From the NCBI RefSeq assembly GCF_024346355.1, contig NZ_JAGQCU010000012.1, positions 1 through 64,000 of the forward strand: DNA of 64,000 nt, in the 5' to 3' direction. Positions 1 through 64,000 of the stretch are shown one piece after another. A program made the position numbers and the translations under genes. The notes beneath the pieces are model-generated. The model was not told where the DNA came from. It was given only the letters and a program-made list of their open reading frames with translations, and did no database searches. Origin of the DNA: Cyanobium sp. ATX 6A2. GTDB taxonomy: Bacteria; Cyanobacteriota; Cyanobacteriia; PCC-6307; Cyanobiaceae. Position 1 is the stretch's first letter. Each line of letters begins with the position of its first letter.

Positions 1-125
1 GCCAGGCGCAGGTCGCCCCGCGGCGGCAGCTGGGCCGCCGCTGAGCTCCGCCACCAGCCGGTGGCGATCAGTGCTGCCGTGCCGGCGCCGGCCAGTCCCA
101 GAAAGCGCCGGCGGGGGATGGGCAT
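1..125 (-). CDS. Tat-exported protein, N-terminal part only
   Basis: The gene runs off the left edge, so only the first 41 residues are present. Translation from the ATG at 125 starts MPIPRRRFLGLAG, a twin-arginine (RRxFLG) signal followed by a short hydrophobic stretch ending near SSAAAQ. This indicates Tat export of a folded, possibly cofactor-bearing protein. It begins 17 bp after the ArsR-type gene stops, on the same strand, so the two are probably co-transcribed. The mature start (PPRGDLRLA) is faintly like the first strand of calcineurin-type phosphoesterases, but that is too little to name a product. Confidence 0.7.
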   Translation of the reverse strand, partial: MPIPRRRFLGLAGAGTAALIATGWWRSSAAAQLPPRGDLRL

Positions 126-142
126 GGGGGCAGGAGGGGAGG

Positions 143-499
143 TCAGGCGGCCTGGAGCTGACGCAGCTGGGCTTCGAGGCGCTGCTTCAGGCGTGACTGC
201 ACAAGAGCGCAGAGATCGTGCACCAGCTCGTCGTCGGCCGCGTAGATCATGCGCACACCCTCACGCCGGCAGCTCACCAGGCCTGCGCGCTGCAGCTGGC
301 CGAGCTGGCGGCTGATGTGCGACTGGGAAAAGCCGGTGGCCTCGATCAGGGAGGCCACATCAAGGGGGCCCTGCTTGAGGTGACAGAGGAGCTGCAGACG
401 GGCTGGCTCGCTGAGCAGGCGGAAGAACTGGCTCAACTCCTCCAGCAGCTCGGGGCTGGGGTCTGGGCTCGGGTCTTGAGTGCTGGTGGGCGCGCCCAT
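143..499 (-). CDS. ArsR/SmtB-family winged-helix regulator, possibly thiol-sensing
   Basis: This 118-residue protein is the usual ArsR length. Helices run from LSEPARLQLL (about 30-39) to a recognition helix around SQSHISRQLGQLQ (58-70), followed by the wing RREGVRMIY (78-86). It lacks the CxC metal motif of ArsR and the usual zinc ligands of SmtB. It has three cysteines, C39 (LLCHL), C77 and C97. C39 sits where BigR/SqrR persulfide sensors carry their first cysteine and C97 lies near the expected second one. Thiol or persulfide sensing is therefore possible but unproven. It probably regulates the downstream Tat-exported protein and itself. A near-perfect direct repeat lies 16-42 bp upstream of the start. 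Confidence 0.85.
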   Translation of the reverse strand: MGAPTSTQDPSPDPSPELLEELSQFFRLLSEPARLQLLCHLKQGPLDVASLIEATGFSQSHISRQLGQLQRAGLVSCRREGVRMIYAADDELVHDLCALVQSRLKQRLEAQLRQLQAA

Positions 500-514
500 G
501 GCGATGCGAGAACT

Positions 515-541
515 GCACTATGACGGTTTACGCATTATGAC
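515..541. promoter_or_regulatory. direct repeat upstream of the ArsR-type gene
   Basis: GCACTATGAC (515-524) and GCATTATGAC (532-541) form a 10-bp direct repeat with one mismatch, 17 bp apart. On the minus strand the second copy contains CATAAT, five of six bases matching a -10 element. The position suits an operator or promoter of the regulator at 143-499. The role is inferred. Confidence 0.4.
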
Positions 542-560
542 CCATGGGCGCAGAACGGCT

Positions 561-722
561 TCAGAGCACGCTCAGGGCGACCCCCAGGCCCACCACCAAC
601 GCCGCGATCACGGCGAAGGCCCAGGCGGCATGGGCTCGGGCATCAGCGGGGGTTTCACCGATCACGGCCGCCACTTCATCGGCGTAGAGGTTGTCGTGAT
701 TCTCCAGATCGTGGGTATGCAT
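561..722 (-). CDS. 53-residue single-pass membrane protein
   Basis: The ATG at 722 is preceded by a perfect AGGAGG seven bases away, the best ribosome-binding site in this part of the window, which makes this a convincing small gene. The protein starts MHTHDLENHDNLYADEV, a His/Asp-rich polar segment, continues through a short helix (GETPADARAHAAW), and ends in one hydrophobic segment of about 20 residues (FAVIAALVVGLGVALSVL) at the C-terminus. It looks like a tail-anchored small protein with its acidic/histidine face in the cytoplasm. No function is recognised. Confidence 0.7.
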   Translation of the reverse strand: MHTHDLENHDNLYADEVAAVIGETPADARAHAAWAFAVIAALVVGLGVALSVL

Positions 723-818
723 GGCGGGTCCTCCTGAGGGGGCGAGGTGCTGATTTCAACCTAGGCAGCCCATCGAGGGCTGCCCAGGTTGTCGCCATCA
801 GGCTTCACGCCGGGCCGA

Positions 819-1229
819 TCAATTGCCCTTGCGGCCCTTGCCCGAGCCGCCACCGCCCTGTCTGCCCATGGGCGCCGCGATGCCGTCGCGGGAGTAGATC
901 TCTTCCATGGCCTTGCGATGCTTCTGGCGCTCGGCGTTGTTCTGCTGCCGCCCCTCCTCCATGCAGCTGCGCAGGGCGGCGGAGTCACCGGCGCCTTTGA
1001 TGCAACGCTCGTTGCTCTGCAGAGACTGAATCCGCTCGCGCTGATGGCGCAGCAGCGCGGCCTTGCGCTCCGGGAAGATCTGGGCCTCCTGGGCGGGGGT
1101 GAGCTGCTGGCGGGCCGGGCTATCGGCCAGGCCTGGCAGAGCGGTGGTCCCAGCGAGTGCGGCGATGCTCAGGGCACCTGCCAGCAGGAGGCCGGGGCGG
1201 AATCGGGCTGGGGAAATCATGGCAACCAT
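819..1229 (-). CDS. secreted charged protein of unknown function
   Basis: The 136-residue product has an N-terminal signal peptide (hydrophobic LLLAGALSIAALAG, likely cut after GLADS). A second in-frame ATG at 1220 is an equally good start. The mature part is helical and highly charged (RKAALLRHQRERIQ; RQQNNAERQKHRKAME), has two cysteines (ERCIK, RSCME) that could form a disulfide, and ends in a Gly/Lys tail. The spacing resembles small periplasmic helical proteins of the Spy/CpxP kind, but no LTxxQ pair is clear. No neighbour suggests a role. Confidence 0.6.
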   Translation of the reverse strand: MVAMISPARFRPGLLLAGALSIAALAGTTALPGLADSPARQQLTPAQEAQIFPERKAALLRHQRERIQSLQSNERCIKGAGDSAALRSCMEEGRQQNNAERQKHRKAMEEIYSRDGIAAPMGRQGGGGSGKGRKGN

Positions 1230-1406
1230 GGGGATACGGGGAGAGGGAGAGGGACATCACAGGGCAGGCGGTGCACCCCGCTGGGCCGGTGCTCTGCTGG
1301 CCCGTTGCTCCTGGGTGCAATCCTCCCCCCAGACTGCGGCTGGGATGTGACAGCTCAGCGCTGGGTTGTGACCGGATCTTTCCGGAACCGCTCAGCCCAG
1401 GACCGC

Positions 1407-2396
1407 TCAGCGCGGCACTGGTACCGGCGCCAGGCCACGCTCGTCGAAGACTCCTTCAAACAGCACGGAGCTGAGGTAGCGCTCGCCGGAATCGGGCAGC
1501 ACCACCACGATCGTTTTGTCCGCGTACTCCGGCTCGGCGGCCAGGCGCAGGGCGGCCGTGGTGGCGGCCCCGCAGGAGATGCCGGCCAGGATGCCCTCCT
1601 CCTTCATCAGCCGGCGGGCCATGGCCACCGCCTCGGCGTCGCTCACGGTTTCCACCCGATCCACCAGATCGAGGTCGAGGTTGGCGGGCACGAAACCGGC
1701 ACCGATGCCCTGGATCTTGTGGGGCCCGGGGCGCAGCTCCTCGCCGGCGCGGGTCTGGCTGATCACCGGGCTGTTGGCCGGCTCCACCGCCACCGATTCC
1801 AGGGGCTTGCCGAGGGTGTGCTTGATGTAACGGCTCACCCCGGTGATCGTGCCGCCGGTGCCCACGCCCGCCACCAGCACGTCGATCCGGCCCTCGGTGT
1901 CGGTCCAGATCTCAGGCCCGGTGGTGTCGTGGTGGATCTGGGGATTGGCGGGATTGGCGAACTGCTGCAGCAGCACGTAGCGGTCCGGGTCGGAGGTGGC
2001 CAGTTCCCGGGCGGCGCCGATGGCACCGGCCATGCCGAAACGCCCCTCGGTCAGCACCAGGCGGGCGCCGTAGGCGGTGAGCAGTTTGCGCCGCTCCAGG
2101 CTCATCGTTTCCGGCATCGTGAGCGTGAGCGGAATGCCCCGCGAAGCGGCCACGAAGGCGAGGGCAATCCCGGTGTTGCCGCTGGTGGGCTCGATCAACT
2201 CCTTTCCCGGCCCCAGCAGGCCGTCCTGCTCGGCGCGCCAGATCATGGCCGCGCCGATGCGGCACTTCACCGAATAGGCGGGATTGCGGCCCTCGATCTT
2301 GGCCAGCACCCGGGCCCCACAGCCTTCGGTCACCCGCTGGAGGCGCACCAGGGGGGTGCGGCCGATGCTGAGGCTGTTGTCGGCATAGATGGTCAT
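1407..2396 (-). CDS. cysK: cysteine synthase A (O-acetylserine sulfhydrylase)
   Basis: The 329-residue protein is a fold-type II PLP enzyme that makes cysteine from O-acetylserine and sulfide. The PLP lysine is K44 in NPAYSVKCR. The substrate loop [10 protein letters not shown] follows near residue 70, the glycine-rich phosphate-binding loop GTGGTITG near 175, and the family C-terminal region [11 protein letters not shown] is intact. Length and motif order are normal for CysK rather than CysM. It stands alone on the minus strand with no sulfate-assimilation genes beside it. Cysteine supply would be relevant to thiol-dependent metal and arsenic tolerance, but no link is visible in the sequence. 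Confidence 0.95.
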
Positions 2397-2444
2397 CGCG
2401 GTGCGCCGGGCGTTGCTCCAGCCTAAGGACGCCGCCTGACGCGC

Positions 2445-2708
2445 TCAGGACTGGGCCGGCTCCCACTCGATCTTCACCACATCCACCGGCCCGCGGCCGC
2501 TCTGGTTGAGCTCCTGGGCCGCGCGCAGGGCCGCCTCATGGGTGTGGAACAGGAAGGCCTGCTCGGGACTGCTCACGTCACTGAGGTGTTCGTCGCTGCC
2601 CTGCAGGGCCAGGTAGGCGGAAGTGTCCAGCCGCTGGATGGCGTAGCGCTCCGCCTGGGTGCAATCCATCGGATGGGACGGGTCGATCTCCGGTGCCCAG
2701 AAATGCAT
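2445..2708 (-). CDS. conserved small protein, unknown function
   Basis: I chose the ATG at 2708 (MHFWAPEIDPSHP), giving 87 residues; the reading frame stays open up to 2804, but that extension reads like untranslated leader. The protein looks soluble, alpha/beta and acidic, with no signal peptide or membrane segment and no motif I recognise. It lies 48 bp upstream of cysK on the same strand and could share its transcript. Confidence 0.6.
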   Translation of the reverse strand: MHFWAPEIDPSHPMDCTQAERYAIQRLDTSAYLALQGSDEHLSDVSSPEQAFLFHTHEAALRAAQELNQSGRGPVDVVKIEWEPAQS

Positions 2709-2758
2709 GGTTGAGCTGTGGGTGTTGATCTGGAGGGTTGAAGGGGTGAGTGTTTCTA

Positions 2759-2783
2759 CTGAATCTTCAGGCTGAATCGTCAG
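2759..2783. repeat. tandem 12-mer CTGAATCTTCAG / CTGAATCGTCAG
   Basis: Two 12-bp copies with one mismatch start 13 bp apart (2759-2770 and 2772-2783), in the divergent gap between the small gene at 2445-2708 and the linker gene. A divergent promoter region is a natural place for a paired operator. Nothing else in the gap 2709-3001 is recognised. Confidence 0.4.
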
Positions 2784-3001
2784 AAGTGACGTTGCTGAGC
2801 GCACCCGTGAACAAGTTAGCTGTGCTGCTTGCCTGCGCAGCTCCTTTACGCCTCTTCATGGAAAGCGAAACGTTCAATGAAACCTGGTTGGAGGCTTGCT
2901 GAGTTGGCCCTTAGCTTCGCCAGGCGGCCGGTTGGCCGCTCTCCCTGCCCGACCCCAAGCCCTCCACCCACCACACCCCACTGGCCCTGGTTAAAGCCCC
3001 C

Positions 3002-3901
3002 GTGCTCGGCATTGAGCGTTACGCCAACGATCGCGACAAGGAAAACTGGGCCCACGCCTCCAGTGAGGATCGCAACACCATCATCCGCGCTGTGTATCAG
3101 CAGGTGCTGGGCCATCAGTATCTGATGAAGAGTGAGCGGCTTGATGGGCTGGAGTCGTTGTTCCGCAACGGTGATCTGACCGTGCGGGAGTTCGTGCGCC
3201 AGGTGGCCAAGAGCGGGCTCTACAAAGAGCGCTTCTTCGAGAACTGCAATCCCTACCGCTTCATCGAGCTCAACTTCAAGCATCTGCTGGGCCGGGCGCC
3301 TCAGAACAAGGCCGAGATGCTCCACCACTTCACGATCCTGCAGGAGCAGGGCTATGATTCTGAAATCGATTCCTACCTCGACAGCGACGAGTATCAGGAG
3401 CGCTTCGGTCAGGATGTGGTGCCCTACATCCACGGTTGGGACTACTCCAAAGGTCATGAGGGCCGGCAGTTCTCCTGGCTGATGCAGCTGGCCCGCGGCG
3501 CCGCCGCGTCGGTGAAGGGGGATGCCCTGGGGGTGCAGTCGCGCCTCAACAAGGTGGTGCACACCAACCAGCCGATCGCCGTGAATCCACCCAGCTCCGG
3601 GCCGGCCTTCTTCCGCTCCGCCATCGGCACGGGCGTCTACGACGGGGAGCTGGGCACCAGCGTGGCGGTGTTCAACAGCGACCGCCGCGACCGGGTGGGC
3701 GGCCTGCCGGTGATGGCCGGCACCCGCAGCAGTGATGGCGCCAGTGGTCGTCTGGTGACCATTCTCGTCACCGGCGTGGCTGATAACACCTACGTGCGTT
3801 CGGCCGAAACCGTGATCCGAGTGCCCTTCACCCGCATGAATGAAGCCCTGCAACGGGTGGGTCGCATGGGCGGCCGCGTGGTGGAGGTGCGGGTGAGCTG
3901 A
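3002..3901 (+). CDS. phycobilisome rod linker polypeptide (CpcC/CpeC type)
   Basis: The 299-residue product has a pbs-linker domain (about 20-180) with the signature IIRAVYQQVLGHQY, SERLDGLESLFRNG, VREFVRQVAKSGLYKERFF, RFIELNFKHLLGRAP and GYDSEIDSYLDSDEYQERFG. A C-terminal CpcD-like domain follows (TILVTGVADNTYVR...VPFTRMNEALQRV). This arrangement fits linkers that join phycobiliprotein hexamers in rods, not the core-attaching CpcG. The start is a problem: the only usable codon is GTG at 3002, without a clear Shine-Dalgarno sequence, and the frame is open upstream only to a stop at 2912. Rod linkers normally have about ten more residues before IIRA. No phycobiliprotein genes are nearby, so it is an orphan. 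Confidence 0.88.
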   Translation: MLGIERYANDRDKENWAHASSEDRNTIIRAVYQQVLGHQYLMKSERLDGLESLFRNGDLTVREFVRQVAKSGLYKERFFENCNPYRFIELNFKHLLGRAPQNKAEMLHHFTILQEQGYDSEIDSYLDSDEYQERFGQDVVPYIHGWDYSKGHEGRQFSWLMQLARGAAASVKGDALGVQSRLNKVVHTNQPIAVNPPSSGPAFFRSAIGTGVYDGELGTSVAVFNSDRRDRVGGLPVMAGTRSSDGASGRLVTILVTGVADNTYVRSAETVIRVPFTRMNEALQRVGRMGGRVVEVRVS

Positions 3902-3940
3902 GATCCACACTGGAGGGAGAACTCCTCAGGAGGGGCTGCC

Positions 3941-4165
3941 ATGTTTCTGAAAACCCGCCACGACGACGATTCCAGCCTGGTGGAGGTGCTCGACCTCAAG
4001 CAGTTGTTCGATCCCTTTGCCACAGAGGTGGAGGTGAGGATGCATGCCGGTGAGGAGCTGCAGGATCCCCAGGCCCTCACCAAGGCCAGCCTGTTCTTCC
4101 CCTCCGGGGAAGAACTCCCACGCTGCTGGCTGACCCCCACTACGCCGGCTGATCACGCCGGCTGA
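3941..4165 (+). CDS. conserved small cyanobacterial protein
   Basis: This 74-residue protein (MFLKTRHDDDSSLVEVLDLKQLFDP) has an AGGAGGGG ribosome-binding site seven bases before its ATG. The pattern MFLK-R-HD-LVEVLDL-LFDP...HAGEE-Q-P...FPSGE-LPRCW is one I recall as conserved across cyanobacteria, where it is often labelled acetyltransferase although it is far too short for a GNAT domain. It follows the linker gene by 39 bp and may be read with it. The function is unknown. Confidence 0.75.
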   Translation: MFLKTRHDDDSSLVEVLDLKQLFDPFATEVEVRMHAGEELQDPQALTKASLFFPSGEELPRCWLTPTTPADHAG

Positions 4166-4168
4166 TCG

Positions 4169-5266
4169 CTACATCCCGAGACCCTCGGTGGGCAACAGCA
4201 GATCCATCAGGGCTCCGCCCTCAGGGTGGTTGCTGGCCTGGATCCGTCCGCCGTGGGTCACGGCGATCTGTTGCACGATCGAGAGGCCCAGGCCGCTGCC
4301 CGTCCGCTGGCTGCGGGCCCGGGCCGGATCGCCCCGGTAGAAGCGCTCGAACATGTGCTCGAGATCGTCCCGGCTGAGGCCGGGACCGTGGTCGCGCACG
4401 CTCAGCTGACACCAGCCGCCCCGGCTGGAGAGCGCCACTTCCAGGGCGGCGCCGTCGGGGCTGTAGCGCAGGGCGTTGTCGATCAGGTTGAGCAGAGCCC
4501 GGTGCAGGCGTGAGGCGTCAGCCTGCACCGTGATCTCCCCGGGGTGCTGGATCTGCAGATGCACGCCGCGCTGCTCCGCCAGGGGCCGCAGGCCCGCCCA
4601 CACCTCGTCCACCAGCTGGCCCAGCCCCACCGGCGCCAGCTTCAGGCCCCGCCCCGGCACCGTGTTCTCCAGCCGCGAGAGCTCCAGCAGATCGTTCACC
4701 AGCTCCTGCAGGCGCAGCAGTTCGCGCTGCAGCCGCTCCACCAGCCGGGCGTTCTGGTGGGTCACCTGGGCCGCCAGGCTGTCGCCCACCAGCAGCAGGG
4801 CGGTGAGCGGGGTCTTGAGCTCGTGGGCCACATCGCTCACCCAGCGCTCCTGTTGCTCCAGCTGGGCCTCCAGGGAGCGGCGGCTCTGGAGCTGCACGCC
4901 GATCCAGCCACCGAGGGCGGGCACCACCATCACGTCGAAGTCCTGGTGGTTGAACTGCCACTCCAGCCGCTGGGGCCGGTCGTGACGCCGGGCCATGGCC
5001 ACGCAGCTGAGCAGGTTGGGGTCGGGGCAGAGGTCGGCCAGCTGCCGGCCCTTGAGGTGCCGGCCCGCCTTCAATCCCAGGATCCGCTCGGCCCTGGGGT
5101 TGAGATGGTGCAGCCCACCGCCCGGCTCCAGCAGCACCCAGCCCACCGGGGAGGAATCGATCCAGCAGAGCAGCTGAACGGCATCGGGGGATTCCCCGTC
5201 GCCGGGCTGCTCGGGCCGCTGCCAGAGGGCCCAGCGCCGCGGCGAGGGTTGGCGGAGGTCAGCCAA
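4169..5266 (-). CDS. phoR: phosphate-sensing histidine kinase PhoR (SphS type)
   Basis: The 365-residue kinase has an N-terminal PAS-like domain (about 28-125), a HisKA domain with the phosphorylated histidine H148 in SDVAHELKTPLTAL, and a HATPase domain with the N box (NLIDNALRY), DHGPGL and GSGLGLSIV. No membrane-spanning segment is present, so it is probably cytoplasmic or peripherally attached. It begins at TTG 5266, overlapping the end of the response-regulator gene by 8 bp, which indicates translational coupling. Its position right after PhoB, in a cluster led by a PtrA-like regulator, supports the phosphate assignment over other kinases of this class. Confidence 0.88.
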   Translation of the reverse strand: MADLRQPSPRRWALWQRPEQPGDGESPDAVQLLCWIDSSPVGWVLLEPGGGLHHLNPRAERILGLKAGRHLKGRQLADLCPDPNLLSCVAMARRHDRPQRLEWQFNHQDFDVMVVPALGGWIGVQLQSRRSLEAQLEQQERWVSDVAHELKTPLTALLLVGDSLAAQVTHQNARLVERLQRELLRLQELVNDLLELSRLENTVPGRGLKLAPVGLGQLVDEVWAGLRPLAEQRGVHLQIQHPGEITVQADASRLHRALLNLIDNALRYSPDGAALEVALSSRGGWCQLSVRDHGPGLSRDDLEHMFERFYRGDPARARSQRTGSGLGLSIVQQIAVTHGGRIQASNHPEGGALMDLLLPTEGLGM

Positions 5267-5951
5267 ACCTGTAGCCGAAGCCGCGCACGGTGATCAGGTG
5301 CTGGGGCGCCGAGGGACTTGTCTCCAGCTTCTCCCGCAGCCAGCGGATGTGCACGTCCACGGTCTTGCTGTCGCCGAAGTAATCGGCCCCCCACACCTGC
5401 TCAAGCAGCTTGTCGCGGCTCCACACCCGTCGGGGATGCTGCATGAACAGCTCCAGCAGCCGGTATTCCTTGGGGGAGAGGTTCACCTCATAGCCGTCGC
5501 GGGTGACCCGGCACTCATCCTGAAAGAGCCGCAGGTTGGCGTGCTCCAGCACCTTGCTGGCGGCGGTGGGGTTGCTGGTGCGGCGCAGCAGCGCCCGGCA
5601 GCGGGCCACCAGTTCGCGCATGCCGAACGGCTTGATCAGGTAGTCGTCGGCCCCCACCTCCAGCCCCAGCACCCGATCGGTCTCGCTGTCCCGGGCGCTC
5701 ACCACCAGGATCGGGGTGTGGTTCTCGGCCGCCCGCAGTTGCCGGCACACGTCGAGGCCGCCCAGCCCCGGCAGCATCAGATCGAGCACCACCAGGGAAA
5801 ATCCCTCACCCTCCGGGGCGCGCTGGATCGACTGCAGGGCATCGCGGCCGTTGCCGCAGGCGGTGACCGTGAACCCCTCAAGCGCCAGGGCGTCGCTGAT
5901 GGTCTCGCGGATCGTGTCGTCGTCTTCGACGACCAGCAGCCTGGGTTCCAT
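5259..5951 (-). CDS. phoB: phosphate response regulator PhoB (SphR type)
   Basis: This is an OmpR/PhoB-class activator of 230 residues counted from the ATG at 5951 (MEPRLLVVEDDD); the longer reading from 6002 adds an unlikely leader. The receiver has the acidic pair (VVEDDD), phospho-acceptor D57 in VVLDLMLPG, and the conserved lysine in YLIKPFG. The winged-helix DNA-binding domain follows (LSPKEYRLLELFMQHP, TVDVHIRWLREKLE, TVRGFGYRF). When phosphorylated by the kinase encoded just downstream it should bind the Pho-box arrays found elsewhere in the window. It is third in the leftward cluster ptrA - degenerate regulator - phoB - phoR. Confidence 0.9.
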   Translation of the reverse strand: MEPRLLVVEDDDTIRETISDALALEGFTVTACGNGRDALQSIQRAPEGEGFSLVVLDLMLPGLGGLDVCRQLRAAENHTPILVVSARDSETDRVLGLEVGADDYLIKPFGMRELVARCRALLRRTSNPTAASKVLEHANLRLFQDECRVTRDGYEVNLSPKEYRLLELFMQHPRRVWSRDKLLEQVWGADYFGDSKTVDVHIRWLREKLETSPSAPQHLITVRGFGYRFG

Positions 5952-5994
5952 CGCCCCATTCTGTCGCCTCAGCGACGCTCCCCAGAACAGCGGA

Positions 5995-6672
5995 TCAGCC
6001 AAGGCGATACCCCCTGCCGCGCACAGTGCTGATCAGGCGGGGATTGCTGGGGTCGTTCTCGAGCTTGAGCCGCAGCCAGTGGATGTGCACGTCCACGGTC
6101 TTGGGATCGAGGGAGGGGCCCTCGAGCTCTCCCCACACCTGCACCAGCAGCTCCTCGCGGGGCCAGATGCGGCGCTGGTGCTCGAGCAGGAAGCGCAGCA
6201 GCCGGAATTCCCGTGGCGAGAGCCTGATCCGTTCGCCGCCGCAGCGCACCTCGTGTTCCTCCACCACCATCTCGATCGGGCCGCAGCGCAGCACGGTGCG
6301 ACACGGCATGGCCAGCTGGCGGCGGCGCACGAGCGCCCGGCAGCGGGCCAGCAGCTCCGCCAGCCCGAACGGCTGGCGCAGCACGTCATCGGCACCGGCG
6401 TTGAGGGCCCGCTCCGGGTCCCGACTGCCGAGCAGCAGCAGGGGCACGGATCCGGCTGCGCCACGCAAGGCCTGCAGCTGATCGTCGTTCAGGTCGCTGC
6501 ACACCACCACCAGATCGATCCAGACATCGGGGTCCTGCAGGGCGACCACGGCCTCCGCTTCAGTGCAGCACGTCAGTTCAAAACCACCCTCCTCGAGGGA
6601 TGGGGCCAGGGAGGTGTCTGCAGGGGAGCTCGGATCAACCAGCAGCAGCCGCGCGGGCTGCTGCTGGCTCAT
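5995..6672 (-). CDS. OmpR-class regulator with degenerate (pseudo-)receiver
   Basis: The 225-residue protein has a good C-terminal winged helix (LSPREFRLLRFLLEHQ, TVDVHIHWLRLKLEN, STVRGRGYRLG), very close to that of the neighbouring PhoB. The receiver half has lost its chemistry. The acidic pair reads VDPSS, the phospho-acceptor position aligns with C58 in LVVVCSD instead of aspartate, and the conserved KP reads RQP. It should therefore not respond to phosphorylation in the normal way. Its start overlaps the end of ptrA (ATGA) and it sits 43 bp before phoB, so it is made with the phosphate regulators. It may bind the same kind of site, heterodimerise with PhoB, or read another signal; C35, C36 and C58 allow a redox input. 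Confidence 0.85.
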   Translation of the reverse strand: MSQQQPARLLLVDPSSPADTSLAPSLEEGGFELTCCTEAEAVVALQDPDVWIDLVVVCSDLNDDQLQALRGAAGSVPLLLLGSRDPERALNAGADDVLRQPFGLAELLARCRALVRRRQLAMPCRTVLRCGPIEMVVEEHEVRCGGERIRLSPREFRLLRFLLEHQRRIWPREELLVQVWGELEGPSLDPKTVDVHIHWLRLKLENDPSNPRLISTVRGRGYRLG

Positions 6673-7307
6673 CGGCGCTGCAGCGGCTGATGGGCGATCA
6701 CCAGACGGCGCTGGGAATCGATGTGCAGCCAGCCCTCCTCGCGCAGGCCACCGAGCACCCGGGTGACCGTGACCCGGGTGGTGCTCAGAGCGCTGGCCAG
6801 TTCCTGGTGGGTGAGCTTCACGTTGAGCCGCAGCCCCTGCTCGCAGGGCTGGCCGTAGTCGTTGGCGAGCAATTCGAGGAAGCCACGCACCCGCTCCTCA
6901 ATCCGGCGCAGGCCGAGGAGCGCCAGCATCGCCTCGCTCTGGCGGTAGCGGGCCGCCATGCCCTGCAGCAGGGCGATGGCCAGATCGGGAGAACCGGCCA
7001 GGTCTTCGCAGCTCAGGCAGAGCAGGTCGGTGTCATTCAACGTGCGGGCCTCATAGGCCTGCACGTTGCTGAGGGGTTCACCGAAGGGTTCGTTGGGCCC
7101 GGCCAGCCCGAGCAGCAGCTCATCGCCCTGCAGGGAGATGGCGCTCAGTTTCACCATCCCCCGGATCACCATCCACACGCTGCGCTTGAGCAGGGGCACA
7201 CTGCTGCCGGCGTTGAGATGCACGAGGCTGCGCTTCTCGAAGCTGGCCTCCAGCAGATCGCGGAAGCTGTCCCGATAGGAGGCTTCCAGGGACGGTGTGA
7301 ACACCAT
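6669..7307 (-). CDS. ptrA: CRP/FNR-family regulator, PtrA type
   Basis: The 212-residue protein has an N-terminal cyclic-nucleotide-binding-like barrel (about 20-110) and a C-terminal helix-turn-helix (LTHQELASALSTTRVTVTRVLGGLREEGWL, about 165-195). It has none of the iron-sulfur cysteines of FNR, and the cAMP-contact Arg-Ser pair is not evident. In marine picocyanobacteria a CRP-type activator of this kind (PtrA) lies beside phoBR and relays the phosphate signal to a second tier of genes; the gene order here supports that identity. An 11-bp-phased Pho-box array lies 52-92 bp upstream of its start. It is the first gene of the four-gene leftward cluster. Confidence 0.85.
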   Translation of the reverse strand: MVFTPSLEASYRDSFRDLLEASFEKRSLVHLNAGSSVPLLKRSVWMVIRGMVKLSAISLQGDELLLGLAGPNEPFGEPLSNVQAYEARTLNDTDLLCLSCEDLAGSPDLAIALLQGMAARYRQSEAMLALLGLRRIEERVRGFLELLANDYGQPCEQGLRLNVKLTHQELASALSTTRVTVTRVLGGLREEGWLHIDSQRRLVIAHQPLQRR

Positions 7308-7358
7308 GACGATCTGGATCTGGATTTGCGCTCAACCTATGGGGGCTGACCGGGCACC

Positions 7359-7399
7359 AGGCAAAGGGCTGGTAGCGGACTGTTTAAGAGTTGGTTAGG
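7359..7399 (-). promoter_or_regulatory. Pho-box array upstream of ptrA
   Basis: On the minus strand four 8-mers start every 11 bp: CCTAACCA (7399-7392), CTTAAACA (7388-7381), CGCTACCA (7377-7370) and CTTTGCCT (7366-7359). The cyanobacterial PhoB/SphR site is a set of PyTTAAPyPyW octamers separated by 3 bp. The phasing is exact; the first two octamers match well and the last two are weak. Confidence 0.7.
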
Positions 7400-7697
7400 C
7401 CCTGTTCCTGAAGGGCCGGGCAGCACTGCTACGCTCGCGCGCATGCACGTGACTCCACCCTGATCGCCTCCGGCACGTCGCACGAGACACGGCGCCGCTC
7501 CCGGCCTGTTTTCTGCATCGATAGCTTCCCGGCTTCGTCGCCGCGTCGCCCCTGCCCAGGCGTGTGGATCACCCCCGCACCATCCATCTGATCCCAGGTA
7601 TCTGGATCGCTGAGGCGTTCACCTGGGGTCGTTGATCCCGGTTTGGCGGTTTCTGCGGCGTGCATTCCCCATCAGGCTGCAGTGCCGATGAGCTGGG
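7400..7697. other. intergenic leader between ptrA and the SulP gene
   Basis: About 300 bp without a convincing gene. It contains TGCTACGCT near 7428-7436, a possible -10 region for the rightward SulP gene, and GC-rich sequence after it. A 78-codon minus-strand frame here (7429-7665) lacks a ribosome-binding site and I do not accept it. The SulP start is uncertain, so the leader could be about 50 bp longer. Confidence 0.4.
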
Positions 7698-9302
7698 TTG
7701 GGTGTCCGTTCTCGCCAACCCCTGCTTCTGATCCAACCGCCATTTCCATCTGTGTTTCAAGGCTTGCAACTGGTGCCCCGGCGCAGTGCGATTCCCGCTG
7801 AGCTGCTCGCGGGCATCGTGGTGGCCCTCGGCATCATCCCCGAGGCCATCGCCTTCTCGATCGTGGCTGGGGTGGACCCCCAGGTGGGGCTGTTCGGCTC
7901 GATCTGCATCCTGATCGTGGTCGCCCTTCTGGGTGGGAGGCCAGGCATGGTGTCGGCCTGCACAGCCGGTGTTGCCCTGCTGATGGGCGGCCTGGTGCAG
8001 TCCCATGGCCTCACCCATCTTCTCGCCGCCTGCATTCTCGCCGGCATCTTCCAGATCATCTGGGGCCTTCTGCGACTGGCCAAGCAGATGCGTTTCGTGC
8101 CCCGGGCGGTGACCGTGGGTTTCGTGAATTCGATCGGGGTGCTGATCTTCCAGGCCCAGCTCCCCCAGATGGGCTTCGGGCGCCTGGGCAGCGACACGCC
8201 ATCGAAGCTGGTGGGAGTGGAGGCCGTGAGCTGGCCGATGGTGTGGGGCCTGGTGGCTCTGGGGCTGGTGATCATCTACGGCCTGCCCCGACTCACCAGG
8301 CTGGTGCCCGCCACCCTGGTGGCGATCGTGACGATCAGCGTGATCGCCGAGGTGTGGCAGTTGCCGGTGCCACGGGTGGGGGATCTCGGTGATCTGCCCA
8401 GCAGCCTGCCGGTGTTTGAGATCCCCTCCGTATTCGGCTCCTTCGACACCCTCGGCATCATCCTGCCCACGGCCCTGGCGATTTCCCTGGTGGGGCTGCT
8501 GCAGTCGTTCCTCACCGCCAACGTGGTGGAAGACCTCGTGGATGAGGATGCCGACTACGAGGCCGAGGCTCGGGCCCAGGGCATCGCCAACATCACCGCC
8601 GGCCTGTTCGGCGGCATGGCCGGTGCCGGGATGATCGGCCAGACGGTGATCAACATCGAATCCGGCGGTCGCCACCGTCTCTCCACCCTCACCGCCGGGG
8701 TGGGACTGCTGATCCTGGTGATCTCCCTGAGCGGCTGGCTGGCTCGCATTCCCATGGCGGCCCTGGTGGCGGTGATGATCATGGTGTCGATCAGTACCGT
8801 GAACTGGGATTCGTTCCTCAAGGTGCGCAAGATTCCCAAGAGCGATACCTCGGTGATGCTGCTCACGCTGCTGCTGGCCGTGCTCACCCGCAACCTGGCA
8901 ATCGCCGTGTTGGTGGGGGTGGCTCTGGCAGGCATTCTGTTCAGCCGCAAGGTGGCCAAGGTGATTTCGGTGGATGCCACCTGGCTTGATGATCACTACC
9001 TTTATTACACCGTTCGTGGCCAGCTTTTCTTTGTGAGCACGGTGTATTTTCTGGCTGGCTTCAAGAAGCACGTTCATCCCGCTCGCGTCACCATCGACAT
9101 GGCCAATGCCCATGTCTGGGACCAGACGGGCATGCGTGCCCTTGATCAGGTGATCCGCAAACTATCGCGGGCCGGCTCCAGCGTGGAGGTGTTGAACCTC
9201 AATCGGGAATGCCGGGATCTGTTCGATCGCATCAGCGAAACACCTGAGTTCGTGCTCGGCGCCCGCTGTGCGGTTCCCGCCTCCTCAGAGGTTCAGGCGT
9301 GA
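7698..9302 (+). CDS. SulP-family anion transporter
   Basis: This is a membrane transporter with the SulP fold: many hydrophobic segments over residues about 30-400, the typical first-helix motif GIIPEAIAFSIVAGVDPQVGLFGS, the inward signature GGMAGAGMIGQTVINIESGGR (about 310-330), and a C-terminal STAS domain (VRGQLFFVSTVYFLAGF...ITIDMANAHVWD). The start is uncertain. TTG 7698 gives 534 residues, while GTG 7752 gives 516 and begins next to the family N-terminus. The substrate cannot be read from sequence and could be sulfate, bicarbonate or another anion. The end overlaps the BicA-like gene by 4 bp (GTGA), so the two are coupled. Confidence 0.85.
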   Translation: MGVRSRQPLLLIQPPFPSVFQGLQLVPRRSAIPAELLAGIVVALGIIPEAIAFSIVAGVDPQVGLFGSICILIVVALLGGRPGMVSACTAGVALLMGGLVQSHGLTHLLAACILAGIFQIIWGLLRLAKQMRFVPRAVTVGFVNSIGVLIFQAQLPQMGFGRLGSDTPSKLVGVEAVSWPMVWGLVALGLVIIYGLPRLTRLVPATLVAIVTISVIAEVWQLPVPRVGDLGDLPSSLPVFEIPSVFGSFDTLGIILPTALAISLVGLLQSFLTANVVEDLVDEDADYEAEARAQGIANITAGLFGGMAGAGMIGQTVINIESGGRHRLSTLTAGVGLLILVISLSGWLARIPMAALVAVMIMVSISTVNWDSFLKVRKIPKSDTSVMLLTLLLAVLTRNLAIAVLVGVALAGILFSRKVAKVISVDATWLDDHYLYYTVRGQLFFVSTVYFLAGFKKHVHPARVTIDMANAHVWDQTGMRALDQVIRKLSRAGSSVEVLNLNRECRDLFDRISETPEFVLGARCAVPASSEVQA

Positions 9303-10972
9303 CGTTCCTCATCTCCCTGCGGCCCGCCACGCTGTTCAGCAACTGGAAGGGCGACCTCACCGGCGGCTTTACGGCCGCCGTTGTTGCTCTGCCCCTGGCC
9401 CTGGCCTTCGGCGTGGCCTCCGGGGCTGGTGCCATCGCCGGCCTCTATGGGGCCGTCACCCTCGGTTTCTTCGCGGCTCTGTTCGGGGGCACCCCCAGCC
9501 AGGTGAGCGGTCCCACAGGGCCGATGACCGTGATCATGACGGCCGTGGTGACCCTGCTGGTGGGGCGTTACGGCCCCGAGGGGGGGCTGGCGATGGCCTT
9601 CACCGTGGTGGTGCTGGCCGGTGGCTTTCAGGTGCTGTTCGGCCTGATGAAGCTGGGCCAGTACATCACGATGATGCCCTACACGGTGATCTCCGGCTTC
9701 ATGAGCGGGATCGGCGTGATCATCATCGTGCTGCAGATCCCCACCCTGTTCGGGGTGACCCTGAGCGGGCCGATTCCCACGATCGTGGCCGGGATTCCTG
9801 GGGCGTTCGCCCAGCTCAATCCCACCGCACTGGCCCTGGGGGTTGCCACTTTCGCCCTGGTGATGCTCTATCCCAGGCGCTGGAACACGGTGCTGCCGGC
9901 GCCCCTGGTGGCCCTTGTGCTGGTCACGGTGGTCTCCGTGGTGGTGATACCCGAGGACGCCATTCCGCGCCTGGGCGCCATGCCCGCCGGTCTGCCCAGG
10001 CTGGTGATCCCGCGCCTGGGCCTGTCCGACCTGCGCACCCTGGCCGGTTTCGCCCTCACCCTGGCGGTGCTGGGGGCGATCGATTCGCTGCTCACCTCCC
10101 TGGTGGCCGACAACATCACCCGCACCCACCATGATTCCGACAGGGAACTGATCGGTCAGGGCATCGGCAACATCGCCGCCGGTCTGGTGGGTGGTCTGCC
10201 GGGTGCGGGCGCCACCATGCGCACCGTCACCAACGTGCAGGCGGGGGGGCGCACCCCCCTGTCCGGCATGATCCATGCCCTGGTGCTGCTGGTGATCACG
10301 CTTGGGGCGGGTCCCCTGGCCAGCCCGATCCCCCAGGCGGTGCTGGCCGGCATCCTGCTGCGGGTGGGGCTGGACATCATCGACTGGAACTTCATCTTCC
10401 GGGCGCCGCTGCTGTCGTGGAAGACCACGGGCCTGATGTGGCTGGTGCTGATCCTCACGGTGTTCTGGGATCTGGTCACCGCCGTGGTGGTGGGGGTGTT
10501 TCTGGCCAACATCCTCACGATCAAGCGCCAGAACGACCTGCAGCAGGAGCAGATGCGGCGGCTGCAGGGCGCGGCCGATCTGGCCGCGGCCGGCCACGAC
10601 CTCAGCCCTGAGGAGCGCCAGCTGCTGCGCCGCTGCGGCAAGCAGGTGCTGGTGCTGGAGCTGTCGGGCCCGCTGAGTTTCGGTGCCGGCAAGTTCCTGT
10701 CCCAGCAACTCACCAGCGTGGATGACTTCCACACCCTGGTGCTCGATCTCAGCGCGGTGCCCCTGCTGGGGGTCACGGCCGCCCTGGCGATCGAGACGAT
10801 CTGCTTCGACTGCCGCGACCAGCAGCGCCAGGTGATCATCGTGACCGATCGCAGCCAGCCCGTGGAGCGCCTCAACCGCCTCGGAGTGGACCGGATCCGG
10901 GGCGTGGCCTTCATGGTGGATCGGCTCTCAGCCCTGCAGGCCTGCTCCAGCCAGCTCGCCAAGGCCGCCTGA
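9299..10972 (+). CDS. bicA: Na+-dependent bicarbonate transporter BicA
   Basis: The 557-residue protein matches what I know of the cyanobacterial BicA sequence through most of its length: GDLTGGFTAAVVALPLALAFG, GFFAALFGGTPSQVSGPTGPMTV, TMMPYTVISGFMSGIG, TRTHHDSDRELIGQGIGN, GAGATMRTVTNVQAGGRTPLSG, GLDIIDWNF, and FLANILTI before a STAS domain (about 440-550). BicA is a low-affinity, high-flux sodium/bicarbonate symporter of the inner membrane that feeds the carbon-concentrating mechanism. It starts at GTG inside the stop of the preceding SulP gene and is followed after 4 bp by a Na+/H+ antiporter. That arrangement suggests co-expression to restore the sodium gradient the symporter consumes. Confidence 0.92.
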   Translation: MTFLISLRPATLFSNWKGDLTGGFTAAVVALPLALAFGVASGAGAIAGLYGAVTLGFFAALFGGTPSQVSGPTGPMTVIMTAVVTLLVGRYGPEGGLAMAFTVVVLAGGFQVLFGLMKLGQYITMMPYTVISGFMSGIGVIIIVLQIPTLFGVTLSGPIPTIVAGIPGAFAQLNPTALALGVATFALVMLYPRRWNTVLPAPLVALVLVTVVSVVVIPEDAIPRLGAMPAGLPRLVIPRLGLSDLRTLAGFALTLAVLGAIDSLLTSLVADNITRTHHDSDRELIGQGIGNIAAGLVGGLPGAGATMRTVTNVQAGGRTPLSGMIHALVLLVITLGAGPLASPIPQAVLAGILLRVGLDIIDWNFIFRAPLLSWKTTGLMWLVLILTVFWDLVTAVVVGVFLANILTIKRQNDLQQEQMRRLQGAADLAAAGHDLSPEERQLLRRCGKQVLVLELSGPLSFGAGKFLSQQLTSVDDFHTLVLDLSAVPLLGVTAALAIETICFDCRDQQRQVIIVTDRSQPVERLNRLGVDRIRGVAFMVDRLSALQACSSQLAKAA

Positions 10973-10976
10973 AGTC

Positions 10977-12191
10977 ATGGGCTGGTTCGGCCTGGCGGAG
11001 CTGCTGATCCTGGCCTTGCTGGCCGACGGCCTGTTCCGGCGGCTGGGGGTGCCGGGCCTGATCGGCATGCTGCTGGTGGGGGTGGCGCTGGGCCAGTCGG
11101 GCCTGGGCCTGCTCGACCCCCGGCTGCTGGCCCTCAGCGCCGAGCTGCGCCAGATGGCCCTGGTGGTGATCCTGCTGCGGGTGGGCTTCGGGCTCAACCT
11201 CGGCACCCTCAGGACGGTGGGCCGGCGGGTGCTGCTGCTGGCCTGGATCCCGGCCACCTGTGAGGGCCTGATGATCACCCTGGTGGCCCAGCCGCTGCTG
11301 GGGCTGAGCCTGCTGGAAGCGGCTCTGCTGGGCAGCGTGATCGCGGCGGTGTCGCCGGCTGTGGTGGTGCCGCTGATTCTGCGCCTGATTGAGGAAAGGC
11401 GCGGCACCGAGCGGGCCATTCCCCAGATGGTGATGGCCGCCGCCTCCCTCGACGACGTGCTGGTGATCGTGGTGAACGGCGTGCTGCTGGGGCTGCTGGT
11501 GCAGCAGGGGGTGGGGGTGCCTGCAGCGCTGATCCGGCTGCCGGTGGGGCTGGCCCTGGGGGCCGCCGCCGGCGCCGGTCTGGGCTGGCTGCTGATCCGC
11601 TGGATCGCCCGCTTCCGGCCCCAGGCCAACCGCCAGGTGCTGCTGATCCTGGCCCTGTCGCTGTTGCTGCTGCGCCTGCAGGAGCGCATCAACGGCCTGG
11701 TGCCGTTCACCGGCCTGGTGGCGGCGATCGCCCTGGGGGTGGTGATCCTGGAGCTGCGCGACGACCTGGCCCATCCGATCGCCGCCAAGCTGGCCTCGAT
11801 CTGGGTGTTCGCCGAGCTGGTGCTGTTCACCCTGGTGGGGGCCCAGCTGAACGTGGCGGTGGCCTGGCGCAGCGGCCTGGCGGGGCTGGCGGTGCTGGCC
11901 ATCGGCCTGCTGGCGCGCTCGATCGGCACCCTGCTCTGCCTGGCCCGCAGCGACTTCACCCCCGGCGAGCGCCTGTTCGTGACCGTGGCCTACCTCCCCA
12001 AGGCCACCGTGCAGGCGGCCATCGGCGCCGTGCCGCTGATGACAATGCAGGCCGCCGCTCTGCCCACCGGCCCCGGTGAGATCATCCTGGCGGTGGCGGT
12101 GCTGAGCATCGTGACCACCGCGCCGCTGGGGGCCTGGCTGAGTGCCGCCCTCGCACCGCGGGTGCTGCGGCTGGAGAACGGGGCCGGATGA
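10977..12191 (+). CDS. cation:proton antiporter (Na+/H+ exchanger family)
   Basis: The 404-residue integral membrane protein has about 12 hydrophobic segments and the monovalent cation:proton antiporter layout: GLFRRLGVPGLIGMLLVGVALG at the N-terminus, then ALLGSVIAAVSPAVVVPLILRLIEE, AAASLDDVLVIVVNG with the paired aspartates that bind the ion, and FVTVAYLPKATVQAAIGAVPL near the end. It lacks the cytoplasmic RCK or USP domains of larger relatives. The ATG lies 4 bp after the bicA stop, so it is third in a SulP-bicA-antiporter operon. The likely job is sodium extrusion to sustain BicA; this is inferred from context. Confidence 0.88.
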   Translation: MGWFGLAELLILALLADGLFRRLGVPGLIGMLLVGVALGQSGLGLLDPRLLALSAELRQMALVVILLRVGFGLNLGTLRTVGRRVLLLAWIPATCEGLMITLVAQPLLGLSLLEAALLGSVIAAVSPAVVVPLILRLIEERRGTERAIPQMVMAAASLDDVLVIVVNGVLLGLLVQQGVGVPAALIRLPVGLALGAAAGAGLGWLLIRWIARFRPQANRQVLLILALSLLLLRLQERINGLVPFTGLVAAIALGVVILELRDDLAHPIAAKLASIWVFAELVLFTLVGAQLNVAVAWRSGLAGLAVLAIGLLARSIGTLLCLARSDFTPGERLFVTVAYLPKATVQAAIGAVPLMTMQAAALPTGPGEIILAVAVLSIVTTAPLGAWLSAALAPRVLRLENGAG

Positions 12192-12306
12192 TGCATGGTC
12201 CATGCTCCGGCAGACTGTTCCTCCAGTGAATCCTGGGTAGGGTGAGGTTCAACGCGAGAAGAATTGGAATGAACCCACAGGGTGAGACGGGCAGCTGGAT
12301 GCGGCC

Positions 12307-13143
12307 ATGGAGGTGAAGTTCTATGGGGTTCGAGGATCGATCTCCGTATCGGGCATCAAGTATAGCGAATTTGGCGGAAATACCACCTGTCTAATGATCA
12401 TTGCCCCGGGAACGCAGCGGATTGGAGTGATCGATGCTGGAACAGGTATTCGTCAGCTTGGGGCTGATTTCCTGGCCAAGGGGAGCGATCAGAAAGACAT
12501 CTTCATTGCGTTCACTCATTTCCATTGGGATCATATCCAGGGATTTCCGTTCTTTGCTCCCGCATATGACCCCGACATGACTATTAACTTGCTAGCAAAA
12601 GGAGGAGATAGAAGACTAAAGTGCTTGCAGGATATATTCGCAACCCAGATGCAGGAAACCTATTTCCCCGTTGCCATGGGTGAGATGGGCGCTCGATTCG
12701 AGTTTCTCCTGATCGAAAATTCCACTCAGACCTTTATCCCTCCAGACCAAGTGCCTGTGCATGTGACGGCCGTCAGGCATAACCATCCAGGTGGCGCCTA
12801 CAGCTATCGCTATGAACGAGCGGGGCGATCTCTGGTTTTTTCAACTGACATTGAGCATGGCGAGAGCATTGACGAAAACATTGTGAGCCTTGCGCAAGGG
12901 GCTGACCTGCTCATCCATGACGGCCAGTATTCCAACGAGCAACTTGCGACGAAGAAGGGTTGGGGTCACAGCAGCTACGAGCAGGCGGCCGAAGTGGCCA
13001 TCAGGGCCAACGTTAAGCAGCTGATCGTTACACATCATGATCCAGATCATGATGACGAGTATCTCAGGGGCGCTGAGCAGCGTTGTCGCGACATTTTTCC
13101 TGACACCACCTTCGCGCGCGAGGGGCTGCTCGTGTCCACCTGA
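12307..13143 (+). CDS. metallo-beta-lactamase-fold hydrolase (COG1235/PhnP-like)
   Basis: The 278-residue protein starts MEVKFYGVRGSISVSG and FGGNTTC, the usual opening of a group of MBL-fold hydrolases related to PhnP and RNase Z. The metal motif is THFHWDH (H71, H73, D75, H76). Further ligands are HNHPGGAYSY (about 157), STDIEHG (about 180) and THHDPDHDD near 241. The family includes cyclic phosphodiesterases; the substrate here is unknown. The gene is visibly poorer in G+C than its neighbours (TATAGCGAATTTGGCGG; AGAAGACTAAAGTGC) and uses codons rare around it, which suggests recent acquisition. Its 3' end abuts a truncated gene and a C12 tract. Confidence 0.85.
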   Translation: MEVKFYGVRGSISVSGIKYSEFGGNTTCLMIIAPGTQRIGVIDAGTGIRQLGADFLAKGSDQKDIFIAFTHFHWDHIQGFPFFAPAYDPDMTINLLAKGGDRRLKCLQDIFATQMQETYFPVAMGEMGARFEFLLIENSTQTFIPPDQVPVHVTAVRHNHPGGAYSYRYERAGRSLVFSTDIEHGESIDENIVSLAQGADLLIHDGQYSNEQLATKKGWGHSSYEQAAEVAIRANVKQLIVTHHDPDHDDEYLRGAEQRCRDIFPDTTFAREGLLVST

Positions 13144-13316
13144 AATTCCAGGCGGCGCTGGTGTTGTTCGCCCGGGGGGCAGCTGAATCCGGCGGTGGCG
13201 AAGTTGCCGTAGATCAGGCCGGAGAGGGTGGCCATCACCGAGCGGATCACCAGCAGGTTGGGCAGGGAGAGGGCGGGGCCCGCCAGCAGCGGGGACAGGG
13301 CCGGGGTTTTCATCAT
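13141..13316 (-). pseudogene. truncated membrane-protein gene, 5' part only
   Basis: On the minus strand, from ATG 13316, host-like GC-rich codons encode MMKTPALSPLLAG followed by a hydrophobic stretch (LLVIRSVMATLSGLIYGNFAT) and FSCPPGEQHQRRLEF. At about 13141, where the metallo-hydrolase gene ends, the sense changes abruptly and the frame simply runs on antisense to that gene until 13047. I read this as the surviving 5' part of a gene cut by arrival of the lower-GC segment. No intact homologue is recognised, so a genuine short gene cannot be excluded. Confidence 0.4.
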
Positions 13317-13328
13317 CCCCCCCCCCCC
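13317..13328. repeat. homopolymer tract of 12 C
   Basis: Twelve consecutive C residues, the longest homopolymer I noticed in the window, lie directly before the ATG of the truncated gene on the minus strand (as G12). Runs of this length slip during replication and are also prone to sequencing error. Confidence 0.9.
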
Positions 13329-13436
13329 GTCGATCTCCATCGTGTCGGGGATGTCTCTCACCTCGGCGCTCGGGGCGGTGCGGGGGATTCGGGCAGCTGG
13401 GCCGGGTGAGTGATTCGATAGTGATCAACGAAGTGG

Positions 13437-13476
13437 CCTGGCCCACCTCTTTGACGATTGTCAAGGTGGTGCCAGG
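13437..13476. promoter_or_regulatory. extended inverted repeat, likely ArsR/SmtB operator
   Basis: The core is TTGAC-GATT-GTCAA (13451-13464). Flanking bases also pair: CCTGGC (13437-13442) with GCCAGG (13471-13476), and CCACC (13443-13447) with GGTGG (13465-13469). It ends 8 bp before the ATG chosen for the ArsR-type gene, where self-repressing metal sensors of this family usually bind. Confidence 0.55.
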
Positions 13477-13484
13477 ATGGCCTC

Positions 13485-13826
13485 ATGGTGTCCACCGAGT
13501 TCCTTCCCGGTCTGGCTTCCCCGGTGCTGGGCCGCTCTGTTCCCATGGACCCAGACGCCGCCCACGGGCTGGCCCTGCGGCTCAAGGCCCTGGCCGATCC
13601 CGTGCGGCTGAAGCTGCTGGATCACCTGCTGGTCTGCCCCAGCCAGGAGGACTGCACCTGCAACCTGGCGCCCCTGGTGCAGCTGTCAGAGCCCACCGTG
13701 AGCCATCACCTCAAGAAGCTTCAGCGCTGCGGGTTTCTCACCAAGGAGCGTCGGGGCATGAGCGTTTACTACCGCGTCTCGCCCCGGGCCATCGACGCCG
13801 TGGCTGGAGCGCTGCGCGTTGGCTGA
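13485..13826 (+). CDS. ArsR/SmtB-family metal-responsive repressor
   Basis: The 113-residue repressor (from ATG 13485; the frame is open to 13458) has the ArsR fold: LKALADPVRLKLLDHL, then SEPTVSHHLKKLQRCGFL as the recognition helix and ERRGMSVYYRV as the wing. It carries a CxC motif in EDCTCNLAPL (C57, C59) plus C51, close to the metal-binding helix of ArsR, CadC and CmtR sensors. Its stop lies inside the start of the CDF exporter gene (8-bp overlap), so it most likely represses its own operon and is released by the exported metal, probably zinc, cadmium or a similar thiophilic ion. An extended inverted repeat directly upstream is the candidate operator. Confidence 0.88.
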   Translation: MVSTEFLPGLASPVLGRSVPMDPDAAHGLALRLKALADPVRLKLLDHLLVCPSQEDCTCNLAPLVQLSEPTVSHHLKKLQRCGFLTKERRGMSVYYRVSPRAIDAVAGALRVG

Positions 13827-14700
13827 GCCACGCCCCCACCCCGCCGCCTTCTGCCTGAGCGTGCTGCTCAATGGCGCCCTGGTAACCCTGCAGCTCGTGA
13901 TCGGCTTCGGCTTCGGATCTCTGGCCCTGTTCGGCGATGCCCTGCACAACCTGGGCGATGTGGCCGGCCTGCTGCTGGCCTGGGGTGCCGAGGGGCTGGC
14001 CCGGCGGCCCCCCAGCCGGCGCTTCACCTACGGCTTCGGCCGCAGCACCCAGTTCGCCGCCCTGGCCAACGCCGCCCTGGTGATGGGGGCCGGCGCAATC
14101 GTGGTGCTGGAGGGCGTTCAACGCCTGGGGCGGCCCGTGGCCCTGGGCACCACCCCGGTGGCCCTGGCCGCCCTGGCCGGGCTGGTGGTGAACCTGGGCT
14201 CGGCCCGCCTGTTCGGTGGGGGCCATCACCACGACCTCAATCGCCGCGCGGCGGTGATGCATCTGCTCAGCGATGCGGCCCTCTCCGCCACCGTGCTGCT
14301 GAGCACCCTCCTGATCGCCATCACCGGCTGGACCCCCCTCGACGCGATCGTGGCCATCGGCGTGGGCGGCCTGGTGGTGCTGAGCGGCTTGCGGGTGCTG
14401 CGCGAAGCGGTGGCGGGCTCCCTCGATGCGGTGCCCAGCACGGTGGATCTCGAGGCCGTGGAACGCTCTCTGCGGGCGATCGAGGGGGTGTGCGACGTCC
14501 ATCACCTGCATGTGTGGAGTGTGAGCACTTCTCGGGTGGCCCTCACCGCCCACCTCTGCCGCGATCCGGCGGCGGTGAACGACGCCCACCTGCTGCGCCA
14601 GGCCCAGCAGCAGCTGCGGGATCTGGGGGTGGATCACGCCACTCTGCAGCTGGAGCCGGCCACGGGGATCGGCTGCGATCAGCCCGTGGTTCCCCGGTAG
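13819..14700 (+). CDS. cation diffusion facilitator metal exporter (CzcD/ZitB type)
   Basis: The 293-residue inner-membrane metal/proton antiporter has six transmembrane segments over about 10-195. The metal site is in [18 protein letters not shown] (an HxxxD-type motif in TM2) and [13 protein letters not shown] in TM5; a HHHD histidine cluster lies between TM4 and TM5. A cytoplasmic C-terminal domain ([13 protein letters not shown]) follows. Export of zinc or related divalent ions is typical of the family. TTG 13819 is the apparent start, coupled to the regulator upstream. The 3' end overlaps the convergent arsenite transporter gene by 22 bp. Confidence 0.9.
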
Positions 14701-15704
14701 GGAAACAGCCAGCGGCTGCGGTTGGCCACGGCCACCAGAGCCAGCATCACCGGCACCTCCACCAGCACCCCCACCACCGTGGCCAGGGCGGCGCCGGAGC
14801 GCACGCCGAACAGGCTGATGGCCACCGCCACGGCCAGCTCGAAGAAGTTGGAGGCGCCGATCAGGGCACCGGGGGCGGCCACGTCGTGCTGCTGGTGGCA
14901 GGCGCGCATGCCCAGGGCGGTGAGCAGGAAGATCAGCACCGTCTGCAGGATCAGCGGGATCGCCACCAGCACGATCAGGGCAGGGTTCTCGGCGATCCGG
15001 CCGGCCTGGAAGCCGAACAGCAGCACCACCGTGCCCAGCAGACCCACAATCGTCCAGGGCTTGAGCACCCGCTCCAGGTGCTCGATCGCCCGCTCGCTGG
15101 CCAGAAAGCGGCGGGTGAGCCAGCCCGCGACCAGGGGGATTACCACGAACAGCCCAACCGAGAGCTGCAGGGTGTCCCAGGGCACCACCACCTGGCTCAC
15201 CCCCAGCAGCAGGGCGGCGATGGGGGCAAAGGCCACCACCATGATCAGATTATTCACCGCCACCTGCACCAGGGTGTAGGTGGCATTGCCGCGGCAGAGC
15301 TGGCTCCACACAAACACCATGGCCGTGCAGGGGGCTACCCCCAGCAGGATCATGCCGGCGATCAGCTCGTCGCCCAGTTCGGCGGGGATCCAGGCGCCGT
15401 AGAGGCCGCGGATGAACCACCAGGCCAGCAGGGCCATGGTGAAGGGCTTCACCAGCCAGTTCATCCCCACCGTCACCAGCAGCGGCTGGGGATTGCGGCG
15501 GATGCGGCGCACGGCGCCGAAGTCAACCGCCAGCATCATCGGGTAGATCATCAACCAGATCAGCACCGCGATCACCAGGTTGATCTGGGCGATCTGGATC
15601 CCACCCAGCACGGTGAACAGACCCGGGAAGGACTGGCCCATGGCGATGCCGGCGGCGATCGCCAACGCCACCCAGAGACTCAGAAAGCGTTCAAAAATTC
15701 CCAT
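14679..15704 (-). CDS. arsB: ACR3-family arsenite efflux transporter
   Basis: The 341-residue, ten-helix inner-membrane protein has clear ACR3 features: [20 protein letters not shown] at the N-terminus, the TM4 cysteine motif [24 protein letters not shown], and [18 protein letters not shown] near residue 290. ACR3 exports arsenite using the proton motive force. It starts one base after the stop of arsR, so the pair forms a compact arsR-acr3 operon. No arsenate reductase (ArsC) gene is in the window, so reduction of arsenate must be done elsewhere. Confidence 0.93.
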
Positions 15705-15705
15705 C

Positions 15706-16068
15706 TCAGTCGCAGCAGGGGGTGGCGGGAGCGGTGCACTGGCGGGCCAGGGCCGCCAACCAGCTCTGCAGGGCCTCGAGGGCTTCTGGCCGCAGGCTGT
15801 AGTACACCCAGCGGCCGCTCTGGCGATCGCTCAGCAGCCCGGCATCGCGCAGCACCCGCAGGTGAAACGACAGCCGCGACTGGGCCAGGCCCAGCTCACC
15901 GGTGAGATCGCACACGCAGCGCTCGCCGCCGGCCAGGGCCTCGAGCACCTGCAGCCGGCAGGGATCGGCGAGGGCCTTGAGCATCGGCCGCGCCTGCTCG
16001 GTGCCCAGGGCGGGAGCAGTGCCCAGGGCGGTGGCGGCTGCTGCCGGGGCATCTCTTAACCCGTTCAT
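15706..16068 (-). CDS. arsR: arsenic-responsive repressor ArsR
   Basis: The 120-residue regulator has the arsenic-binding signature ERCVCDL (C51, C53), an extra C36 in ADPCRLQVL, and a C-terminal CC pair. The recognition helix is [17 protein letters not shown], with wing [13 protein letters not shown] take ATG 16068 (MNGLRDAP) as the start because the next in-frame ATG, 16077, would lie inside the palindromic operator; the frame is open much further upstream but reads as non-coding. It is transcribed with the ACR3 gene and divergently from the GAPDH-arsJ operon, so one operator could control both arms of arsenic resistance. Confidence 0.92.
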
Positions 16069-16084
16069 AAAACCCATCAAGCAC
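16055..16084 (+). promoter_or_regulatory. Pho-box-like array upstream of the GAPDH-arsJ operon
   Basis: On the plus strand CTTAACCC (16055-16062), CATAAAAC (16066-16073) and TCAAGCAC (16077-16084) start every 11 bp. The first two closely resemble the first two octamers before the pstS gene at 19629 (CTTAACCT, CATAAACG). It overlaps both the arsR start and the ArsR palindrome. Binding by PhoB is inferred. Confidence 0.45.
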
Positions 16085-16092
16085 AGTTGATG
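16075..16092. promoter_or_regulatory. ArsR operator, CATCAA-N6-TTGATG
   Basis: A perfect 6-bp inverted repeat, CATCAA (16075-16080) and TTGATG (16087-16092), with a 6-bp spacer, lies in the 52-bp gap between divergent arsR and GAPDH genes. ATCAA-N6-TTGAT is a common ArsR operator form. Repression in both directions is expected. Confidence 0.75.
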
Positions 16093-16120
16093 TGAGAGTA
16101 CCGCCAATCGCTCTTGGGTT

Positions 16121-17146
16121 GTGCGCATCGGCATCAACGGCTTCGGCCGCATCGGCCGCCTGGTGTTCCGGGCTCTGTGGGACCGCCCCGGCATCGAGCT
16201 GGTGCACGTGAACGACTGCGGCGGTGATGCCGCCACCGCGGCCCACCTGCTGGAGTTCGACTCGGTGCACGGCCGCTGGCAGCGCCCGGTGACGGCCCAG
16301 TCCGCCGGCTTCGCCGTGGAGGGCACCGACGTGGGCTACTCCCAGCTCAGCCATCCGGCGGTGGTGCCCTGGAAGGACGCCGGCGTGCAGCTGGTGCTGG
16401 AGTGCAGCGGCAAGGTGAAGACACCCGACGCCCTCGCCGCCTACTTCTACGAGGGCGACATCAACAGGGTGATCGTGGCCTGCCCGGTGAAGGGGGATCT
16501 CGACGGCGTGGAGATCCCCAACATCGTGTATGGCATCAACCTTGACGCCTACAAGCCAGAGCGGCATCGCCTGCTCACCGCCGCCTCCTGCACCACCAAC
16601 TGCCTGGCGCCGGTGGTGAAGGTGGTGCACGAGAGCTTCGGCATCCGCCACGGCTCGATCACCACCCTGCACGATGTCACCAACACCCAGGTGGTGATCG
16701 ACAGTTTCAAGAGCGATCTGCGCCGCGCCCGCTCCTGCCTGCAGAACCTGATCCCCACCACCACCGGCTCGGCGAAGGCGATCGGCCTGATCTTTCCCGA
16801 TCTGCAGGGTCGCCTCAACGGCCACGCCATTCGCGTGCCGCTGCTCAATGCCTCGATCACCGATGCGGTGTTCGAACTGGAGCGCAGTGTGAACGCCGAG
16901 GAGGTGAACGCCGCCTTCGAGGCCGCCGCCAATGGCCCCCTGCAGGGCATCCTCGGCTACGAAACCCGGCCGCTGGTGTCGAGCGATTTCCTCAACGACA
17001 GCCGCAGCTCGATCGTGGATGCCCTCTCCACCTTGGTGGTGAACGGCACCCAGCTCAAGGTGTTCGCCTGGTACGACAACGAGTGGGGCTACAGCTGCCG
17101 CATGGCCGATCTGGCCTGCCACGTGATCAGCCAGGAGGCCCGCTGA
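16121..17146 (+). CDS. gapdh: ArsJ-associated glyceraldehyde-3-phosphate dehydrogenase
   Basis: The 341-residue enzyme has an N-terminal NAD(P)-binding domain ([17 protein letters not shown]) and a catalytic domain with C157 in [11 protein letters not shown] and the expected histidine later in the chain. Further landmarks are [11 protein letters not shown] and [15 protein letters not shown]. It starts at GTG 16121 and its stop overlaps the arsJ start. When linked to arsJ, this GAPDH uses arsenate in place of phosphate and makes unstable 1-arseno-3-phosphoglycerate, which ArsJ exports; that is established for such pairs in other bacteria. Its role in central metabolism is therefore unlikely. 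It is divergent from arsR across a palindromic operator. Confidence 0.92.
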
Positions 17147-18396
17147 TGCGCACGCTCACACCGGTTCAGCAGTACAGCATCATCACGGCCAACAACTGGG
17201 CGTTCACCATCACCGATGGGGCCCTGCGCATGCTGGTGGTGTTCCACTTTCTGCAGCTGGGGTTCACCACACTGGAGGTGGCCTTCCTGTTTATCTTTTA
17301 CGAATTTTTCGGCATTCTCACCAATCTGTATGGCGGCTGGCTTGGGGCCCGTTTCGGCCTCAAACTCACACTCTGGATCGGCACGCTGCTGCAGATCGTG
17401 GCCCTGTTGCTGCTGGTGCCGGTGGCGGACACCTGGCCCAGGCTGCTCTCGGTGGTCTGGGTGATGGCGGCCCAGGCCCTCAGCGGCATCGCCAAGGATC
17501 TCGAGAAGATGAGCGCCAAGAGCGCCATTCGCGTGGTGGTGCCCGAAACACCCGACGATCACAGCCGCGGCGAGGGGCAACTGTTTCGCTGGGTGGCCAT
17601 CCTCACCGGCGCCAAAAACGCCCTCAAGGGCCTGGGCTTTTTTGTGGGCGGTGTTCTGCTCACCACCGTGGGCTTCAACGCGGGCGTGGTGGTGCTGGCT
17701 GGCTGGCTGGCGGTGGCCTTTCTGGTCACCCTGCTGCTGCCGCGAGACATCGGCAAGATGAAGAGCAAACCCGCCTTCAAGTCCCTGCTGTCCAAGAGCG
17801 AGGGCATCAATGTGCTGTCGCTGGCCCGTTTCTTCCTGTTTGGCGCCCGCGATGTGTGGTTCGTGGTGGCCCTGCCGGTGTTTCTGCAGGCGAGCCTCGG
17901 CTGGGACTTCTGGAAGGTGGGCGGTTTCATGGGCCTGTGGGTGATCGGCTACGGGATCATCCAGGGTTCAGCCCCGAGCCTGCGCCGGGCCTGGGGCAGC
18001 GATCGGCCGCCCGGTCCGCCGGCCGTGCAGTTCTGGGCGGCCGTGCTCACGGCGATTCCGGCGCTGATCGCCATCAGCCTGTGGCGTGAGGCGGGCAACC
18101 CCGGCATCGCCGTGGTGGTGGGGCTGATGGTGTTCGGGGTGGTGTTTGCCATGAATTCCTCGATTCACAGCTACATGATTCTCGCCTACACCGAAGCCGA
18201 CGATGTGAGCCTGAATGTGGGGTTCTACTACATGGCCAATGCCGCCGGCCGTCTGTTGGGCACCCTGCTGTCCGGGGCTCTGTTCCTGGTGGGCGGGCTG
18301 CAGGCCTGTCTTTGGGCCTCCTGTCTTCTGGTGATCCTGGCCTTCCTCGCCGGCAGGCGGCTGCCCACGCCACCGCGGCAGCTGCAGCCGGCTTAG
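17146..18396 (+). CDS. arsJ: organoarsenical efflux MFS transporter ArsJ
   Basis: The 416-residue inner-membrane protein of the major facilitator superfamily begins at ATG 17146, overlapping the GAPDH stop by one base (TGATG). It opens [31 protein letters not shown], characteristic of ArsJ. FLFIFYEFFGILTNLYGGWLGAR, MSAKSAIRVVVPE and LSLARFFLFGARDVWFVVALPVFL follow. It exports 1-arseno-3-phosphoglycerate made by the GAPDH upstream, giving arsenate resistance without reduction to arsenite. The 3' end overlaps the convergent sphX-type gene by 4 bp. Confidence 0.93.
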   Translation: MRTLTPVQQYSIITANNWAFTITDGALRMLVVFHFLQLGFTTLEVAFLFIFYEFFGILTNLYGGWLGARFGLKLTLWIGTLLQIVALLLLVPVADTWPRLLSVVWVMAAQALSGIAKDLEKMSAKSAIRVVVPETPDDHSRGEGQLFRWVAILTGAKNALKGLGFFVGGVLLTTVGFNAGVVVLAGWLAVAFLVTLLLPRDIGKMKSKPAFKSLLSKSEGINVLSLARFFLFGARDVWFVVALPVFLQASLGWDFWKVGGFMGLWVIGYGIIQGSAPSLRRAWGSDRPPGPPAVQFWAAVLTAIPALIAISLWREAGNPGIAVVVGLMVFGVVFAMNSSIHSYMILAYTEADDVSLNVGFYYMANAAGRLLGTLLSGALFLVGGLQACLWASCLLVILAFLAGRRLPTPPRQLQPA

Positions 18397-19445
18397 CGAT
18401 AGCCCTCTTTGCGGGTTTCATCGAAGCTCTTGCGCAGGGCTTCACCGATGGTGAGGCCGATCGGCAGATCACCGCCGAAGGAGGTGCCGAGGATGTGGCG
18501 GTAGAGCTTGGTTTCCACCAGCCGGTAGGTGTCCGCCGGCAGGGGGATGTAGCCGGCCTCCTCCACAAAGCGCAGACCATTGCCCACGGTGAAGCCCACG
18601 AAGCTGCGAATGGTGTCGTCTTCCCGCATCTGCTTGTCGTTCACATACATGAACAGGGGCCGCGACAGGGGTTTGTAGCTGCCGTCCTGGGCTGATTCCA
18701 CCGAAGGGGCCACGGCGATGCCGTCGGCGCCGGCGATCGCCAGGGCATTGAGCCGATCCTGATTGGCCTGGTAGTAGGCAAAGCCGAAATAGCCCATGGC
18801 ATTGGGGTCACTGCCCACACACTCCACGATCACGTTGTCGTCTTCGCTGCCCTCGAAATCGCTGCGGGAGTTGGCCTTGTCGCCATTGATGGCTTCGTTG
18901 AAGTAGTCGAAGGTGCCGGAATCGGTACCGGGGCCGCAGAGGCGCAGGGGCCGATCGGGCCAGTCGATGTTGATCTGCTGCCAATTCTTGATCTTGCCCT
19001 CGGCCTCCTTCGACCAGGTGCGCGAGAGTTCCTTGGTGGTGATGGCGGAAGCCCAGTCGTTGTTGCCGTTCACCACCACGGTGAGGGCATCGAAGGCCAG
19101 GGGCAGTTCGATGAAGGTGATGCCCTTGTCGGCGCAGGCCTTGAGCTCGGCGCTGCTGATCGGCCGGGAGGCGTTGGCGATCGGGATGGCGCCCTGGCAG
19201 AACTCGCGCATGCCGCCCGTGGTTCCCACCTCGGAGAGCTTCACACGCACGTCTCGGCCGCGTTCGGTTTTGGCAAAGCCCTCGATGGCCTTCTCGATCA
19301 CCGGGAACACCGTGCTGGAGCCGCTGATGGTGAGGCTGGCGCTACCGCCTGAATCGGTGCTGTCGGCAACGCGATCGCCACAGCCGCTCAGCAGGGCCAG
19401 GGAGGCGGTGAGCAGGAGGGCGGAACACTGGCGGTGGCGAGCCAT
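18393..19445 (-). CDS. sphX: phosphate-binding lipoprotein, SphX type
   Basis: The 350-residue periplasmic binding protein has a lipoprotein signal (LTASLALLSGC, lipidated C22). It carries the PstS-like motifs SGSSTVFPVIEKAIEGF, VGTTGGMREFCQGAIPIANASR, DALTVVVN and GPGTDSGTFDYF. This divergent branch of the PstS family is called SphX in cyanobacteria. It should deliver phosphate to a PstCAB transporter, but no pstCAB genes are in the window. A Pho-box array lies 27-56 bp upstream, and a terminator separates it from the pstS gene before it. Confidence 0.88.
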   Translation of the reverse strand: MARHRQCSALLLTASLALLSGCGDRVADSTDSGGSASLTISGSSTVFPVIEKAIEGFAKTERGRDVRVKLSEVGTTGGMREFCQGAIPIANASRPISSAELKACADKGITFIELPLAFDALTVVVNGNNDWASAITTKELSRTWSKEAEGKIKNWQQINIDWPDRPLRLCGPGTDSGTFDYFNEAINGDKANSRSDFEGSEDDNVIVECVGSDPNAMGYFGFAYYQANQDRLNALAIAGADGIAVAPSVESAQDGSYKPLSRPLFMYVNDKQMREDDTIRSFVGFTVGNGLRFVEEAGYIPLPADTYRLVETKLYRHILGTSFGGDLPIGLTIGEALRKSFDETRKEGYR

Positions 19446-19471
19446 GGGGGAAAGATCACGCGAACCAAGCC

Positions 19472-19501
19472 TGATTGATCAAGGTTTTTTGTTGGTTAAG
19501 G
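19472..19501 (-). promoter_or_regulatory. Pho-box array upstream of sphX
   Basis: On the minus strand CTTAACCA (19501-19494), AAAAACCT (19490-19483) and TCAATCAG (19479-19472) start every 11 bp. The first is a full match to the Pho-box octamer, the second keeps AA-CCT and the third is weak. They sit 27-56 bp before the ATG. Confidence 0.7.
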
Positions 19502-19530
19502 GCAGGCCATGGTTGACCGTTTGCAAGGAA

Positions 19531-19558
19531 TAAAAAAAGGGGCTGCTGGCAGCCCCTT
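19531..19558 (-). terminator. rho-independent terminator after pstS (19629)
   Basis: Read on the minus strand, an 8-bp stem GGGGCTGC / GCAGCCCC (19556-19539) is followed by seven T residues. It is strong, lies about 70 bp after the pstS stop, and insulates sphX from upstream transcription. Confidence 0.9.
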
Positions 19559-19628
19559 GGATCTTGCGTTTGGATCTGGCGTTCAGTGTGCAGCCAGCTG
19601 GCTGTGGCCCCAGCCAGCGGCCAGCCGC

Positions 19629-20690
19629 TTACTCCTTGATCTTCTCGATCTCGGCCAGGGCACGCTTGCGCAGATCACCCGTGATCGGCACGTAGCCCAG
19701 CTCAGCGGCGGTGGCCTGGGGACCATCCTGCAGGGCCCAGGTGAGGAAGGTGCGCACGGCCTCGGCTGTCTCGGCGCCCTGGCCACTCTTGTAGCCCAGG
19801 ATCCAGGTGAAGGCCACGATCGGGAAGCTTTCCGCCCCGGCGGGGTTGCAGTCTTCACCACCCAGGCGCTCGTCGAGCACCACCTCGTTGAGGGCGGCGG
19901 CGCCGCTCTTCTCATCGGCCATCACGAAGTTGCCGTCCTTGTTCTGGAGAGCGGCCGCCTTGATGTTGCCCCTCACGTAGGCCTGGTTCACATAGCCGAT
20001 GGCACCGGGGGTGTTTCCGATCACGCCGGCCACGCCCTCGTTGCCCTTGCCGCCCACGCCCACGGGCCAGTTCACGGCCTTGCCCACGCCCACCTTGTCC
20101 TTCCACTCCTCGGAGAAGCAGGCCAGGGAGTTGGTGAAGGCGAAGGTGGTACCGGAGCCATCACTGCGGTGGGCCACGGTGATCGGGCTGTCTGGACAGC
20201 CCAGGGCGCTCCAGTTGTTGATCTTGCCCAGGAAGATGTCAGCCACTTGCTCCTGGGTGAGCTTGAGGTCGGGGCAGTCGGGGTTGTTGTAGGCCACCGG
20301 GACGGTGCCGCCCAGCATCGGGATCTGCACGGCGCCGCGTTCGCCAGCTGCACCTGAGCTGAAATCTTCGTCGCTGAGTTCTTCGTCGGTGGCGCCGAAG
20401 TCCACCGAGCCGGCCAGGAACTGGCGCACACCGGCGCCGGAGCCCACCGACTGGTAGTTCATCTGGTTGCCGGTTTCAGCGGAGTAGTCGGCGCCCCAGC
20501 GCTGGTAGGCCGCTGCGGGGAAGGTGGCACCCGCGCCACTGATGGTGGGCAGGGATTTGATCTCACCGCCGCCACCGCCACAGGCTGTGGCCAGAAGGGA
20601 GAGCGACACCACGCCGCCCGTGATGGCGAGGGAGGAGCGGCGAACGCGCCGGGGCTGCTTCGGCTTGGCGGAGAAGCGGATGGGTTGCAT
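19629..20690 (-). CDS. pstS: phosphate-binding lipoprotein PstS
   Basis: The 353-residue phosphate-binding protein has a long basic N-terminus and a lipobox LLATAC. The full set of PstS motifs is present: SGAGATFPAAAYQRW, NYQSVGSGAGVRQF, DFGATDEEL, AHRSDGSGTTFAFT and WPVGVGGKGNEGVAG. These residues form the phosphate pocket of the PstSCAB uptake system. It is closely related to the next gene, so the pair looks like a tandem duplication. A well-phased Pho-box array lies 54-83 bp upstream, and a strong terminator lies downstream, so it forms a single-gene unit. Confidence 0.94.
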   Translation of the reverse strand: MQPIRFSAKPKQPRRVRRSSLAITGGVVSLSLLATACGGGGGEIKSLPTISGAGATFPAAAYQRWGADYSAETGNQMNYQSVGSGAGVRQFLAGSVDFGATDEELSDEDFSSGAAGERGAVQIPMLGGTVPVAYNNPDCPDLKLTQEQVADIFLGKINNWSALGCPDSPITVAHRSDGSGTTFAFTNSLACFSEEWKDKVGVGKAVNWPVGVGGKGNEGVAGVIGNTPGAIGYVNQAYVRGNIKAAALQNKDGNFVMADEKSGAAALNEVVLDERLGGEDCNPAGAESFPIVAFTWILGYKSGQGAETAEAVRTFLTWALQDGPQATAAELGYVPITGDLRKRALAEIEKIKE

Positions 20691-20743
20691 GAACTCTGGG
20701 TTGTCTGACCGCGGCCTATGTCTACTGGATGAAGGCGACGAGA

Positions 20744-20773
20744 GCCTTAAGAGCCGTTTATGGCCAGGTTAAG
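20744..20773 (-). promoter_or_regulatory. Pho-box array upstream of pstS (19629)
   Basis: On the minus strand CTTAACCT (20773-20766), CATAAACG (20762-20755) and CTTAAGGC (20751-20744) start exactly 11 bp apart. The first is a perfect octamer. This is the clearest 8+3 array in the window. Confidence 0.82.
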
Positions 20774-20803
20774 TTGGGCTCTATTTGCTCAGATCAGAAC
20801 AGA

Positions 20804-20829
20804 GAAAAGAGGTGCCATGGGGCACCTCT
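20804..20829 (-). terminator. rho-independent terminator after pstS (20866)
   Basis: On the minus strand a 9-bp stem AGAGGTGCC / GGCACCTCT (20829-20808, 4-nt loop) is followed by TTTCTC. It lies about 40 bp after the stop of the pstS gene at 20866 and before the Pho-box array of the next one. Confidence 0.8.
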
Positions 20830-20865
20830 CTGCGACAGGGCTGTGGGTTGGTGAGGGAGCCTGGA

Positions 20866-21858
20866 TTACGAGCCGATGCGTTCAACCGCCTTCTTGGCTT
20901 GGTTGAGGATGTTGCCCTGAAGGGGCACGTAACCGAGGCTTGCGGCCTGGTTCTGAGCCGCGGGGCTCAGCAGGTGATTCATCGCTGTGCGCATTGAGTT
21001 GGTCTTGGCGCCGTTGCCGCTTCGGTAGGCCAGAATCCAGGTGAGGGTGGAGATGGGATAGCTGTTGGCACCTGCGGGGTTTGGGTCCTCACCCGCCAGG
21101 TTGGCATTAAGCTTGATGTTGTTCAGGGCTGCCGCACCGCTTTCCTTGGTGGGCATCACAAACTTGCCGGCTTTGTTCTGTAGGGCGGCGGCTTTGATCT
21201 TGCCCTTCACGTAGGCCTGGTTCAGATAGCCGATGGAACCCGGTGTGTTCTGGATTACGCCTGCCACGCCCTCGTTGCCCTTGCCGCCCACGCCCACGGG
21301 CCATTTCACTGCCTTGCCTTCACCCACCCTGCTCTTCCATTCGGGTGAGAAGGCGCTCAGAGAATTGGTGAAGGCGAAGGTGGTGCCGGACCCGTCGGAG
21401 CGGTGGGCCACTGTGATCTTCCCCTTGCCGCATTTGAGCTGCTCCCAGGTGGTGATCTTGCCCAGGAAGATATCCACAGCCTGCTTCTGGGTGAGGTTGA
21501 GCTTGGCGCAGTCGGATTTGTTGAAAGCGATGGCGATGGTGCCTCCCACGGCCGGGAACTGCACCACCCCGCGCTTCACCTTGGCGGCCTCGGCGGCCTT
21601 GATCGGCTCATCGGTGGCGCCAAAATCCACACTGCCGCCCACAAACTGGCGCACACCAGCACCGGAGCCCACCGATTGGTAGTTCACCCGCACCTTGCTG
21701 GCCACGCCGGCGAAGGCGCGCTGATAGAAGGGGGCAGGAAATGTGGCGCCGGCACCGCTGATCGTTGCCTGTGCCAGCAGGGGAGTGGCGGCGGCGGCAA
21801 CCAGGGCCACAGCTGTGATGGTGCCGGCGGCGGTGGTGGCCTTCCTGGCGAAGGTCAT
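20866..21858 (-). CDS. pstS: periplasmic phosphate-binding protein PstS, non-lipidated
   Basis: The 330-residue protein counts from ATG 21858 (MTFARKATTAAG); the upstream extension to 21909 crosses the -10 region, so it is not used. It has the same motif set as the other PstS (GAGATFPAPFYQRAF, NYQSVGSGAGVRQF, DFGATDEPI, HRSDGSGTTFAFT) but a plain Sec signal ending VAAATPLLAQA, with no lipobox cysteine. It should be free in the periplasm rather than lipid-anchored like its neighbours. Its promoter has the best-defined Pho-box plus -10 layout here. Confidence 0.93.
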   Translation of the reverse strand: MTFARKATTAAGTITAVALVAAAATPLLAQATISGAGATFPAPFYQRAFAGVASKVRVNYQSVGSGAGVRQFVGGSVDFGATDEPIKAAEAAKVKRGVVQFPAVGGTIAIAFNKSDCAKLNLTQKQAVDIFLGKITTWEQLKCGKGKITVAHRSDGSGTTFAFTNSLSAFSPEWKSRVGEGKAVKWPVGVGGKGNEGVAGVIQNTPGSIGYLNQAYVKGKIKAAALQNKAGKFVMPTKESGAAALNNIKLNANLAGEDPNPAGANSYPISTLTWILAYRSGNGAKTNSMRTAMNHLLSPAAQNQAASLGYVPLQGNILNQAKKAVERIGS

Positions 21859-21883
21859 GATTAGAGCAAGAATTACCTTGCTT

Positions 21884-21950
21884 TTTATAGCAGCGGCAAG
21901 GTTAAGCAATCACCATCTCCTCATTAACATCCGGTGCTTTCCTGATTAAG
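21884..21950 (-). promoter_or_regulatory. PhoB-dependent promoter of pstS (20866)
   Basis: On the minus strand CTTAATCA (21950-21943), GTTAATGA (21928-21921) and CTTAACCT (21906-21899) start exactly 22 bp apart, two Pho-box periods; the octamers between them are degenerate. TATAAA (21889-21884), preceded by TGC, follows the last octamer after 9 bp. Thus a Pho box replaces the -35 element, as in class II activated promoters. Confidence 0.82.
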
Positions 21951-22020
21951 ACTCTGCGCCTTTGGGCTGTTTTCTGACTGCTGACCTGTGGCGATGCTCT
22001 GGTGTACAGGTGGCGGCCAT

Positions 22021-22047
22021 GAAAAAGGCCCTCCATGAGGAGGGCCC
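22021..22047 (-). terminator. rho-independent terminator after the porin gene
   Basis: On the minus strand an 8-bp stem GGCCCTCC / GGAGGGCC (22046-22027, loop of 4) is followed by TTTTTC. It lies about 55 bp after the porin stop. Confidence 0.85.
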
Positions 22048-22100
22048 AGGATGAGGCGAGATGTGTGAGGTGTGGGGTGCTGCAGCGACGCAGCGGCAGA

Positions 22101-23588
22101 TCAGAACTTGAAGGTGGTCTGGATCACGCCGCCCCAGGTGTCGTTGCCACGGTTGTTGCGGTAGTCGCTGGCGTAGAACAGCGCCGGGGTGATCGAGATG
22201 TTGTCGGTGACCTGGAACTTGTAGAAGAGCTCGTACAGCCAGGACTCGGTTTCGCCACTGCTGGTGAAGGGCGGCATGCCGACGGCGAAGCCAGCGGTGC
22301 TGCCCTCCAGGAACACGTCGCTCCACTGCAGGCCAGCCATCCAGGACTGGGAATCGCGGAAGCCGCCGTCACCCCAGTTGTATCCGTAGCCGGCACTGAT
22401 CGAAGGCACCCAGCCCGCATCGATCGGCTGCCAGTAGGCACCGAAGGCAATGCTGTTCGTGTCGCCGCCGCTACCCACCGTGCGGGGGCTGAAGTTGGGA
22501 ACCCGGATGTTGGAACCCTCGGAGCCGTAGCGATAGGCCACGGCCGCACCCCAGTTCTTGGACTTCACACCCAGCTGGGTGAGGAAGTTGATGCCACTTT
22601 CTTCCGTGAAGGCGCCCACGCTGGAGTCGTCGTAGCCGTTCTCGGAGACGTAGTTGGCATCAAAGGTGACGTAGGGGTTGCCCTTCTCCACCTGCTGCCT
22701 CCAGCTGACGCCGAAACCGGCGCCGGTGCCCTTGTTGTAGGTACCGGAGGCACCGGCGAGCTGGAAGAAGTCGAGGATGCTCGAGTTGTAGGCGGAGGGG
22801 ATGAAGCTGAGCATCTCGGTGTTGCGCACCAGGGCGCCCACCGTGACCCTGAAGCTCTCGCCCACCGGGAAGCGGTAGAAGAGGCGATCGATCTCGACGC
22901 TGTCGTCGGTGCTTTCAGCTTTGTCGAGCTTGAAGATCTGGGAGCTGCTGCCGAAGGGCAGGGAGCTGAAGTTGCCGGAGCGCAGGCGGGTGCGCAGCAG
23001 GTCCTTGCCGGTGAAGCTGGTGTCGAAGCTGAGGCGCAGGTCGTAGTTGAACGTGACTTCGTTCGGTTTCGCCGCGCGGGTGCCGTCGGAGTTGCGCAGC
23101 GGGCTTTCGAAGTCGGGGGTGCCGCCCAGGATGAAGCTGGCCTCACCGCGCAGCTTGGTGGTGGTGGAGAACTGGTTGGCCTCCAGCTCCCCCACCTTGG
23201 CCTCGAGGCCATCGACGCGGCCCTTGAGGATGGCGAGTTCCCGCTCGAACTCGGCCATCAGGCGCTTGAGCTCGTCGGTCACCTCGGTGACGCGATCGAG
23301 GCAGGCATTCAGGAGAGCAGCGGCCTCGAAGCGGGTCATGGCCCGCTGGCCCTTGAAGGTGCCGTCGGGGTAGCCGGCCACGCAGCCGTAGCGCTCGATC
23401 AGGTTGGCGAGCGCCTGGTAGGCCCAGTCCGTGGGCTGGACGTCGGGGAACTGGGAGATGCTGGTGACCTGTTCGTCACTGGCGTATTGGTTGACGCCAT
23501 CCAGGTTGATCTCAGCAGCGCTGGCGGCCATGGGGGCCAGCAGACCGAGCGCTGCAGGAGCAACCAGGAGTTGCTTAAGAAGTTTCAT
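22101..23588 (-). CDS. outer-membrane porin with SLH domain (SomA/OprB family)
   Basis: Counting from ATG 23588 the protein has 495 residues. A Sec signal (MKLLKQLLVAPAALGLLAPMAASA) is followed by an SLH domain (about 40-90: FPDVQPTDWAYQALANLIERYG, GYPDGTF, AMTRFEAAALLNACLD). A coiled coil follows (about 95-130: DELKRLMAEFERELAILKG), then a long beta-barrel of the OprB/carbohydrate-selective porin type ending in a C-terminal phenylalanine (TTFKF). These proteins are the main outer-membrane channels of cyanobacteria; the SLH domain anchors them to cell-wall polymer. The ribosome-binding site GAGGA sits within GTGTGAGGA, complementary to the Yfr1 small RNA core. Confidence 0.92.
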   Translation of the reverse strand: MKLLKQLLVAPAALGLLAPMAASAAEINLDGVNQYASDEQVTSISQFPDVQPTDWAYQALANLIERYGCVAGYPDGTFKGQRAMTRFEAAALLNACLDRVTEVTDELKRLMAEFERELAILKGRVDGLEAKVGELEANQFSTTTKLRGEASFILGGTPDFESPLRNSDGTRAAKPNEVTFNYDLRLSFDTSFTGKDLLRTRLRSGNFSSLPFGSSSQIFKLDKAESTDDSVEIDRLFYRFPVGESFRVTVGALVRNTEMLSFIPSAYNSSILDFFQLAGASGTYNKGTGAGFGVSWRQQVEKGNPYVTFDANYVSENGYDDSSVGAFTEESGINFLTQLGVKSKNWGAAVAYRYGSEGSNIRVPNFSPRTVGSGGDTNSIAFGAYWQPIDAGWVPSISAGYGYNWGDGGFRDSQSWMAGLQWSDVFLEGSTAGFAVGMPPFTSSGETESWLYELFYKFQVTDNISITPALFYASDYRNNRGNDTWGGVIQTTFKF

Positions 23589-23592
23589 CGGG

Positions 23593-23601
23593 TCCTCACA
23601 C
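23593..23601 (-). promoter_or_regulatory. putative Yfr1 small-RNA target overlapping the porin ribosome-binding site
   Basis: The minus-strand leader reads GTGTGAGGA five bases before the porin ATG. It is the exact complement of TCCTCACAC, the core of the picocyanobacterial RNA Yfr1 (ACUCCUCACAC). In Prochlorococcus Yfr1 represses porin mRNAs by pairing there. The Yfr1 gene itself is not in this window. Confidence 0.7.
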
Positions 23602-23724
23602 CGATAGGGAAGAACGTCCAATGGACGTCGCGCCGCAACGTATCGGCCTTTGCCTGAGATGGGGAGTGGCCAGATCACTGGGTGCTGTCGTCCAGAACAC
23701 ATCGGTGCCAGGGGGTGGCGTGCA

Positions 23725-24687
23725 TCAGCCCAGGCGGCCGGCCAGGTTGATCAGGCCTGCCCGGATCTGCCCCAGGCCGGATCGCTCCTGGCCTTCGGCG
23801 AGCCAGAGCAGGGGGCGCCGCCGGCGCTGCGGCGCCGCCAGCAGGGTGGCTGCCAGATCCCGCCACTGCCGCCAGCACTGCAGGTGGTGCTGCTCCATCA
23901 GCCAGTCGAGCTGGGGCACGGTGCGCTCGATGCCATCGCGCAGTTGCTCGTCGATGGCTTTGCGCAGCACCTCCAGGTCGTTGAGCTCAGCCAGCAGATC
24001 CCGGCCCCTCCGCAGCTGCTGGCGCCAGCGTTGGCGGGCGCTGGCGCCTGCCAGGGGCAGGTTGTCGAGCCGGTCGCCATGGTCCTCGAGGCAGACCCCC
24101 AGATCCCGCAGGCCGGCCAGCTCCTCCCTGCGCTCAGCCACCCACCAGCCGCGGTGCAGCAGCAGCGGTGCGGGGTCGGCCTCCCACTCCAGCAGCCAGG
24201 CCTGCAGGGGCTCCTCCCCCAGGGCCGTGTAGCGGGGGTCCCGCAGCCAGCCCTGCAGCCGGGCAAGCTGCTCGAGATGGCCACCACTGCGCAGTGCCTC
24301 CCCGAGATGGTCGTGGGCCAGCTGCCGTTCGCGCTTCAGCTGTCGCAGCACCGGCTTGAGCCGGCGCACCTCCCGCTCCGGTGCCTGGGGCAGGAAGGCG
24401 ACATCGAGGCGCTCCCGCAGGCGATCGAGATCCCGGACCATCGCCAGTCGCCGCTGGGTTTTGGCGAGTCGTTTGGCGTTCACGCCCTCGGGTAGATCCA
24501 GGGCCGGCTCGAACTGCAGCAGGCTGTGGAGCAGCTGGCGCAGGTGGTCATCCATCTGGCGCAGGGGTTCTGGATCCCGGTTCTCCAGCACTGCCGCCTG
24601 GAGCTCCACCAGCCCCCGGCAGTGCTGGGCGATCAGGCCATGGGCGTGATCGCCGTTGAGGATCGGCATGGCTGCGGCTGCCATCAC
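23725..24687 (-). CDS. CHAD-domain protein (likely polyphosphate-binding)
   Basis: The 320-residue, all-helical, very Arg/Lys/His-rich protein has the paired CHAD repeats: VRDLDRLRERLDVAFLP...VRRLKPVLRQLKRERQLAHDHL and ELNDLEVLRKAIDEQL...WRQWRDLAATLLAAP. Basic and histidine faces of CHAD helices bind inorganic polyphosphate in characterised members. There is no CYTH phosphatase domain. A pair of Pho-box-like octamers lies 30-48 bp upstream, in the short gap after corA, which would fit induction with the phosphate regulon. Confidence 0.82.
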   Translation of the reverse strand: MMAAAAMPILNGDHAHGLIAQHCRGLVELQAAVLENRDPEPLRQMDDHLRQLLHSLLQFEPALDLPEGVNAKRLAKTQRRLAMVRDLDRLRERLDVAFLPQAPEREVRRLKPVLRQLKRERQLAHDHLGEALRSGGHLEQLARLQGWLRDPRYTALGEEPLQAWLLEWEADPAPLLLHRGWWVAERREELAGLRDLGVCLEDHGDRLDNLPLAGASARQRWRQQLRRGRDLLAELNDLEVLRKAIDEQLRDGIERTVPQLDWLMEQHHLQCWRQWRDLAATLLAAPQRRRRPLLWLAEGQERSGLGQIRAGLINLAGRLG

Positions 24688-24716
24688 TCCACTCTCCCGG
24701 CCCCAGAGCCCCTCAA

Positions 24717-24735
24717 CGGTTAAGGGAAGGTTGTC
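24717..24735 (-). promoter_or_regulatory. Pho-box-like half-sites upstream of the CHAD gene
   Basis: On the minus strand GACAACCT (24735-24728) and CTTAACCG (24724-24717) start 11 bp apart. Both match the 3' or central part of the PhoB octamer. Two half-sites are weaker evidence than the three-site arrays before the pstS genes. Confidence 0.4.
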
Positions 24736-25836
24736 TCAGCGGGGGGTCGTCCAGTCCTGGAACCAGCCGCGACGCTGCAGCAGCCACACCTGCAGGGTCG
24801 CCACCAGCGCCATCAGCAGCAGCGCATAGGCATAGCCGTGGCGCCAGTGCAGTTCGGGCATGTGCTCGAAATTCATGCCGTAGATGCCGCCGATCACGGT
24901 GAGTGGAGCGAAGATGCTGGTGATGATCGTGAGCGTCTTCATCACCTGGTTCATGCGGTTGCTCACGGTGGCGGCATAGGCCTGGGAGATGCCATCGCAC
25001 TGGTGGCGCAGCAGCTCGCAGTTCTCGAACAGCAACTCCACCTGCTCGGCCATGTCGGTGAAGCCGGCGAGAGCCTCCGGGCCGAGGAGCTGCTGCCGCT
25101 GGCGCAGCAGCTTTCTGATCTGGTGGCGCAGCGGCCAGATCTGATGGCGGATCCGGCGCACGTTGCTGCGGTGTTGGAAGGCCATGGTCAGCAGCCTGGG
25201 TTTGGCCCGTCTCAGTGCCGCCTCCTCCAGCTCATCGAGCCGGTTGGCCATCTGCTCGAGGATCGGAAACAGGCCATCGAGCACGTCATCGATCAGGTAG
25301 TGCAGGATGTCGTCGAGATCGCGCTGGTCCACCGCGCTGGCGTTGGAGCGCAACCAGGCGGTGATCTCGGCAAACGAGTCCCCCTTGTTGGCCTCCTCGA
25401 AGCTCACCAGCAGGTTGGGCATCAGCAGCAGGCCCACCTGGGAACTGATCAGGTGGGCCGGATCGCGGGCCGTGGCCAGGCGATGCAACACCACCAGGAG
25501 GGCGTGATCGAGACTGTCTACCCGTGGCCGCTGGGGCACCTCCAGCAGGGGTGGCAGCAGCAGGGGCGGAATTCCCAGCCCCTCGAGCTGGGTGGAGATC
25601 TGATCCGGGTGGGACAAGCCCACCACCCGCAGCCAGATCGGCGCCCCGAGAGCCTTCAGCCGTTGCAGGTCGCGGGCTGTGGCCACCGTGCACAGCTCGG
25701 CCCCGTTGGGGCCAAACACCATGGCGCTGAGGCGGCTGGGTTGGTGACCGCCATGCACATAGAGCTCGGTGGGCAGGCTGGCCGGCCGTTCCTCGAGGCG
25801 GCGGGAGGTCAGGGCACCAGGGGTCGGACGCAGCAC
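24736..25836 (-). CDS. corA: CorA-family magnesium/cobalt transporter
   Basis: The 366-residue protein has a large cytoplasmic N-terminal funnel domain (about 1-300, with a long helix QRQQLLGPEALAGFTDMAEQVELLFENCELLRHQ-type region before the membrane) and two C-terminal membrane segments. The ion filter is GIYGMNFEHMPEL between them, and the basic end is LQRRGWF. The GMN motif is diagnostic. It is a pentameric channel for Mg2+ (also Co2+ and Ni2+). A 50-codon frame encoding a small hydrophobic protein ends inside the start of this gene. Confidence 0.92.
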   Translation of the reverse strand: MLRPTPGALTSRRLEERPASLPTELYVHGGHQPSRLSAMVFGPNGAELCTVATARDLQRLKALGAPIWLRVVGLSHPDQISTQLEGLGIPPLLLPPLLEVPQRPRVDSLDHALLVVLHRLATARDPAHLISSQVGLLLMPNLLVSFEEANKGDSFAEITAWLRSNASAVDQRDLDDILHYLIDDVLDGLFPILEQMANRLDELEEAALRRAKPRLLTMAFQHRSNVRRIRHQIWPLRHQIRKLLRQRQQLLGPEALAGFTDMAEQVELLFENCELLRHQCDGISQAYAATVSNRMNQVMKTLTIITSIFAPLTVIGGIYGMNFEHMPELHWRHGYAYALLLMALVATLQVWLLQRRGWFQDWTTPR

Positions 25837-25961
25837 GGGGCCTCAGGGACGATCCAGCGGTCGAGCACCTGGGCGCCGCCCAGAAGGGAGGCCTGCAGCA
25901 GCAGGCAAACCATCACGTCGGACACCAGGCTCGAAGAGATCATGCCGCTCGCGTGCGCCAT
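25809..25961 (-). CDS. possible 50-residue membrane protein before corA
   Basis: From ATG 25961, preceded by GAGG at seven bases, the frame encodes MAHASGMISSSLVSDVMV followed by a hydrophobic stretch (CLLLQASLLGGAQVL) and a short Cys-containing tail. It overlaps the corA start by 28 bp, consistent with coupling. The rest of the gap 25962-26176 shows nothing I recognise. This may be a chance frame. Confidence 0.3.
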   Translation of the reverse strand: MAHASGMISSSLVSDVMVCLLLQASLLGGAQVLDRWIVPEAPCCVRPLVP

Positions 25962-26176
25962 CGGCATCCTCGGGGCAGGGGCCCGGCCCGTCGGTGCCGC
26001 AGGCCACAACGGCCGCCCTGAGGTGTGCGGTGTGGCGGCGTGCAAGCCAGCTTCGCAGCTACTTTGAAATGAACGTCCAACTTCGGCGCAGGGCTTCCAC
26101 CTGCAGCACCCCGCCCTTGAGCTCTTCCCCCTACAGGTCATCCTCCGGTGACCGTCGCCCCGACGAAGCGCCCAGC

Positions 26177-26395
26177 GTGCGCGCGCCCCTGGAGGCCCAT
26201 TCCTCCTACCGGGCTCAGGATTGGTCGCCCCAGCGGGTGACGTTTCACCAAAACCTGGAAACCTTCGCCGACCGCGTGGGGCTGCTGGTGGGCCTGCAGA
26301 GCAACGGCAAGCTCAGCCAGGAGGAGGCCTACGACGAGATCCGGCGCATGTGGAAGCAGCTCAAGGACAGCAAGGGCTCGCTGCTGAAGGATTGA
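26177..26395 (+). CDS. small conserved cyanobacterial protein (DUF7219-like)
   Basis: The C-terminal part, VTFHQNLETFADRVGLLVGLQSNGKLSQEEAYDEIRRMWKQLKDSK, matches a pattern I recall in short cyanobacterial proteins (NLQEFAQRV...L..GGKLSPEEAYKQIK.LWKQLK). The GTG at 26177 (VRAPLEAHSSYRAQDW) gives 72 residues, near the usual length; an ATG at 26071 would give 107. It appears to be soluble and helical. The function is unknown. It ends 22 bp before the convergent Na/Pi cotransporter gene. Confidence 0.65.
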   Translation: MRAPLEAHSSYRAQDWSPQRVTFHQNLETFADRVGLLVGLQSNGKLSQEEAYDEIRRMWKQLKDSKGSLLKD

Positions 26396-26416
26396 GGGAG
26401 GGTTCCGGGGGTTGCT

Positions 26417-28003
26417 TCACTCCTGCTGGCCCAGGTGACTGCTGATGCGCTCCAGGTGCTCGCTCACCCGGCGCAGCCAGCGCATCGCCTCCAGGCGCGC
26501 AGTGCCGCCGTCCACATCCAGATCCCCGGCCGCCACCCGCGCCAGCACTTCGTCGCGGTAGGGATCCAGGCGCTGGGCAAACCGGCGGGCGCAGCCCTGG
26601 GTGGCGGCGGCTGAGAGTTGCCACTGGCGCTCCAGGGTGAGGGGGATCAGGCGTTCCACCAGGTGCTGCAGGGCCTGGCGCTCGTCGGCCAGGGAGGCAC
26701 TGCCCACCACGGTGCGCAACCGTTCCGGTTCCTCCTCGCAGCGTTCATGCAGCCGCTGCAGGTGATCGAGGCCATGGAGCAGATGCACGAGCTGCCGGCC
26801 CAGGGGCTCGCTGAGGCCGCCGAGGTGTATCTGGTCGAGATAGAGCTCCAGCCGGTCGAGGTCGGCCTGCAGCACGTGCAGTGTCCGGGGCTGGCGGCGG
26901 CTGGATCGCTCCGCCAGTGCGCCACGCAGCAGGTTGAGCAGGGTCACGAAGGTCTGGTTGATCGCCGCCTCGGCCTGGCTGACGGCCGTATCCGCGTCCT
27001 CGGGCGGCGTGTCCGCGAGGGCATCCACCGTGCGGTCTCCGTCGGCGGGCAGCAGCCGGCGGATCAGGTTGGCGAAGGGCAGGGTGAATGGCAGCACCAG
27101 CAGCACACCGGTGACGTTGAAGCCGGTGTGAAACAGGGTGAGCGCGAATTCGGGATCATGGCGGCCCAGGGCCGGCCACCACTGCTCAAGGGCCCCCAGG
27201 TAGAGGGGCAGCACGGTGAAGGCCAGGCCGGCGGTGAGCAGGTTGAACACCACATGGCCCGCGGCGGTGCGCCGGGCGCTGAGGCTGCCCCCCAGGGCCG
27301 CCAGGATTGCGGTGATCGTGGTGCCCACATCCATGCCGATCACCAGGGCCAGGCCCTGGGGCAGGGCGATGGCGCCGGCGCCCAGGGCCGCCAGGGTGGT
27401 GGCCACCCCCGCCCCCGACGACTGGGTGATCACCGTGGTGAGCAGGCCGAGCAGCACCAGCTGCAGCCGGCCGATCAGGGTGCCGGCATCGAAGCGGCTG
27501 GGATCGAGCAAGAGACCCTGGCCGGCCATGGCCTGCTGCAGGGCCGCGATGCCGGTGAACAGCAGGGCGAATCCCGCCAGCGCGATTCCCAGCTGCGCCT
27601 GCCGGCCGCGGCCCAGCAGGCGCAGGGCGGCCCCCACCAGCAGCAACGGCAGCATCAGCTGGCTGAGGTTGAGCTTGATGCCCAGCAGGGCCACCAGCCA
27701 GCCCAGCCCGGTGCTGCCGATGTTGGCCCCGAAGATGATTCCCAGGGAGGCCTGGAAGCTCAGCAGGCCGGCACTCACGAACCCCACCGTGGCCACCGTG
27801 GTGGCCGACGACGACTGCAACAGGGCCGTGGTCAGGGCACCGCTGAAGGCGCCGCTCCAGGGCGAGCGGGTGAACCGCAGCAGCCCCTGGCGCAGCCGGC
27901 CGCCGGCGAGGCTGCGCAGCCCCTCGGTCATCAGCGCCATCCCGAGCAGGAACAGACCCAGACCGCCGGCGGCATTGAGCAGGACACCACCGGCTGAGGT
28001 CAT
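26417..28003 (-). CDS. Na+/phosphate cotransporter, NptA/PNaS family, with PhoU-like tail
   Basis: The 528-residue protein contains the two inverted repeats of the PNaS family, each with the phosphate/sodium motif: LLQSSSATTVATVGFV (about 61-76) and VITQSSGAGVATTLAALG (about 190-208). GANIGST and GMDVGTTITA belong to the same repeats. The C-terminal third (about 340-528) is soluble and helical, like PhoU. The protein should carry sodium-coupled phosphate across the inner membrane, either low-affinity uptake or export. It follows the pyruvate-kinase-like gene by 36 bp. No Pho box was seen close upstream. Confidence 0.87.
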   Translation of the reverse strand: MTSAGGVLLNAAGGLGLFLLGMALMTEGLRSLAGGRLRQGLLRFTRSPWSGAFSGALTTALLQSSSATTVATVGFVSAGLLSFQASLGIIFGANIGSTGLGWLVALLGIKLNLSQLMLPLLLVGAALRLLGRGRQAQLGIALAGFALLFTGIAALQQAMAGQGLLLDPSRFDAGTLIGRLQLVLLGLLTTVITQSSGAGVATTLAALGAGAIALPQGLALVIGMDVGTTITAILAALGGSLSARRTAAGHVVFNLLTAGLAFTVLPLYLGALEQWWPALGRHDPEFALTLFHTGFNVTGVLLVLPFTLPFANLIRRLLPADGDRTVDALADTPPEDADTAVSQAEAAINQTFVTLLNLLRGALAERSSRRQPRTLHVLQADLDRLELYLDQIHLGGLSEPLGRQLVHLLHGLDHLQRLHERCEEEPERLRTVVGSASLADERQALQHLVERLIPLTLERQWQLSAAATQGCARRFAQRLDPYRDEVLARVAAGDLDVDGGTARLEAMRWLRRVSEHLERISSHLGQQE

Positions 28004-28039
28004 CGCGCGGGCTGCTGCGGACCCGGCCAGCCTGCCTGG

Positions 28040-29902
28040 TCAGGGTTGGCCGCTGCCCACGCACGTTCTCTGGAAGCTCTGGCAGCACACCAGCCGGTCG
28101 CGGTGGCTGGGGTGCTCCGGCTGTCCGCTGAGGCTGCCGGCCGCGATCTGCCGCAGGGCGCGCACGGTGGCGGTGATGTTCGGCCCCTTGTTGAGCATCA
28201 GGGCATCGGCCCGCGCCCCCAGGGCCGCGTCGCTGATCTCCGCCCGGGTGGGGGTGCCATGGCGGGCCATCTCCTCCAGCACCTGGGTGGCCCAGATGCA
28301 GGGCACATGGGCGGCGGCGCAGAGGCGCAGGATCTCCTCCTGAATGGCGGCGAGGGCTTCCCAGCCGCATTCCACCGCCAGATCGCCGCGGGCGATCATC
28401 ACCCCCAGCGGCTGGGGCCGGCGCATGGCCGTGAGCAGCAGGCGGGGCAGATTGGCAAAGGCCTGGTGAGTTTCGATCTTCAGCACCACCCCCATCCGGC
28501 TGGCCCCCAGCTGCTCCAGTTCGCGCTGCAGGGCCTCCACATCGGTGCCCTGGCTCACGAACGAGTAATTGACGATGTGGGCGTGGGTCGTGGCGAAGGC
28601 CAGATCCTGCCTGTCCTTGGCGGTGAGTGCCGGCAGCTGCAGGTCGCTGTCGGGGAAGTTGATGCCCTTGTCGGCCCGCAGGCGGGTGCCGCGGGGTTTG
28701 CTCTCGTTGATCTCGATGGTCACCGCCTGCGCGTTCACCTGGCGGATCACGCCGCCGAGCTTGCCGTCGTCGAACACCACCCGCTGCCCAGGCTGGAGCG
28801 CAACGAAAACCTCCGGCAGGGTGCAACTGATGGTTCGCCGGCTGCGGCTGCTCGGCACGCTCTCCGCAGCGGCGGTGAGTTCGAGGGTGTCACCCACCCG
28901 CAGGAGCAGCTCTCCGGGGCAGGGGGGCAGGGCAGCCACCTCCAGCTCGGCGCCGCCCCCTTCGCGGCGGAAGCGCAGTCCGCCGGTGAACCGGCAGTGC
29001 TGCCGGCAGCCCAGCAGCAGGCCGTCGGCGCGGTGCTCCACCACCGTGAGTTCCCGCACGCGGCCGGACGCATCGCGGCCGCTGAAGCGGTCGCCGGGGG
29101 CCAGGGATTGGGCCACCCCTGCCTCGGGCAGCTTCACCACCGGCAGGGGGGTGATGTCGGCCTCCGGCACAGCCGGCTCCCGGCCCGGGGTCATCGCCAG
29201 GATCAGGGCCGGTTGCAGCAGGCGGCCGTAGCGATCCCGGCGGGGCCGGGCATCCACCACCCCGGGCTCCTCCGGCAGCGGGCCGGTGCGCAGCTTGGGT
29301 CCGCCCAGATCCATGCTCACCCGGCAGGAGCGCCCAGAGGTGCTGGCGGCCGTGTGCACGGCCGCCACCAGCGCCTGCCACACCGGGATGCTGTCGTGGG
29401 CGCAGTTGATCCGGGCGATGCCCATGCCTGCCTCCACCAGCTCCTGGATCAGGCCGGAGTGGTGGGCGGCCTCAGCGGGCAAGGTGACCATGATCGCGTT
29501 GCCCTGGCCCGTGGGCTCCTCGCCGAACAGCTGCTCGCAGTGCTGTTGGAGCAATTCCACGGCCAGGCCATGGCTGGGCGAGGCGGCTGCGACTGGCGGC
29601 TGATCCCCAGCTGCCAGCTGGGAGAGCACCGCGTTCAGGCTGGCCAGCAGGTGACCATCACAGCCCTCCAGGGAACTCAGGCCCCGTTCGCGCAGCTGGC
29701 GCTGCAGGCCGGGATGGTCGTGGCGGTGGAAGGCGATGAAGTGCAGCAGATTGCGCGCGCTCTCGCGGTATTGCGGCTGCACCGCGGTGAGCCAGTCGCC
29801 GCAGTCGGCTTCAAAGGCCAGCAGGTAGACCCGCAGGGCCTGCAGCTGTTGGATCAGTTCGGTATCGGGGAGGGGCGGCGCGGCGAGGGGACTGGTGTTC
29901 AA
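28040..29902 (-). CDS. pyruvate-kinase-like protein with extra N-terminal domain
   Basis: The 620-residue protein starts at TTG 29902; no ATG is available upstream. Residues about 160-590 carry the pyruvate kinase barrel and B domain: VEAGMGIARINCAHD, SMDLGGPKLRTG, the long inserted B domain, VFDDGKLGG, RADKGINFPDSDL, VLKIETHQAF and GVMIARGDLAVECGWE. ATQVLEEM and ARADALMLNKGPN end this region. KIETHQAF replaces the usual KIE(N/S)xxG and MLNKGPN replaces MLSGETA. The C-terminal allosteric domain is missing, while about 150 helical residues of unknown role are added at the N-terminus. It is not the housekeeping pyruvate kinase; the catalytic lysine region is altered enough to leave the reaction in doubt. 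Confidence 0.75.
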   Translation of the reverse strand: MNTSPLAAPPLPDTELIQQLQALRVYLLAFEADCGDWLTAVQPQYRESARNLLHFIAFHRHDHPGLQRQLRERGLSSLEGCDGHLLASLNAVLSQLAAGDQPPVAAASPSHGLAVELLQQHCEQLFGEEPTGQGNAIMVTLPAEAAHHSGLIQELVEAGMGIARINCAHDSIPVWQALVAAVHTAASTSGRSCRVSMDLGGPKLRTGPLPEEPGVVDARPRRDRYGRLLQPALILAMTPGREPAVPEADITPLPVVKLPEAGVAQSLAPGDRFSGRDASGRVRELTVVEHRADGLLLGCRQHCRFTGGLRFRREGGGAELEVAALPPCPGELLLRVGDTLELTAAAESVPSSRSRRTISCTLPEVFVALQPGQRVVFDDGKLGGVIRQVNAQAVTIEINESKPRGTRLRADKGINFPDSDLQLPALTAKDRQDLAFATTHAHIVNYSFVSQGTDVEALQRELEQLGASRMGVVLKIETHQAFANLPRLLLTAMRRPQPLGVMIARGDLAVECGWEALAAIQEEILRLCAAAHVPCIWATQVLEEMARHGTPTRAEISDAALGARADALMLNKGPNITATVRALRQIAAGSLSGQPEHPSHRDRLVCCQSFQRTCVGSGQP

Positions 29903-29991
29903 AGCTCAGGCACCACCGACGCGCTCTGTACCCATCGTGGTCAGCAGCTCGCTGCCACGACGGTGTTCCAGAGCACGTGGTGCCGTTGGCC

Positions 29992-30462
29992 TCAGGCCGC
30001 CAGGGGTGGGGCGGACAGGCACGTCGCCGGTGTGCGTTCGGCGCCGGCGATGGCGCTGGGGGTTTCGCGGCGGAAGCTGGTGAGCCGGTGGCGGCCGGCC
30101 CCGAGTTCAGCGGCGAGCACGGCGCATGCGCGCTCGGGCATGGTGTGATCGCCACAGGTGAACACATCCACGGCGGCATAGCCCGACTCGGGCCAGGTGT
30201 GGATGGAGATGTGGGATTCGGCCAGCAGGGCTAGCCCGGTGACGCCCTGGGGCTGGAAGCGGTGGGTGATGAGGTTGAGCAGGGTGGCACCGGCCTGATG
30301 GGCGGCGGCGGTGATGGTGTCCCTGAGGAAAGCCTGGTTGTCGAGCCGACCCGGATCGCAGTCGTAGAGCTCGAGGATGCAGTGTTTGCCAACCGTGTCG
30401 CAGCTGGGGGGCGCTGCGGTCCATCCAGGGTTGGGGTGCAGGGATTGCAGGGTTGGGGTCAT
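29992..30462 (-). CDS. speD: S-adenosylmethionine decarboxylase proenzyme
   Basis: The 156-residue protein (from ATG 30462, [10 protein letters not shown]; the open frame extends to 30570) has the bacterial SpeD core: [16 protein letters not shown], then [26 protein letters not shown]. Self-cleavage between E82 and S83 creates the pyruvoyl cofactor. It makes decarboxylated SAM, the aminopropyl donor for spermidine. The N-terminal 25 residues before GKHCILE are longer than usual. No spermidine synthase is nearby. It is followed after 89 bp by the pyruvate-kinase-like gene on the same strand. Confidence 0.93.
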
Positions 30463-30622
30463 TGACCGGCCATGGGCACAATCCAGCAATGTAGGGCCAC
30501 TGCTCCCGGGGGCCATGCCGGTGCTCCTGGACACGCCTGCGGTTTGCATCCGCCCACCCGATGGCCTCAACCCCGGCGCCGGCGCTTAGGTCATCGCAGA
30601 GCACCGCCCCATCCCGGACGCC

Positions 30623-31717
30623 ATGGCCACCCCGTCGCCCTCAGTGCTGGTGCTCAACAGCGGCAGCTCCAGCCTCAAGGCGTCCCTGCGCGACGGGGCG
30701 GGGGGGCGCCTATGGCAGGAGCAGCGGGCCTGGGACGGCGGCGACGGCAGCCGGGCCATGGAGTCGCTGCTGGAGGACTGGCTGGCACCGGTGATCGCGG
30801 CCGCCGATCCCGCCCCCACCCTGGTGGCTCACCGCATCGTCCATGGCGGTGCCAGCTTCACGCGCCCCACCCGGCTGAGCCCGGCGGTGCTGCGGGAGCT
30901 GGAGGCCCTGGTGCCCCTGGCGCCGCTGCACAACGGCCCGGCCCTGCAGGCGATCGCCTGGCTGCAGCAGTGGCTGGCGGCCCATCCGCTGGCGGATGAG
31001 GCCGCCATTCCCCAGTGGGCCTGCTTCGACACCGGCTTTCATGCCAGTTTGTCCCCCGCGGCCTTCACCTATGCCCTCCCCGCTGCCTGGCGCGACCAGG
31101 GCCTGCGCCGCTTCGGCTTCCACGGCCTCAACCACCAGCACGTGGCCGAAACCGTGGCCCGGCTCCACCCCGGGGCCCGGCGGGTGATCAGCTGCCACCT
31201 GGGGGCCGGCTGCTCGCTTGCTGCCATCGCCATCGCTGCCGATGGCACCGCCCGCAGCATCGACACCACCATGGGTTTCACGCCCCTGGAGGGACTGGTG
31301 ATGGCCAGCCGCAGCGGCAGCGTGGACCCGGGACTGCTGCTGCAGTTGCTGCGCCAGGGGATCAGCGCCGAGGAGCTCGACCACGGCCTCAACCACGCCA
31401 GCGGCCTCAGGGGGCTCTCGGAGCTCAGCGGCGACATGCGCGAGTTGCGGACCGCGGCGGATCAGGGCCACGCTGGTGCCCTGCTGGCCATTGCCGTGTT
31501 CCGGCACCGGCTGCTGCAGGGCATCGGCGCCATGGCCGCCAGCCTCGGTGGTGTGACTGTGATCGCCCTCACTGGCGGCATCGGCGAGCACGACGACGCC
31601 CTGCTGGAGGAGCTGCGGGAGCGGCTCGACTGGCTGCAGCCCCTGGTGCTGCTGCGGGTGGCGGCCGATGAGGAGGGACTGATGGCCCGGCAGTGCCTGG
31701 CGGCCATGGCGTCTTGA
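30623..31717 (+). CDS. ackA: acetate kinase
   Basis: The 364-residue protein has the ASKHA-fold acetate kinase motifs in order: VLNSGSSSLKASL, AHRIVHGG, CFDTGFHASLSP, RRFGFHGLNHQHVAETV, SCHLGAGCSLAAI, DTTMGFTPLEGLVMASRSGSVDPGLL, LSELSGDMREL and TGGIGEHDDALLEELRERL. It converts acetyl phosphate and ADP to acetate and ATP. It is about 35 residues shorter than typical AckA, mainly at the C-terminus and in loops. No phosphotransacetylase gene is in the window; in a phosphate-starvation setting acetyl phosphate could also come from phosphoketolase. Confidence 0.93.
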   Translation: MATPSPSVLVLNSGSSSLKASLRDGAGGRLWQEQRAWDGGDGSRAMESLLEDWLAPVIAAADPAPTLVAHRIVHGGASFTRPTRLSPAVLRELEALVPLAPLHNGPALQAIAWLQQWLAAHPLADEAAIPQWACFDTGFHASLSPAAFTYALPAAWRDQGLRRFGFHGLNHQHVAETVARLHPGARRVISCHLGAGCSLAAIAIAADGTARSIDTTMGFTPLEGLVMASRSGSVDPGLLLQLLRQGISAEELDHGLNHASGLRGLSELSGDMRELRTAADQGHAGALLAIAVFRHRLLQGIGAMAASLGGVTVIALTGGIGEHDDALLEELRERLDWLQPLVLLRVAADEEGLMARQCLAAMAS

Positions 31718-31768
31718 TGTTGCCTTAACCCGGGTTGGTCAAGCTGGGGGCGTTCCCTTCAGTGTTTT

Positions 31769-32164
31769 ATGTCGGCTCCCACGGCTGATGAGCAGCTCCT
31801 CCACAGCATGCAGATGCTGAGCCGCAACGGCTCCATCCTCGAGCTCGAGCCCGGTGCGGTGATCTTCCGGGCCGGTGAGCCGGGCGACTGCCTGTATGGG
31901 GTGCTGGAGGGCAGCGTGCGGCTCACCTGGGGCGATGGCTCGGAAGCGGAGTGTCTCGGGACGGGCCGCTGCTTCGGCCAGGGCGCCCTGGTGCAGCCCG
32001 ACCACCGGCGCTATGGCACCGCCACCGCCACCGAGCCCACCAAGCTGATCGTGATGCAGCGCGAGGGCATGCTGTTCGCCATCGAGCAGCTGCCCATGTT
32101 CGCTCTGCAGCTGCTGGAGTCCACCGAACGGCGGCTGCAGCACCTGCGGGCGCTCGCGGCCTGA
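31769..32164 (+). CDS. single cyclic-nucleotide-binding-domain protein
   Basis: The 131-residue protein is one CNB/cupin-like barrel: LEPGAVIFRAGEPGDCLYGVLEGSVRLTW, then CFGQGALVQPDHRRYGTATATEPTKLIVM and a C-terminal helix. The phosphate-binding cassette residues RxAxxxA are not conserved, so ligand binding is uncertain. No DNA-binding or catalytic domain is attached. It may act as a regulatory subunit. It precedes the TerB-like gene by 43 bp. Confidence 0.75.
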   Translation: MSAPTADEQLLHSMQMLSRNGSILELEPGAVIFRAGEPGDCLYGVLEGSVRLTWGDGSEAECLGTGRCFGQGALVQPDHRRYGTATATEPTKLIVMQREGMLFAIEQLPMFALQLLESTERRLQHLRALAA

Positions 32165-32207
32165 GCGGGGCTGCCGGGGACCCATGCCTCTCCTTTGACA
32201 CGCCCCC

Positions 32208-32612
32208 ATGAATCAGGCCGAGGCCTTTGCCGCCATCACCGTTGCCGCCGTGGCGGCGGACCACTCCTTCGTGGGCGATGAGGCCAAGCTGATCCGCGAG
32301 CAGCTTCTGCAGCGCGCTCCCTACCGCACCATGCCGCTTCCCAGCTTCGGGGAGCTGTTCTCCGGCCTGCTGCTGCGGCTGCGTGACATCGGCTGGCAGG
32401 CCCTGGTGCGGGAGGCGGCACCGCAGTTGCAACCTGATCAGCGCGAAACCGCCTTTGCCCTGGCCGCCCAGTTGGTTCACTGTGACCGTGAGGTGAGCGC
32501 AGAGGAGGAGGCCTTCCTCGAGCAGGTGGCCCACCTGCTCGAACTGGCGCCCCAGCGCAGCCACCAGATCCTGGAGGTGTGTGCCTTGCTCAACGCCGAC
32601 TGCCTGGCCTGA
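32208..32612 (+). CDS. TerB-like helical protein
   Basis: The 134-residue, all-helical protein shows two halves resembling the TerB fold: AFAAITVAAVAADHSFVGDEAKLI and ETAFALAAQLVHCDREVSAEEEAFLEQVAHLLELA, each with an acidic loop (DHSFVGDE, DREVSAEE) where TerB binds metal. Tellurite-resistance TerB proteins and their many relatives are cytoplasmic stress proteins, and the precise function here is unknown. It probably shares a transcript with the CNB-domain gene. Confidence 0.7.
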   Translation: MNQAEAFAAITVAAVAADHSFVGDEAKLIREQLLQRAPYRTMPLPSFGELFSGLLLRLRDIGWQALVREAAPQLQPDQRETAFALAAQLVHCDREVSAEEEAFLEQVAHLLELAPQRSHQILEVCALLNADCLA

Positions 32613-32622
32613 TGTCAGCGCC

Positions 32623-33837
32623 TCACTTGACGCCGGGCATGAAGCGGCGCTCATGCTGGGCGCCGGTGAGCATGCGGTTCCAGTAGAGCGCCGGCAGGAT
32701 CTTGCGCTTCACGAACCACATGCTCCAGCGCTCCTTGGTGGGATCGAGCGGGAACGACGGCGCCGGCTCCTGTTTGTAGTTGAACTCGGCCATGATCGTT
32801 TTGCCGTAGCCGGTGATCAGCGGGCAGCAGCTGTAGCCGTCGTAGGCCGCCTCCAGGGGCCGGCCGTCGAGCAGGGCCAGGAGGTTGGCCACCAGCACCG
32901 GCGCCTGGCCGCGCACGGCGGCGGCGGTTTTGGAGTTGGGCATGCCGCTCACATCGCCGAGGGAGAACACGTTGGCGAAGCGGACGTGCTGGAGGGAGAA
33001 CTGATCCACCTCCACGAAGCCGGCGCCATTGGCCAGGGGGCTTTCGGCCACCACATCGGGTGCCGCCATCGGCGGGGTGACGTGCAGGAGGTTGTAGGGA
33101 ATCACCTCCTCACGGCTGCTCTCCCCCTCCGTCACCTTGAACACTGCTTCTTTTTTGTCCGCGCGCACGGCGGTGAGCACATGGTTGTAGCGGGCGTCGA
33201 TGCCCTTGCGCTTCACCACCTCCCGCAGGGGCGCGGCATAGACGGGAACCCCGAAGATGCCCGGCGTGGCGGTGGCGTAGATCACGTTGGCCTGGAGTTT
33301 CTTCTTCTTGAAGACGTCGTCGGCCAGGTAGGCGATCTTCTGGGGCGCACCGGGGCACTTGATCGGCATCGGCGCGCAGGTGAACACCGCGTTACCGCCC
33401 TTGAAGGCCTGGATCGCCTCCCAGGTGTAGGCCGTGAACTCCTTGCTGTAGTTGCTGCACACGCCGCCCTTGCCCAGGGCCTCGCTCAGCCCCTCGATGC
33501 GATCCCAGCAGAGCTTCATGCCAGTGGCCACGATCAGCAGGTCGTAGCTGACCGTGGCTCCGGTGGTCGTGGTGACGCGGTTGTGCTCCGGGTCAAAGCT
33601 GGAGGCCCCTGCCTGGATCCAGTGCACGCCGGAGGGGATCAGGTCGCGTTCGGCGCGGTGGGTGTCCTCGAGGCTGAACACGCCACCACCCACCAGTGTC
33701 CAGCCCGGCTGGTAGTAGTGATCGTGGGCAGGCTCCAGGATCGCCACATCGAGGGCCGTGCGCGCCCGCTTGAGCTGCGCTGCCACGGTGATGCCCGCGG
33801 CCCCGCCGCCGACGATCAGGATCTGGTGGTGGGCCAT
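32623..33837 (-). CDS. sqr: sulfide:quinone oxidoreductase-like flavoprotein (type II)
   Basis: Counting from ATG 33837 (MAHHQILIVGGGAAG) the protein has 404 residues. It has an FAD-binding Rossmann motif at the N-terminus, YDLLIVATGMKL, a second dinucleotide region, and the SQR active-site pieces GGVCSNYS and MPIKCPGAPQKIAYLADD, whose two cysteines match the redox pair of type II SQR. NVFSLGDVSGMPNSKTAAAVR is the C-terminal FAD contact. It would oxidise sulfide and pass electrons to quinone at the membrane surface, probably for detoxification in a cyanobacterium. The ArsR-type gene near the left edge has cysteines reminiscent of persulfide sensors, but it is 32 kb away. Confidence 0.87.
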   Translation of the reverse strand: MAHHQILIVGGGAAGITVAAQLKRARTALDVAILEPAHDHYYQPGWTLVGGGVFSLEDTHRAERDLIPSGVHWIQAGASSFDPEHNRVTTTTGATVSYDLLIVATGMKLCWDRIEGLSEALGKGGVCSNYSKEFTAYTWEAIQAFKGGNAVFTCAPMPIKCPGAPQKIAYLADDVFKKKKLQANVIYATATPGIFGVPVYAAPLREVVKRKGIDARYNHVLTAVRADKKEAVFKVTEGESSREEVIPYNLLHVTPPMAAPDVVAESPLANGAGFVEVDQFSLQHVRFANVFSLGDVSGMPNSKTAAAVRGQAPVLVANLLALLDGRPLEAAYDGYSCCPLITGYGKTIMAEFNYKQEPAPSFPLDPTKERWSMWFVKRKILPALYWNRMLTGAQHERRFMPGVK

Positions 33838-33962
33838 GGAGGCAGGGCAGCCGTGATTGCCCGTCCATTCCATCAGCCGCAGCTGCGGATGTCAGTGGAT
33901 CGGGCCGTGGCGTGACGGGATTGTTGGAATCGGCGGCTGCCGGCCGGTTCAACGGGCGGAGT

Positions 33963-34190
33963 TCAGGCGGCCGGCTGCTCGATTTCGCGCTTGAGCAGCA
34001 CGTAGAGGTAATCGGGCGACTTATAGCGGGTGGGCAGACATTTCTGCAGCAAACTCAGACGCTCCCAGCACACCGTGCGCTGAATGGCTTCAAAACTGCG
34101 GCCATTGCGGATCAAGAGGCGGAGGGCCTTGCAGTAGGTGGGGTAGCTCGCCTCCAGTTCCCCGATCGTGAGCTTGGCAGCAGCACCCAT
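33963..34190 (-). CDS. conserved small picocyanobacterial protein
   Basis: The 75-residue, basic, helical protein has the pattern LEASYPTYCKALRLLIRNG...IQRTVCWERLSLLQKCLPTRYKSPDYLYVLLKREI. I recall similar sequences in picocyanobacterial genomes. Two conserved-looking cysteines and several aromatic residues suggest a small folded domain, possibly nucleic-acid binding because of its charge; that is a guess. It has no operon partner. Confidence 0.7.
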   Translation of the reverse strand: MGAAAKLTIGELEASYPTYCKALRLLIRNGRSFEAIQRTVCWERLSLLQKCLPTRYKSPDYLYVLLKREIEQPAA

Positions 34191-34381
34191 GGGCCTTCAG
34201 CGGATTGTCCAGATCAACCATAGGAACCCACCTCTCGGGCCCCGGTGCCGGCGATCACCTGCGGCCGGTTGGCTTCATGAATCCTTACGTGGCGGCGCTG
34301 ATCCCGCATCTGCCAGGGTGGATCCTGTGCGCAACAGGGGGCCAGACCCCGGCACGGCGATGACACCGCAAACACACGGCG

Positions 34382-35464
34382 ATGACAGCCCCAGATTTTC
34401 CTCGGCGGCTCACGTTGCGCCAACCCGACGACTGGCATGTGCACCTGCGCGATGGGGCCATGCTCCAGGCCGTGGCCGGGGCCACAGCGGCTCAGTTTGC
34501 CCGGGCGATCGTGATGCCCAACCTGAAACCGCCGGTCACCAGCGTGGCCGCCGCCACGGCCTACCGGCGGCGCATCCGTGAGGCCCTGAGCGACGGCTGC
34601 CCCTTCCAGCCGCTGATGACCGCCTACCTCACCGACACGATCGAGCCGGCTGAGGTGGAGCGTGGCTTTGCCGAGCAGGTGTGGGTGGCCTGCAAGCTCT
34701 ATCCCGCCGGCGCCACCACAAACTCGGCGGCGGGGGTGAGCGCCATCGAGGCGATCACGCCGGTGCTGGCGGTGATGGAGCTGATCGGCATGCCGCTGCT
34801 GATCCACGGGGAGGTGGTGGATCCAGCCGTGGACATCTTCGATCGCGAGGCGGTGTTCATCGAGCGGGAGCTGGCGCCGCTGCTGCAGCGCCACCCCGGC
34901 CTGAAGGTGGTGCTGGAGCACATCACCACCGCCGACGCCGTGGATTTCGTGCGCAGCGGCCCGCCCAACCTGGCGGCCACCATCACCCCCCACCACCTGC
35001 ACATCAACCGCAACGCCATGTTCGCCGGCGGGCTGCGGCCCGACTTCTACTGCCTGCCGGTGGCCAAGCGGGAGCTGCACCGCCTGGCCCTGCGCGCTGC
35101 GGCCACCTCCGGCAACCCGAAGTTCTTCCTCGGCACCGACAGTGCCCCCCACGGCCGTGGCGCCAAGGAGTCGGACTGCGGTTGCGCCGGCATCTTCAAC
35201 GCCCCCTTCGCGATCGAGAGCTACGCGGCGGCGTTCGAGCAGGAGCAGGCCCTCGAGCGCCTGGAGGGGTTTGCCAGCGAGCATGGCCCGCGCTTCTACG
35301 GCCTGCCGCTCAACAGCGGCACGATCACCCTGGAACGGCAGCCCGTTGCGGTGCCCCAGCGGCTGCACCGCAACGACGCCGCCGGCACCGCCGTGGACCT
35401 GGTGCCCTTCCACGCCGGCGAAACCCTGCCCTGGCGGCTGGCCACCACGGCGGCAGGCACGTGA
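34382..35464 (+). CDS. pyrC: dihydroorotase, class II (PyrC)
   Basis: The 360-residue zinc amidohydrolase performs the third step of UMP synthesis. Metal ligands are in DDWHVHLRDGAML (the HxH), the carbamylated lysine is in VACKLYPAGATTNS, further histidines are in LLIHGEVVD and LEHITTADAV, and the catalytic aspartate is in GTDSAPHGRGAKE. NPKFFLG completes the signature. It is followed 71 bp later by the bifunctional OMP decarboxylase/OPRT gene, so most of the late pyrimidine pathway is clustered. Confidence 0.95.
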   Translation: MTAPDFPRRLTLRQPDDWHVHLRDGAMLQAVAGATAAQFARAIVMPNLKPPVTSVAAATAYRRRIREALSDGCPFQPLMTAYLTDTIEPAEVERGFAEQVWVACKLYPAGATTNSAAGVSAIEAITPVLAVMELIGMPLLIHGEVVDPAVDIFDREAVFIERELAPLLQRHPGLKVVLEHITTADAVDFVRSGPPNLAATITPHHLHINRNAMFAGGLRPDFYCLPVAKRELHRLALRAAATSGNPKFFLGTDSAPHGRGAKESDCGCAGIFNAPFAIESYAAAFEQEQALERLEGFASEHGPRFYGLPLNSGTITLERQPVAVPQRLHRNDAAGTAVDLVPFHAGETLPWRLATTAAGT

Positions 35465-35535
35465 TTACGAGGTATGTCGGGCCCTCGCCCGGCTCCGGCG
35501 CCGTGCCCTAACAACGCTCCAGGCATCCCTTGGCC

Positions 35536-37041
35536 ATGGGCTTTTTCGTCCAGCTCACCGAGGCCATGGCCGATCGCCAGTCGCTGCTGGTGACCGGCCT
35601 CGACCCCAACCCCGAGATGCTGCAGAGCTGGGCGGCGCGCCGCGGCATGGCCAACCGCTCCTTTCTCAGTCAGGCGCGGCACTGGATCAAGGCGGTGATC
35701 GAGGCCACCGCTCCGCACGTGTGCGCCTATAAGCCCAGCCTCGGCTTCTACCAGGCCCTGGGGCCGGTGGGGCTGGAGCTGCTGCTGGAGGTGCGCGAGC
35801 TGGTGCCGCCCGATCTGCCCCTGATCATCGACAGCAAGCACGGCGATCTCAACTCCTCCTCCGCGCTCGCCCACTACCTGTTCCGGGAGCTGGCCGCCGA
35901 CGCGGTGAGCCTCTCGCCGCTGCCGGGCCAGGACATCGCCGCCCCGTTCCTGCTCTATCCGGGCAAGGCGGTGGTGATGACCTGCCACAGCTCCAACCAG
36001 ACGGCCCGCGTCATCCAGCACTTTCCCAGCGAGGACGACCCCCTGTTTCTGCGCATCGTGCGCGAAACCCTGCTCTGGGGCACCCAGGAGCAGCTGCTGC
36101 TGGAGGTGGGCACCAGCGACCCACAGATCCTGGCGCGGGTGCGGCAGGTGGCCCCGGAGCGCTTCCTGATCCTGCGCAGCCTCTGGGGTGAGGAGGAAAA
36201 GCTCGAGGCCATGCTGCAGGCGGGTTTCACAAGCTCCGGCGACGGTTTGCTGCTGCCCCTGCCTCAGAACCTGCTGGTGGAAGACGACATGGCCCAGCGC
36301 GCCGTGGCGCTGAAGGCGCAGATCAACGGGATCCGCGATCGCTGGCTGGAGCGCCGGCAGGGAAGCGCCAGCTGCGATCTCTGGCTGGCGGGCAACCCCG
36401 CCGAACCGGCTGGGACATCGGGAGCGCCGCCACCGGATCCGCTGGAGGCGCTGATCCTTGATCTGTTCGACATCGGCTGCCTGCTGTTCGGCGAGTACGT
36501 GCAGGCCTCCGGGGCGGTGTTCAACTATTACGTGGATCTGCGCCAGATCATCTCCGATCCCAACCTCTTCCACCGGGTGTTGGATGCCTACGCGGGCTGC
36601 ATGGGCGAACTGGCCTTCGATCGCATCGCCGGCATCCCCTACGGCTCCCTGCCCACCGCCACGGGTCTTTCGCTGCTCCTGCACAAGCCGCTGATCTATC
36701 CCCGCAAGGAGGTGAAGGCCCATGGCGCCAGGCGGCTGATCGAGGGGGATTTCGAGGAGGGCGATCTGGTGGTGGTGGTGGACGACATCCTGATCACCGG
36801 TGGCAGCGTGCTGGAGGGCATCGCCAAGCTGGAGAGCTCCGGCCTGGTGGTGCACGACGTGGTGGTGTTCCTCGACCACGGCGGCGACCACGACCGCCAT
36901 GCCCGCGAGCGCCTGGCGGCGGCCGGCTACCGCTGCCATGCCGTGCTCGACATCGAGCGCATCACCCGGGTGCTGCACGGCGCCGGGCGGCTCAGCGACG
37001 CGCAGGCCGCCACCCTGCGTCCCGGCCTGGCACTGGGCTAG
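35536..37041 (+). CDS. pyrFE: bifunctional orotidine-5'-phosphate decarboxylase / orotate phosphoribosyltransferase
   Basis: The 501-residue fusion (from ATG 35536; TTG 35530 is also in frame) joins two enzymes. Residues about 1-280 are a class-2 OMP decarboxylase (VTGLDPNPEML, IDSKHGDLNSSSALA with the catalytic Asp/Lys array, SPLPGQDIAAPFL). Residues about 310-500 are an OPRT (IAGIPYGSLPTATGLSL and the PRPP loop VVVVDDILITGGSVLEG). The order PyrF-PyrE is the reverse of animal UMP synthase and is the form I know from cyanobacteria. It catalyses the last two steps to UMP and sits beside pyrC. Confidence 0.94.
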   Translation: MGFFVQLTEAMADRQSLLVTGLDPNPEMLQSWAARRGMANRSFLSQARHWIKAVIEATAPHVCAYKPSLGFYQALGPVGLELLLEVRELVPPDLPLIIDSKHGDLNSSSALAHYLFRELAADAVSLSPLPGQDIAAPFLLYPGKAVVMTCHSSNQTARVIQHFPSEDDPLFLRIVRETLLWGTQEQLLLEVGTSDPQILARVRQVAPERFLILRSLWGEEEKLEAMLQAGFTSSGDGLLLPLPQNLLVEDDMAQRAVALKAQINGIRDRWLERRQGSASCDLWLAGNPAEPAGTSGAPPPDPLEALILDLFDIGCLLFGEYVQASGAVFNYYVDLRQIISDPNLFHRVLDAYAGCMGELAFDRIAGIPYGSLPTATGLSLLLHKPLIYPRKEVKAHGARRLIEGDFEEGDLVVVVDDILITGGSVLEGIAKLESSGLVVHDVVVFLDHGGDHDRHARERLAAAGYRCHAVLDIERITRVLHGAGRLSDAQAATLRPGLALG

Positions 37042-37066
37042 AAACCCGCCAGTCGCCGGCCCTCCT

Positions 37067-40000
37067 GTGGAGCCCACACCCAGGGGGTCGATCTCCGATC
37101 CGTTTCTGCGCCGGCCGGTGCTCACCGTGGTGCTGGCCCTGCTGGTGCTGCTGGCCGGAGTGGTGAGCCTGCCGGGCCTGCAGATCGAGAACCTGCCGGA
37201 GATCGCCCCGGGGCGGGTGTCGGTGAGCGCCAGCTACCCCGGGGCTGGCCCCGAGGTGGTGGAGCAGGGGGTCACATCCCTGCTGGAGAAGCAGCTCAAC
37301 GGCCTCGAGGGGCTCGATCAGATCCGCTCCACCAGCTCCAACTCCAGCAGCAGCATCACCCTCAGCTTCGAGGGTGGCAATCCGGAGATCAACCAGATCA
37401 ACACCCAGAACGAGGCCGCCGTGGTGCAGCCGCGGCTGCCGGGGCCGGTGTCGCGCTTCGGGGTGCGGGTGCGGCGCAGCTCCGACGACCTGTTGATGGT
37501 GCTGAGCTTCAGCGCCGAGCGCGATCGCTACGACGACGTGTTCCTGAGCGGCTGGGTGGAGCAGGTGGTGATCGACCGTCTGCAGCGGGTGAGCGGGGTG
37601 GGGGAGGCACGGCTGTTCGGCGGCAGCACGCTGGCCTTCCGGCTCTGGCTGGATCCCCAGCGCCTCAATCTGGCGAACCTCACGATCGCCGATGTGAGCA
37701 GGGCCCTGCAGGAGCAGAACGTGCTGGCGGCCCTGGGCCAGGTGGGTGAGGCCCCGGCTCCCGCCGACCAGATGCTCACCCTGCCCCTGCGCATGGAGGG
37801 GCGCCTGCGCACGGTGGCGGAGTTCGAGGATCTGGTGGTGGCCCGTGGACCGGGCGGTGGCGTGATCCGACTGGCCGATGTGGGCCGGGTGACCCTGGGC
37901 AGCGAGGACTACGGCTCGATCGCCACCAACCTCGACGGGCGCTCCACCGTGGCGATGGGGATCTTCCAGCGCGACGGCAGCAATGCCCTGGAGGTGAGCC
38001 GGGGCATCAGCGACGCCCTCGATGAGCTCGGCGGCCAGATCCCTCCCGGAGTGGACCTCCAGGTGATCATCGACGAGGCCGAAACGGTGCGCCAGAGCAT
38101 CGATCGCACCCTGGCGGGCCTGCGCGACGCGGTGCTGCTGGTGTTCTTCGCGCTGCTGCTGGGTCTGGGCAACAGCCGCCTGGCCCTGATCTCGGCGCTG
38201 GCGGTGCCGGTGGCGCTGGTGGGATCGCTCACGGTGCTGCGCCTCAGCGGCAGCTCGATCAACACCCTCACCCTGTTCGGCATGGTGCTGGCCACCGGCC
38301 TGGTGGTGGACGACGCCATCGTGGTGAGCGAGGACATCGGCCGGCGGCTGGAGCGGGGCCATGCCCCGCTGGCGGCGGCGCGGGAGGCGATGGCGGAGCT
38401 GGGCGGCGCCGTGATCGCCACCTCCCTGGTGCTGGTGGCGGTGTTTCTGCCGGTGCTCACCCTGCAGGGCAGCACCGGGCGGCTCTACGCCCCGATCGGC
38501 CTGACGATCGGCGCCACGATCTTCTTTTCCACCATCAACGCCCTCACCTTCACGCCGGTGGCCGCCAGCCGGCTGCTGAATGCCGACCAGCGCGAGCCCC
38601 GCTGGTTGCTGCGCCTGATCGATCCCCCCCGCCGGGCCCTGGAGGCCCTGGAGGGCCCCTACGACCGCTGGCTCACCCGGGCCCTGGCCTGGCGCCGCCG
38701 GGTGGTGGCCGTGCTGCTGGTGGGCTTGCTGCTCACGGCCTGGGCCTACCAGCAGCGCCCCAAGGCGTTCATCCCCCAGGAGGACGGCAGCCAGCTGCGC
38801 GGCCTGGTGGTGCTGCCCGACGGCATGGCCCTGGCCCGCACCCAGGCGGTGATGGAGCGGGTGCGGGAGCTGGTGCGGCAGGAGCCAGCGGTGAGTTCCG
38901 GCAACTTCTACGCCGGCCGCTCCTTCGGCGACAGCGCCCCCAGCCGGGGCATCTTCTTCCTGCGCCTGCTGCCGATCGGCGAACGGCCGCCGGGGGAGCA
39001 CACCCCCGCGGCGATCGCCGGCCGCCTCAACCGCGAGCTGTCCAGTGCCATCGACGATGGCCAGGTGGTGGTGATCGAGGCCCCCAGCGTGCGCGGCTTC
39101 GGTAGTGAGGGGGGGATCGAGTTTGATCTGCTCGACACCAGCGGCGGCCGCCTCAGCCTCAGCGCCTTCCAGGAGGCCGTGCAGACCTTCATTGCCGCCG
39201 CCCAGGCCACCGGCGACTTCGAGCGGGTGACCACCCGCTTCAGCGCCGACGCCCCGCTGCTGCAGCTGGAACCCGACCGCCTGCAGCTGGCGTCTTTGGG
39301 GGTGGATCTCAGCGCGGTGGTGGATGTGCTGGGGTCGAGCTTCGGCAGTGAGTATGTGAATGACAGCTTCGAGGGCGACCGCATCCGCCGGGTGATCGTG
39401 CAGCTCGAAGGCACGAATCGCCGCGATCCCGCCGACGTGCTGGCCCTGCGGGTGCGCAACCGCGAAGGCCGGCTGATTCCGCTCTCCCAGCTGGTGCGCG
39501 TGCGCGAAGACACCGGCCCCACCGCGATCACCCGCACGCGGCTGGTGCGCTCGATCGCGGTGCGGGCCCAGCCCAGGGCTGGGGTGAGCACTGGCCAGGG
39601 GATGGAGCGGCTGCAGCAGGTGCGCCGCGAGCTCGGCAGCCAGCTCACGGACCTGGAGTGGGCGGGCCTGGCGCGGGAGGAAGCCCGCTCCGGCGGCGCC
39701 AACGAACGGGTGTTCCTGCTGGCGGTGGTGGTGATGGTGCTGGTGCTGGCCGCCCTCTACGAGAACGTCCTCGATCCCATGATCATCCTGATCACGGTGC
39801 CGCTGGGGCTGCTGGGAGGCATCGCCGGGCTGGCCCTGCGCGATCTGCCCCTGGATGTGTACGGCCGCATGGGCCTGCTGGTGCTGATCAGCCTGGCCGC
39901 CAAGAACGGCATCCTGATCGTGGAATTCGCCAACCAGCGCCTGGCGGCCGGCATGGCCCTGGAGCCGGCGATCCACGGCGCCGCCGTGGCCCGGCTGCGG

Positions 40001-40249
40001 CCGATCCTGCTCACGGCGATCTCCTCGCTGGCCGGTTTCCTGCCGCTGGTGTTCGCCGAAGGGGTGGGGGCGGTAAGCCGCCGCAGCATCGGCACCGTGG
40101 TGTTCTCCGGCCTGCTGATGGCCACGGTGCTCAGCCTGTTCGTGGTGCCGGTGGTCTACCGGATCGTCAAGGGCTGGGAGCTGCGCTGGGGTGAGCGGCG
40201 TCGCCATGGCTCCGTGGACGCGCCGTCTGCGGCTTCTCAGCACCCTTAG
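37067..40249 (+). CDS. RND efflux pump inner-membrane subunit (HAE1 family)
   Basis: The 1060-residue protein starts most likely at GTG 37067 (VEPTPRGSISDPFLRRPVLTVVLALLVLLAG). It has 12 transmembrane segments in two halves, and two large periplasmic porter loops. The TM4 proton-relay aspartates are in LATGLVVDDAIVVSEDIGRRLERG, and the second-half relay region is LVLISLAAKNGILIVEFANQRL. It exports hydrophobic compounds by proton antiport as a trimer that needs a membrane-fusion protein and an outer-membrane channel; the nearest adaptor gene is at 42063. The translation start overlaps nothing and lies 25 bp after pyrFE. Confidence 0.9.
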   Translation: MEPTPRGSISDPFLRRPVLTVVLALLVLLAGVVSLPGLQIENLPEIAPGRVSVSASYPGAGPEVVEQGVTSLLEKQLNGLEGLDQIRSTSSNSSSSITLSFEGGNPEINQINTQNEAAVVQPRLPGPVSRFGVRVRRSSDDLLMVLSFSAERDRYDDVFLSGWVEQVVIDRLQRVSGVGEARLFGGSTLAFRLWLDPQRLNLANLTIADVSRALQEQNVLAALGQVGEAPAPADQMLTLPLRMEGRLRTVAEFEDLVVARGPGGGVIRLADVGRVTLGSEDYGSIATNLDGRSTVAMGIFQRDGSNALEVSRGISDALDELGGQIPPGVDLQVIIDEAETVRQSIDRTLAGLRDAVLLVFFALLLGLGNSRLALISALAVPVALVGSLTVLRLSGSSINTLTLFGMVLATGLVVDDAIVVSEDIGRRLERGHAPLAAAREAMAELGGAVIATSLVLVAVFLPVLTLQGSTGRLYAPIGLTIGATIFFSTINALTFTPVAASRLLNADQREPRWLLRLIDPPRRALEALEGPYDRWLTRALAWRRRVVAVLLVGLLLTAWAYQQRPKAFIPQEDGSQLRGLVVLPDGMALARTQAVMERVRELVRQEPAVSSGNFYAGRSFGDSAPSRGIFFLRLLPIGERPPGEHTPAAIAGRLNRELSSAIDDGQVVVIEAPSVRGFGSEGGIEFDLLDTSGGRLSLSAFQEAVQTFIAAAQATGDFERVTTRFSADAPLLQLEPDRLQLASLGVDLSAVVDVLGSSFGSEYVNDSFEGDRIRRVIVQLEGTNRRDPADVLALRVRNREGRLIPLSQLVRVREDTGPTAITRTRLVRSIAVRAQPRAGVSTGQGMERLQQVRRELGSQLTDLEWAGLAREEARSGGANERVFLLAVVVMVLVLAALYENVLDPMIILITVPLGLLGGIAGLALRDLPLDVYGRMGLLVLISLAAKNGILIVEFANQRLAAGMALEPAIHGAAVARLRPILLTAISSLAGFLPLVFAEGVGAVSRRSIGTVVFSGLLMATVLSLFVVPVVYRIVKGWELRWGERRRHGSVDAPSAASQHP

Positions 40250-40309
40250 GCCACGCTATGGATCGCGGCAGCGACAGACCAGGCCGCAGTTCTGTGAGGA
40301 GTTGATCGC

Positions 40310-42070
40310 GTGACCGCAGCGGACACCAGGCCACCGCAGACGGGCAGTAACGCCTCTGGCTTGCTCGGCCGGCTGCTGCCGGGCCTGGAGCGGCTGCTCC
40401 ACTACCGCATCGGCTGGCTGCGCAGTGATCTGCTGGCCGGCATCACGGTGGCGGCCTACCTGGTGCCCCAGTGCATGGCCTACGGCGAGCTGGCGGGGTT
40501 GGAGCCGATCCAGGGCCTCTGGGCAATCCTGCCGCCGCTCTTGCTCTATGCCGTGCTGGGCTCCTCGCCACAGCTCTCGGTGGGCCCGGAGTCCACCACC
40601 GCCGTGATGACGGCCGCGGCGGTGGGGCCCCTGGCCGGGGGCGACGCCGCCGGTTATGCGCTGCTCGCCAGCACCCTGGCGCTGCTGGTGGGCCTGGTGT
40701 GCTGCCTGGGGGCCTGGCTGCGGCTCGGATTTCTGGCTGATCTGCTCTCCAAGCCGATCCTGGTGGGGTACATGGCCGGTGTGGCGGTGATCATGATCAC
40801 CGGCCAGATCAGCAGGATCAGCGGTGTGCCGCTGGCGGCCGAATCCCTGGCGGGCCAGCTGCTGGAACTGATGCGCCACCAGGGTGAGATCCATCCACCC
40901 ACGGTGCTGCTGGCGGCGGGGGTGCTGGGGTTCCTCTTCTGGGTGCAGCGCCGCTTTCCGCAGGCACCCGGCCCGCTGCTGGTGGTGCTGCTGGCCAGCT
41001 CCGTGGTGGGGGTGTTCCATCTCGACCGTGCCGGGGTGGCCGTCATCGGCCCCATCCCGGCGGGTCTGCCTTCGCTGGCCGTTCCGGGCGGCATCACCAC
41101 CAGCAACCTCACCTATCTGCTCTCCACCGCGGTGGGCATCGCCCTGGTGGGCTATTCGGACAACGTGCTCACGGCCCGCGCCTTCGCCGCCCGTGGCGGC
41201 TACCGCATCGATGCCAACCAGGAGCTGCTGGCGCTGGGAACGGTGAATCTGGGCAACGGCCTGTTCCAGGGGTTCCCGGTGAGCAGCAGCGGCAGCCGCA
41301 CGGCGATCGGCGATTCCCTCGGCAGCCGCTCCCAGCTGTTCTCACTGGTGGCCTTCGCGGTGGTGATCACCGTGCTGCTGTTCCTCAGACCCCTGCTGGC
41401 CCTGTTCCCCAAGCCGGCCCTGGGGGCGATCGTGATCTACGCGGCCCTGCGCCTGATCGACGTGGCGGAGTTCCGCCGGCTGCGGCAGTTCAAGCGCAGC
41501 GAATTCCGCCTGGCACTGATCACCCTGTTCGGGGTGCTGGCCACCGACCTCCTGATCGGGGTGGGTCTGGCGGTGGCGCTGTCGATGCTGGATCTGCTCG
41601 CCCGCCTGATGCGCCCCCACGATGCGGTGCTGGGTTCGGCTCCGAACCTTGCCGGCCTGCACGACGTGAACGACTGGAAGGGCGCCACCACCGTGCCGGG
41701 GCTCGTGATCTACCGCTACGACGCGCCGCTGTGCTTCGCCAACGCCGAGAACTTCCGGCGGCGGGCCCTCGAGGCGATCGCTGCGGAGGAGACGCCTGTG
41801 GAGTGGTTCGTGCTCAACGCCGAGGCGATTGCGGAGGTCGACATCACGGCCGCTGATGCACTGCGGGACTTCGCCGAGGAGCTCCAGAGGTGCCACATCA
41901 CCTTCGCCATGGCGCGCGTGAAGCAGGACCTGTACGGGCTGCTGGAGCGGGCCGGCATCGTCGAGCGCCTGGGGCCGGAGCGGTTCTTCCCGACCCTGCC
42001 CAGTGCCCTCGCCGCCTTCAACGCCCGCAGCCAGAACCGCCCTGCATCGCTTTCTATCGGTGATGCGTAA
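40310..42070 (+). CDS. SulP-family anion transporter with STAS domain
   Basis: The 586-residue protein is the third SulP of the window and differs from BicA. The N-terminus reads YRIGWLRSDLLAGITVAAYLVPQCMAYGELAGLEPIQGLWAI and then SVGPESTTAVMTAAAV, closer to proteobacterial and plant sulfate-type members. GNGLFQGFPVSSSGSRTAIGDSLGSRSQ and a C-terminal STAS domain (VPGLVIYRYDAPLCFANAENFRRR) follow. The substrate cannot be assigned. It starts at GTG 40310, 60 bp after the RND gene, and ends overlapping the RND adaptor frame. Confidence 0.85.
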   Translation: MTAADTRPPQTGSNASGLLGRLLPGLERLLHYRIGWLRSDLLAGITVAAYLVPQCMAYGELAGLEPIQGLWAILPPLLLYAVLGSSPQLSVGPESTTAVMTAAAVGPLAGGDAAGYALLASTLALLVGLVCCLGAWLRLGFLADLLSKPILVGYMAGVAVIMITGQISRISGVPLAAESLAGQLLELMRHQGEIHPPTVLLAAGVLGFLFWVQRRFPQAPGPLLVVLLASSVVGVFHLDRAGVAVIGPIPAGLPSLAVPGGITTSNLTYLLSTAVGIALVGYSDNVLTARAFAARGGYRIDANQELLALGTVNLGNGLFQGFPVSSSGSRTAIGDSLGSRSQLFSLVAFAVVITVLLFLRPLLALFPKPALGAIVIYAALRLIDVAEFRRLRQFKRSEFRLALITLFGVLATDLLIGVGLAVALSMLDLLARLMRPHDAVLGSAPNLAGLHDVNDWKGATTVPGLVIYRYDAPLCFANAENFRRRALEAIAAEETPVEWFVLNAEAIAEVDITAADALRDFAEELQRCHITFAMARVKQDLYGLLERAGIVERLGPERFFPTLPSALAAFNARSQNRPASLSIGDA

Positions 42071-43268
42071 GGGATCTCCTCTGCTCGGCTGCGCCGGGGA
42101 GAATGAACTGATCTGCCAGCTGCTGCTCTTGCCCGTTTCCGTCTCCAGGTGGCAGCCCTCCAGGTGTGCGGCTCACCCCGTCGGGCGTTCTGCCTGGAGG
42201 AGCTCGCTGCTGCTCGGCCTGGCCGTCGCGGCTGGGGGCTGCGCCGCCCCGGTGAGCACACCCCTTCCCAAGCCCCTGGCCGTGGCGGCTGAGCCGGTGG
42301 CTTCCCAACCCTTTCCGGAGGAGATCACCACCATCAGCACCCTGGAGGCGCCCGAGGAGGTGAACCTGGCCGCCCAGGCGGGCGGGCGCATCGAGAGCCT
42401 GCGCGTGCGGCAGGGCGATGCGGTGCGCGCAGGCCAGCTCCTGGTGGTGCTCGACCAGACCCAGCTGCGCGAGGAGGTGAAGGCCCTGGAAAGCCAGCGC
42501 AACGAGAGCCGGCTGAACTTCCAGCGCTTCGATTTTCTGGCCAAGCAGGGGGCCGCCAGCCCCATCCAACGCGATGCCCTGCGCCAGAACTTCGTGGCGG
42601 CCGAGGCGGCCCTGAAGGCCAAGCAGGCGGATCTGGCCTACAAGGACCTGCGGGCGCCGATCGATGGTGTGGTGAGCGACGTGGCCGTGAAGCCCGGCGA
42701 CGTGATCCGCGCCGGCACCCCGTTCACCACCATCCAGCGAACGGAACGGCTGCTGGCACGGATCGACGTGCCCTCGCGCTACGGGCAGCGGGTGCGTCCC
42801 GGCCAGCCCGTGCTGGTGAATGTGCCCGGCGGCAACGGCGATGTGGAGGGCCGGGTGGTGTCGATCGATCCCCGCGTCAACAACGCCACCCAGTCTTTCC
42901 TGGCCAAGGCCGAGCTGGACAACGCCGGTGGAAGGTTCCGCAACGGAGAGCGGGTGCGCACGCGCCTGGTGATCGATACGGTGCCCCGGCTGGCCGTTCC
43001 CGCCCTGGCGGTGACACGCACCAGCGGCCAGACGTTCGTGTTCGTGGTGGGGAGTCTCCAGGATCTCGAGGCCCAGCCGGGCAATGTGCCGCTGGAGCCG
43101 CTGCGGGCGCTGCCGCCCGACAGCCGCTTCGCGCTGAAGGTGCCGGTGAGCCTCGGACCGCTGCAAGACAACCGCTACCCGGTGGTGCAGGGCCTGCAGG
43201 CCGGCCAGTCGGTGATCGTGAGCAACCTGTTCAGCCTGCGCCACGGCACACCGGTGACCGCGTCATGA
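42063..43268 (+). CDS. RND efflux periplasmic adaptor lipoprotein (membrane-fusion protein)
   Basis: The adaptor has a lipobox (LLLGLAVAAGGC), so it is anchored in the inner membrane. It has a biotinyl/lipoyl-like domain split around a helical hairpin (VNLAAQAGGRIESLRVRQGDAVRAGQLLVVLD ... LAYKDLRAPIDGVVSDVAVKPGDVIRAG) and a beta-barrel (RPGQPVLVNVPG...GRVVSIDPRVN). A C-terminal membrane-proximal domain with VVQGLQAGQSVIV completes it. The start is uncertain. ATG 42063 gives 401 residues but a long polar leader; TTG 42129 would place the signal nearer the N-terminus. It lies between two RND genes and is coupled (ATGA) to a GUN4-domain gene. Confidence 0.86.
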   Translation: MRKGSPLLGCAGENELICQLLLLPVSVSRWQPSRCAAHPVGRSAWRSSLLLGLAVAAGGCAAPVSTPLPKPLAVAAEPVASQPFPEEITTISTLEAPEEVNLAAQAGGRIESLRVRQGDAVRAGQLLVVLDQTQLREEVKALESQRNESRLNFQRFDFLAKQGAASPIQRDALRQNFVAAEAALKAKQADLAYKDLRAPIDGVVSDVAVKPGDVIRAGTPFTTIQRTERLLARIDVPSRYGQRVRPGQPVLVNVPGGNGDVEGRVVSIDPRVNNATQSFLAKAELDNAGGRFRNGERVRTRLVIDTVPRLAVPALAVTRTSGQTFVFVVGSLQDLEAQPGNVPLEPLRALPPDSRFALKVPVSLGPLQDNRYPVVQGLQAGQSVIVSNLFSLRHGTPVTAS

Positions 43269-43855
43269 GCGATCCCGACCAGCGCCTGCTGCAGCTCGAG
43301 CAGCGGGTGACGGAGCTGGAGGCTGAACTTCGCCAGCTCCAGGGAACCCTGACCCTGGTGGGTGACGTGCAGCGCTACTCCCGCCTGCGGGACCTGCTCG
43401 CGGCAGGCGATCTGGATGCGGCCGATCGGGAGACCGCCCGGCTGATCGTCGACCAGCTGGCGGACCGGGATGGGGACGTGAGTCCTGAGGCCCTGGAGCG
43501 CAGTTCGGCGGCGATGCTGGAGATCATCGACGGGCTCTGGAGCGCCAGCAGCCATGGGCGGCAGGGATTCGCCGTGCAGCAGCAGCTCTACCGGGAGCTG
43601 GGCGGCAGCCGCACCAGCCTGATCGCCCAGGACTCGGCCCTGTTCGAGCGCTTCACCCGGACGGTGGGCTGGCCCACCCAGGCGGGCGTGGGATTTGCCT
43701 TGTCCGAGGAGCTCAGCGTGCCGGTGGTGGCGGCCCTCGATGACCAGGGCCTGCCGCCGCCGGGACACCTGCCCCTGCGCTGCTGGTCCAGCGACTACGG
43801 CCTCAAGGCGGCGAACCTGCTGATGGCCCGCCTGATCGAGGTGTTCGCCGCCTGA
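43265..43855 (+). CDS. GUN4-domain protein
   Basis: The 196-residue protein begins with a coiled coil (LLQLEQRVTELEAELRQLQGTL) and then a GUN4 domain: YSRLRDLLAAGDLDAADRETARLIVDQL, LEIIDGLWSASSHGRQGFAVQQQLYRELGG, FERFTRTVGWPTQAGVGF and a final PPPGHLPLR. Classical GUN4 binds porphyrins and stimulates magnesium chelatase. Here the normally strict GRFGFSVQ reads GRQGFAVQ, so porphyrin binding is not assured. Its ATG overlaps the stop of the RND adaptor gene, an unusual partner. A small convergent gene overlaps its last 53 bp. Confidence 0.78.
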   Translation: MSDPDQRLLQLEQRVTELEAELRQLQGTLTLVGDVQRYSRLRDLLAAGDLDAADRETARLIVDQLADRDGDVSPEALERSSAAMLEIIDGLWSASSHGRQGFAVQQQLYRELGGSRTSLIAQDSALFERFTRTVGWPTQAGVGFALSEELSVPVVAALDDQGLPPPGHLPLRCWSSDYGLKAANLLMARLIEVFAA

Positions 43856-44084
43856 GGCGGCGGCGCTGGGCCTGGGCGATGGTGGCGAAGCCGGCCCCCA
43901 CCAGCGCCCCGATCCCGGCCCCCACGCGGGGATAGGCCCGGTAGAGGCGCTGGTAGGGGAGGCTGCGGAAACGCTCCCGGCCGGCGGGATCCTGGGCCAG
44001 CGGCTCGATCGAGCGGCCCAGCCCGGCCCCGAGCACGGCCCCGATCACGGCGGCGAACAGACGCTGGCGGTTGGCCCGGTTCAT
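43803..44084 (-). CDS. small glycine-zipper membrane protein
   Basis: The 93-residue protein starts at ATG 44084, two bases after the stop of the RND gene on the same strand, so it is probably translationally coupled to it. It has two hydrophobic glycine-rich segments (RLFAAVIGAVLGAGLGRS; VGAGIGALVGAGFATI) separated by a polar loop, and a basic tail. It might be a small accessory protein of the pump, as AcrZ is for AcrB, though it is not similar to AcrZ. The last 53 bp overlap the GUN4 gene on the other strand. Confidence 0.55.
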   Translation of the reverse strand: MNRANRQRLFAAVIGAVLGAGLGRSIEPLAQDPAGRERFRSLPYQRLYRAYPRVGAGIGALVGAGFATIAQAQRRRLRRRTPRSGGPSAGSPP

Positions 44085-44086
44085 GC

Positions 44087-47000
44087 TCAGGCCGGCTCCA
44101 CGCTGCTGTCGATCGGCTCGGGGTCGCTGAGGTAGCGAAGCTCCAACCCCTTGATGATGACGTAGATCACCGGGGCCACCCCCAGGCTCAGCACCGTGGC
44201 CACCAGGTAGCCGCCGAAGCTCACGGTGCCGATCGACCAGCGGCTGATCGCACCGGCGCCGGAGGCGGTCATCAGGGGGATGTAGCCCACCAGGCCTGAG
44301 GCGGCCGTCATCACGATCGGCTGGAAGCGCACCTTGGCGGCATTGATGGCCGCCTGGGCCAGGCCCATGCCCAGGGTGCGGAATTCGTTGGCCTGCTCCA
44401 CGATCAGGATGGCGTTCTTGGCGGCCATGCCGATCAGCATCAGCAGGCCCACCTGGGCAAAGATGTCGTTGCTGATCACCGGCCAGAAGCCGCCGGCCTG
44501 GAGCAGATTGGCCCGGCCCCAGATCGCCACCATCGCCCCGAGGGTGGCCAGGGGCACGGTGAGCAGGATGATCATCGGGTCGATGTAGCTGCTGTACTGG
44601 GCGGACATCACCAGGAACACCAGCACGAAGGCCAGGGCGAAGATCGCCACGGTGGCGCCGCCGGCCGTCCGCTCCTCCAGGGAGAGGCCGGCCCACTCGT
44701 AGCCGAAGCCGGGGTCGAGGGTTTCGGCGGCCAGTTCCTCCATGGCGGCGAGGGCCTGGCCGGAGCTGTAGCCGGGGGCGGGCACACCCTGGATCTTGAT
44801 CGACTCGTAGACGTTGAAGGCCGTGATCGCGGGTGGGGCGATGAAGGGCTCGGTGCGGATCAGGCTCTGCAGCTGCACCAGATCACCGCTGCGGGAGCGC
44901 ACGAAGAAGGCGCCGATGTCGCCTGGCTGCCGGCGCTCCTCGGCCTCGGCCTGCACATACACGCGGTACTGATCGGCACCGAGGATGAAATCGTTCACGT
45001 AGGCGCCACCGAGATAGGCCGCCAGGGTGCCGAAGGCCTCCTGCACGTCCACATCCAGCGCCTTCGCCAGATCGCGATCCAGGGTGATCGACATCTGCTC
45101 GGTGGCCGGCGTGAAGGTGGTGGTCACCCGGCCCAGCTCAGGGCGCTCCACGGAGGCCGCGATCAGGGCCTGGGCGTTGTCGATCAGCACATCCATCGGC
45201 TGGCCGGCGCGGTTCTGGAGATGGAACTCGAAGCCGCCGGTGGCCCCCACCCCGTCCACCGGCGGGATGTTGGCGGCAAAGGCCAGGGAGCCGCTCACCT
45301 CGGCGCGCAGCCTGCCGTTGATCGACTGCAGCAGGCTGAACACCGATTGGTCGGCCTCGCTGCGCTGATCCCAGGGTTTCAGGCGGATGAAGAACAGATA
45401 CTTGTTGTAGGCATTGCCCTCCAGGCCGAAGCCGGCAGCCCCCAGGAAACTCTCGATGTCGGGGTAATCCTTGAGGATCTCCGTCACCTGCTCCACCTGG
45501 CGCTGGGTGTAGGGCAGCGCCACGGTGGGTGGGGCCTCCCCCTGGATGATCATCAGGCCCTGGTCCTCATCGGGGATGAATCCCGTGGGCACGATCGTGA
45601 GCATCAGGTAGGTGGCCACCAGGCCGGCCACGAAGATGGCGAACACCAGGTAGCGCATCCGCACCAGCAGCTCGATCGTGCGGCCATACCAGCTCTCCAG
45701 GCCGCCGAAGATGCGGTTGAAGCCCCGGAACAGCCAGCCCAGCCCGACATTGAGAACCCTCTGCACCGCATCGGGTTTCGCACCCTCCGGTCGCAGGAAC
45801 AGGGCGCTGAGGGTGGGGGAGAAGGTGAGGGCGTTGAAGGTGGAGAACACGATCGCCGCCGCCAGGGTGACGGCGAACTGGCGGTAGACGATGCCGGTGG
45901 TGCCGGGGAAGAAGGACACCGGGATGAACACCGCCAGCTGCACCAGTGCGGCCGTGATCGTGGGCGAGGCCAGCTCGTTCATCGAATCCAGCGCGGCCTG
46001 CAGGGGTTTCATTCCCTGCCCGAGCTTGGCCTTGATCGACTGCACGATCACCACGGCGTCATCGGTCACCGTGCCGATCGCCAGGATGATGCCGAACATG
46101 GTGAGCTGGTTGATGCTGAAGCCGAGGCCCAGCACCACCGCCATCGCCCCCACCATGGCCACCGGCATCGCCAGGGCCGGCACGATGGTGGAGCGCCAGT
46201 CCTGCAGAAACAGCAGGATGGTGAGCACGGCCATGATGATGGCATCGCGCAGGTTGCCGGTCACATCCGCCAGGGAGGTGGTGACGAACAGGGTGGAGTC
46301 GTAGGGAATCTCGTAGCGCACACCGGGAGGAAAGGTCTGCGACAATTCCCCGATCCTGTCCTTCACCCGGTTGCCCGTGTCGAGGGCATTGGCACCGGGC
46401 AGCTGATACACGAACAGGGAGGTCGAGGGGCGGCCGCTCTGGCTGGTGTCGACGTCGTAGTTCTCTGCCCCCAGCTCCACCCGTCCCACATCGCTCACCT
46501 TCACCAGGGTGCCGTCGTCGCCCACCTTGAGCACCAGGTTCTCAGCGTCGGCCACATCACGGAAGCGGCTCTGGGCCACCAGGGGGACGGCCACCTCCTG
46601 CCCCGGTGTGCTGGGCTCCTGGCCGAGGCGGCCGGCCCCGGCCTGGATGTTCTGATCCAGCAGGGCCCGCTGCACGTCCATCGGCGTCAGCCCGGCGCTG
46701 GCCAGCCGGGCCGGATCCAGCCAGATGCGCAGGGCGAAGCGGCGCTCGCCGATGATCTTCACGTCGCCCACGCCAGGCACGCGCCGGATCTCGTCGATCA
46801 GGTTCTGGTCGACGAAGTTGCTGAGGAACAGCTGGTCGTAGAGGGGCTGGCCGTCGGCGCCGGTGTCGGCATAGAAGCCGTAGGCCACCAGGATGCTCGG
46901 TGAGGCGGCCTTCACGGTCACCCCCGTCTGTTTCACCACCTCCGGCAGGGTGGGCTCGGCCTGGGCGACCCGGTTCTGAACATTGACCTGGGCGATGTTG

Positions 47001-47305
47001 CGATCAACGTCCACCGGGAAGAAGACGTTGATGTTGCTGATGCCATCCGAGGAGGTGTTGGAGGCGATGTATTTCATGTCCTCCACTCCGTTGATCTCCT
47101 TCTCCAGCGCCCGCGTGGTGGTGTCGAAGGTGGTGCGGGCGTCGGCGCCGATGTTGGTGGCGGTGACCTGGATCTGGGTGGGGGCCAGCTGGGGAAGTTT
47201 CTCCAGCGGCAGCAGCGGGATCGCAACCCCACCGATCAGCAGGATCACCAGCGAGCACACCGTGGTGAGCACCGGATTGCGGATGAAGCGATCGGAAACG
47301 CTCAA
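44087..47305 (-). CDS. RND multidrug efflux pump inner-membrane subunit (AcrB/HAE1 family)
   Basis: The 1072-residue protein is a full-length AcrB-type pump: FIRNPVLTTVCSLVILLIGGVAIPLLPLEKLPQLAP at TM1, and the proton-relay pair in LAIGTVTDDAVVIVQSIKAKL (TM4). GMAAKNAILIVEQANEF is in TM10, and both porter domains and the docking loops are present. It is closer to AcrB/MexB than the pump encoded at 37067. A small coupled membrane-protein gene follows it. Adaptor and outer-membrane partners are not on this strand; the adaptor gene at 42063 converges on it. Confidence 0.93.
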   Translation of the reverse strand: MSVSDRFIRNPVLTTVCSLVILLIGGVAIPLLPLEKLPQLAPTQIQVTATNIGADARTTFDTTTRALEKEINGVEDMKYIASNTSSDGISNINVFFPVDVDRNIAQVNVQNRVAQAEPTLPEVVKQTGVTVKAASPSILVAYGFYADTGADGQPLYDQLFLSNFVDQNLIDEIRRVPGVGDVKIIGERRFALRIWLDPARLASAGLTPMDVQRALLDQNIQAGAGRLGQEPSTPGQEVAVPLVAQSRFRDVADAENLVLKVGDDGTLVKVSDVGRVELGAENYDVDTSQSGRPSTSLFVYQLPGANALDTGNRVKDRIGELSQTFPPGVRYEIPYDSTLFVTTSLADVTGNLRDAIIMAVLTILLFLQDWRSTIVPALAMPVAMVGAMAVVLGLGFSINQLTMFGIILAIGTVTDDAVVIVQSIKAKLGQGMKPLQAALDSMNELASPTITAALVQLAVFIPVSFFPGTTGIVYRQFAVTLAAAIVFSTFNALTFSPTLSALFLRPEGAKPDAVQRVLNVGLGWLFRGFNRIFGGLESWYGRTIELLVRMRYLVFAIFVAGLVATYLMLTIVPTGFIPDEDQGLMIIQGEAPPTVALPYTQRQVEQVTEILKDYPDIESFLGAAGFGLEGNAYNKYLFFIRLKPWDQRSEADQSVFSLLQSINGRLRAEVSGSLAFAANIPPVDGVGATGGFEFHLQNRAGQPMDVLIDNAQALIAASVERPELGRVTTTFTPATEQMSITLDRDLAKALDVDVQEAFGTLAAYLGGAYVNDFILGADQYRVYVQAEAEERRQPGDIGAFFVRSRSGDLVQLQSLIRTEPFIAPPAITAFNVYESIKIQGVPAPGYSSGQALAAMEELAAETLDPGFGYEWAGLSLEERTAGGATVAIFALAFVLVFLVMSAQYSSYIDPMIILLTVPLATLGAMVAIWGRANLLQAGGFWPVISNDIFAQVGLLMLIGMAAKNAILIVEQANEFRTLGMGLAQAAINAAKVRFQPIVMTAASGLVGYIPLMTASGAGAISRWSIGTVSFGGYLVATVLSLGVAPVIYVIIKGLELRYLSDPEPIDSSVEPA

Positions 47306-47555
47306 GGCAACCCGGCGCGCTGGTGTTCGAGACTAGGAACCACTTAGCGTGGGCCTGCTTCGGTGTCGCCGAATGAAAGATTGCCGGCGACAGCATGGTT
47401 GGCCAGAGCGATGAGCAACGGCCCAGACAGCAACAGCCCGGACTTCAACAGTCCAGATAGCAGCAGCCCAGACCTCAACAGCCTGGACTGCAGATCCTCG
47501 ATGCCCGGATCACACCATCAGGCGGTCGGGCCCGGATCGACCTGATGGGCTGGGT
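47306..47555. other. intergenic region with coding-frame minisatellite
   Basis: This gap precedes the leftward RND gene and follows the 3' end of the low-complexity secreted gene. Apart from five 15-bp repeats it shows nothing I recognise. A plus-strand frame from ATG 47411 to 47545 spans the repeats but lacks a ribosome-binding site. Confidence 0.5.
47417..47491 (+). repeat. five 15-bp repeats encoding N-S-P-D-x
   Basis: The units are AACGGCCCAGACAGC, AACAGCCCGGACTTC, AACAGTCCAGATAGC, AGCAGCCCAGACCTC and AACAGCCTGGACTGC, contiguous and in one frame. They would encode NGPDS, NSPDF, NSPDS, SSPDL and NSLDC. Changes at third positions suggest either past selection on the peptide or simple drift of a minisatellite. 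Confidence 0.7.
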
Positions 47556-48548
47556 TCAATCCCCATAGGCCACCACACAGGCCGCGTTGAGCAACTCAGC
47601 TTCCGAGGCCGTGCGGGGTGTCTGTCCGTCGAGGGTTCCCTGCTGACAGTCCGCCCTCATCTCCACCGTGCCGGTGTCGGTATTCACCACGAAGGTCACC
47701 CCCTGGCTGCCGGCAGGTTCGACGCTCGGGTAGTACAGCTCATAGCTGGTGTTGGGAACGGCGATGTAGGTGACCTGATCGGAGATGGCGTCATCCACCG
47801 CGGCGTCGATGATCGCGGCGGTGGTGAGGGCGGTGACGCCCCAGGCCGCGGCGCTGGCACCCCACCAGTTCCAGGGGGGAGAACTCCAGCCGCCATACCA
47901 GCCGTAGTTCCATGGGCGGGCATAGCCCCAGCCCGGCCGGGCCCAGCCCGACCAGTAGTTGTCCCAGCGGTTGTCGGAGCGGTCGCGCCGCACGTCCGTG
48001 CGGTCCGACACGCGGTCGCTGCGCTGGTCCTGGCGGTTCGTGCTGCGGTCGGTGCGGTTGTCCTGGCGGATGTCGGTGCGGTCGGTGCGTTCCCCCTGGC
48101 GATCGCCGCGCTGGTCCGTGCGCTGGCCCTGCCGGTCCCCGGCCCCGTCCTGGCGGCCCTGCTGGCGGGTCGTGGTGGTCTGGCTGCGCTGCGGTTGCCG
48201 GGTCCCGCTTGCGGCGGGCTTGGGCTTGCTGCCGCTGCTGAAGCCGCCGGCGGGTTTGCTGCTGCCCCGGAAGGAGCTGCCGCCGTTGCTGTAGTTGCCG
48301 AAGCCGGTGCGACCGGAGGAACTGCGGCTGCCGCCACTGCTGCGGCCGTAGCTGCGGCCACCGCCACCGCCACCGCCGCCACGACCGCCACCGCCGCCAC
48401 GACCACCGCCACCACGGGCGAGCAGCGACACTTCAGAGACGGCGGGGGCCTCGGCCGCGAGACCTGATGCGGCCAGCAGCGGCAGCGGCTGGAGGCCCAG
48501 GGAGAGGCTCAACCCCACCACGGTGCCCAGACGGAGAACGCGGTTCAT
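47556..48548 (-). CDS. secreted Gly-rich and Arg/Asp-repeat protein
   Basis: The 330-residue protein has a Sec signal (about 1-32), then a glycine-rich tract (GGGGRGGGGGRGGG, about 46-66) and a Ser/Gly/Lys linker. An arginine-aspartate repeat region (about 125-200) of units such as DRTDIRQDNRTDRS follows, then a Trp/Tyr/Gly-rich stretch (WSGWARPGWGYARPWNYGWY). The C-terminal domain holds a hydrophobic helix (WGVTALTTAAIIDAAV) and a short conserved-looking fold with two cysteines. It resembles bacterial surface proteins with DUF6515-like tails, but I cannot assign a function. Its ATG overlaps the stop of the secreted gene before it. Confidence 0.75.
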   Translation of the reverse strand: MNRVLRLGTVVGLSLSLGLQPLPLLAASGLAAEAPAVSEVSLLARGGGGRGGGGGRGGGGGGGGRSYGRSSGGSRSSSGRTGFGNYSNGGSSFRGSSKPAGGFSSGSKPKPAASGTRQPQRSQTTTTRQQGRQDGAGDRQGQRTDQRGDRQGERTDRTDIRQDNRTDRSTNRQDQRSDRVSDRTDVRRDRSDNRWDNYWSGWARPGWGYARPWNYGWYGGWSSPPWNWWGASAAAWGVTALTTAAIIDAAVDDAISDQVTYIAVPNTSYELYYPSVEPAGSQGVTFVVNTDTGTVEMRADCQQGTLDGQTPRTASEAELLNAACVVAYGD

Positions 48549-49045
48549 CGGTTGATGGCCTCCAACAGGCGGGTGCAGCCGTCGTCGAAGCAGGCGATCT
48601 CGGTGCGGCCGTTGCTGCCGAAGCTCAGGCCCATCCGGTCACGACCGGCCAGGGCCGGCCCCCCTTCCTCGCGCACGCTGTTGAGGTAGTTGGGGTTGAC
48701 CACGCAGAAGGCGCGGTCGTTGAAGCAGAGCTCGTTGGTGGAGAAGCGGATCGTGGCGTTGCGCACCGGCCCCCAGCTGTTGGTGGTGGGGTTGAGGGCC
48801 TCGATCCGCACATAGGGCTCATCGAACACCCGGTACACGAGGGTGCGGTCGCCCACCCGGTGCCGGTATTCGGTGGAGTCGCCCACCTCCACGGCCTCCA
48901 CCACGCAGGGCACGGGGGCCATGCGCTGGATGCTGCAGGTGGTGTTGAGGGAGTAGAGGGTCTGCGCGCCGGCGGCCCTGGGGAGGGCCACGGCACCAAG
49001 CGAGATGGCAGAGCCGAGCAGCGCCAGCAAGCGGAGCGAAATCAT
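48545..49045 (-). CDS. secreted protein of unknown function
   Basis: The 166-residue protein has a Sec signal (LLALLGSAISLGAVALPRAAGA, likely cut before QTLYS). The mature domain is beta-rich with six cysteines (TTCSIQ, VPCVVE, NELCFN, AFCVV, ACFDDGC), probably in disulfides. The opening LYSLNTTCSIQRMAPVPCVVEAVEVGDSTEYRHRVGDRTLVYRVF looks like a small periplasmic domain conserved in picocyanobacteria, but no family is recognised. It is coupled by ATGA to the Gly/Arg-rich secreted gene, so the two may act together at the cell surface. Confidence 0.72.
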   Translation of the reverse strand: MISLRLLALLGSAISLGAVALPRAAGAQTLYSLNTTCSIQRMAPVPCVVEAVEVGDSTEYRHRVGDRTLVYRVFDEPYVRIEALNPTTNSWGPVRNATIRFSTNELCFNDRAFCVVNPNYLNSVREEGGPALAGRDRMGLSFGSNGRTEIACFDDGCTRLLEAINR

Positions 49046-49098
49046 GGCGTTGAGAAGGGAAAACCCGGCGGTGCGTTCAGGAGCCGTTCCTTCACTCT

Positions 49099-49115
49099 GT
49101 GCATCACCTATGCAC
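49099..49115. promoter_or_regulatory. inverted repeat GTGCAT-N5-ATGCAC
   Basis: Perfect 6-bp arms with a 5-bp spacer lie 54 bp before the start of the secreted gene at 48545-49045, in a 143-bp gap. It may be an operator; no regulator is identified. Confidence 0.4.
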
Positions 49116-49188
49116 CAGCGCGGGCCCGCTCACTGGACGGTCATCTTTCATCACAGCCAGCCCTGCGGCTGACCGGGGCCGGGTGGCT

Positions 49189-49908
49189 TCAGTCGCCGCC
49201 GGTCTCGTCGTCATCGCTGCCGCGCATGCTGAACCGCCCGATCAGCACCCCCAGCACGATGGCCAGGTAGCTGTTGCCGGCCACTGCCAGGGCAATGCTC
49301 AGCATCTGGGCCGCAGGCGTGATCGGCAGGATGTCGCCGTAGCCGGTGGTGGTGAGCGAGACGAAGGCGAAGTAGTTCAGCTTCACGAAGTCGAGCCTCC
49401 ACACCGGATCCAGACCGTCAGGCCCGTGCGTGGTGAGGTCGACGCCGGTGAAACTGCCGGGCGCCACGGTCTCCACGGCCGCGCTGAGGATGCCGCCGGA
49501 GAGACCCAGCATCAGGTAGCCCGCCAGGGCGCCGCTCAGCACGGCCTGATCGACGCTGCGCTCCTCGTTCAGCTGGCGGATCAGGCGCTGGGTGCTCCAG
49601 AGGCTGAACAGGGCCCAGAGCACCACCACCGGTACCCCGGTATCGCGCAACTCCAGCGGAGTGAGCAGCCAGAGCCCGCCCACGGCCAGGGTGGCGATGC
49701 CCGTGCCCCGGTACAGCCGCCGGTGGAGGGTGCCCCGGCGGCTCCGCTCGCCGCCGCCCCCCAGGGCCCTCAGCATCACCACCCCCAGGGCCAGGTAGCC
49801 GGGGGAGGCCATCTGGTTCCAGGGATCGGGCAGGATGAAGATGGCGAGCAACGCCACGCAGGCGCCCAGCAGCAGTCGGTAGTGGTGCTGGCGCGCACGG
49901 CTGGCCAT
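49189..49908 (-). CDS. two-pore-loop type potassium channel family protein
   Basis: The 239-residue membrane protein (from ATG 49908) has five to six hydrophobic segments and one pore with the selectivity filter TTTGYGDILP near residue 200, followed by the last transmembrane helix (MLSIALAVAGNSYLAIVLGVLIGRF). There is no RCK or cyclic-nucleotide domain. It should pass K+ through the inner membrane as a tetramer. It is the last gene of a four-gene operon that also encodes a KirBac channel. Confidence 0.87.
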   Translation of the reverse strand: MASRARQHHYRLLLGACVALLAIFILPDPWNQMASPGYLALGVVMLRALGGGGERSRRGTLHRRLYRGTGIATLAVGGLWLLTPLELRDTGVPVVVLWALFSLWSTQRLIRQLNEERSVDQAVLSGALAGYLMLGLSGGILSAAVETVAPGSFTGVDLTTHGPDGLDPVWRLDFVKLNYFAFVSLTTTGYGDILPITPAAQMLSIALAVAGNSYLAIVLGVLIGRFSMRGSDDDETGGD

Positions 49909-49913
49909 CGCCT

Positions 49914-50684
49914 TCAGGTCTCCAGCTGGCAGTTCACGTTGAACTCGAACGGCACCGCCGCCGCCGGCAGCGAGAGCAGATGGCTGACGCTGGCGGCCAG
50001 GTCCTCCGGCTGGGTCATGGCCTGGCTGGGGATCGCCGTGACGGCGGCGGCCATGTCGGTGTTCACCCAGCTGGGGCAGATCGCCGTGACGCGGATGCCG
50101 TCCTCCCAGCCCTCGTTGCGCATCGCCTGGCAGAGGGCCAGCAGGGCGAACTTGCTGACGCCGTAGGCGGCCAGCCGCCCCTTCACCCGCTTGCCGCTCA
50201 TCGACACCAGCGTCAGCACGCGCCCGTCGCCACTGGCCGCCAGCAGGGGCCACACCGCCCGGCTGAGCCGCCAGGGGCCCATCAGGTTCACATCCAGCAC
50301 CCGGGCGATCTCCGCCTCCTCGCCGGCGGCGAAGCGCAGGCCCACCCGCGAGAACACCCCGGCGCAGTGCACCAGCGCATCGATGCCGCCCCAGCGGGCC
50401 ACGGTGGCGTCCACCCAGGCCCTCGGACCGCGGGGATCGGCGTCGCCGGCGCCTGCTTCGTAGGGATGGATGAGCAGGCGCTCCGGTGGCTGCCGGCACA
50501 GTGCCGCCGCGCCGGTCTCGGCCTGCAGGCCCGCCGGATCGCGCACCCCCGCGCTCACCCGGTGGCCCTCGGCCAGCAGGCGCCCGGCGATGGCGCGGCC
50601 GATGCCGCGGCTGGCGCCGCTCACCAGCACCGTTCGCGGGCTCGGGGCGTCGGCGGGTTCAGGCTTGCCTGGAGTGGCGCTCAT
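49914..50684 (-). CDS. short-chain dehydrogenase/reductase
   Basis: The 256-residue enzyme (from ATG 50684; the longer frame to 50777 reads through the preceding gene) has the classical SDR features: TVLVSGASRGIGRAIAGRLL for NAD(P) binding, LVHCAGVFSRVG, the catalytic serine in LVSMSGKRVKG and AYGVSKFALLALCQAM with the Tyr-Lys pair. The substrate is unknown. It lies 10 bp after the KirBac gene and 5 bp before the other channel gene, so it is co-transcribed with both; soluble NAD(P)-binding subunits do regulate some K+ channels, but through RCK rather than SDR folds. Confidence 0.87.
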   Translation of the reverse strand: MSATPGKPEPADAPSPRTVLVSGASRGIGRAIAGRLLAEGHRVSAGVRDPAGLQAETGAAALCRQPPERLLIHPYEAGAGDADPRGPRAWVDATVARWGGIDALVHCAGVFSRVGLRFAAGEEAEIARVLDVNLMGPWRLSRAVWPLLAASGDGRVLTLVSMSGKRVKGRLAAYGVSKFALLALCQAMRNEGWEDGIRVTAICPSWVNTDMAAAVTAIPSQAMTQPEDLAASVSHLLSLPAAAVPFEFNVNCQLET

Positions 50685-50694
50685 GGGGCGGTGC

Positions 50695-51411
50695 TCATGG
50701 GGTTGCGGGGCCGGCCCGCACGATCGCCCTGGCTGGGTAGCGGTGCACCAGGTGAATCGGGCGCTCCAGGGTGGCATCCATGCCGCTGAAGCTCACCAGC
50801 AGTTCGCCCCCGCCCGCCGCAGGATCGCGGTCATGGCCCGCCAGCGGACCGCCGTCCTCAAGGGGATGCAGCAGGCGCAGGTCGTCGAGCATGGGCAGGC
50901 CGTCGGGGGTGAGCAGGGGCAGCGGCCGCAGCTGCCGGTCCCCATCGTGGGGCTGCCAGAACACGCGCACGCGCACATCAAAGAGGGTGTTGGGGCGGCT
51001 GTTGTGCAGCCGGATCACCAGGCACTCGCGGCCCTCCTGCGCCTCGATCCGGGCCTGCTCGGCGAACTCCACGCTCTGCGGGGTGCGGGCGAAGCGGGCG
51101 AAGGCCAGGCCGGTGATCAGGGCCACAAGGATCAGGCCGGTGATCGCCTCGCCGGTGGTCACCAGGTGCACCCAGAGGCTGTCGGGGTAGAGGGAGCCGT
51201 AGCCGATCGTGGCCAGCGTCTCCACCGAGAGGAAAAAGGCCCGCAGGGACACAGGCAGATCGTCGCTGCCACCGATGCCGGCGGGATCGAGCAGGTAGAG
51301 GCCGGCGAACAGCAGGTTGATCAGCAGGTACAGCCCCGTGACCAGCGCCAGGAAGCGCCACCAGCTCAGCTCCACCAGCAGCAGATAGGGCTGGCGCCAG
51401 CGGTCGCTCAT
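50695..51411 (-). CDS. KirBac-type inward-rectifier potassium channel
   Basis: The 238-residue protein has two transmembrane helices around a pore with filter TIGYGS (68-73) followed by LYPDS. A C-terminal immunoglobulin-like cytoplasmic domain follows (ECLVIRLHNSRPNTLFDVRVRVFW...LLVSFSGMDATLERPIHLVHRY). Two TM helices plus this Ig-like domain define the KirBac family. It should conduct K+ as a tetramer gated by lipids or pH. The start overlaps the stop of the kinase-fusion gene (ATGA). Confidence 0.9.
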   Translation of the reverse strand: MSDRWRQPYLLLVELSWWRFLALVTGLYLLINLLFAGLYLLDPAGIGGSDDLPVSLRAFFLSVETLATIGYGSLYPDSLWVHLVTTGEAITGLILVALITGLAFARFARTPQSVEFAEQARIEAQEGRECLVIRLHNSRPNTLFDVRVRVFWQPHDGDRQLRPLPLLTPDGLPMLDDLRLLHPLEDGGPLAGHDRDPAAGGGELLVSFSGMDATLERPIHLVHRYPARAIVRAGPATP

Positions 51412-53000
51412 GGCTGCTCCGGCTGCCGCAGGGCCCGGCGCCAGCGCCGGCGCACCGCCGCCGCCGTGGCCGCCACCGCGCTCTGGGGGCCCACGTCGAT
51501 CGCCTGCTGCCGCTCGTCGGAGTCGAGGGGTTCATCCCAGCCGATCTGGCGCTCCAGCACCGTCAGATCAGCGTCGGAGGGGTCGTGGCCGCGGCGCTGG
51601 CGCTGCTCGATGCGCTCCCGCAGCAGCGCCTCCGGGGCGCTGAACTCCAGGATCAGCAGCGGCACCCCAGCGCGGGCCGCCACCACCGCCATGGCGGCGC
51701 GATCGCCGCGGCGCAGGAAGCAGGCATCCACGATCACCGCAAAACCGGCTGCCAGCACCTGCGCGGCCAGCTCCGGCAGCCGCCGGCCGAACAGCGCCTC
51801 GCTCACCTGCCGGCCATAGAGATCGCCCTGGCGTAAAGGGCCGGCCGGGACGCCCCAGAGCCCGAACATCCGCTTGCGCTCCACATCGGAGCGCAGGCGG
51901 ATGGCCCCCAGCTCGGCCGCCAGCGGGCCGGTGTGGTGTGATTTGCCGCTGCCGGAGAGCCCGTGGCAGATCAGCACCGCCTGGGGGGCCGGCGTGATGC
52001 TGGCCTCGGCCAGGTCCAGGTAGGCCGCCACCGGTCCATCGGCGCTGCCGTCGCCGCTGAGGGCTGCCACCTTGGCGCGCACCAGGGCCCGGTAGCTCTG
52101 ATACCAGCGCCACAGGGCCAGGCCGCCGTGGTCGCCGCTGAGGTCCAGCCAGTGGTTGAGCAGCCGGGCCCCCAGAGCCGGATGGCCGCGCTGCTGCAGA
52201 TCCATCACCAGGAAGGCCAGGTCGCTGATCACGTCGATCCAGCGCAGGGCGGGGCTGAACTCGAGGCAGTCGAACACCTCGATGCGCCCGTTTCGCAGCA
52301 GCATGTTGCCCAGGTGCAGATCACCGTGGCACTCGCGTACCCGCCCCTGCTCCAGGCGGTGCACCAGCAGCGGCTCCAGCTCGGCGAAGGCGGCCCGGTT
52401 CCAGCCCGCCAAGCACTCGATGCGGGCCTGCAGCTCGGCGGCCGCTCGCTGCCGCAGGCAGGCCACATTGGCCTCCACCGGCTCAAGTACCGCAGCCGGG
52501 GTGCCGTAGGGGCCGGCGGCGGGGGCAACGGCCGCGGAGGCGTGGAAGCGGGCCAGGGTGTCCGCCAGGGCCTCGATCTGCTCGCCCCCCACCTCCTCCC
52601 GCGCCAGGGCGGCCGGCAGCAGGGCCTCCTGGGGAAACTGGCGCATCCGCACGGCCACCTCCAGCGGCGCAGTCCGCAGGATCTCCCCGTCGCTGGTGTT
52701 CTCCGCCAGCTCCTGCAGCCGGGGTCCCCGTTCGGTCTGCACCACGGCCGCCAGACCCAGGTAGAGGTCGCTCACCAGGCGCCGGTTGAGGCGCAGCTCC
52801 TCGCGGCAGTCGTGCAGGCGCAGCGCCAGGGTGGTGAAGTTCACGAAGCCCAGATCCACGGGCTTGCGGATCTTGTAGGCCACCGGGCCGGTGAGCAGCA
52901 CCCAGGAGATGTGGGTCTCGAGCACCGCGATGGTCTCCACCGGATGGCCGTAGGCCTGGGGACGGCGCAGGGCCTCGATCAGGGCGGAGCCCTCGCTCAC
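51408..53000 (-). CDS. aminoglycoside-phosphotransferase-like / P-loop kinase fusion
   Basis: The 530-residue protein counts from GTG 53000, which has GGAGG upstream; ATG 53057 is further out. Residues about 1-330 are an APH/choline-kinase-like domain (ETHISWVLLTGPVAYKIRKPVDLGF, VRECHGDLHLGNMLLRNG with the catalytic Asp). Residues about 335-530 are a P-loop kinase (ICHGLSGSGKSHHTGPLAAELGAIRLRSDVERKRMFG). This two-domain arrangement occurs widely in bacteria without a defined substrate. Small-molecule phosphorylation is likely. It leads the KirBac-SDR-channel operon. Confidence 0.85.
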   Translation of the reverse strand: MSEGSALIEALRRPQAYGHPVETIAVLETHISWVLLTGPVAYKIRKPVDLGFVNFTTLALRLHDCREELRLNRRLVSDLYLGLAAVVQTERGPRLQELAENTSDGEILRTAPLEVAVRMRQFPQEALLPAALAREEVGGEQIEALADTLARFHASAAVAPAAGPYGTPAAVLEPVEANVACLRQRAAAELQARIECLAGWNRAAFAELEPLLVHRLEQGRVRECHGDLHLGNMLLRNGRIEVFDCLEFSPALRWIDVISDLAFLVMDLQQRGHPALGARLLNHWLDLSGDHGGLALWRWYQSYRALVRAKVAALSGDGSADGPVAAYLDLAEASITPAPQAVLICHGLSGSGKSHHTGPLAAELGAIRLRSDVERKRMFGLWGVPAGPLRQGDLYGRQVSEALFGRRLPELAAQVLAAGFAVIVDACFLRRGDRAAMAVVAARAGVPLLILEFSAPEALLRERIEQRQRRGHDPSDADLTVLERQIGWDEPLDSDERQQAIDVGPQSAVAATAAAVRRRWRRALRQPEQP

Positions 53001-53117
53001 CTGCTCCCTCCCGGCCTGGGTGGAATCGTGGCAGATCCGCAACGATCCGATCTGCAACGATCCGCGGGCCGCGGGCCGGGACTGGGCTATTCAAGTTCAG
53101 CCAATCACGGTGCTGCC

Positions 53118-53636
53118 ATGGGGCGGATCGTTCGCTGGGGGCTCGGCCTCCTGCTGGCGGCGGGGGTGCTGCTCGCCGGCCTGCTGCTGTTGCCGATCGG
53201 GGAGTGGTTGCCGGGGGGCACGGTGGGCGATGTGCCCAGCGCCCAGGTGGTGAACGGCACCGCCTTCAACGCCCTGTTCCCGGAGGCCGGCCCGGGCGAG
53301 CAGCTGGTGTACACCCAGGAGAAGCGGGGCTTCAGTGAGGCCCGCCTCAAGCAGGGCGACAGCACCCTGGCCCTGCTAGCCATCTCCGACACCACCACCG
53401 CCCCCGAGGCCCGCGAGAAGTTCGCTGCCAGCAGCGAGCGCATCCAGGGCTGGCCGCTGGTGGAGCAGGGCCCCCAGGCCAGCGCCCTGCTGGTGGCTGA
53501 GCGCTTTCAGGTGAAGGTGATCGGCCAGGGGGCGGGGCTGGATCCGGCCCAGCGCCATGAGCTGCTGGACGCCTTCGACCTGTCGGGTCTGGCGGATCTG
53601 CAGGCGCCGGCCCTGCCTGCCAAGGGGGCCCGATGA
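53118..53636 (+). CDS. membrane-anchored protein of unknown function
   Basis: The 172-residue protein (ATG 53118) has one N-terminal hydrophobic anchor (WGLGLLLAAGVLLAGLLLLPIG). A soluble domain follows: VNGTAFNALFPE, QLVYTQEKRGFSEARLKQGDSTLALLAISDT, ARERFAASSERIQGWPLV-like helix, LVAERFQVKVIG. I do not recognise the family. Its stop overlaps the start of the next gene (ATGA), so three unknown genes (53118, 53633, 54545) form an operon divergent from the kinase gene. Confidence 0.72.
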   Translation: MGRIVRWGLGLLLAAGVLLAGLLLLPIGEWLPGGTVGDVPSAQVVNGTAFNALFPEAGPGEQLVYTQEKRGFSEARLKQGDSTLALLAISDTTTAPEAREKFAASSERIQGWPLVEQGPQASALLVAERFQVKVIGQGAGLDPAQRHELLDAFDLSGLADLQAPALPAKGAR

Positions 53637-54520
53637 GCGCCACGGTTCTCGAGCGCCTCGAGCGCCTGCCTCGCCGCAACCTCACCGTGCTGGCCCTCAA
53701 GGGCATCGGCACCCTGGTGCCGGGGGGCTGGCAGAACATCACCTCCGCCGACGCCCTGATTGCCGAGGTGATGGGCAGTGAGGATCCGGCCCTGATCGCC
53801 CAGGTGCGGGCCCGGGCCGATGTGCTCAGCCGCGCCCGCCACGAGGGCTATGGGCGGGCCCTGAGCCTCTACGACGCCGTGAACCGCTCCCAGCGGGCCG
53901 GCGGCGGCCTGCGTCTGCTGGCCAACGTGGGCGGCGCTGTGCCGCTGCTGCGGCGGGTGGCCGATCTCACCCCCACCAGCGACACGCTGCAGGCGGCCGA
54001 TCTGGGCCTCAAGGTGGCCGCCGAGCTGTTGGCCTTCACCCAGGTGAACGGCCTGCCCGGTGACAGCTTCGGCGACTTCGCCGCCGCCCTGGCGGACTAC
54101 GGCAGCGAGGCCCGGGTGCGGATGGCGGCGCTGGTGTGCTTCGACGCCCTGCTGCCCCTGGGCGATCAGGCCCTGGCACGGCTCGACGAGCTGCTCGGGA
54201 TGGTGGCGCAGAAGGACCTGCGCCAGCTGCCGGCCTACGCCGGCATGGCGTCGCTGATCCCTGGCCGGGGTGAGGCGGCCCACCTGAGCTTCATCCGCCG
54301 CGGAGTGGACACCTGGCTGGGCTGGGCCGGCGGCCTGGTGAGCGGTCTCGGGCTCAGTGGCCAGAAGGCGGTGCAGGCCCTGGAAACCACCCTCGGCCCC
54401 TGGCAGGGGCGCTTCGATCAGATGGCCACCTTCCTCGACGTCTTCACCGACACCTATCGCCATACCGGCACCCAGGCCGTGGCCCGTAGGTTGGTGCAGC
54501 GGGCGGCCGCTGAGATCTGA
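53633..54520 (+). CDS. helical protein of unknown function
   Basis: The 295-residue, soluble and almost entirely helical protein lacks a signal peptide. It opens VLERLERLPRRNLTVLALKGIGTLVPGGWQNITSADALIAEVMG and contains several alanine-rich amphipathic helices, with VSGLGLSGQKAVQALETTLGPW near residue 245 and a basic C-terminus. I recall similar lengths among conserved cyanobacterial hypotheticals, but no domain name applies. It is translationally coupled to the membrane-anchored gene upstream. Confidence 0.72.
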   Translation: MSATVLERLERLPRRNLTVLALKGIGTLVPGGWQNITSADALIAEVMGSEDPALIAQVRARADVLSRARHEGYGRALSLYDAVNRSQRAGGGLRLLANVGGAVPLLRRVADLTPTSDTLQAADLGLKVAAELLAFTQVNGLPGDSFGDFAAALADYGSEARVRMAALVCFDALLPLGDQALARLDELLGMVAQKDLRQLPAYAGMASLIPGRGEAAHLSFIRRGVDTWLGWAGGLVSGLGLSGQKAVQALETTLGPWQGRFDQMATFLDVFTDTYRHTGTQAVARRLVQRAAAEI

Positions 54521-54544
54521 GTTCTGGACCCCTGCCCCCAGCCG

Positions 54545-54925
54545 ATGTCGATGCCATCCCTCAGCCTGCGCGCCAAGGTCTCCGTGGTCGCCGTGCTGCT
54601 GGCATTTGTGGGCGTGTTCGCGCTCGCCTGGCAGCTGCGGCGCCAGCACCAGCAGCGCGCGCTGGCGGTCTGCCGCGAGCTGCGCAGCGAGATCAGCGAC
54701 CTCAAAACCAACACCTTCGACCCGCGCCTCGAGGAGATGCGCACCATGCGCCTCAACCCCTCCCAGGCCGAAACCCTGCGCAACGCCGACCCCGACGCCT
54801 ACGCCCGCTTTGCCGCCACCTACGGCCAGCTGGTGGAACAGGTGGCCCAGGCGGCGGACCGGCTGGGCGAGAAGGTGGACCTGTTCCAGAGCAAGGGCTG
54901 TGTGGATCTGGGGCCGGCCTCCTGA
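54545..54925 (+). CDS. small membrane-anchored helical protein
   Basis: The 126-residue protein has an N-terminal transmembrane segment (VSVVAVLLAFVGVFALAWQL), then a long helical region that could form a coiled coil (QRALAVCRELRSEISDLKTNTFDPRLEEMRTMRL ... QLVEQVAQAADRLGEKVDLF). It has two cysteines. It lies 24 bp after the gene at 53633. The function is not recognised. It converges on chlL across 31 bp. Confidence 0.68.
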   Translation: MSMPSLSLRAKVSVVAVLLAFVGVFALAWQLRRQHQQRALAVCRELRSEISDLKTNTFDPRLEEMRTMRLNPSQAETLRNADPDAYARFAATYGQLVEQVAQAADRLGEKVDLFQSKGCVDLGPAS

Positions 54926-54956
54926 GGGGGCGGCAGTGAGGGGGCGGTGGCGACAG

Positions 54957-55985
<1,029 letters not shown>

Positions 55986-56088
55986 TCACCGCTTGCAGGG
56001 GGGTGGTGCAATCCGAAACAACGCCGCGTTTGAGGTTGTCAAACCCCCACAAGTGGGGTGAGCAGAATCACTCATTCACAGCGGTGGC

Positions 56089-57723
56089 TCAGCGGCTGAA
56101 ATGCACCTTGGCCTCGTAGAGGGTTTCGCCGTCGATGCTCACCAGCCCCCGCTCGCGGGCGAAGGCCTCGGTGTTGCGCCGCACCTTGCTGCGCACGAAG
56201 AAGGGAATGCGGGAGAGTTCCGCCTCGCCATCGGCCGTCCAGCGCAGTTCGCCGTTACCGGGGGTGGTGGCCGGCTCGGCAGCCGGTTCGTCGACAGAGG
56301 TGGCTGGGGGAGCGCCGGATCGGGCGCCGGATGGGGCGGCCTCGGCGAGGTGGCTGCGATGGCCCTCCACGAATTCGAAGTCGTGGCGGAACATGCCGAT
56401 CAGGTGCTCCTCCAGCCCCATCATCAGCGGGTGCACCCAGGTATCGAAGATCACGTTGGCCCCCTCCCAGCCCATCTGGGGGGAGTAGCGGGCCGGCACG
56501 TCCTGCACGTGCAGCGGTGAACTGATCACGGCGCAGGGGAGGCCCAGCCGCTTGGCGCTGTGGCGCTCCATCTGGGTGCCCAGCACCAGCTCCGGCGCCG
56601 CCTCCGCCATCGCTGCCTCCACCGCCAGGTAGTCGTCGCTGATCAGGGCCTCAAGGCCCAGCTCGGCCGCCGCCGCCCGCACCTCGCGGGCCTGCTCGCG
56701 GCTGTAGCTCCCCAGCCCCACCACCTGGAATCCCAGCTCGCGGCTGGCGATGCGGGCGGCGGCCACGGCATGGGTGGCGTCACCGAAGATGAACACCCGT
56801 TTGCCGGTGAGGTAGGTGGAATCCACCGAGCGGGAATACCAGGGCAGCCGCGACCGCCGTTCGGCCTCACACACCCCATCGGCGCCGGCCACGAGCTCGG
56901 CCGGCAGCTCCATGGCCAGCACCCCGTGCAGCTCGCGCAGGAAGGCGGCGGTGGCGCCGATGCCGATCGGCACCGTTCTCACCGTGGGCATCCCGAAGCT
57001 GCGCTCCAGCCAGCTGCACACCGGCCCCGCCACTTCGGGATAGAGGCACACGTTGGCATCGGCGCTGGGGAGGCGCAGCAGGTCGGCGGGGCGGGCCCCC
57101 AGGGGTGCCACCACGGTCACGTCGATGCCGTGGTCGGCCAGCAGCGCCGTGATCTCGCGCGCGTCGTCGCGGCAGCGGAAGCCCAGCAGCGAGGGGCCCA
57201 GCAGGTTCACCCGCGGACGGCGGCCCTCGTCGCGCCAGCGGCTGGGATCCGGCTTTGGGCTTCCCGGTGCGGGCACCTGCCCTTTGAGCAGGCCGCGCAC
57301 CAGCTGGTAGAGGGTTTCGGCCGCTCCCCAGTTCTCCTTCTTGGAGTAGGCGGGCAGATCCAGGCTCACCACCGGCACGCCGCCCAGATCCATGCCGCTG
57401 GCCAGGGCGCCGGGCTGGTCCTGGATCAGCTCGGCGGTGCAGCTCTCACCCACCAGCAACGCCTCGGGCGCAAAGCGCTCCACCGCCTCGGCGATCGTGC
57501 GCGTGACCAGTTGGGCGGTGTCGCCGCCCAGATCGCGGGCCTGGAAGGTGGTGTAGGTGACCGGCGGCCGCCGGTCACGGCGCTCGATCATCGTGAACAG
57601 CAGGTCGGCGTAGGTGTCGCCCTGGGGGGCATGCAGTACGTAGTGCACCCCCTCCATCGAGGTGGCGATGCGCATGGCGCCCACGTGGGGCGGGCCTTCG
57701 TAGGTCCAGAGGGTGAGTTCCAT
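56089..57723 (-). CDS. chlB: light-independent protochlorophyllide reductase subunit ChlB
   Basis: The 544-residue protein is NifK/BchB-like. It supplies D36 ([10 protein letters not shown]), the unusual aspartate ligand of the NB cluster. [35 protein letters not shown] opens it, [14 protein letters not shown] carries the substrate-side cysteine, and [35 protein letters not shown] is strongly conserved. A C-terminal PCP_red domain ([27 protein letters not shown]) follows an Ala/Pro-rich linker (about 455-490) longer than usual. It starts 22 bp after chlN, clearly in one operon. Confidence 0.97.
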
Positions 57724-57745
57724 GGGGGGTATTCAGGGGTGGTGT

Positions 57746-59062
<1,317 letters not shown>

Positions 59063-59106
59063 TTAGAGAATCCGGCCCCGTTGGGGATGACAACAGCAGG
59101 AAAAGT

Positions 59107-59158
59107 TTGGGATCAGGTGGAAGGCCACCCCGTTGGGATCAGGTGGAAGGCCACCCCG
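59107..59158. repeat. 26-bp direct repeat, each copy with an inner hairpin
   Basis: Two identical 26-bp units begin at 59107 and 59133 (TTGGGATCAGGTGG then AAGGCCACCCCG). Each contains the inverted repeat GGTGG-AAGG-CCACC. They lie between chlN and the polysaccharide lyase gene, both on the minus strand, and could attenuate readthrough from the lyase or serve as a regulatory element for chlN. Confidence 0.85.
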
Positions 59159-59214
59159 GCGTCGATCTCCAGTGCTTCCTGCCAGGGGAGCAGCTGCGCC
59201 TGGGGTGAACACTC

Positions 59215-60060
59215 TCAATGACCTAGCAACCGGGGGGGCATGACATCGGCCAGGGAATCGCCGATGCGCAGATCATCGAAGTGGGTGACGTAGCGATGCG
59301 GCTCGTTGCCCTTGTAGATCCCGAATTTGACCCGGTAATGCTGCGGCGGTCGCCCCGGCTCCCCTCGGCATGCTCCGGTCTCGCTTGATCCATAGGGCCC
59401 CTGCCAGTGCGCGATGCGTTTGCCGTCAGCCCAGACGTCGAACTGGCCCGCGCCGTGGGGATCCGGTTTGGCGGCGATCACGAACCTGTGCCAACGCCCT
59501 GGCGTGAGGCGAAAGCGTGCCGCCACGGAGGTGTCGCGGTTCCGGTGGCGCGTCATGAAATTGATGGCATGGCTGGAGCCGCGATCCACACGCACGCCGG
59601 CAATGGGTGACAGCGGTGCGCACTGCCACAGCTGCAAGGGGTAGAAGCCCTCGGTGGTGACCGGCGCCCGAGCTGGCAGCCGCAGCCTGAAACCGATGTA
59701 GGTGGTGCGAGCGAACGGCCGGTAAGGGCCGTGGGCTAGCTCCACCCGGTCGTTGCCCTCTGCGGATTTGCCGTTGGTGCGGAATTCCAGATAGCGGTTG
59801 CCGGGTTCCGTGCGAATCCTCGGTGGCTCCACTGAGCGCTCGCACTTGCCCATCAGACGCGTGGCCCCTTCCTGGTAGTTGCCGCCTCGATGAATCTGGG
59901 GTCCACAGCGTTCAGGATGCTGGATGGTGCCTTCCCCAGTCACCGCGATCGGGGTTTGGGGCGGGGGTGACATGGCTGGTTGGGGGGTGACCGCGCCCCC
60001 CAGGGTCACTGCCGCCAGCAGGACAGGGGGTAGGAACTGCCGAACCGCCGCCGCGTTCAT
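59215..60060 (-). CDS. secreted polysaccharide lyase-like protein
   Basis: The 281-residue protein (from ATG 60060, MNAAAVRQFLPPVLLAAVTLGG) has a Sec signal and a jelly-roll domain of the heparin-lyase-I/glucuronan-lyase type: RYLEFRTNGKSAEGNDRVELAHGP, ARTTYIGFRLRLPA, EGFYPLQLWQC and NFMTRHRN. RFRLTPGRWHRFVIAAKPDPHGAGQFDVWADGKRIA and the closing FGIYKGNEPHRYVTHFDDLRIGDS are typical of the polysaccharide lyase fold (PF14099-like). The substrate is unknown. Its start overlaps the stop of the DUF2126 gene (ATGA), so the two are coupled. Confidence 0.75.
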   Translation of the reverse strand: MNAAAVRQFLPPVLLAAVTLGGAVTPQPAMSPPPQTPIAVTGEGTIQHPERCGPQIHRGGNYQEGATRLMGKCERSVEPPRIRTEPGNRYLEFRTNGKSAEGNDRVELAHGPYRPFARTTYIGFRLRLPARAPVTTEGFYPLQLWQCAPLSPIAGVRVDRGSSHAINFMTRHRNRDTSVAARFRLTPGRWHRFVIAAKPDPHGAGQFDVWADGKRIAHWQGPYGSSETGACRGEPGRPPQHYRVKFGIYKGNEPHRYVTHFDDLRIGDSLADVMPPRLLGH

Positions 60061-62138
60061 CCGGGGAGGGCGGCCGTGTCCAGTCGCAGATCCACGGTGC
60101 ACAGCCCGGGCTCAAGAGGCCGCCAGGGCGGGCCGAGCGGCCCTGGGATCCGGCCCGGCGCCTCCGCCTGCCAGCCCACCTCGGCACGCTCCAGCCGCCA
60201 CTGGGCCAGGGGCAGCCCGGGGCCATCCCCATCGGCCTCAGGACCGAGCAGCTGCAGCACCAGTGGCAGGTGGGGCTCGATGCCCGGATGCAGGCAGGGG
60301 TAGAGCCGGTGCAGGCGGTAGCGCACCGCCAGTGGGCCATCGGCCAGGGGCAGGGGGCGGCCGTTGAGCAGCAGCCGGTGCCGCTGGCGGAAGGCTGCGC
60401 TGCTCTGCACCTCGAAGCGCTGCAGGGAGGCATCCACGAAGCGGCTGGTGAAGCCGCCCTCCCGCGGCGTGTCGCAGATCAGGGGCCAGGGCTCCAGGGC
60501 CGGCAGCAGGCTGCACCGCTCCCCGGGGTCCTCCCCCTGCCACTCCAGCAGCGGCGGGAAGCGCCAGCGCCAGATCGCCCGGAACGGCTCTGCCGTCAGG
60601 GGCAGTCCGGCCTCATCGAGATCGGCCAGCACCAGCTCCAGGTCGTGCCAGAGGGGGCCCGGCAGCAGCAGGCGGTCGTGCAGGGCTGTGCCCCAGGGGC
60701 GCAGCTGAACCGGCCGCCGCTCCGGGCTGAGCAGCATCGCCGCCAGGGATGACCAGAGCAGGGCGATGGCGGCGGTCCAGTCGGGATCGGGCAGGGTTTC
60801 CAGGGCCCGGAATTCGATCAGCCCCAGACAGCCCGCCGGTGTGCCCGGATTCCAGAACTTGTCGAGGCTGATCTCGCAGCGGTGGTTGTTGCCGGAGCGG
60901 TCGGCGTGCAGGTGGCGAAGAGTTTCGCCGATCAGCTGGCGCTGATCGCCGCTGCCGAGGGCCTCGAGGTCGCGGTAGGCCAGCTCCAGGTCGAGCAGGC
61001 TGCCGAGGGCCTCATCCGGCCGCGGCGCCTGGGAGGCCGGGCCCACGCCGGCTCCGCAGAACAGGTAGCCGAGGCTGGGGTGGTGCTGCAGGTAGCGCAG
61101 CACGCCCACCAGCCAGGCCGGTCGGCTGAAGAAGGGGTGGCGCTCCAGGCTGGGTCCGCCCCAGAGCAGGTGGTTGCCGCCACCGGTGCCCTCCTGGCCG
61201 TCGCCGCCCCGGGCCTTCCAGGTGCGCAGCCCCACCTCCGCCGCGGCGGCATCCAGCAGCCGGATCCAGTGGCGGTATTCGCTCCAGGTGGCACACACCG
61301 GCAGGTTGATCTCCAGCACGCCTGGATCGGCGGCCAGGCCGAGCACCTGCCAGCCCTCGGCCGCATCCACCGGCAGAAGCCCGCTGAACTCCGGCGGCGC
61401 CAGGGGGATGCCTGTGGCCGGGTGCTGGGCCAGGCCGCTGATGGCCTGCAGCAGCAGCTCGGTGGGCTGGCGTTCCAGGGGCGGCAGGAACAGCCCCCAG
61501 CCCTGGGAATCGATCTCGAGGGTGAGCAGCTGGCAGGGCACGGTGGTGGGGAAGTGCTCCAGCGGCAACCGCAGCCCCGCCGGGCCCGGCGCCAGCGTCA
61601 GCTGCCGCTGCTGGCGCGGCAGCGGCCAGGGGCTGCTGTGCCACTGGTCCTGGTCCCAGGTGAGCGGCACGGCCCACACCTGGCGCTGGGGATCGAGGGG
61701 ATCCCGCAGCCGCCGCCGCTGCAGGGGCACCCCCAGGGCCTGGCCGAGCCGTTTCAGCCAGGCCTTGGCGTCGGCTGCCGCCAGGGCCTGGCCCTGGCCG
61801 TCGGGCACGGGCCAGGGGGCGATCGGGCGGCCGTCGAGGCCGGTGACCAGGCGCAGGGCCCAGCGGGGGTTCACCTCGCCCTCGTAGCGCTTGCCGCTGC
61901 AGTAGATCAGGGTGCTGCCGGGCCAGGTGCGGCGACGGATGGCCCCGGCCATGGCTCGGGCCACAGGCAGCTTGGTGGGGCCGTCGGCGGCCACGCTCCA
62001 CTCCGCTCCCTCCGGCTCGATCGGCACGTAGGTGGGCTCGCCGCCCAGGGTGAGCTCGATACCCGCCTGCTGCAGCCGGGTCTCGGCCCGGGCGGCGGCC
62101 AGCTCCATCCAGTCCTGTTCAATCCAGTCGTGCGCCAT
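60057..62138 (-). CDS. DUF2126-type protein lacking the transglutaminase domain
   Basis: The 693-residue protein (from ATG 62138, MAHDWIEQDWMEL) contains LTLGGEPTYVPI, PGSTLIYCSGKRYEGEVNPRWAL, GGGNHLLWGGPSLERHPFFSRP and HHPSLGYLFCGAGVGPASQAPRPDEA. CEISLDKFWNPGTPAGCLGLIEFRALE and a C-terminal beta domain end it. These are DUF2126 landmarks. Most DUF2126 proteins are about 1100 residues with an N-terminal transglutaminase-like protease; that half is absent here and no separate transglutaminase is adjacent. The DUF2126 part may be an amidoligase-related (ATP-grasp/GS-like) ligase; that is an inference from fold discussions, not visible here. Confidence 0.8.
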   Translation of the reverse strand: MAHDWIEQDWMELAAARAETRLQQAGIELTLGGEPTYVPIEPEGAEWSVAADGPTKLPVARAMAGAIRRRTWPGSTLIYCSGKRYEGEVNPRWALRLVTGLDGRPIAPWPVPDGQGQALAAADAKAWLKRLGQALGVPLQRRRLRDPLDPQRQVWAVPLTWDQDQWHSSPWPLPRQQRQLTLAPGPAGLRLPLEHFPTTVPCQLLTLEIDSQGWGLFLPPLERQPTELLLQAISGLAQHPATGIPLAPPEFSGLLPVDAAEGWQVLGLAADPGVLEINLPVCATWSEYRHWIRLLDAAAAEVGLRTWKARGGDGQEGTGGGNHLLWGGPSLERHPFFSRPAWLVGVLRYLQHHPSLGYLFCGAGVGPASQAPRPDEALGSLLDLELAYRDLEALGSGDQRQLIGETLRHLHADRSGNNHRCEISLDKFWNPGTPAGCLGLIEFRALETLPDPDWTAAIALLWSSLAAMLLSPERRPVQLRPWGTALHDRLLLPGPLWHDLELVLADLDEAGLPLTAEPFRAIWRWRFPPLLEWQGEDPGERCSLLPALEPWPLICDTPREGGFTSRFVDASLQRFEVQSSAAFRQRHRLLLNGRPLPLADGPLAVRYRLHRLYPCLHPGIEPHLPLVLQLLGPEADGDGPGLPLAQWRLERAEVGWQAEAPGRIPGPLGPPWRPLEPGLCTVDLRLDTAALPG

Positions 62139-62217
62139 CGCCGCCCTGTGCGCTCCGAGGTGTGGAACATCGGGTTTGCCCCCATGTTGCCTGCCAGGCG
62201 TTGGTTTAATACGCCGA

Positions 62218-62237
62218 AGAACCGCAGCTGCGGTTCT
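62218..62237. promoter_or_regulatory. perfect 20-bp palindrome between divergent genes
   Basis: AGAACCGCAG (62218-62227) is followed directly by its exact complement CTGCGGTTCT (62228-62237). It lies 80 bp from the DUF2126 start and 25 bp from the K+ channel start. It could be a dimeric operator or, as RNA, a hairpin over the channel leader. Confidence 0.55.
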
Positions 62238-62262
62238 GGATCGTTCGGTGCCCCGCTTCTGG

Positions 62263-63381
62263 ATGGCCCCACTGCCCTGGCGACGGCGCCGTCCCCCATC
62301 CAGCCGCAGCAATCGCGCCTGGCAGGCGCCCCTTGCCCTGGCCTTGGTGGTGAACCTGGCGGCGCTGGGCTACCGCCTCACCGAGGGCTGGGACTGGGGC
62401 GATTGCTACTGGATGGTGGCGATCACCCTGAGCACCATTGGCTACGGGGAGGTGCATCCGCTCTCGTATTCGGGCCGGCTGGTCACCGCCCTGCTGATCC
62501 TGGGCGGGTTGGTGGTGGTGCAGATCGCCATCCAGGGGGTGCTGGGGCTGAGTGAATCGGGCTATTTCCGGCGCCTGCGGGAGCGCCGTTTCCGTCGCTG
62601 GTTGAACGCCATGCAAGATCATGTGATTCTCTGCGGCTACGGCCGCATCGGCCAGGAGATCGCCCAGCAGGTGGCCCGCGAGGGGGTGGAGCTGCTGGTG
62701 GTGGAGACCGATCAGGAGCGCCGGGAGGCCGCCGAGCAGGAGGGCCTGCCCGTGCTGGTGGCCGATGCCACCCTCGACGAAACCCTGCTGGAAGCGGGCA
62801 TCCACCGCTGCCGCTCGCTGGTGGTGGCCCTCTCCAGCAATGCCGCCAATCTCTATGTGGTGCTCAGCGCCCGCGGCCTGGCTCCGCGCTGCCGGCTGGT
62901 GGCCCGCTCCGACAGCAGTGAGGCGGAGCGCAAGCTGCGGCTGGCGGGGGCCGATGAGGTGGTGAGTCCGTATGTGAGTGGCGGCCGCATGATGGCGGCC
63001 ACGGCCCTGAGGCCCATGGCGGTGAGCTTCATGGACCTGCTGGCGGGCAGCGACTGCGAGGTGGAGGAGTTTCTGCTCAGCTCCGATCCGGCCGACCTGG
63101 GCCGTCTCAACGGCATCAGCCTGGGCGAGCTGGAGCTGGGTCGGCGCACCGGAGCCCTGGTGCTGGCTGTGCGCCAGCCCCGGCGCCAGGCGGAGGCCGG
63201 CCTGCAGTACCGGGGCAGCAGCTACCGGCTGCCGGATCAGGAGCTGGTGGCCAATCCGGGCAGGGAGCAGCAGCTGGAGCCCGGCCAGCTGCTGGTGGTG
63301 ATGGGCAGCAAGGAGGAACTCGCTCAGGTGACCGAGCTTCTGGGCCCGGCGCTGCGCAGCGTGGATCTGATGTCGAGTTAG
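62263..63381 (+). CDS. potassium channel with RCK (TrkA-N/TrkA-C) domains
   Basis: The 372-residue protein (ATG 62263) has two membrane helices around the pore filter TIGYGE (about 57-62). An RCK domain with NAD-type Rossmann fold follows (HVILCGYGRIGQEIAQQVA, ETDQERREAAEQEGLPVLVADAT, ALSSNAANLYVVLSARGL), and then a TrkA-C domain (LGELELGRRTGALVLAVRQ...LEPGQLLVVMGSKEEL). This is the MthK-like architecture of a ligand-gated K+ channel. GTG 62248 is a possible earlier start. It is divergent from the DUF2126 gene across a perfect palindrome. Confidence 0.92.
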   Translation: MAPLPWRRRRPPSSRSNRAWQAPLALALVVNLAALGYRLTEGWDWGDCYWMVAITLSTIGYGEVHPLSYSGRLVTALLILGGLVVVQIAIQGVLGLSESGYFRRLRERRFRRWLNAMQDHVILCGYGRIGQEIAQQVAREGVELLVVETDQERREAAEQEGLPVLVADATLDETLLEAGIHRCRSLVVALSSNAANLYVVLSARGLAPRCRLVARSDSSEAERKLRLAGADEVVSPYVSGGRMMAATALRPMAVSFMDLLAGSDCEVEEFLLSSDPADLGRLNGISLGELELGRRTGALVLAVRQPRRQAEAGLQYRGSSYRLPDQELVANPGREQQLEPGQLLVVMGSKEELAQVTELLGPALRSVDLMSS

Positions 63382-63397
63382 GCCTGCACCCTGTGGG

Positions 63398-63973
63398 TCA
63401 GGAGTCGGCTTCCTCGAGGATCTGGCGCTTGAGTTCGATCTGATAGCCCTCGGTCATGGCGTCGAGGGCCTCGGCCTCGTGCTCATCCACCTGCAGGGCC
63501 TCGCCCAGCACCAGGTCGGGCACCTGGGTGGCGCCCACGGCGGTGAGCGCCATGCCCAGGGAGGCACTGTCGCGATGCCAGATCGAGGCGGCTTCGGCCA
63601 GCTTGGTGAGGGTGTCATCGCTCACCACCTCGCCGCTGCGCTGGGCGATCGCCGCCGCCAGCCGCCGGTCGTCGAACACCGCCGCCGCCGCCAGGTGGGC
63701 GGCGTGCAGGGCCCCCAGGCTGTACAGGGCTTCGGAGCGCAGGGTCACCAGGCTCTTGCCCAGGGCCCGCTCCCGCACCCCCTGCCAGGGCACCGACGGG
63801 GTGGCCTCATCGCCGGCGGCCGGTCCGTCGTCGAGATCCCCCAGGGCCGGCAGCTTGCGGCTGGCCAGGCTGAGCTCGCCGCCGGCGGGGGGATCGAGCC
63901 GTTCCCCCACCCACCGCAGCCAGTGCCCGATCCCTCTGCGTAGACCCCTGCGTAGACCCCTGCGCACTCCCAT
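63398..63973 (-). CDS. helical protein of unknown function
   Basis: The 191-residue soluble protein opens MGVRRGLRRGLRRGIGHWLRW, a basic amphipathic segment encoded by a duplicated CTGCGTAGACCC-type unit. An acidic linker follows, then an alanine-rich helical domain (SLVTLRSEALYSLGALHAAHLAAAAVFDDRRLAAAIAQRSGEVV) and the acidic closing helix EALDAMTEGYQIELKRQILEEADS. It has no cysteine and no membrane segment. The basic N-terminus might bind membrane or nucleic acid. It is convergent with the K+ channel across 16 bp. Confidence 0.65.
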   Translation of the reverse strand: MGVRRGLRRGLRRGIGHWLRWVGERLDPPAGGELSLASRKLPALGDLDDGPAAGDEATPSVPWQGVRERALGKSLVTLRSEALYSLGALHAAHLAAAAVFDDRRLAAAIAQRSGEVVSDDTLTKLAEAASIWHRDSASLGMALTAVGATQVPDLVLGEALQVDEHEAEALDAMTEGYQIELKRQILEEADS

Positions 63974-64000
63974 CCCTGCGTTGCTGCTGCAACCACTGTG

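Follow-up and report, generated by a model that had tools for sequence, protein, structure and literature searches.

Some freshwater picocyanobacteria may tune or restrain their phosphate-starvation response with a switch-dead copy of PhoB that is encoded directly after ptrA. We found this gene, here called RRx, in a stretch of 64,000 nucleotides from Cyanobium sp. ATX 6A2 (the window). Pseudo-receiver regulators are already known; RRx as part of the picocyanobacterial Pho operon appears to be a new case of them. Judged from its sequence, RRx could be an operon-dosed, phosphorylation-blind partner and competitor of PhoB that tunes and probably restrains PhoB output. We put this reading forward tentatively, as somewhat short of probable.

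The gene row and the receiver

RRx belongs to a tightly packed row of genes, ptrA-RRx-phoB-phoR, behind a conserved four-unit Pho box (Table 1). Its ATG lies inside the stop codon of ptrA, forming an ATGA overlap, and 43 nt separate its stop from the start of phoB. PtrA scores 355 bits against the NCBIfam model TransRegPtrACyano (cut-off 300). The DNA-binding half of RRx matches Trans_reg_C with 90.4 bits (cut-off 26.2), as is expected of the OmpR/PhoB winged-helix family and of the PhoB-like half that the preliminary description had seen there. The receiver stays below the Pfam cut-off for Response_reg (13.5 bits, E 0.086, cut-off 30.2). Among the members of our RRx profile A2, Trans_reg_C is matched by 15 of 15 and the receiver, at E<=0.1, by 13 of 15 (best 6.9e-12). 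Against the PhoB equivalog TIGR02154, RRx reaches 123.5 bits, under the cut-off of 296.2, which the neighbouring PhoB misses as well (231.9). That neighbour is the top paralogue of RRx in its own genome (43% identity, 142 bits; the runner-up reaches 93 bits). A frameshift or annotation artefact is ruled out by orthologues and intact frames; since the orthologues are kept in place and frame in other genomes, the open reading frame is not a chance one.

Table 1. Features of the window around RRx and of the phosphate/arsenate island
Feature	Position	Strand	Remarks
RRx, pseudo-receiver PhoB-like regulator	5995..6672	-	ATG start; 225 aa/225 codons; residues, Pfam and paralogue comparison
Pseudo-receiver half of RRx, residues 1-117	6322..6672	-	substitutions at second acid, Thr/Ser, Lys and K-3 Tyr; phospho-acceptor column holds Cys58
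alpha4-beta5-alpha5 face of RRx	about residues 83-118	-	conserved
Winged-helix DNA-binding half of RRx, residues 128-225	5998..6291	-	Trans_reg_C; recognition helix 14/18 identical to own PhoB
ptrA, CRP-family phosphate-stress regulator	6669..7307	-	NCBIfam TransRegPtrACyano; stop overlaps RRx start (ATGA)
phoB, canonical response regulator with phosphotransfer residues, 230 aa	5259..5951	-	profiles and residues
phoR, histidine kinase, TTG start as read	4169..5266	-	overlaps phoB
Four 11-bp Pho-box units upstream of ptrA (CCTAACC, CTTAAAC, CGCTACC, CTTTGCC)	7356..7399	-	promoter comparison and pattern
Putative -10 element CATAGG	7336..7341	-	14 nt past fourth unit, read from sequence
ACR3 arsenite efflux	14679-15704	-	phosphate/arsenate island
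ArsJ-associated GAPDH	16121-17146	+	phosphate/arsenate island
ArsJ	17083-18396	+	phosphate/arsenate island
sphX-like PstS	18393-19445	-	phosphate/arsenate island
Two PstS	19629-20690, 20866-21909	-, -	phosphate/arsenate island
Na/Pi symporter	26417-28003	-	phosphate/arsenate island

Compared with its own PhoB, the RRx of the window has Asp13 (E9), Pro14 (D10), Cys58 (D57), Gly82 (S85), Val97 (Y104) and Gln100 (K107). The preliminary description had the cysteine at the phospho-acceptor position and the loss of the lysine (RQP for KP) right. Its statement that the acidic pair is missing holds for the second acid only, as the first stays. We also aligned 18 full-length RRx with 44 PhoB rows. The first acid is D or E in 8 of 18 RRx and in all 44 PhoB; the second is acidic in none of the RRx, and D in 43 PhoB and N in one. 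In the phospho-acceptor column RRx has D in 11, C in four, and T, S and N in one each (D in 44/44 PhoB). The Thr/Ser position is kept in two RRx, both Ser, the conserved Lys in one and the Pro at D+4 in one, each against 44/44 PhoB. The K-3 Tyr, present in every PhoB, is Val in 18/18 RRx. Hence, the canonical PhoB set (DD, D, T/S, K) is not found in RRx.

A receiver without any one of five key residues counts as a pseudo-receiver, a definition cited in passages of PMC12548384. RRx lacks key residues, and its AlphaFold model (mean pLDDT 87.3 for the full protein) alternates strands and helices as a receiver does. By sequence, RRx is thus a pseudo-receiver, with Cys at the phospho-acceptor as one of several replacements. 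Orthologues that retain the aspartate had been named as evidence to the contrary, and taken literally 11 of 18 do. Even so the phosphorylation chemistry is not restored, as all 18 have lost the second acid, 17 the Lys and 16 the Thr/Ser.

We compared 23 stretches upstream of ptrA: over the 14 bases of the first two Pho-box units, 20 have 12 or more matches, L033 and L034 have 9 and 10, and L041 is truncated at the end of its contig. Loci with and without RRx alike have the array. Passages of a 2007 study report CTTAACCT as the repeat for cyanobacterial SphR, and place Pho boxes ahead of a crp-sphR-sphS operon (PMC1906773). In the window the Pho-box pattern occurs 7 times, where 0.44 are expected, including sites just upstream of the sphX-like gene, a pstS and the ArsJ-associated GAPDH. 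We use only this window count; a genome-wide scan with a loose pattern was uninformative (24+27 matches, 49+40 in the reversed control).

Two other observations concern the surroundings. The window holds a phosphate/arsenate island (14679-28003) with several genes behind Pho-box-like sites. Directly upstream of the ptrA row, on the opposite strand, lie two long frames resembling SulP-type anion transporters (putative; 7698-10972).

Occurrence, truncated forms and relatives

We searched 400 genomes of the family, from 59 genera. Profile A2 matches 19 of them at E 1e-74 or better, in four genera; 18 carry a full-length RRx, and in one (G203) the gene runs off its contig. A query with the DNA-binding half matches 20, the extra one being Cyanobium sp. 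M55B138 (G202). Across the 400 genomes the slot between ptrA and phoB contains 18 full-length genes, the cut one, one without a receiver and two without a DNA-binding domain. In all 17 full-length loci examined, the window included, RRx sits between ptrA and phoB with an ATGA or GTGA overlap, which bears out the position and the coupling to ptrA proposed earlier and shows that the slot is conserved among orthologues. All 18 full-length frames are intact. The carriers include Cyanobium sp. PLM2.Bin73, CH-040 and T1B-Tous, C. usitatum Tous, and Synechococcus sp. 8F6 and CS-1330 (among 80 of 185 loci listed). In 4 of the 13 genomes of the window's genus (G072, G099, G121 and G201) RRx is absent and ptrA and phoB are adjacent; where such gaps fall inside the Cyanobium PhoB clade, loss is the best reading. 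The open-access literature that we searched yielded no description of the gene, and the ptrA/phoB passages of PMC11098088, PMC10119275 and PMC9948718 do not mention it. This agrees with the earlier remark that RRx is not a standard part of the described picocyanobacterial cluster.

The truncated forms have lost opposite halves. In M55B138 a 99-codon DNA-binding frame without a clear start signal lies between ptrA and phoB (L057:1434-1733), seen in a single assembly that is 77% complete. Its DNA-binding half differs from that of three relatives by dN 0.14-0.17 at dS 0.37-0.95, hence the receiver-less copy is not free of constraint. Two other genomes, G059 and G111, carry a receiver-only form of 143 codons with an ATGA overlap with ptrA (L241:1281-1712, L242:1587-2018), the AlphaFold model of which is receiver-like (pLDDT 83.4). 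Equal lengths and similar tails suggest that the DNA-binding half was probably lost before the two split. Between them dN/dS is 0.25 overall (p 9e-5), 0.04 over alpha4-beta5-alpha5 (1 nonsynonymous versus 8 synonymous, binomial p 0.0002) and 1.08 in the former tail.

A related pseudo-receiver PhoB-like gene, RRy, is found in the pst locus of one genus (g10; L106:3710-4453, L201-L203), which is Vulcanococcus by the named record L106. The order there is pstS, RRy, an sphX-like gene on the other strand, pstC and pstA. RRy occurs in 15 of the 400 genomes, all of this genus (all matching at 1e-76 or below; one copy is incomplete at a contig end), and in none that carries RRx. Our counts use these 15 distinct rows; the pst-locus table has 19, including 4 repeat copies of the same sequences. 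The phospho-acceptor is Asp in none of the 15, the Lys and a Ser at the Thr/Ser position are each kept in one, and the K-3 residue is Val in 13 rows but Ile in two; the second acid of the pair is acidic in 14. In three genomes (G219, G262 and G250) RRy comes after a second ptrA and overlaps it by TGATG; a separate ptrA faces phoR elsewhere. In the remaining 12 (one cut by a contig end) RRy follows pstS directly. RRy sits away from phoB, so a place beside phoB is dispensable.

All RRx rows group in a single clade (100/98) that broadly mirrors the PhoB tree. Once five fast paralogues and five further rows that were partial, fast or near-duplicate are removed from the tree, RRx and RRy fall on one side of a branch (98/85); with the fast paralogues in, RRy groups with one of them. 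The shared branch and the coupling to ptrA suggest common descent, with long branches and the conflicting earlier tree leaving doubt, and RRy is a probable orthologue of RRx. We are unsure of the exact origin of RRx because of the long branches. A clade of RRx with all PhoB is not rejected (AU p 0.356 at full length, 0.446 for the DNA-binding half). A tree of the DNA-binding half puts paralogues inside RRx, and we do not trust it. A recent duplication inside Cyanobium is unsupported: AU p for RRx with Cyanobium-clade PhoB only is 0.038 at full length and 0.235 for the DNA-binding half.

Selection and possible roles of RRx

How could RRx affect PhoB? Phosphorylated PhoB would fire the Pho box before ptrA, and RRx would probably be co-produced with PtrA, PhoB and PhoR. 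It should be deaf to the phosphorylation signal of PhoR; because it could not follow that signal, its dose would be set by its own operon. The winged helix would occupy Pho-box half-sites. For this half, competition with PhoB, as the preliminary description had suggested, is plausible from the recognition helix: at 14 of 18 positions it is identical to that of the cell's own PhoB, and the best other paralogue reaches 11. The alpha4-beta5-alpha5 face would pair with a receiver, most likely that of PhoB. Positions corresponding to PhoB E113, R117 and R119 are kept in 18/18 RRx and D103 in 17/18. We take these positions to lie within the PhoB-type pairing face. This face does not single out PhoB as the partner, since it is equally like other response regulators of the genome (PhoB 19/30; others 22/30, 19/30 and 19/30). 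The outcome would be a tuned and probably restrained PhoB output, as a built-in negative feedback.

We favour a brake because both of the opposite natural truncations could antagonise PhoB, while neither is likely to activate in the way that the full protein may. Each half-protein could also be a product of decay. The stricter proposal is that the brake works in two separable ways, by occupying Pho boxes and by pairing with receivers, travels with ptrA, and has split into receiver-only and DNA-binding-only lineages that each keep half the antagonism. We regard this as rather unlikely.

Another response regulator, L007 (C1:104398-105045 of the same genome), is closer to RRx in its pairing face (22/30) than PhoB is. 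It has Val at K-3 like RRx, but keeps the Lys.

One could also argue that RRx activates rather than restrains. As a homodimer or with PhoB, it would switch on a sub-regulon without phosphorylation, as a constitutive co-activator or coincidence partner of the kind proposed for CmrT and WhiI/BldM. According to passages of PMC12632262, pseudo-receiver regulators are common, and many of those studied form dimers without needing phosphate and are regarded as constitutively active; the same goes for CmrT. The predicted fold of RRx is like that of DNA-bound CosR (TM 0.76) and, more weakly, HP1043, and both domains are retained together in most lineages. Yet the receiver-only copies, which cannot activate by DNA binding of their own, are under purifying selection. 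Moreover, RRx has two more residues than PhoB in the loop before the recognition helix. Since this loop contacts RNA polymerase in the PhoB-type family (passages of PMC3960148), altered activation by RRx is possible, and the difference speaks against a co-activator. All in all we think such a role unlikely, while taking it seriously.

Could RRx be a duplicate of PhoB on its way out, with little function? It evolves fast, has lost domains both ways and has repeatedly been lost as a whole. We compared dN/dS by Nei-Gojobori counting, dropping pairs with dS outside 0.15-1.5; alignment error may affect distant pairs. In the window's genus the median is 1.11 over beta1-beta4, 0.36 over alpha4-beta5-alpha5 and 0.30 over the DNA-binding half (20 of 21 pairs each). 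The near-neutral values of beta1-beta4 between distant pairs mean that the receiver may be decaying. The idea that it is simply neutral has to be softened: in gap-free columns the 21 pairs range from 0.35 to 1.36 over beta1-beta4, and the three closest lie at 0.35-0.39; the PhoB median for this region is 0.15. In genus g45 the medians are 0.41 (13 of 15 pairs), 0.14 (14) and 0.10 (10) for the same three parts. Against decay stand the 18 intact frames, the DNA-binding half at 0.10-0.30, and significant purifying selection on the receiver-only and pst-locus copies; five RRy pairs have dN/dS of 0-0.19 in every part, which is strong purifying selection. Little function is an improbable explanation.

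It is about as improbable that the partner of RRx is PtrA rather than PhoB. The coupling to ptrA is retained in the receiver-only copies and, away from phoB, in the three pst-locus genomes with a second ptrA. A helper of PtrA fits poorly with the 12 of 15 pst-locus genomes (one cut by a contig end) in which no ptrA stands between pstS and RRy. We also know of no interaction between PtrA and a receiver, which counts against this role.

Very improbable is a decoy in which Asp-keeping lineages still accept or sequester the phosphoryl signal of PhoR: the Asp is kept in 11 of 18 and the g45 receivers are more constrained, but in the Asp-keeping lineages, too, the second acid, the Lys and the Thr/Ser are mostly gone, and the idea is inapplicable to the window's gene with its Cys58.

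The preliminary description had also proposed a redox input through C35, C36 or C58. Passages of PMC9321951 describe thiol switches in the cyanobacterial regulators Rre1, RpaA and RpaB, and some cysteines of RRx are well kept: C36 in 17 of 18 orthologues and C111 in 18 of 18. These two are common in PhoB as well (24/44 and 44/44 rows). C130 (window 6283-6285, at the start of the DNA-binding half) is Cys in 13 of the 18 RRx, against 0 of 44 PhoB rows; it is a candidate for the functional, family-specific cysteine that a redox sensor of the RitR and RpaB type would have. Only four of the 18 orthologues have Cys at position 58, and likewise four at position 35. The expected conservation of C58 is not there; we reject a C58 switch on these grounds, and find a redox-switched PhoB paralogue built on C35, C36 or C58 hardly credible.

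Comparison with known systems

Passages of PMC12632262 call it an open question how pseudo-receivers are switched and which roles they play in two-component systems that are otherwise normal. In the RRx family, full-length, receiver-only, DNA-binding-only and null variants exist naturally next to one conserved Pho operon. This set occurs in Cyanobium-type strains, some of them in culture, which makes the question directly testable. A brake of the kind we favour would change models of phosphate stress in freshwater picocyanobacteria, which currently consist of PhoBR and PtrA.

Among winged-helix regulators, ChxR, HP1043, CosR and NblR resemble RRx in having atypical receivers that act independently of phosphorylation or atypically; NblR and CosR are counted in this class. 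To our knowledge none of the four is a paralogue within the operon of its canonical parent. WhiI and BldM of Streptomyces have an effector family that differs from that of RRx. As in our model, a pseudo-receiver regulator there works through heterodimers with another regulator (passages of PMC12632262), although, unlike in our model, the two are not co-transcribed (passages of PMC12548384).

The picocyanobacterial ptrA(crp)-phoB(sphR)-phoR(sphS) operon has the same gene row and tandem Pho boxes, as for crp-sphR-sphS of NATL2A in passages of PMC1906773. The description given there has no third regulator, and RRx is an insertion in Cyanobium-type lineages.

The nearest studied precedent for RRx is CmrT of the Clostridioides difficile CmrRST system. 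Like RRx, it is an OmpR-family pseudo-receiver regulator encoded beside a canonical regulator and a kinase (for RRx, in one row as read from the genes), and its operon is activated by that regulator. Passages of PMC12548384 place CmrT in the operon of its partner pair and describe it as autoactivated, with homodimers and apparent heterodimers. In CmrT the changes are few (DD to DGD, D to E), and the T/S, the K and the K-3 Tyr are still there, whereas RRx has lost nearly the whole set, exists in domain-split forms and shares its operon with a CRP-family regulator.
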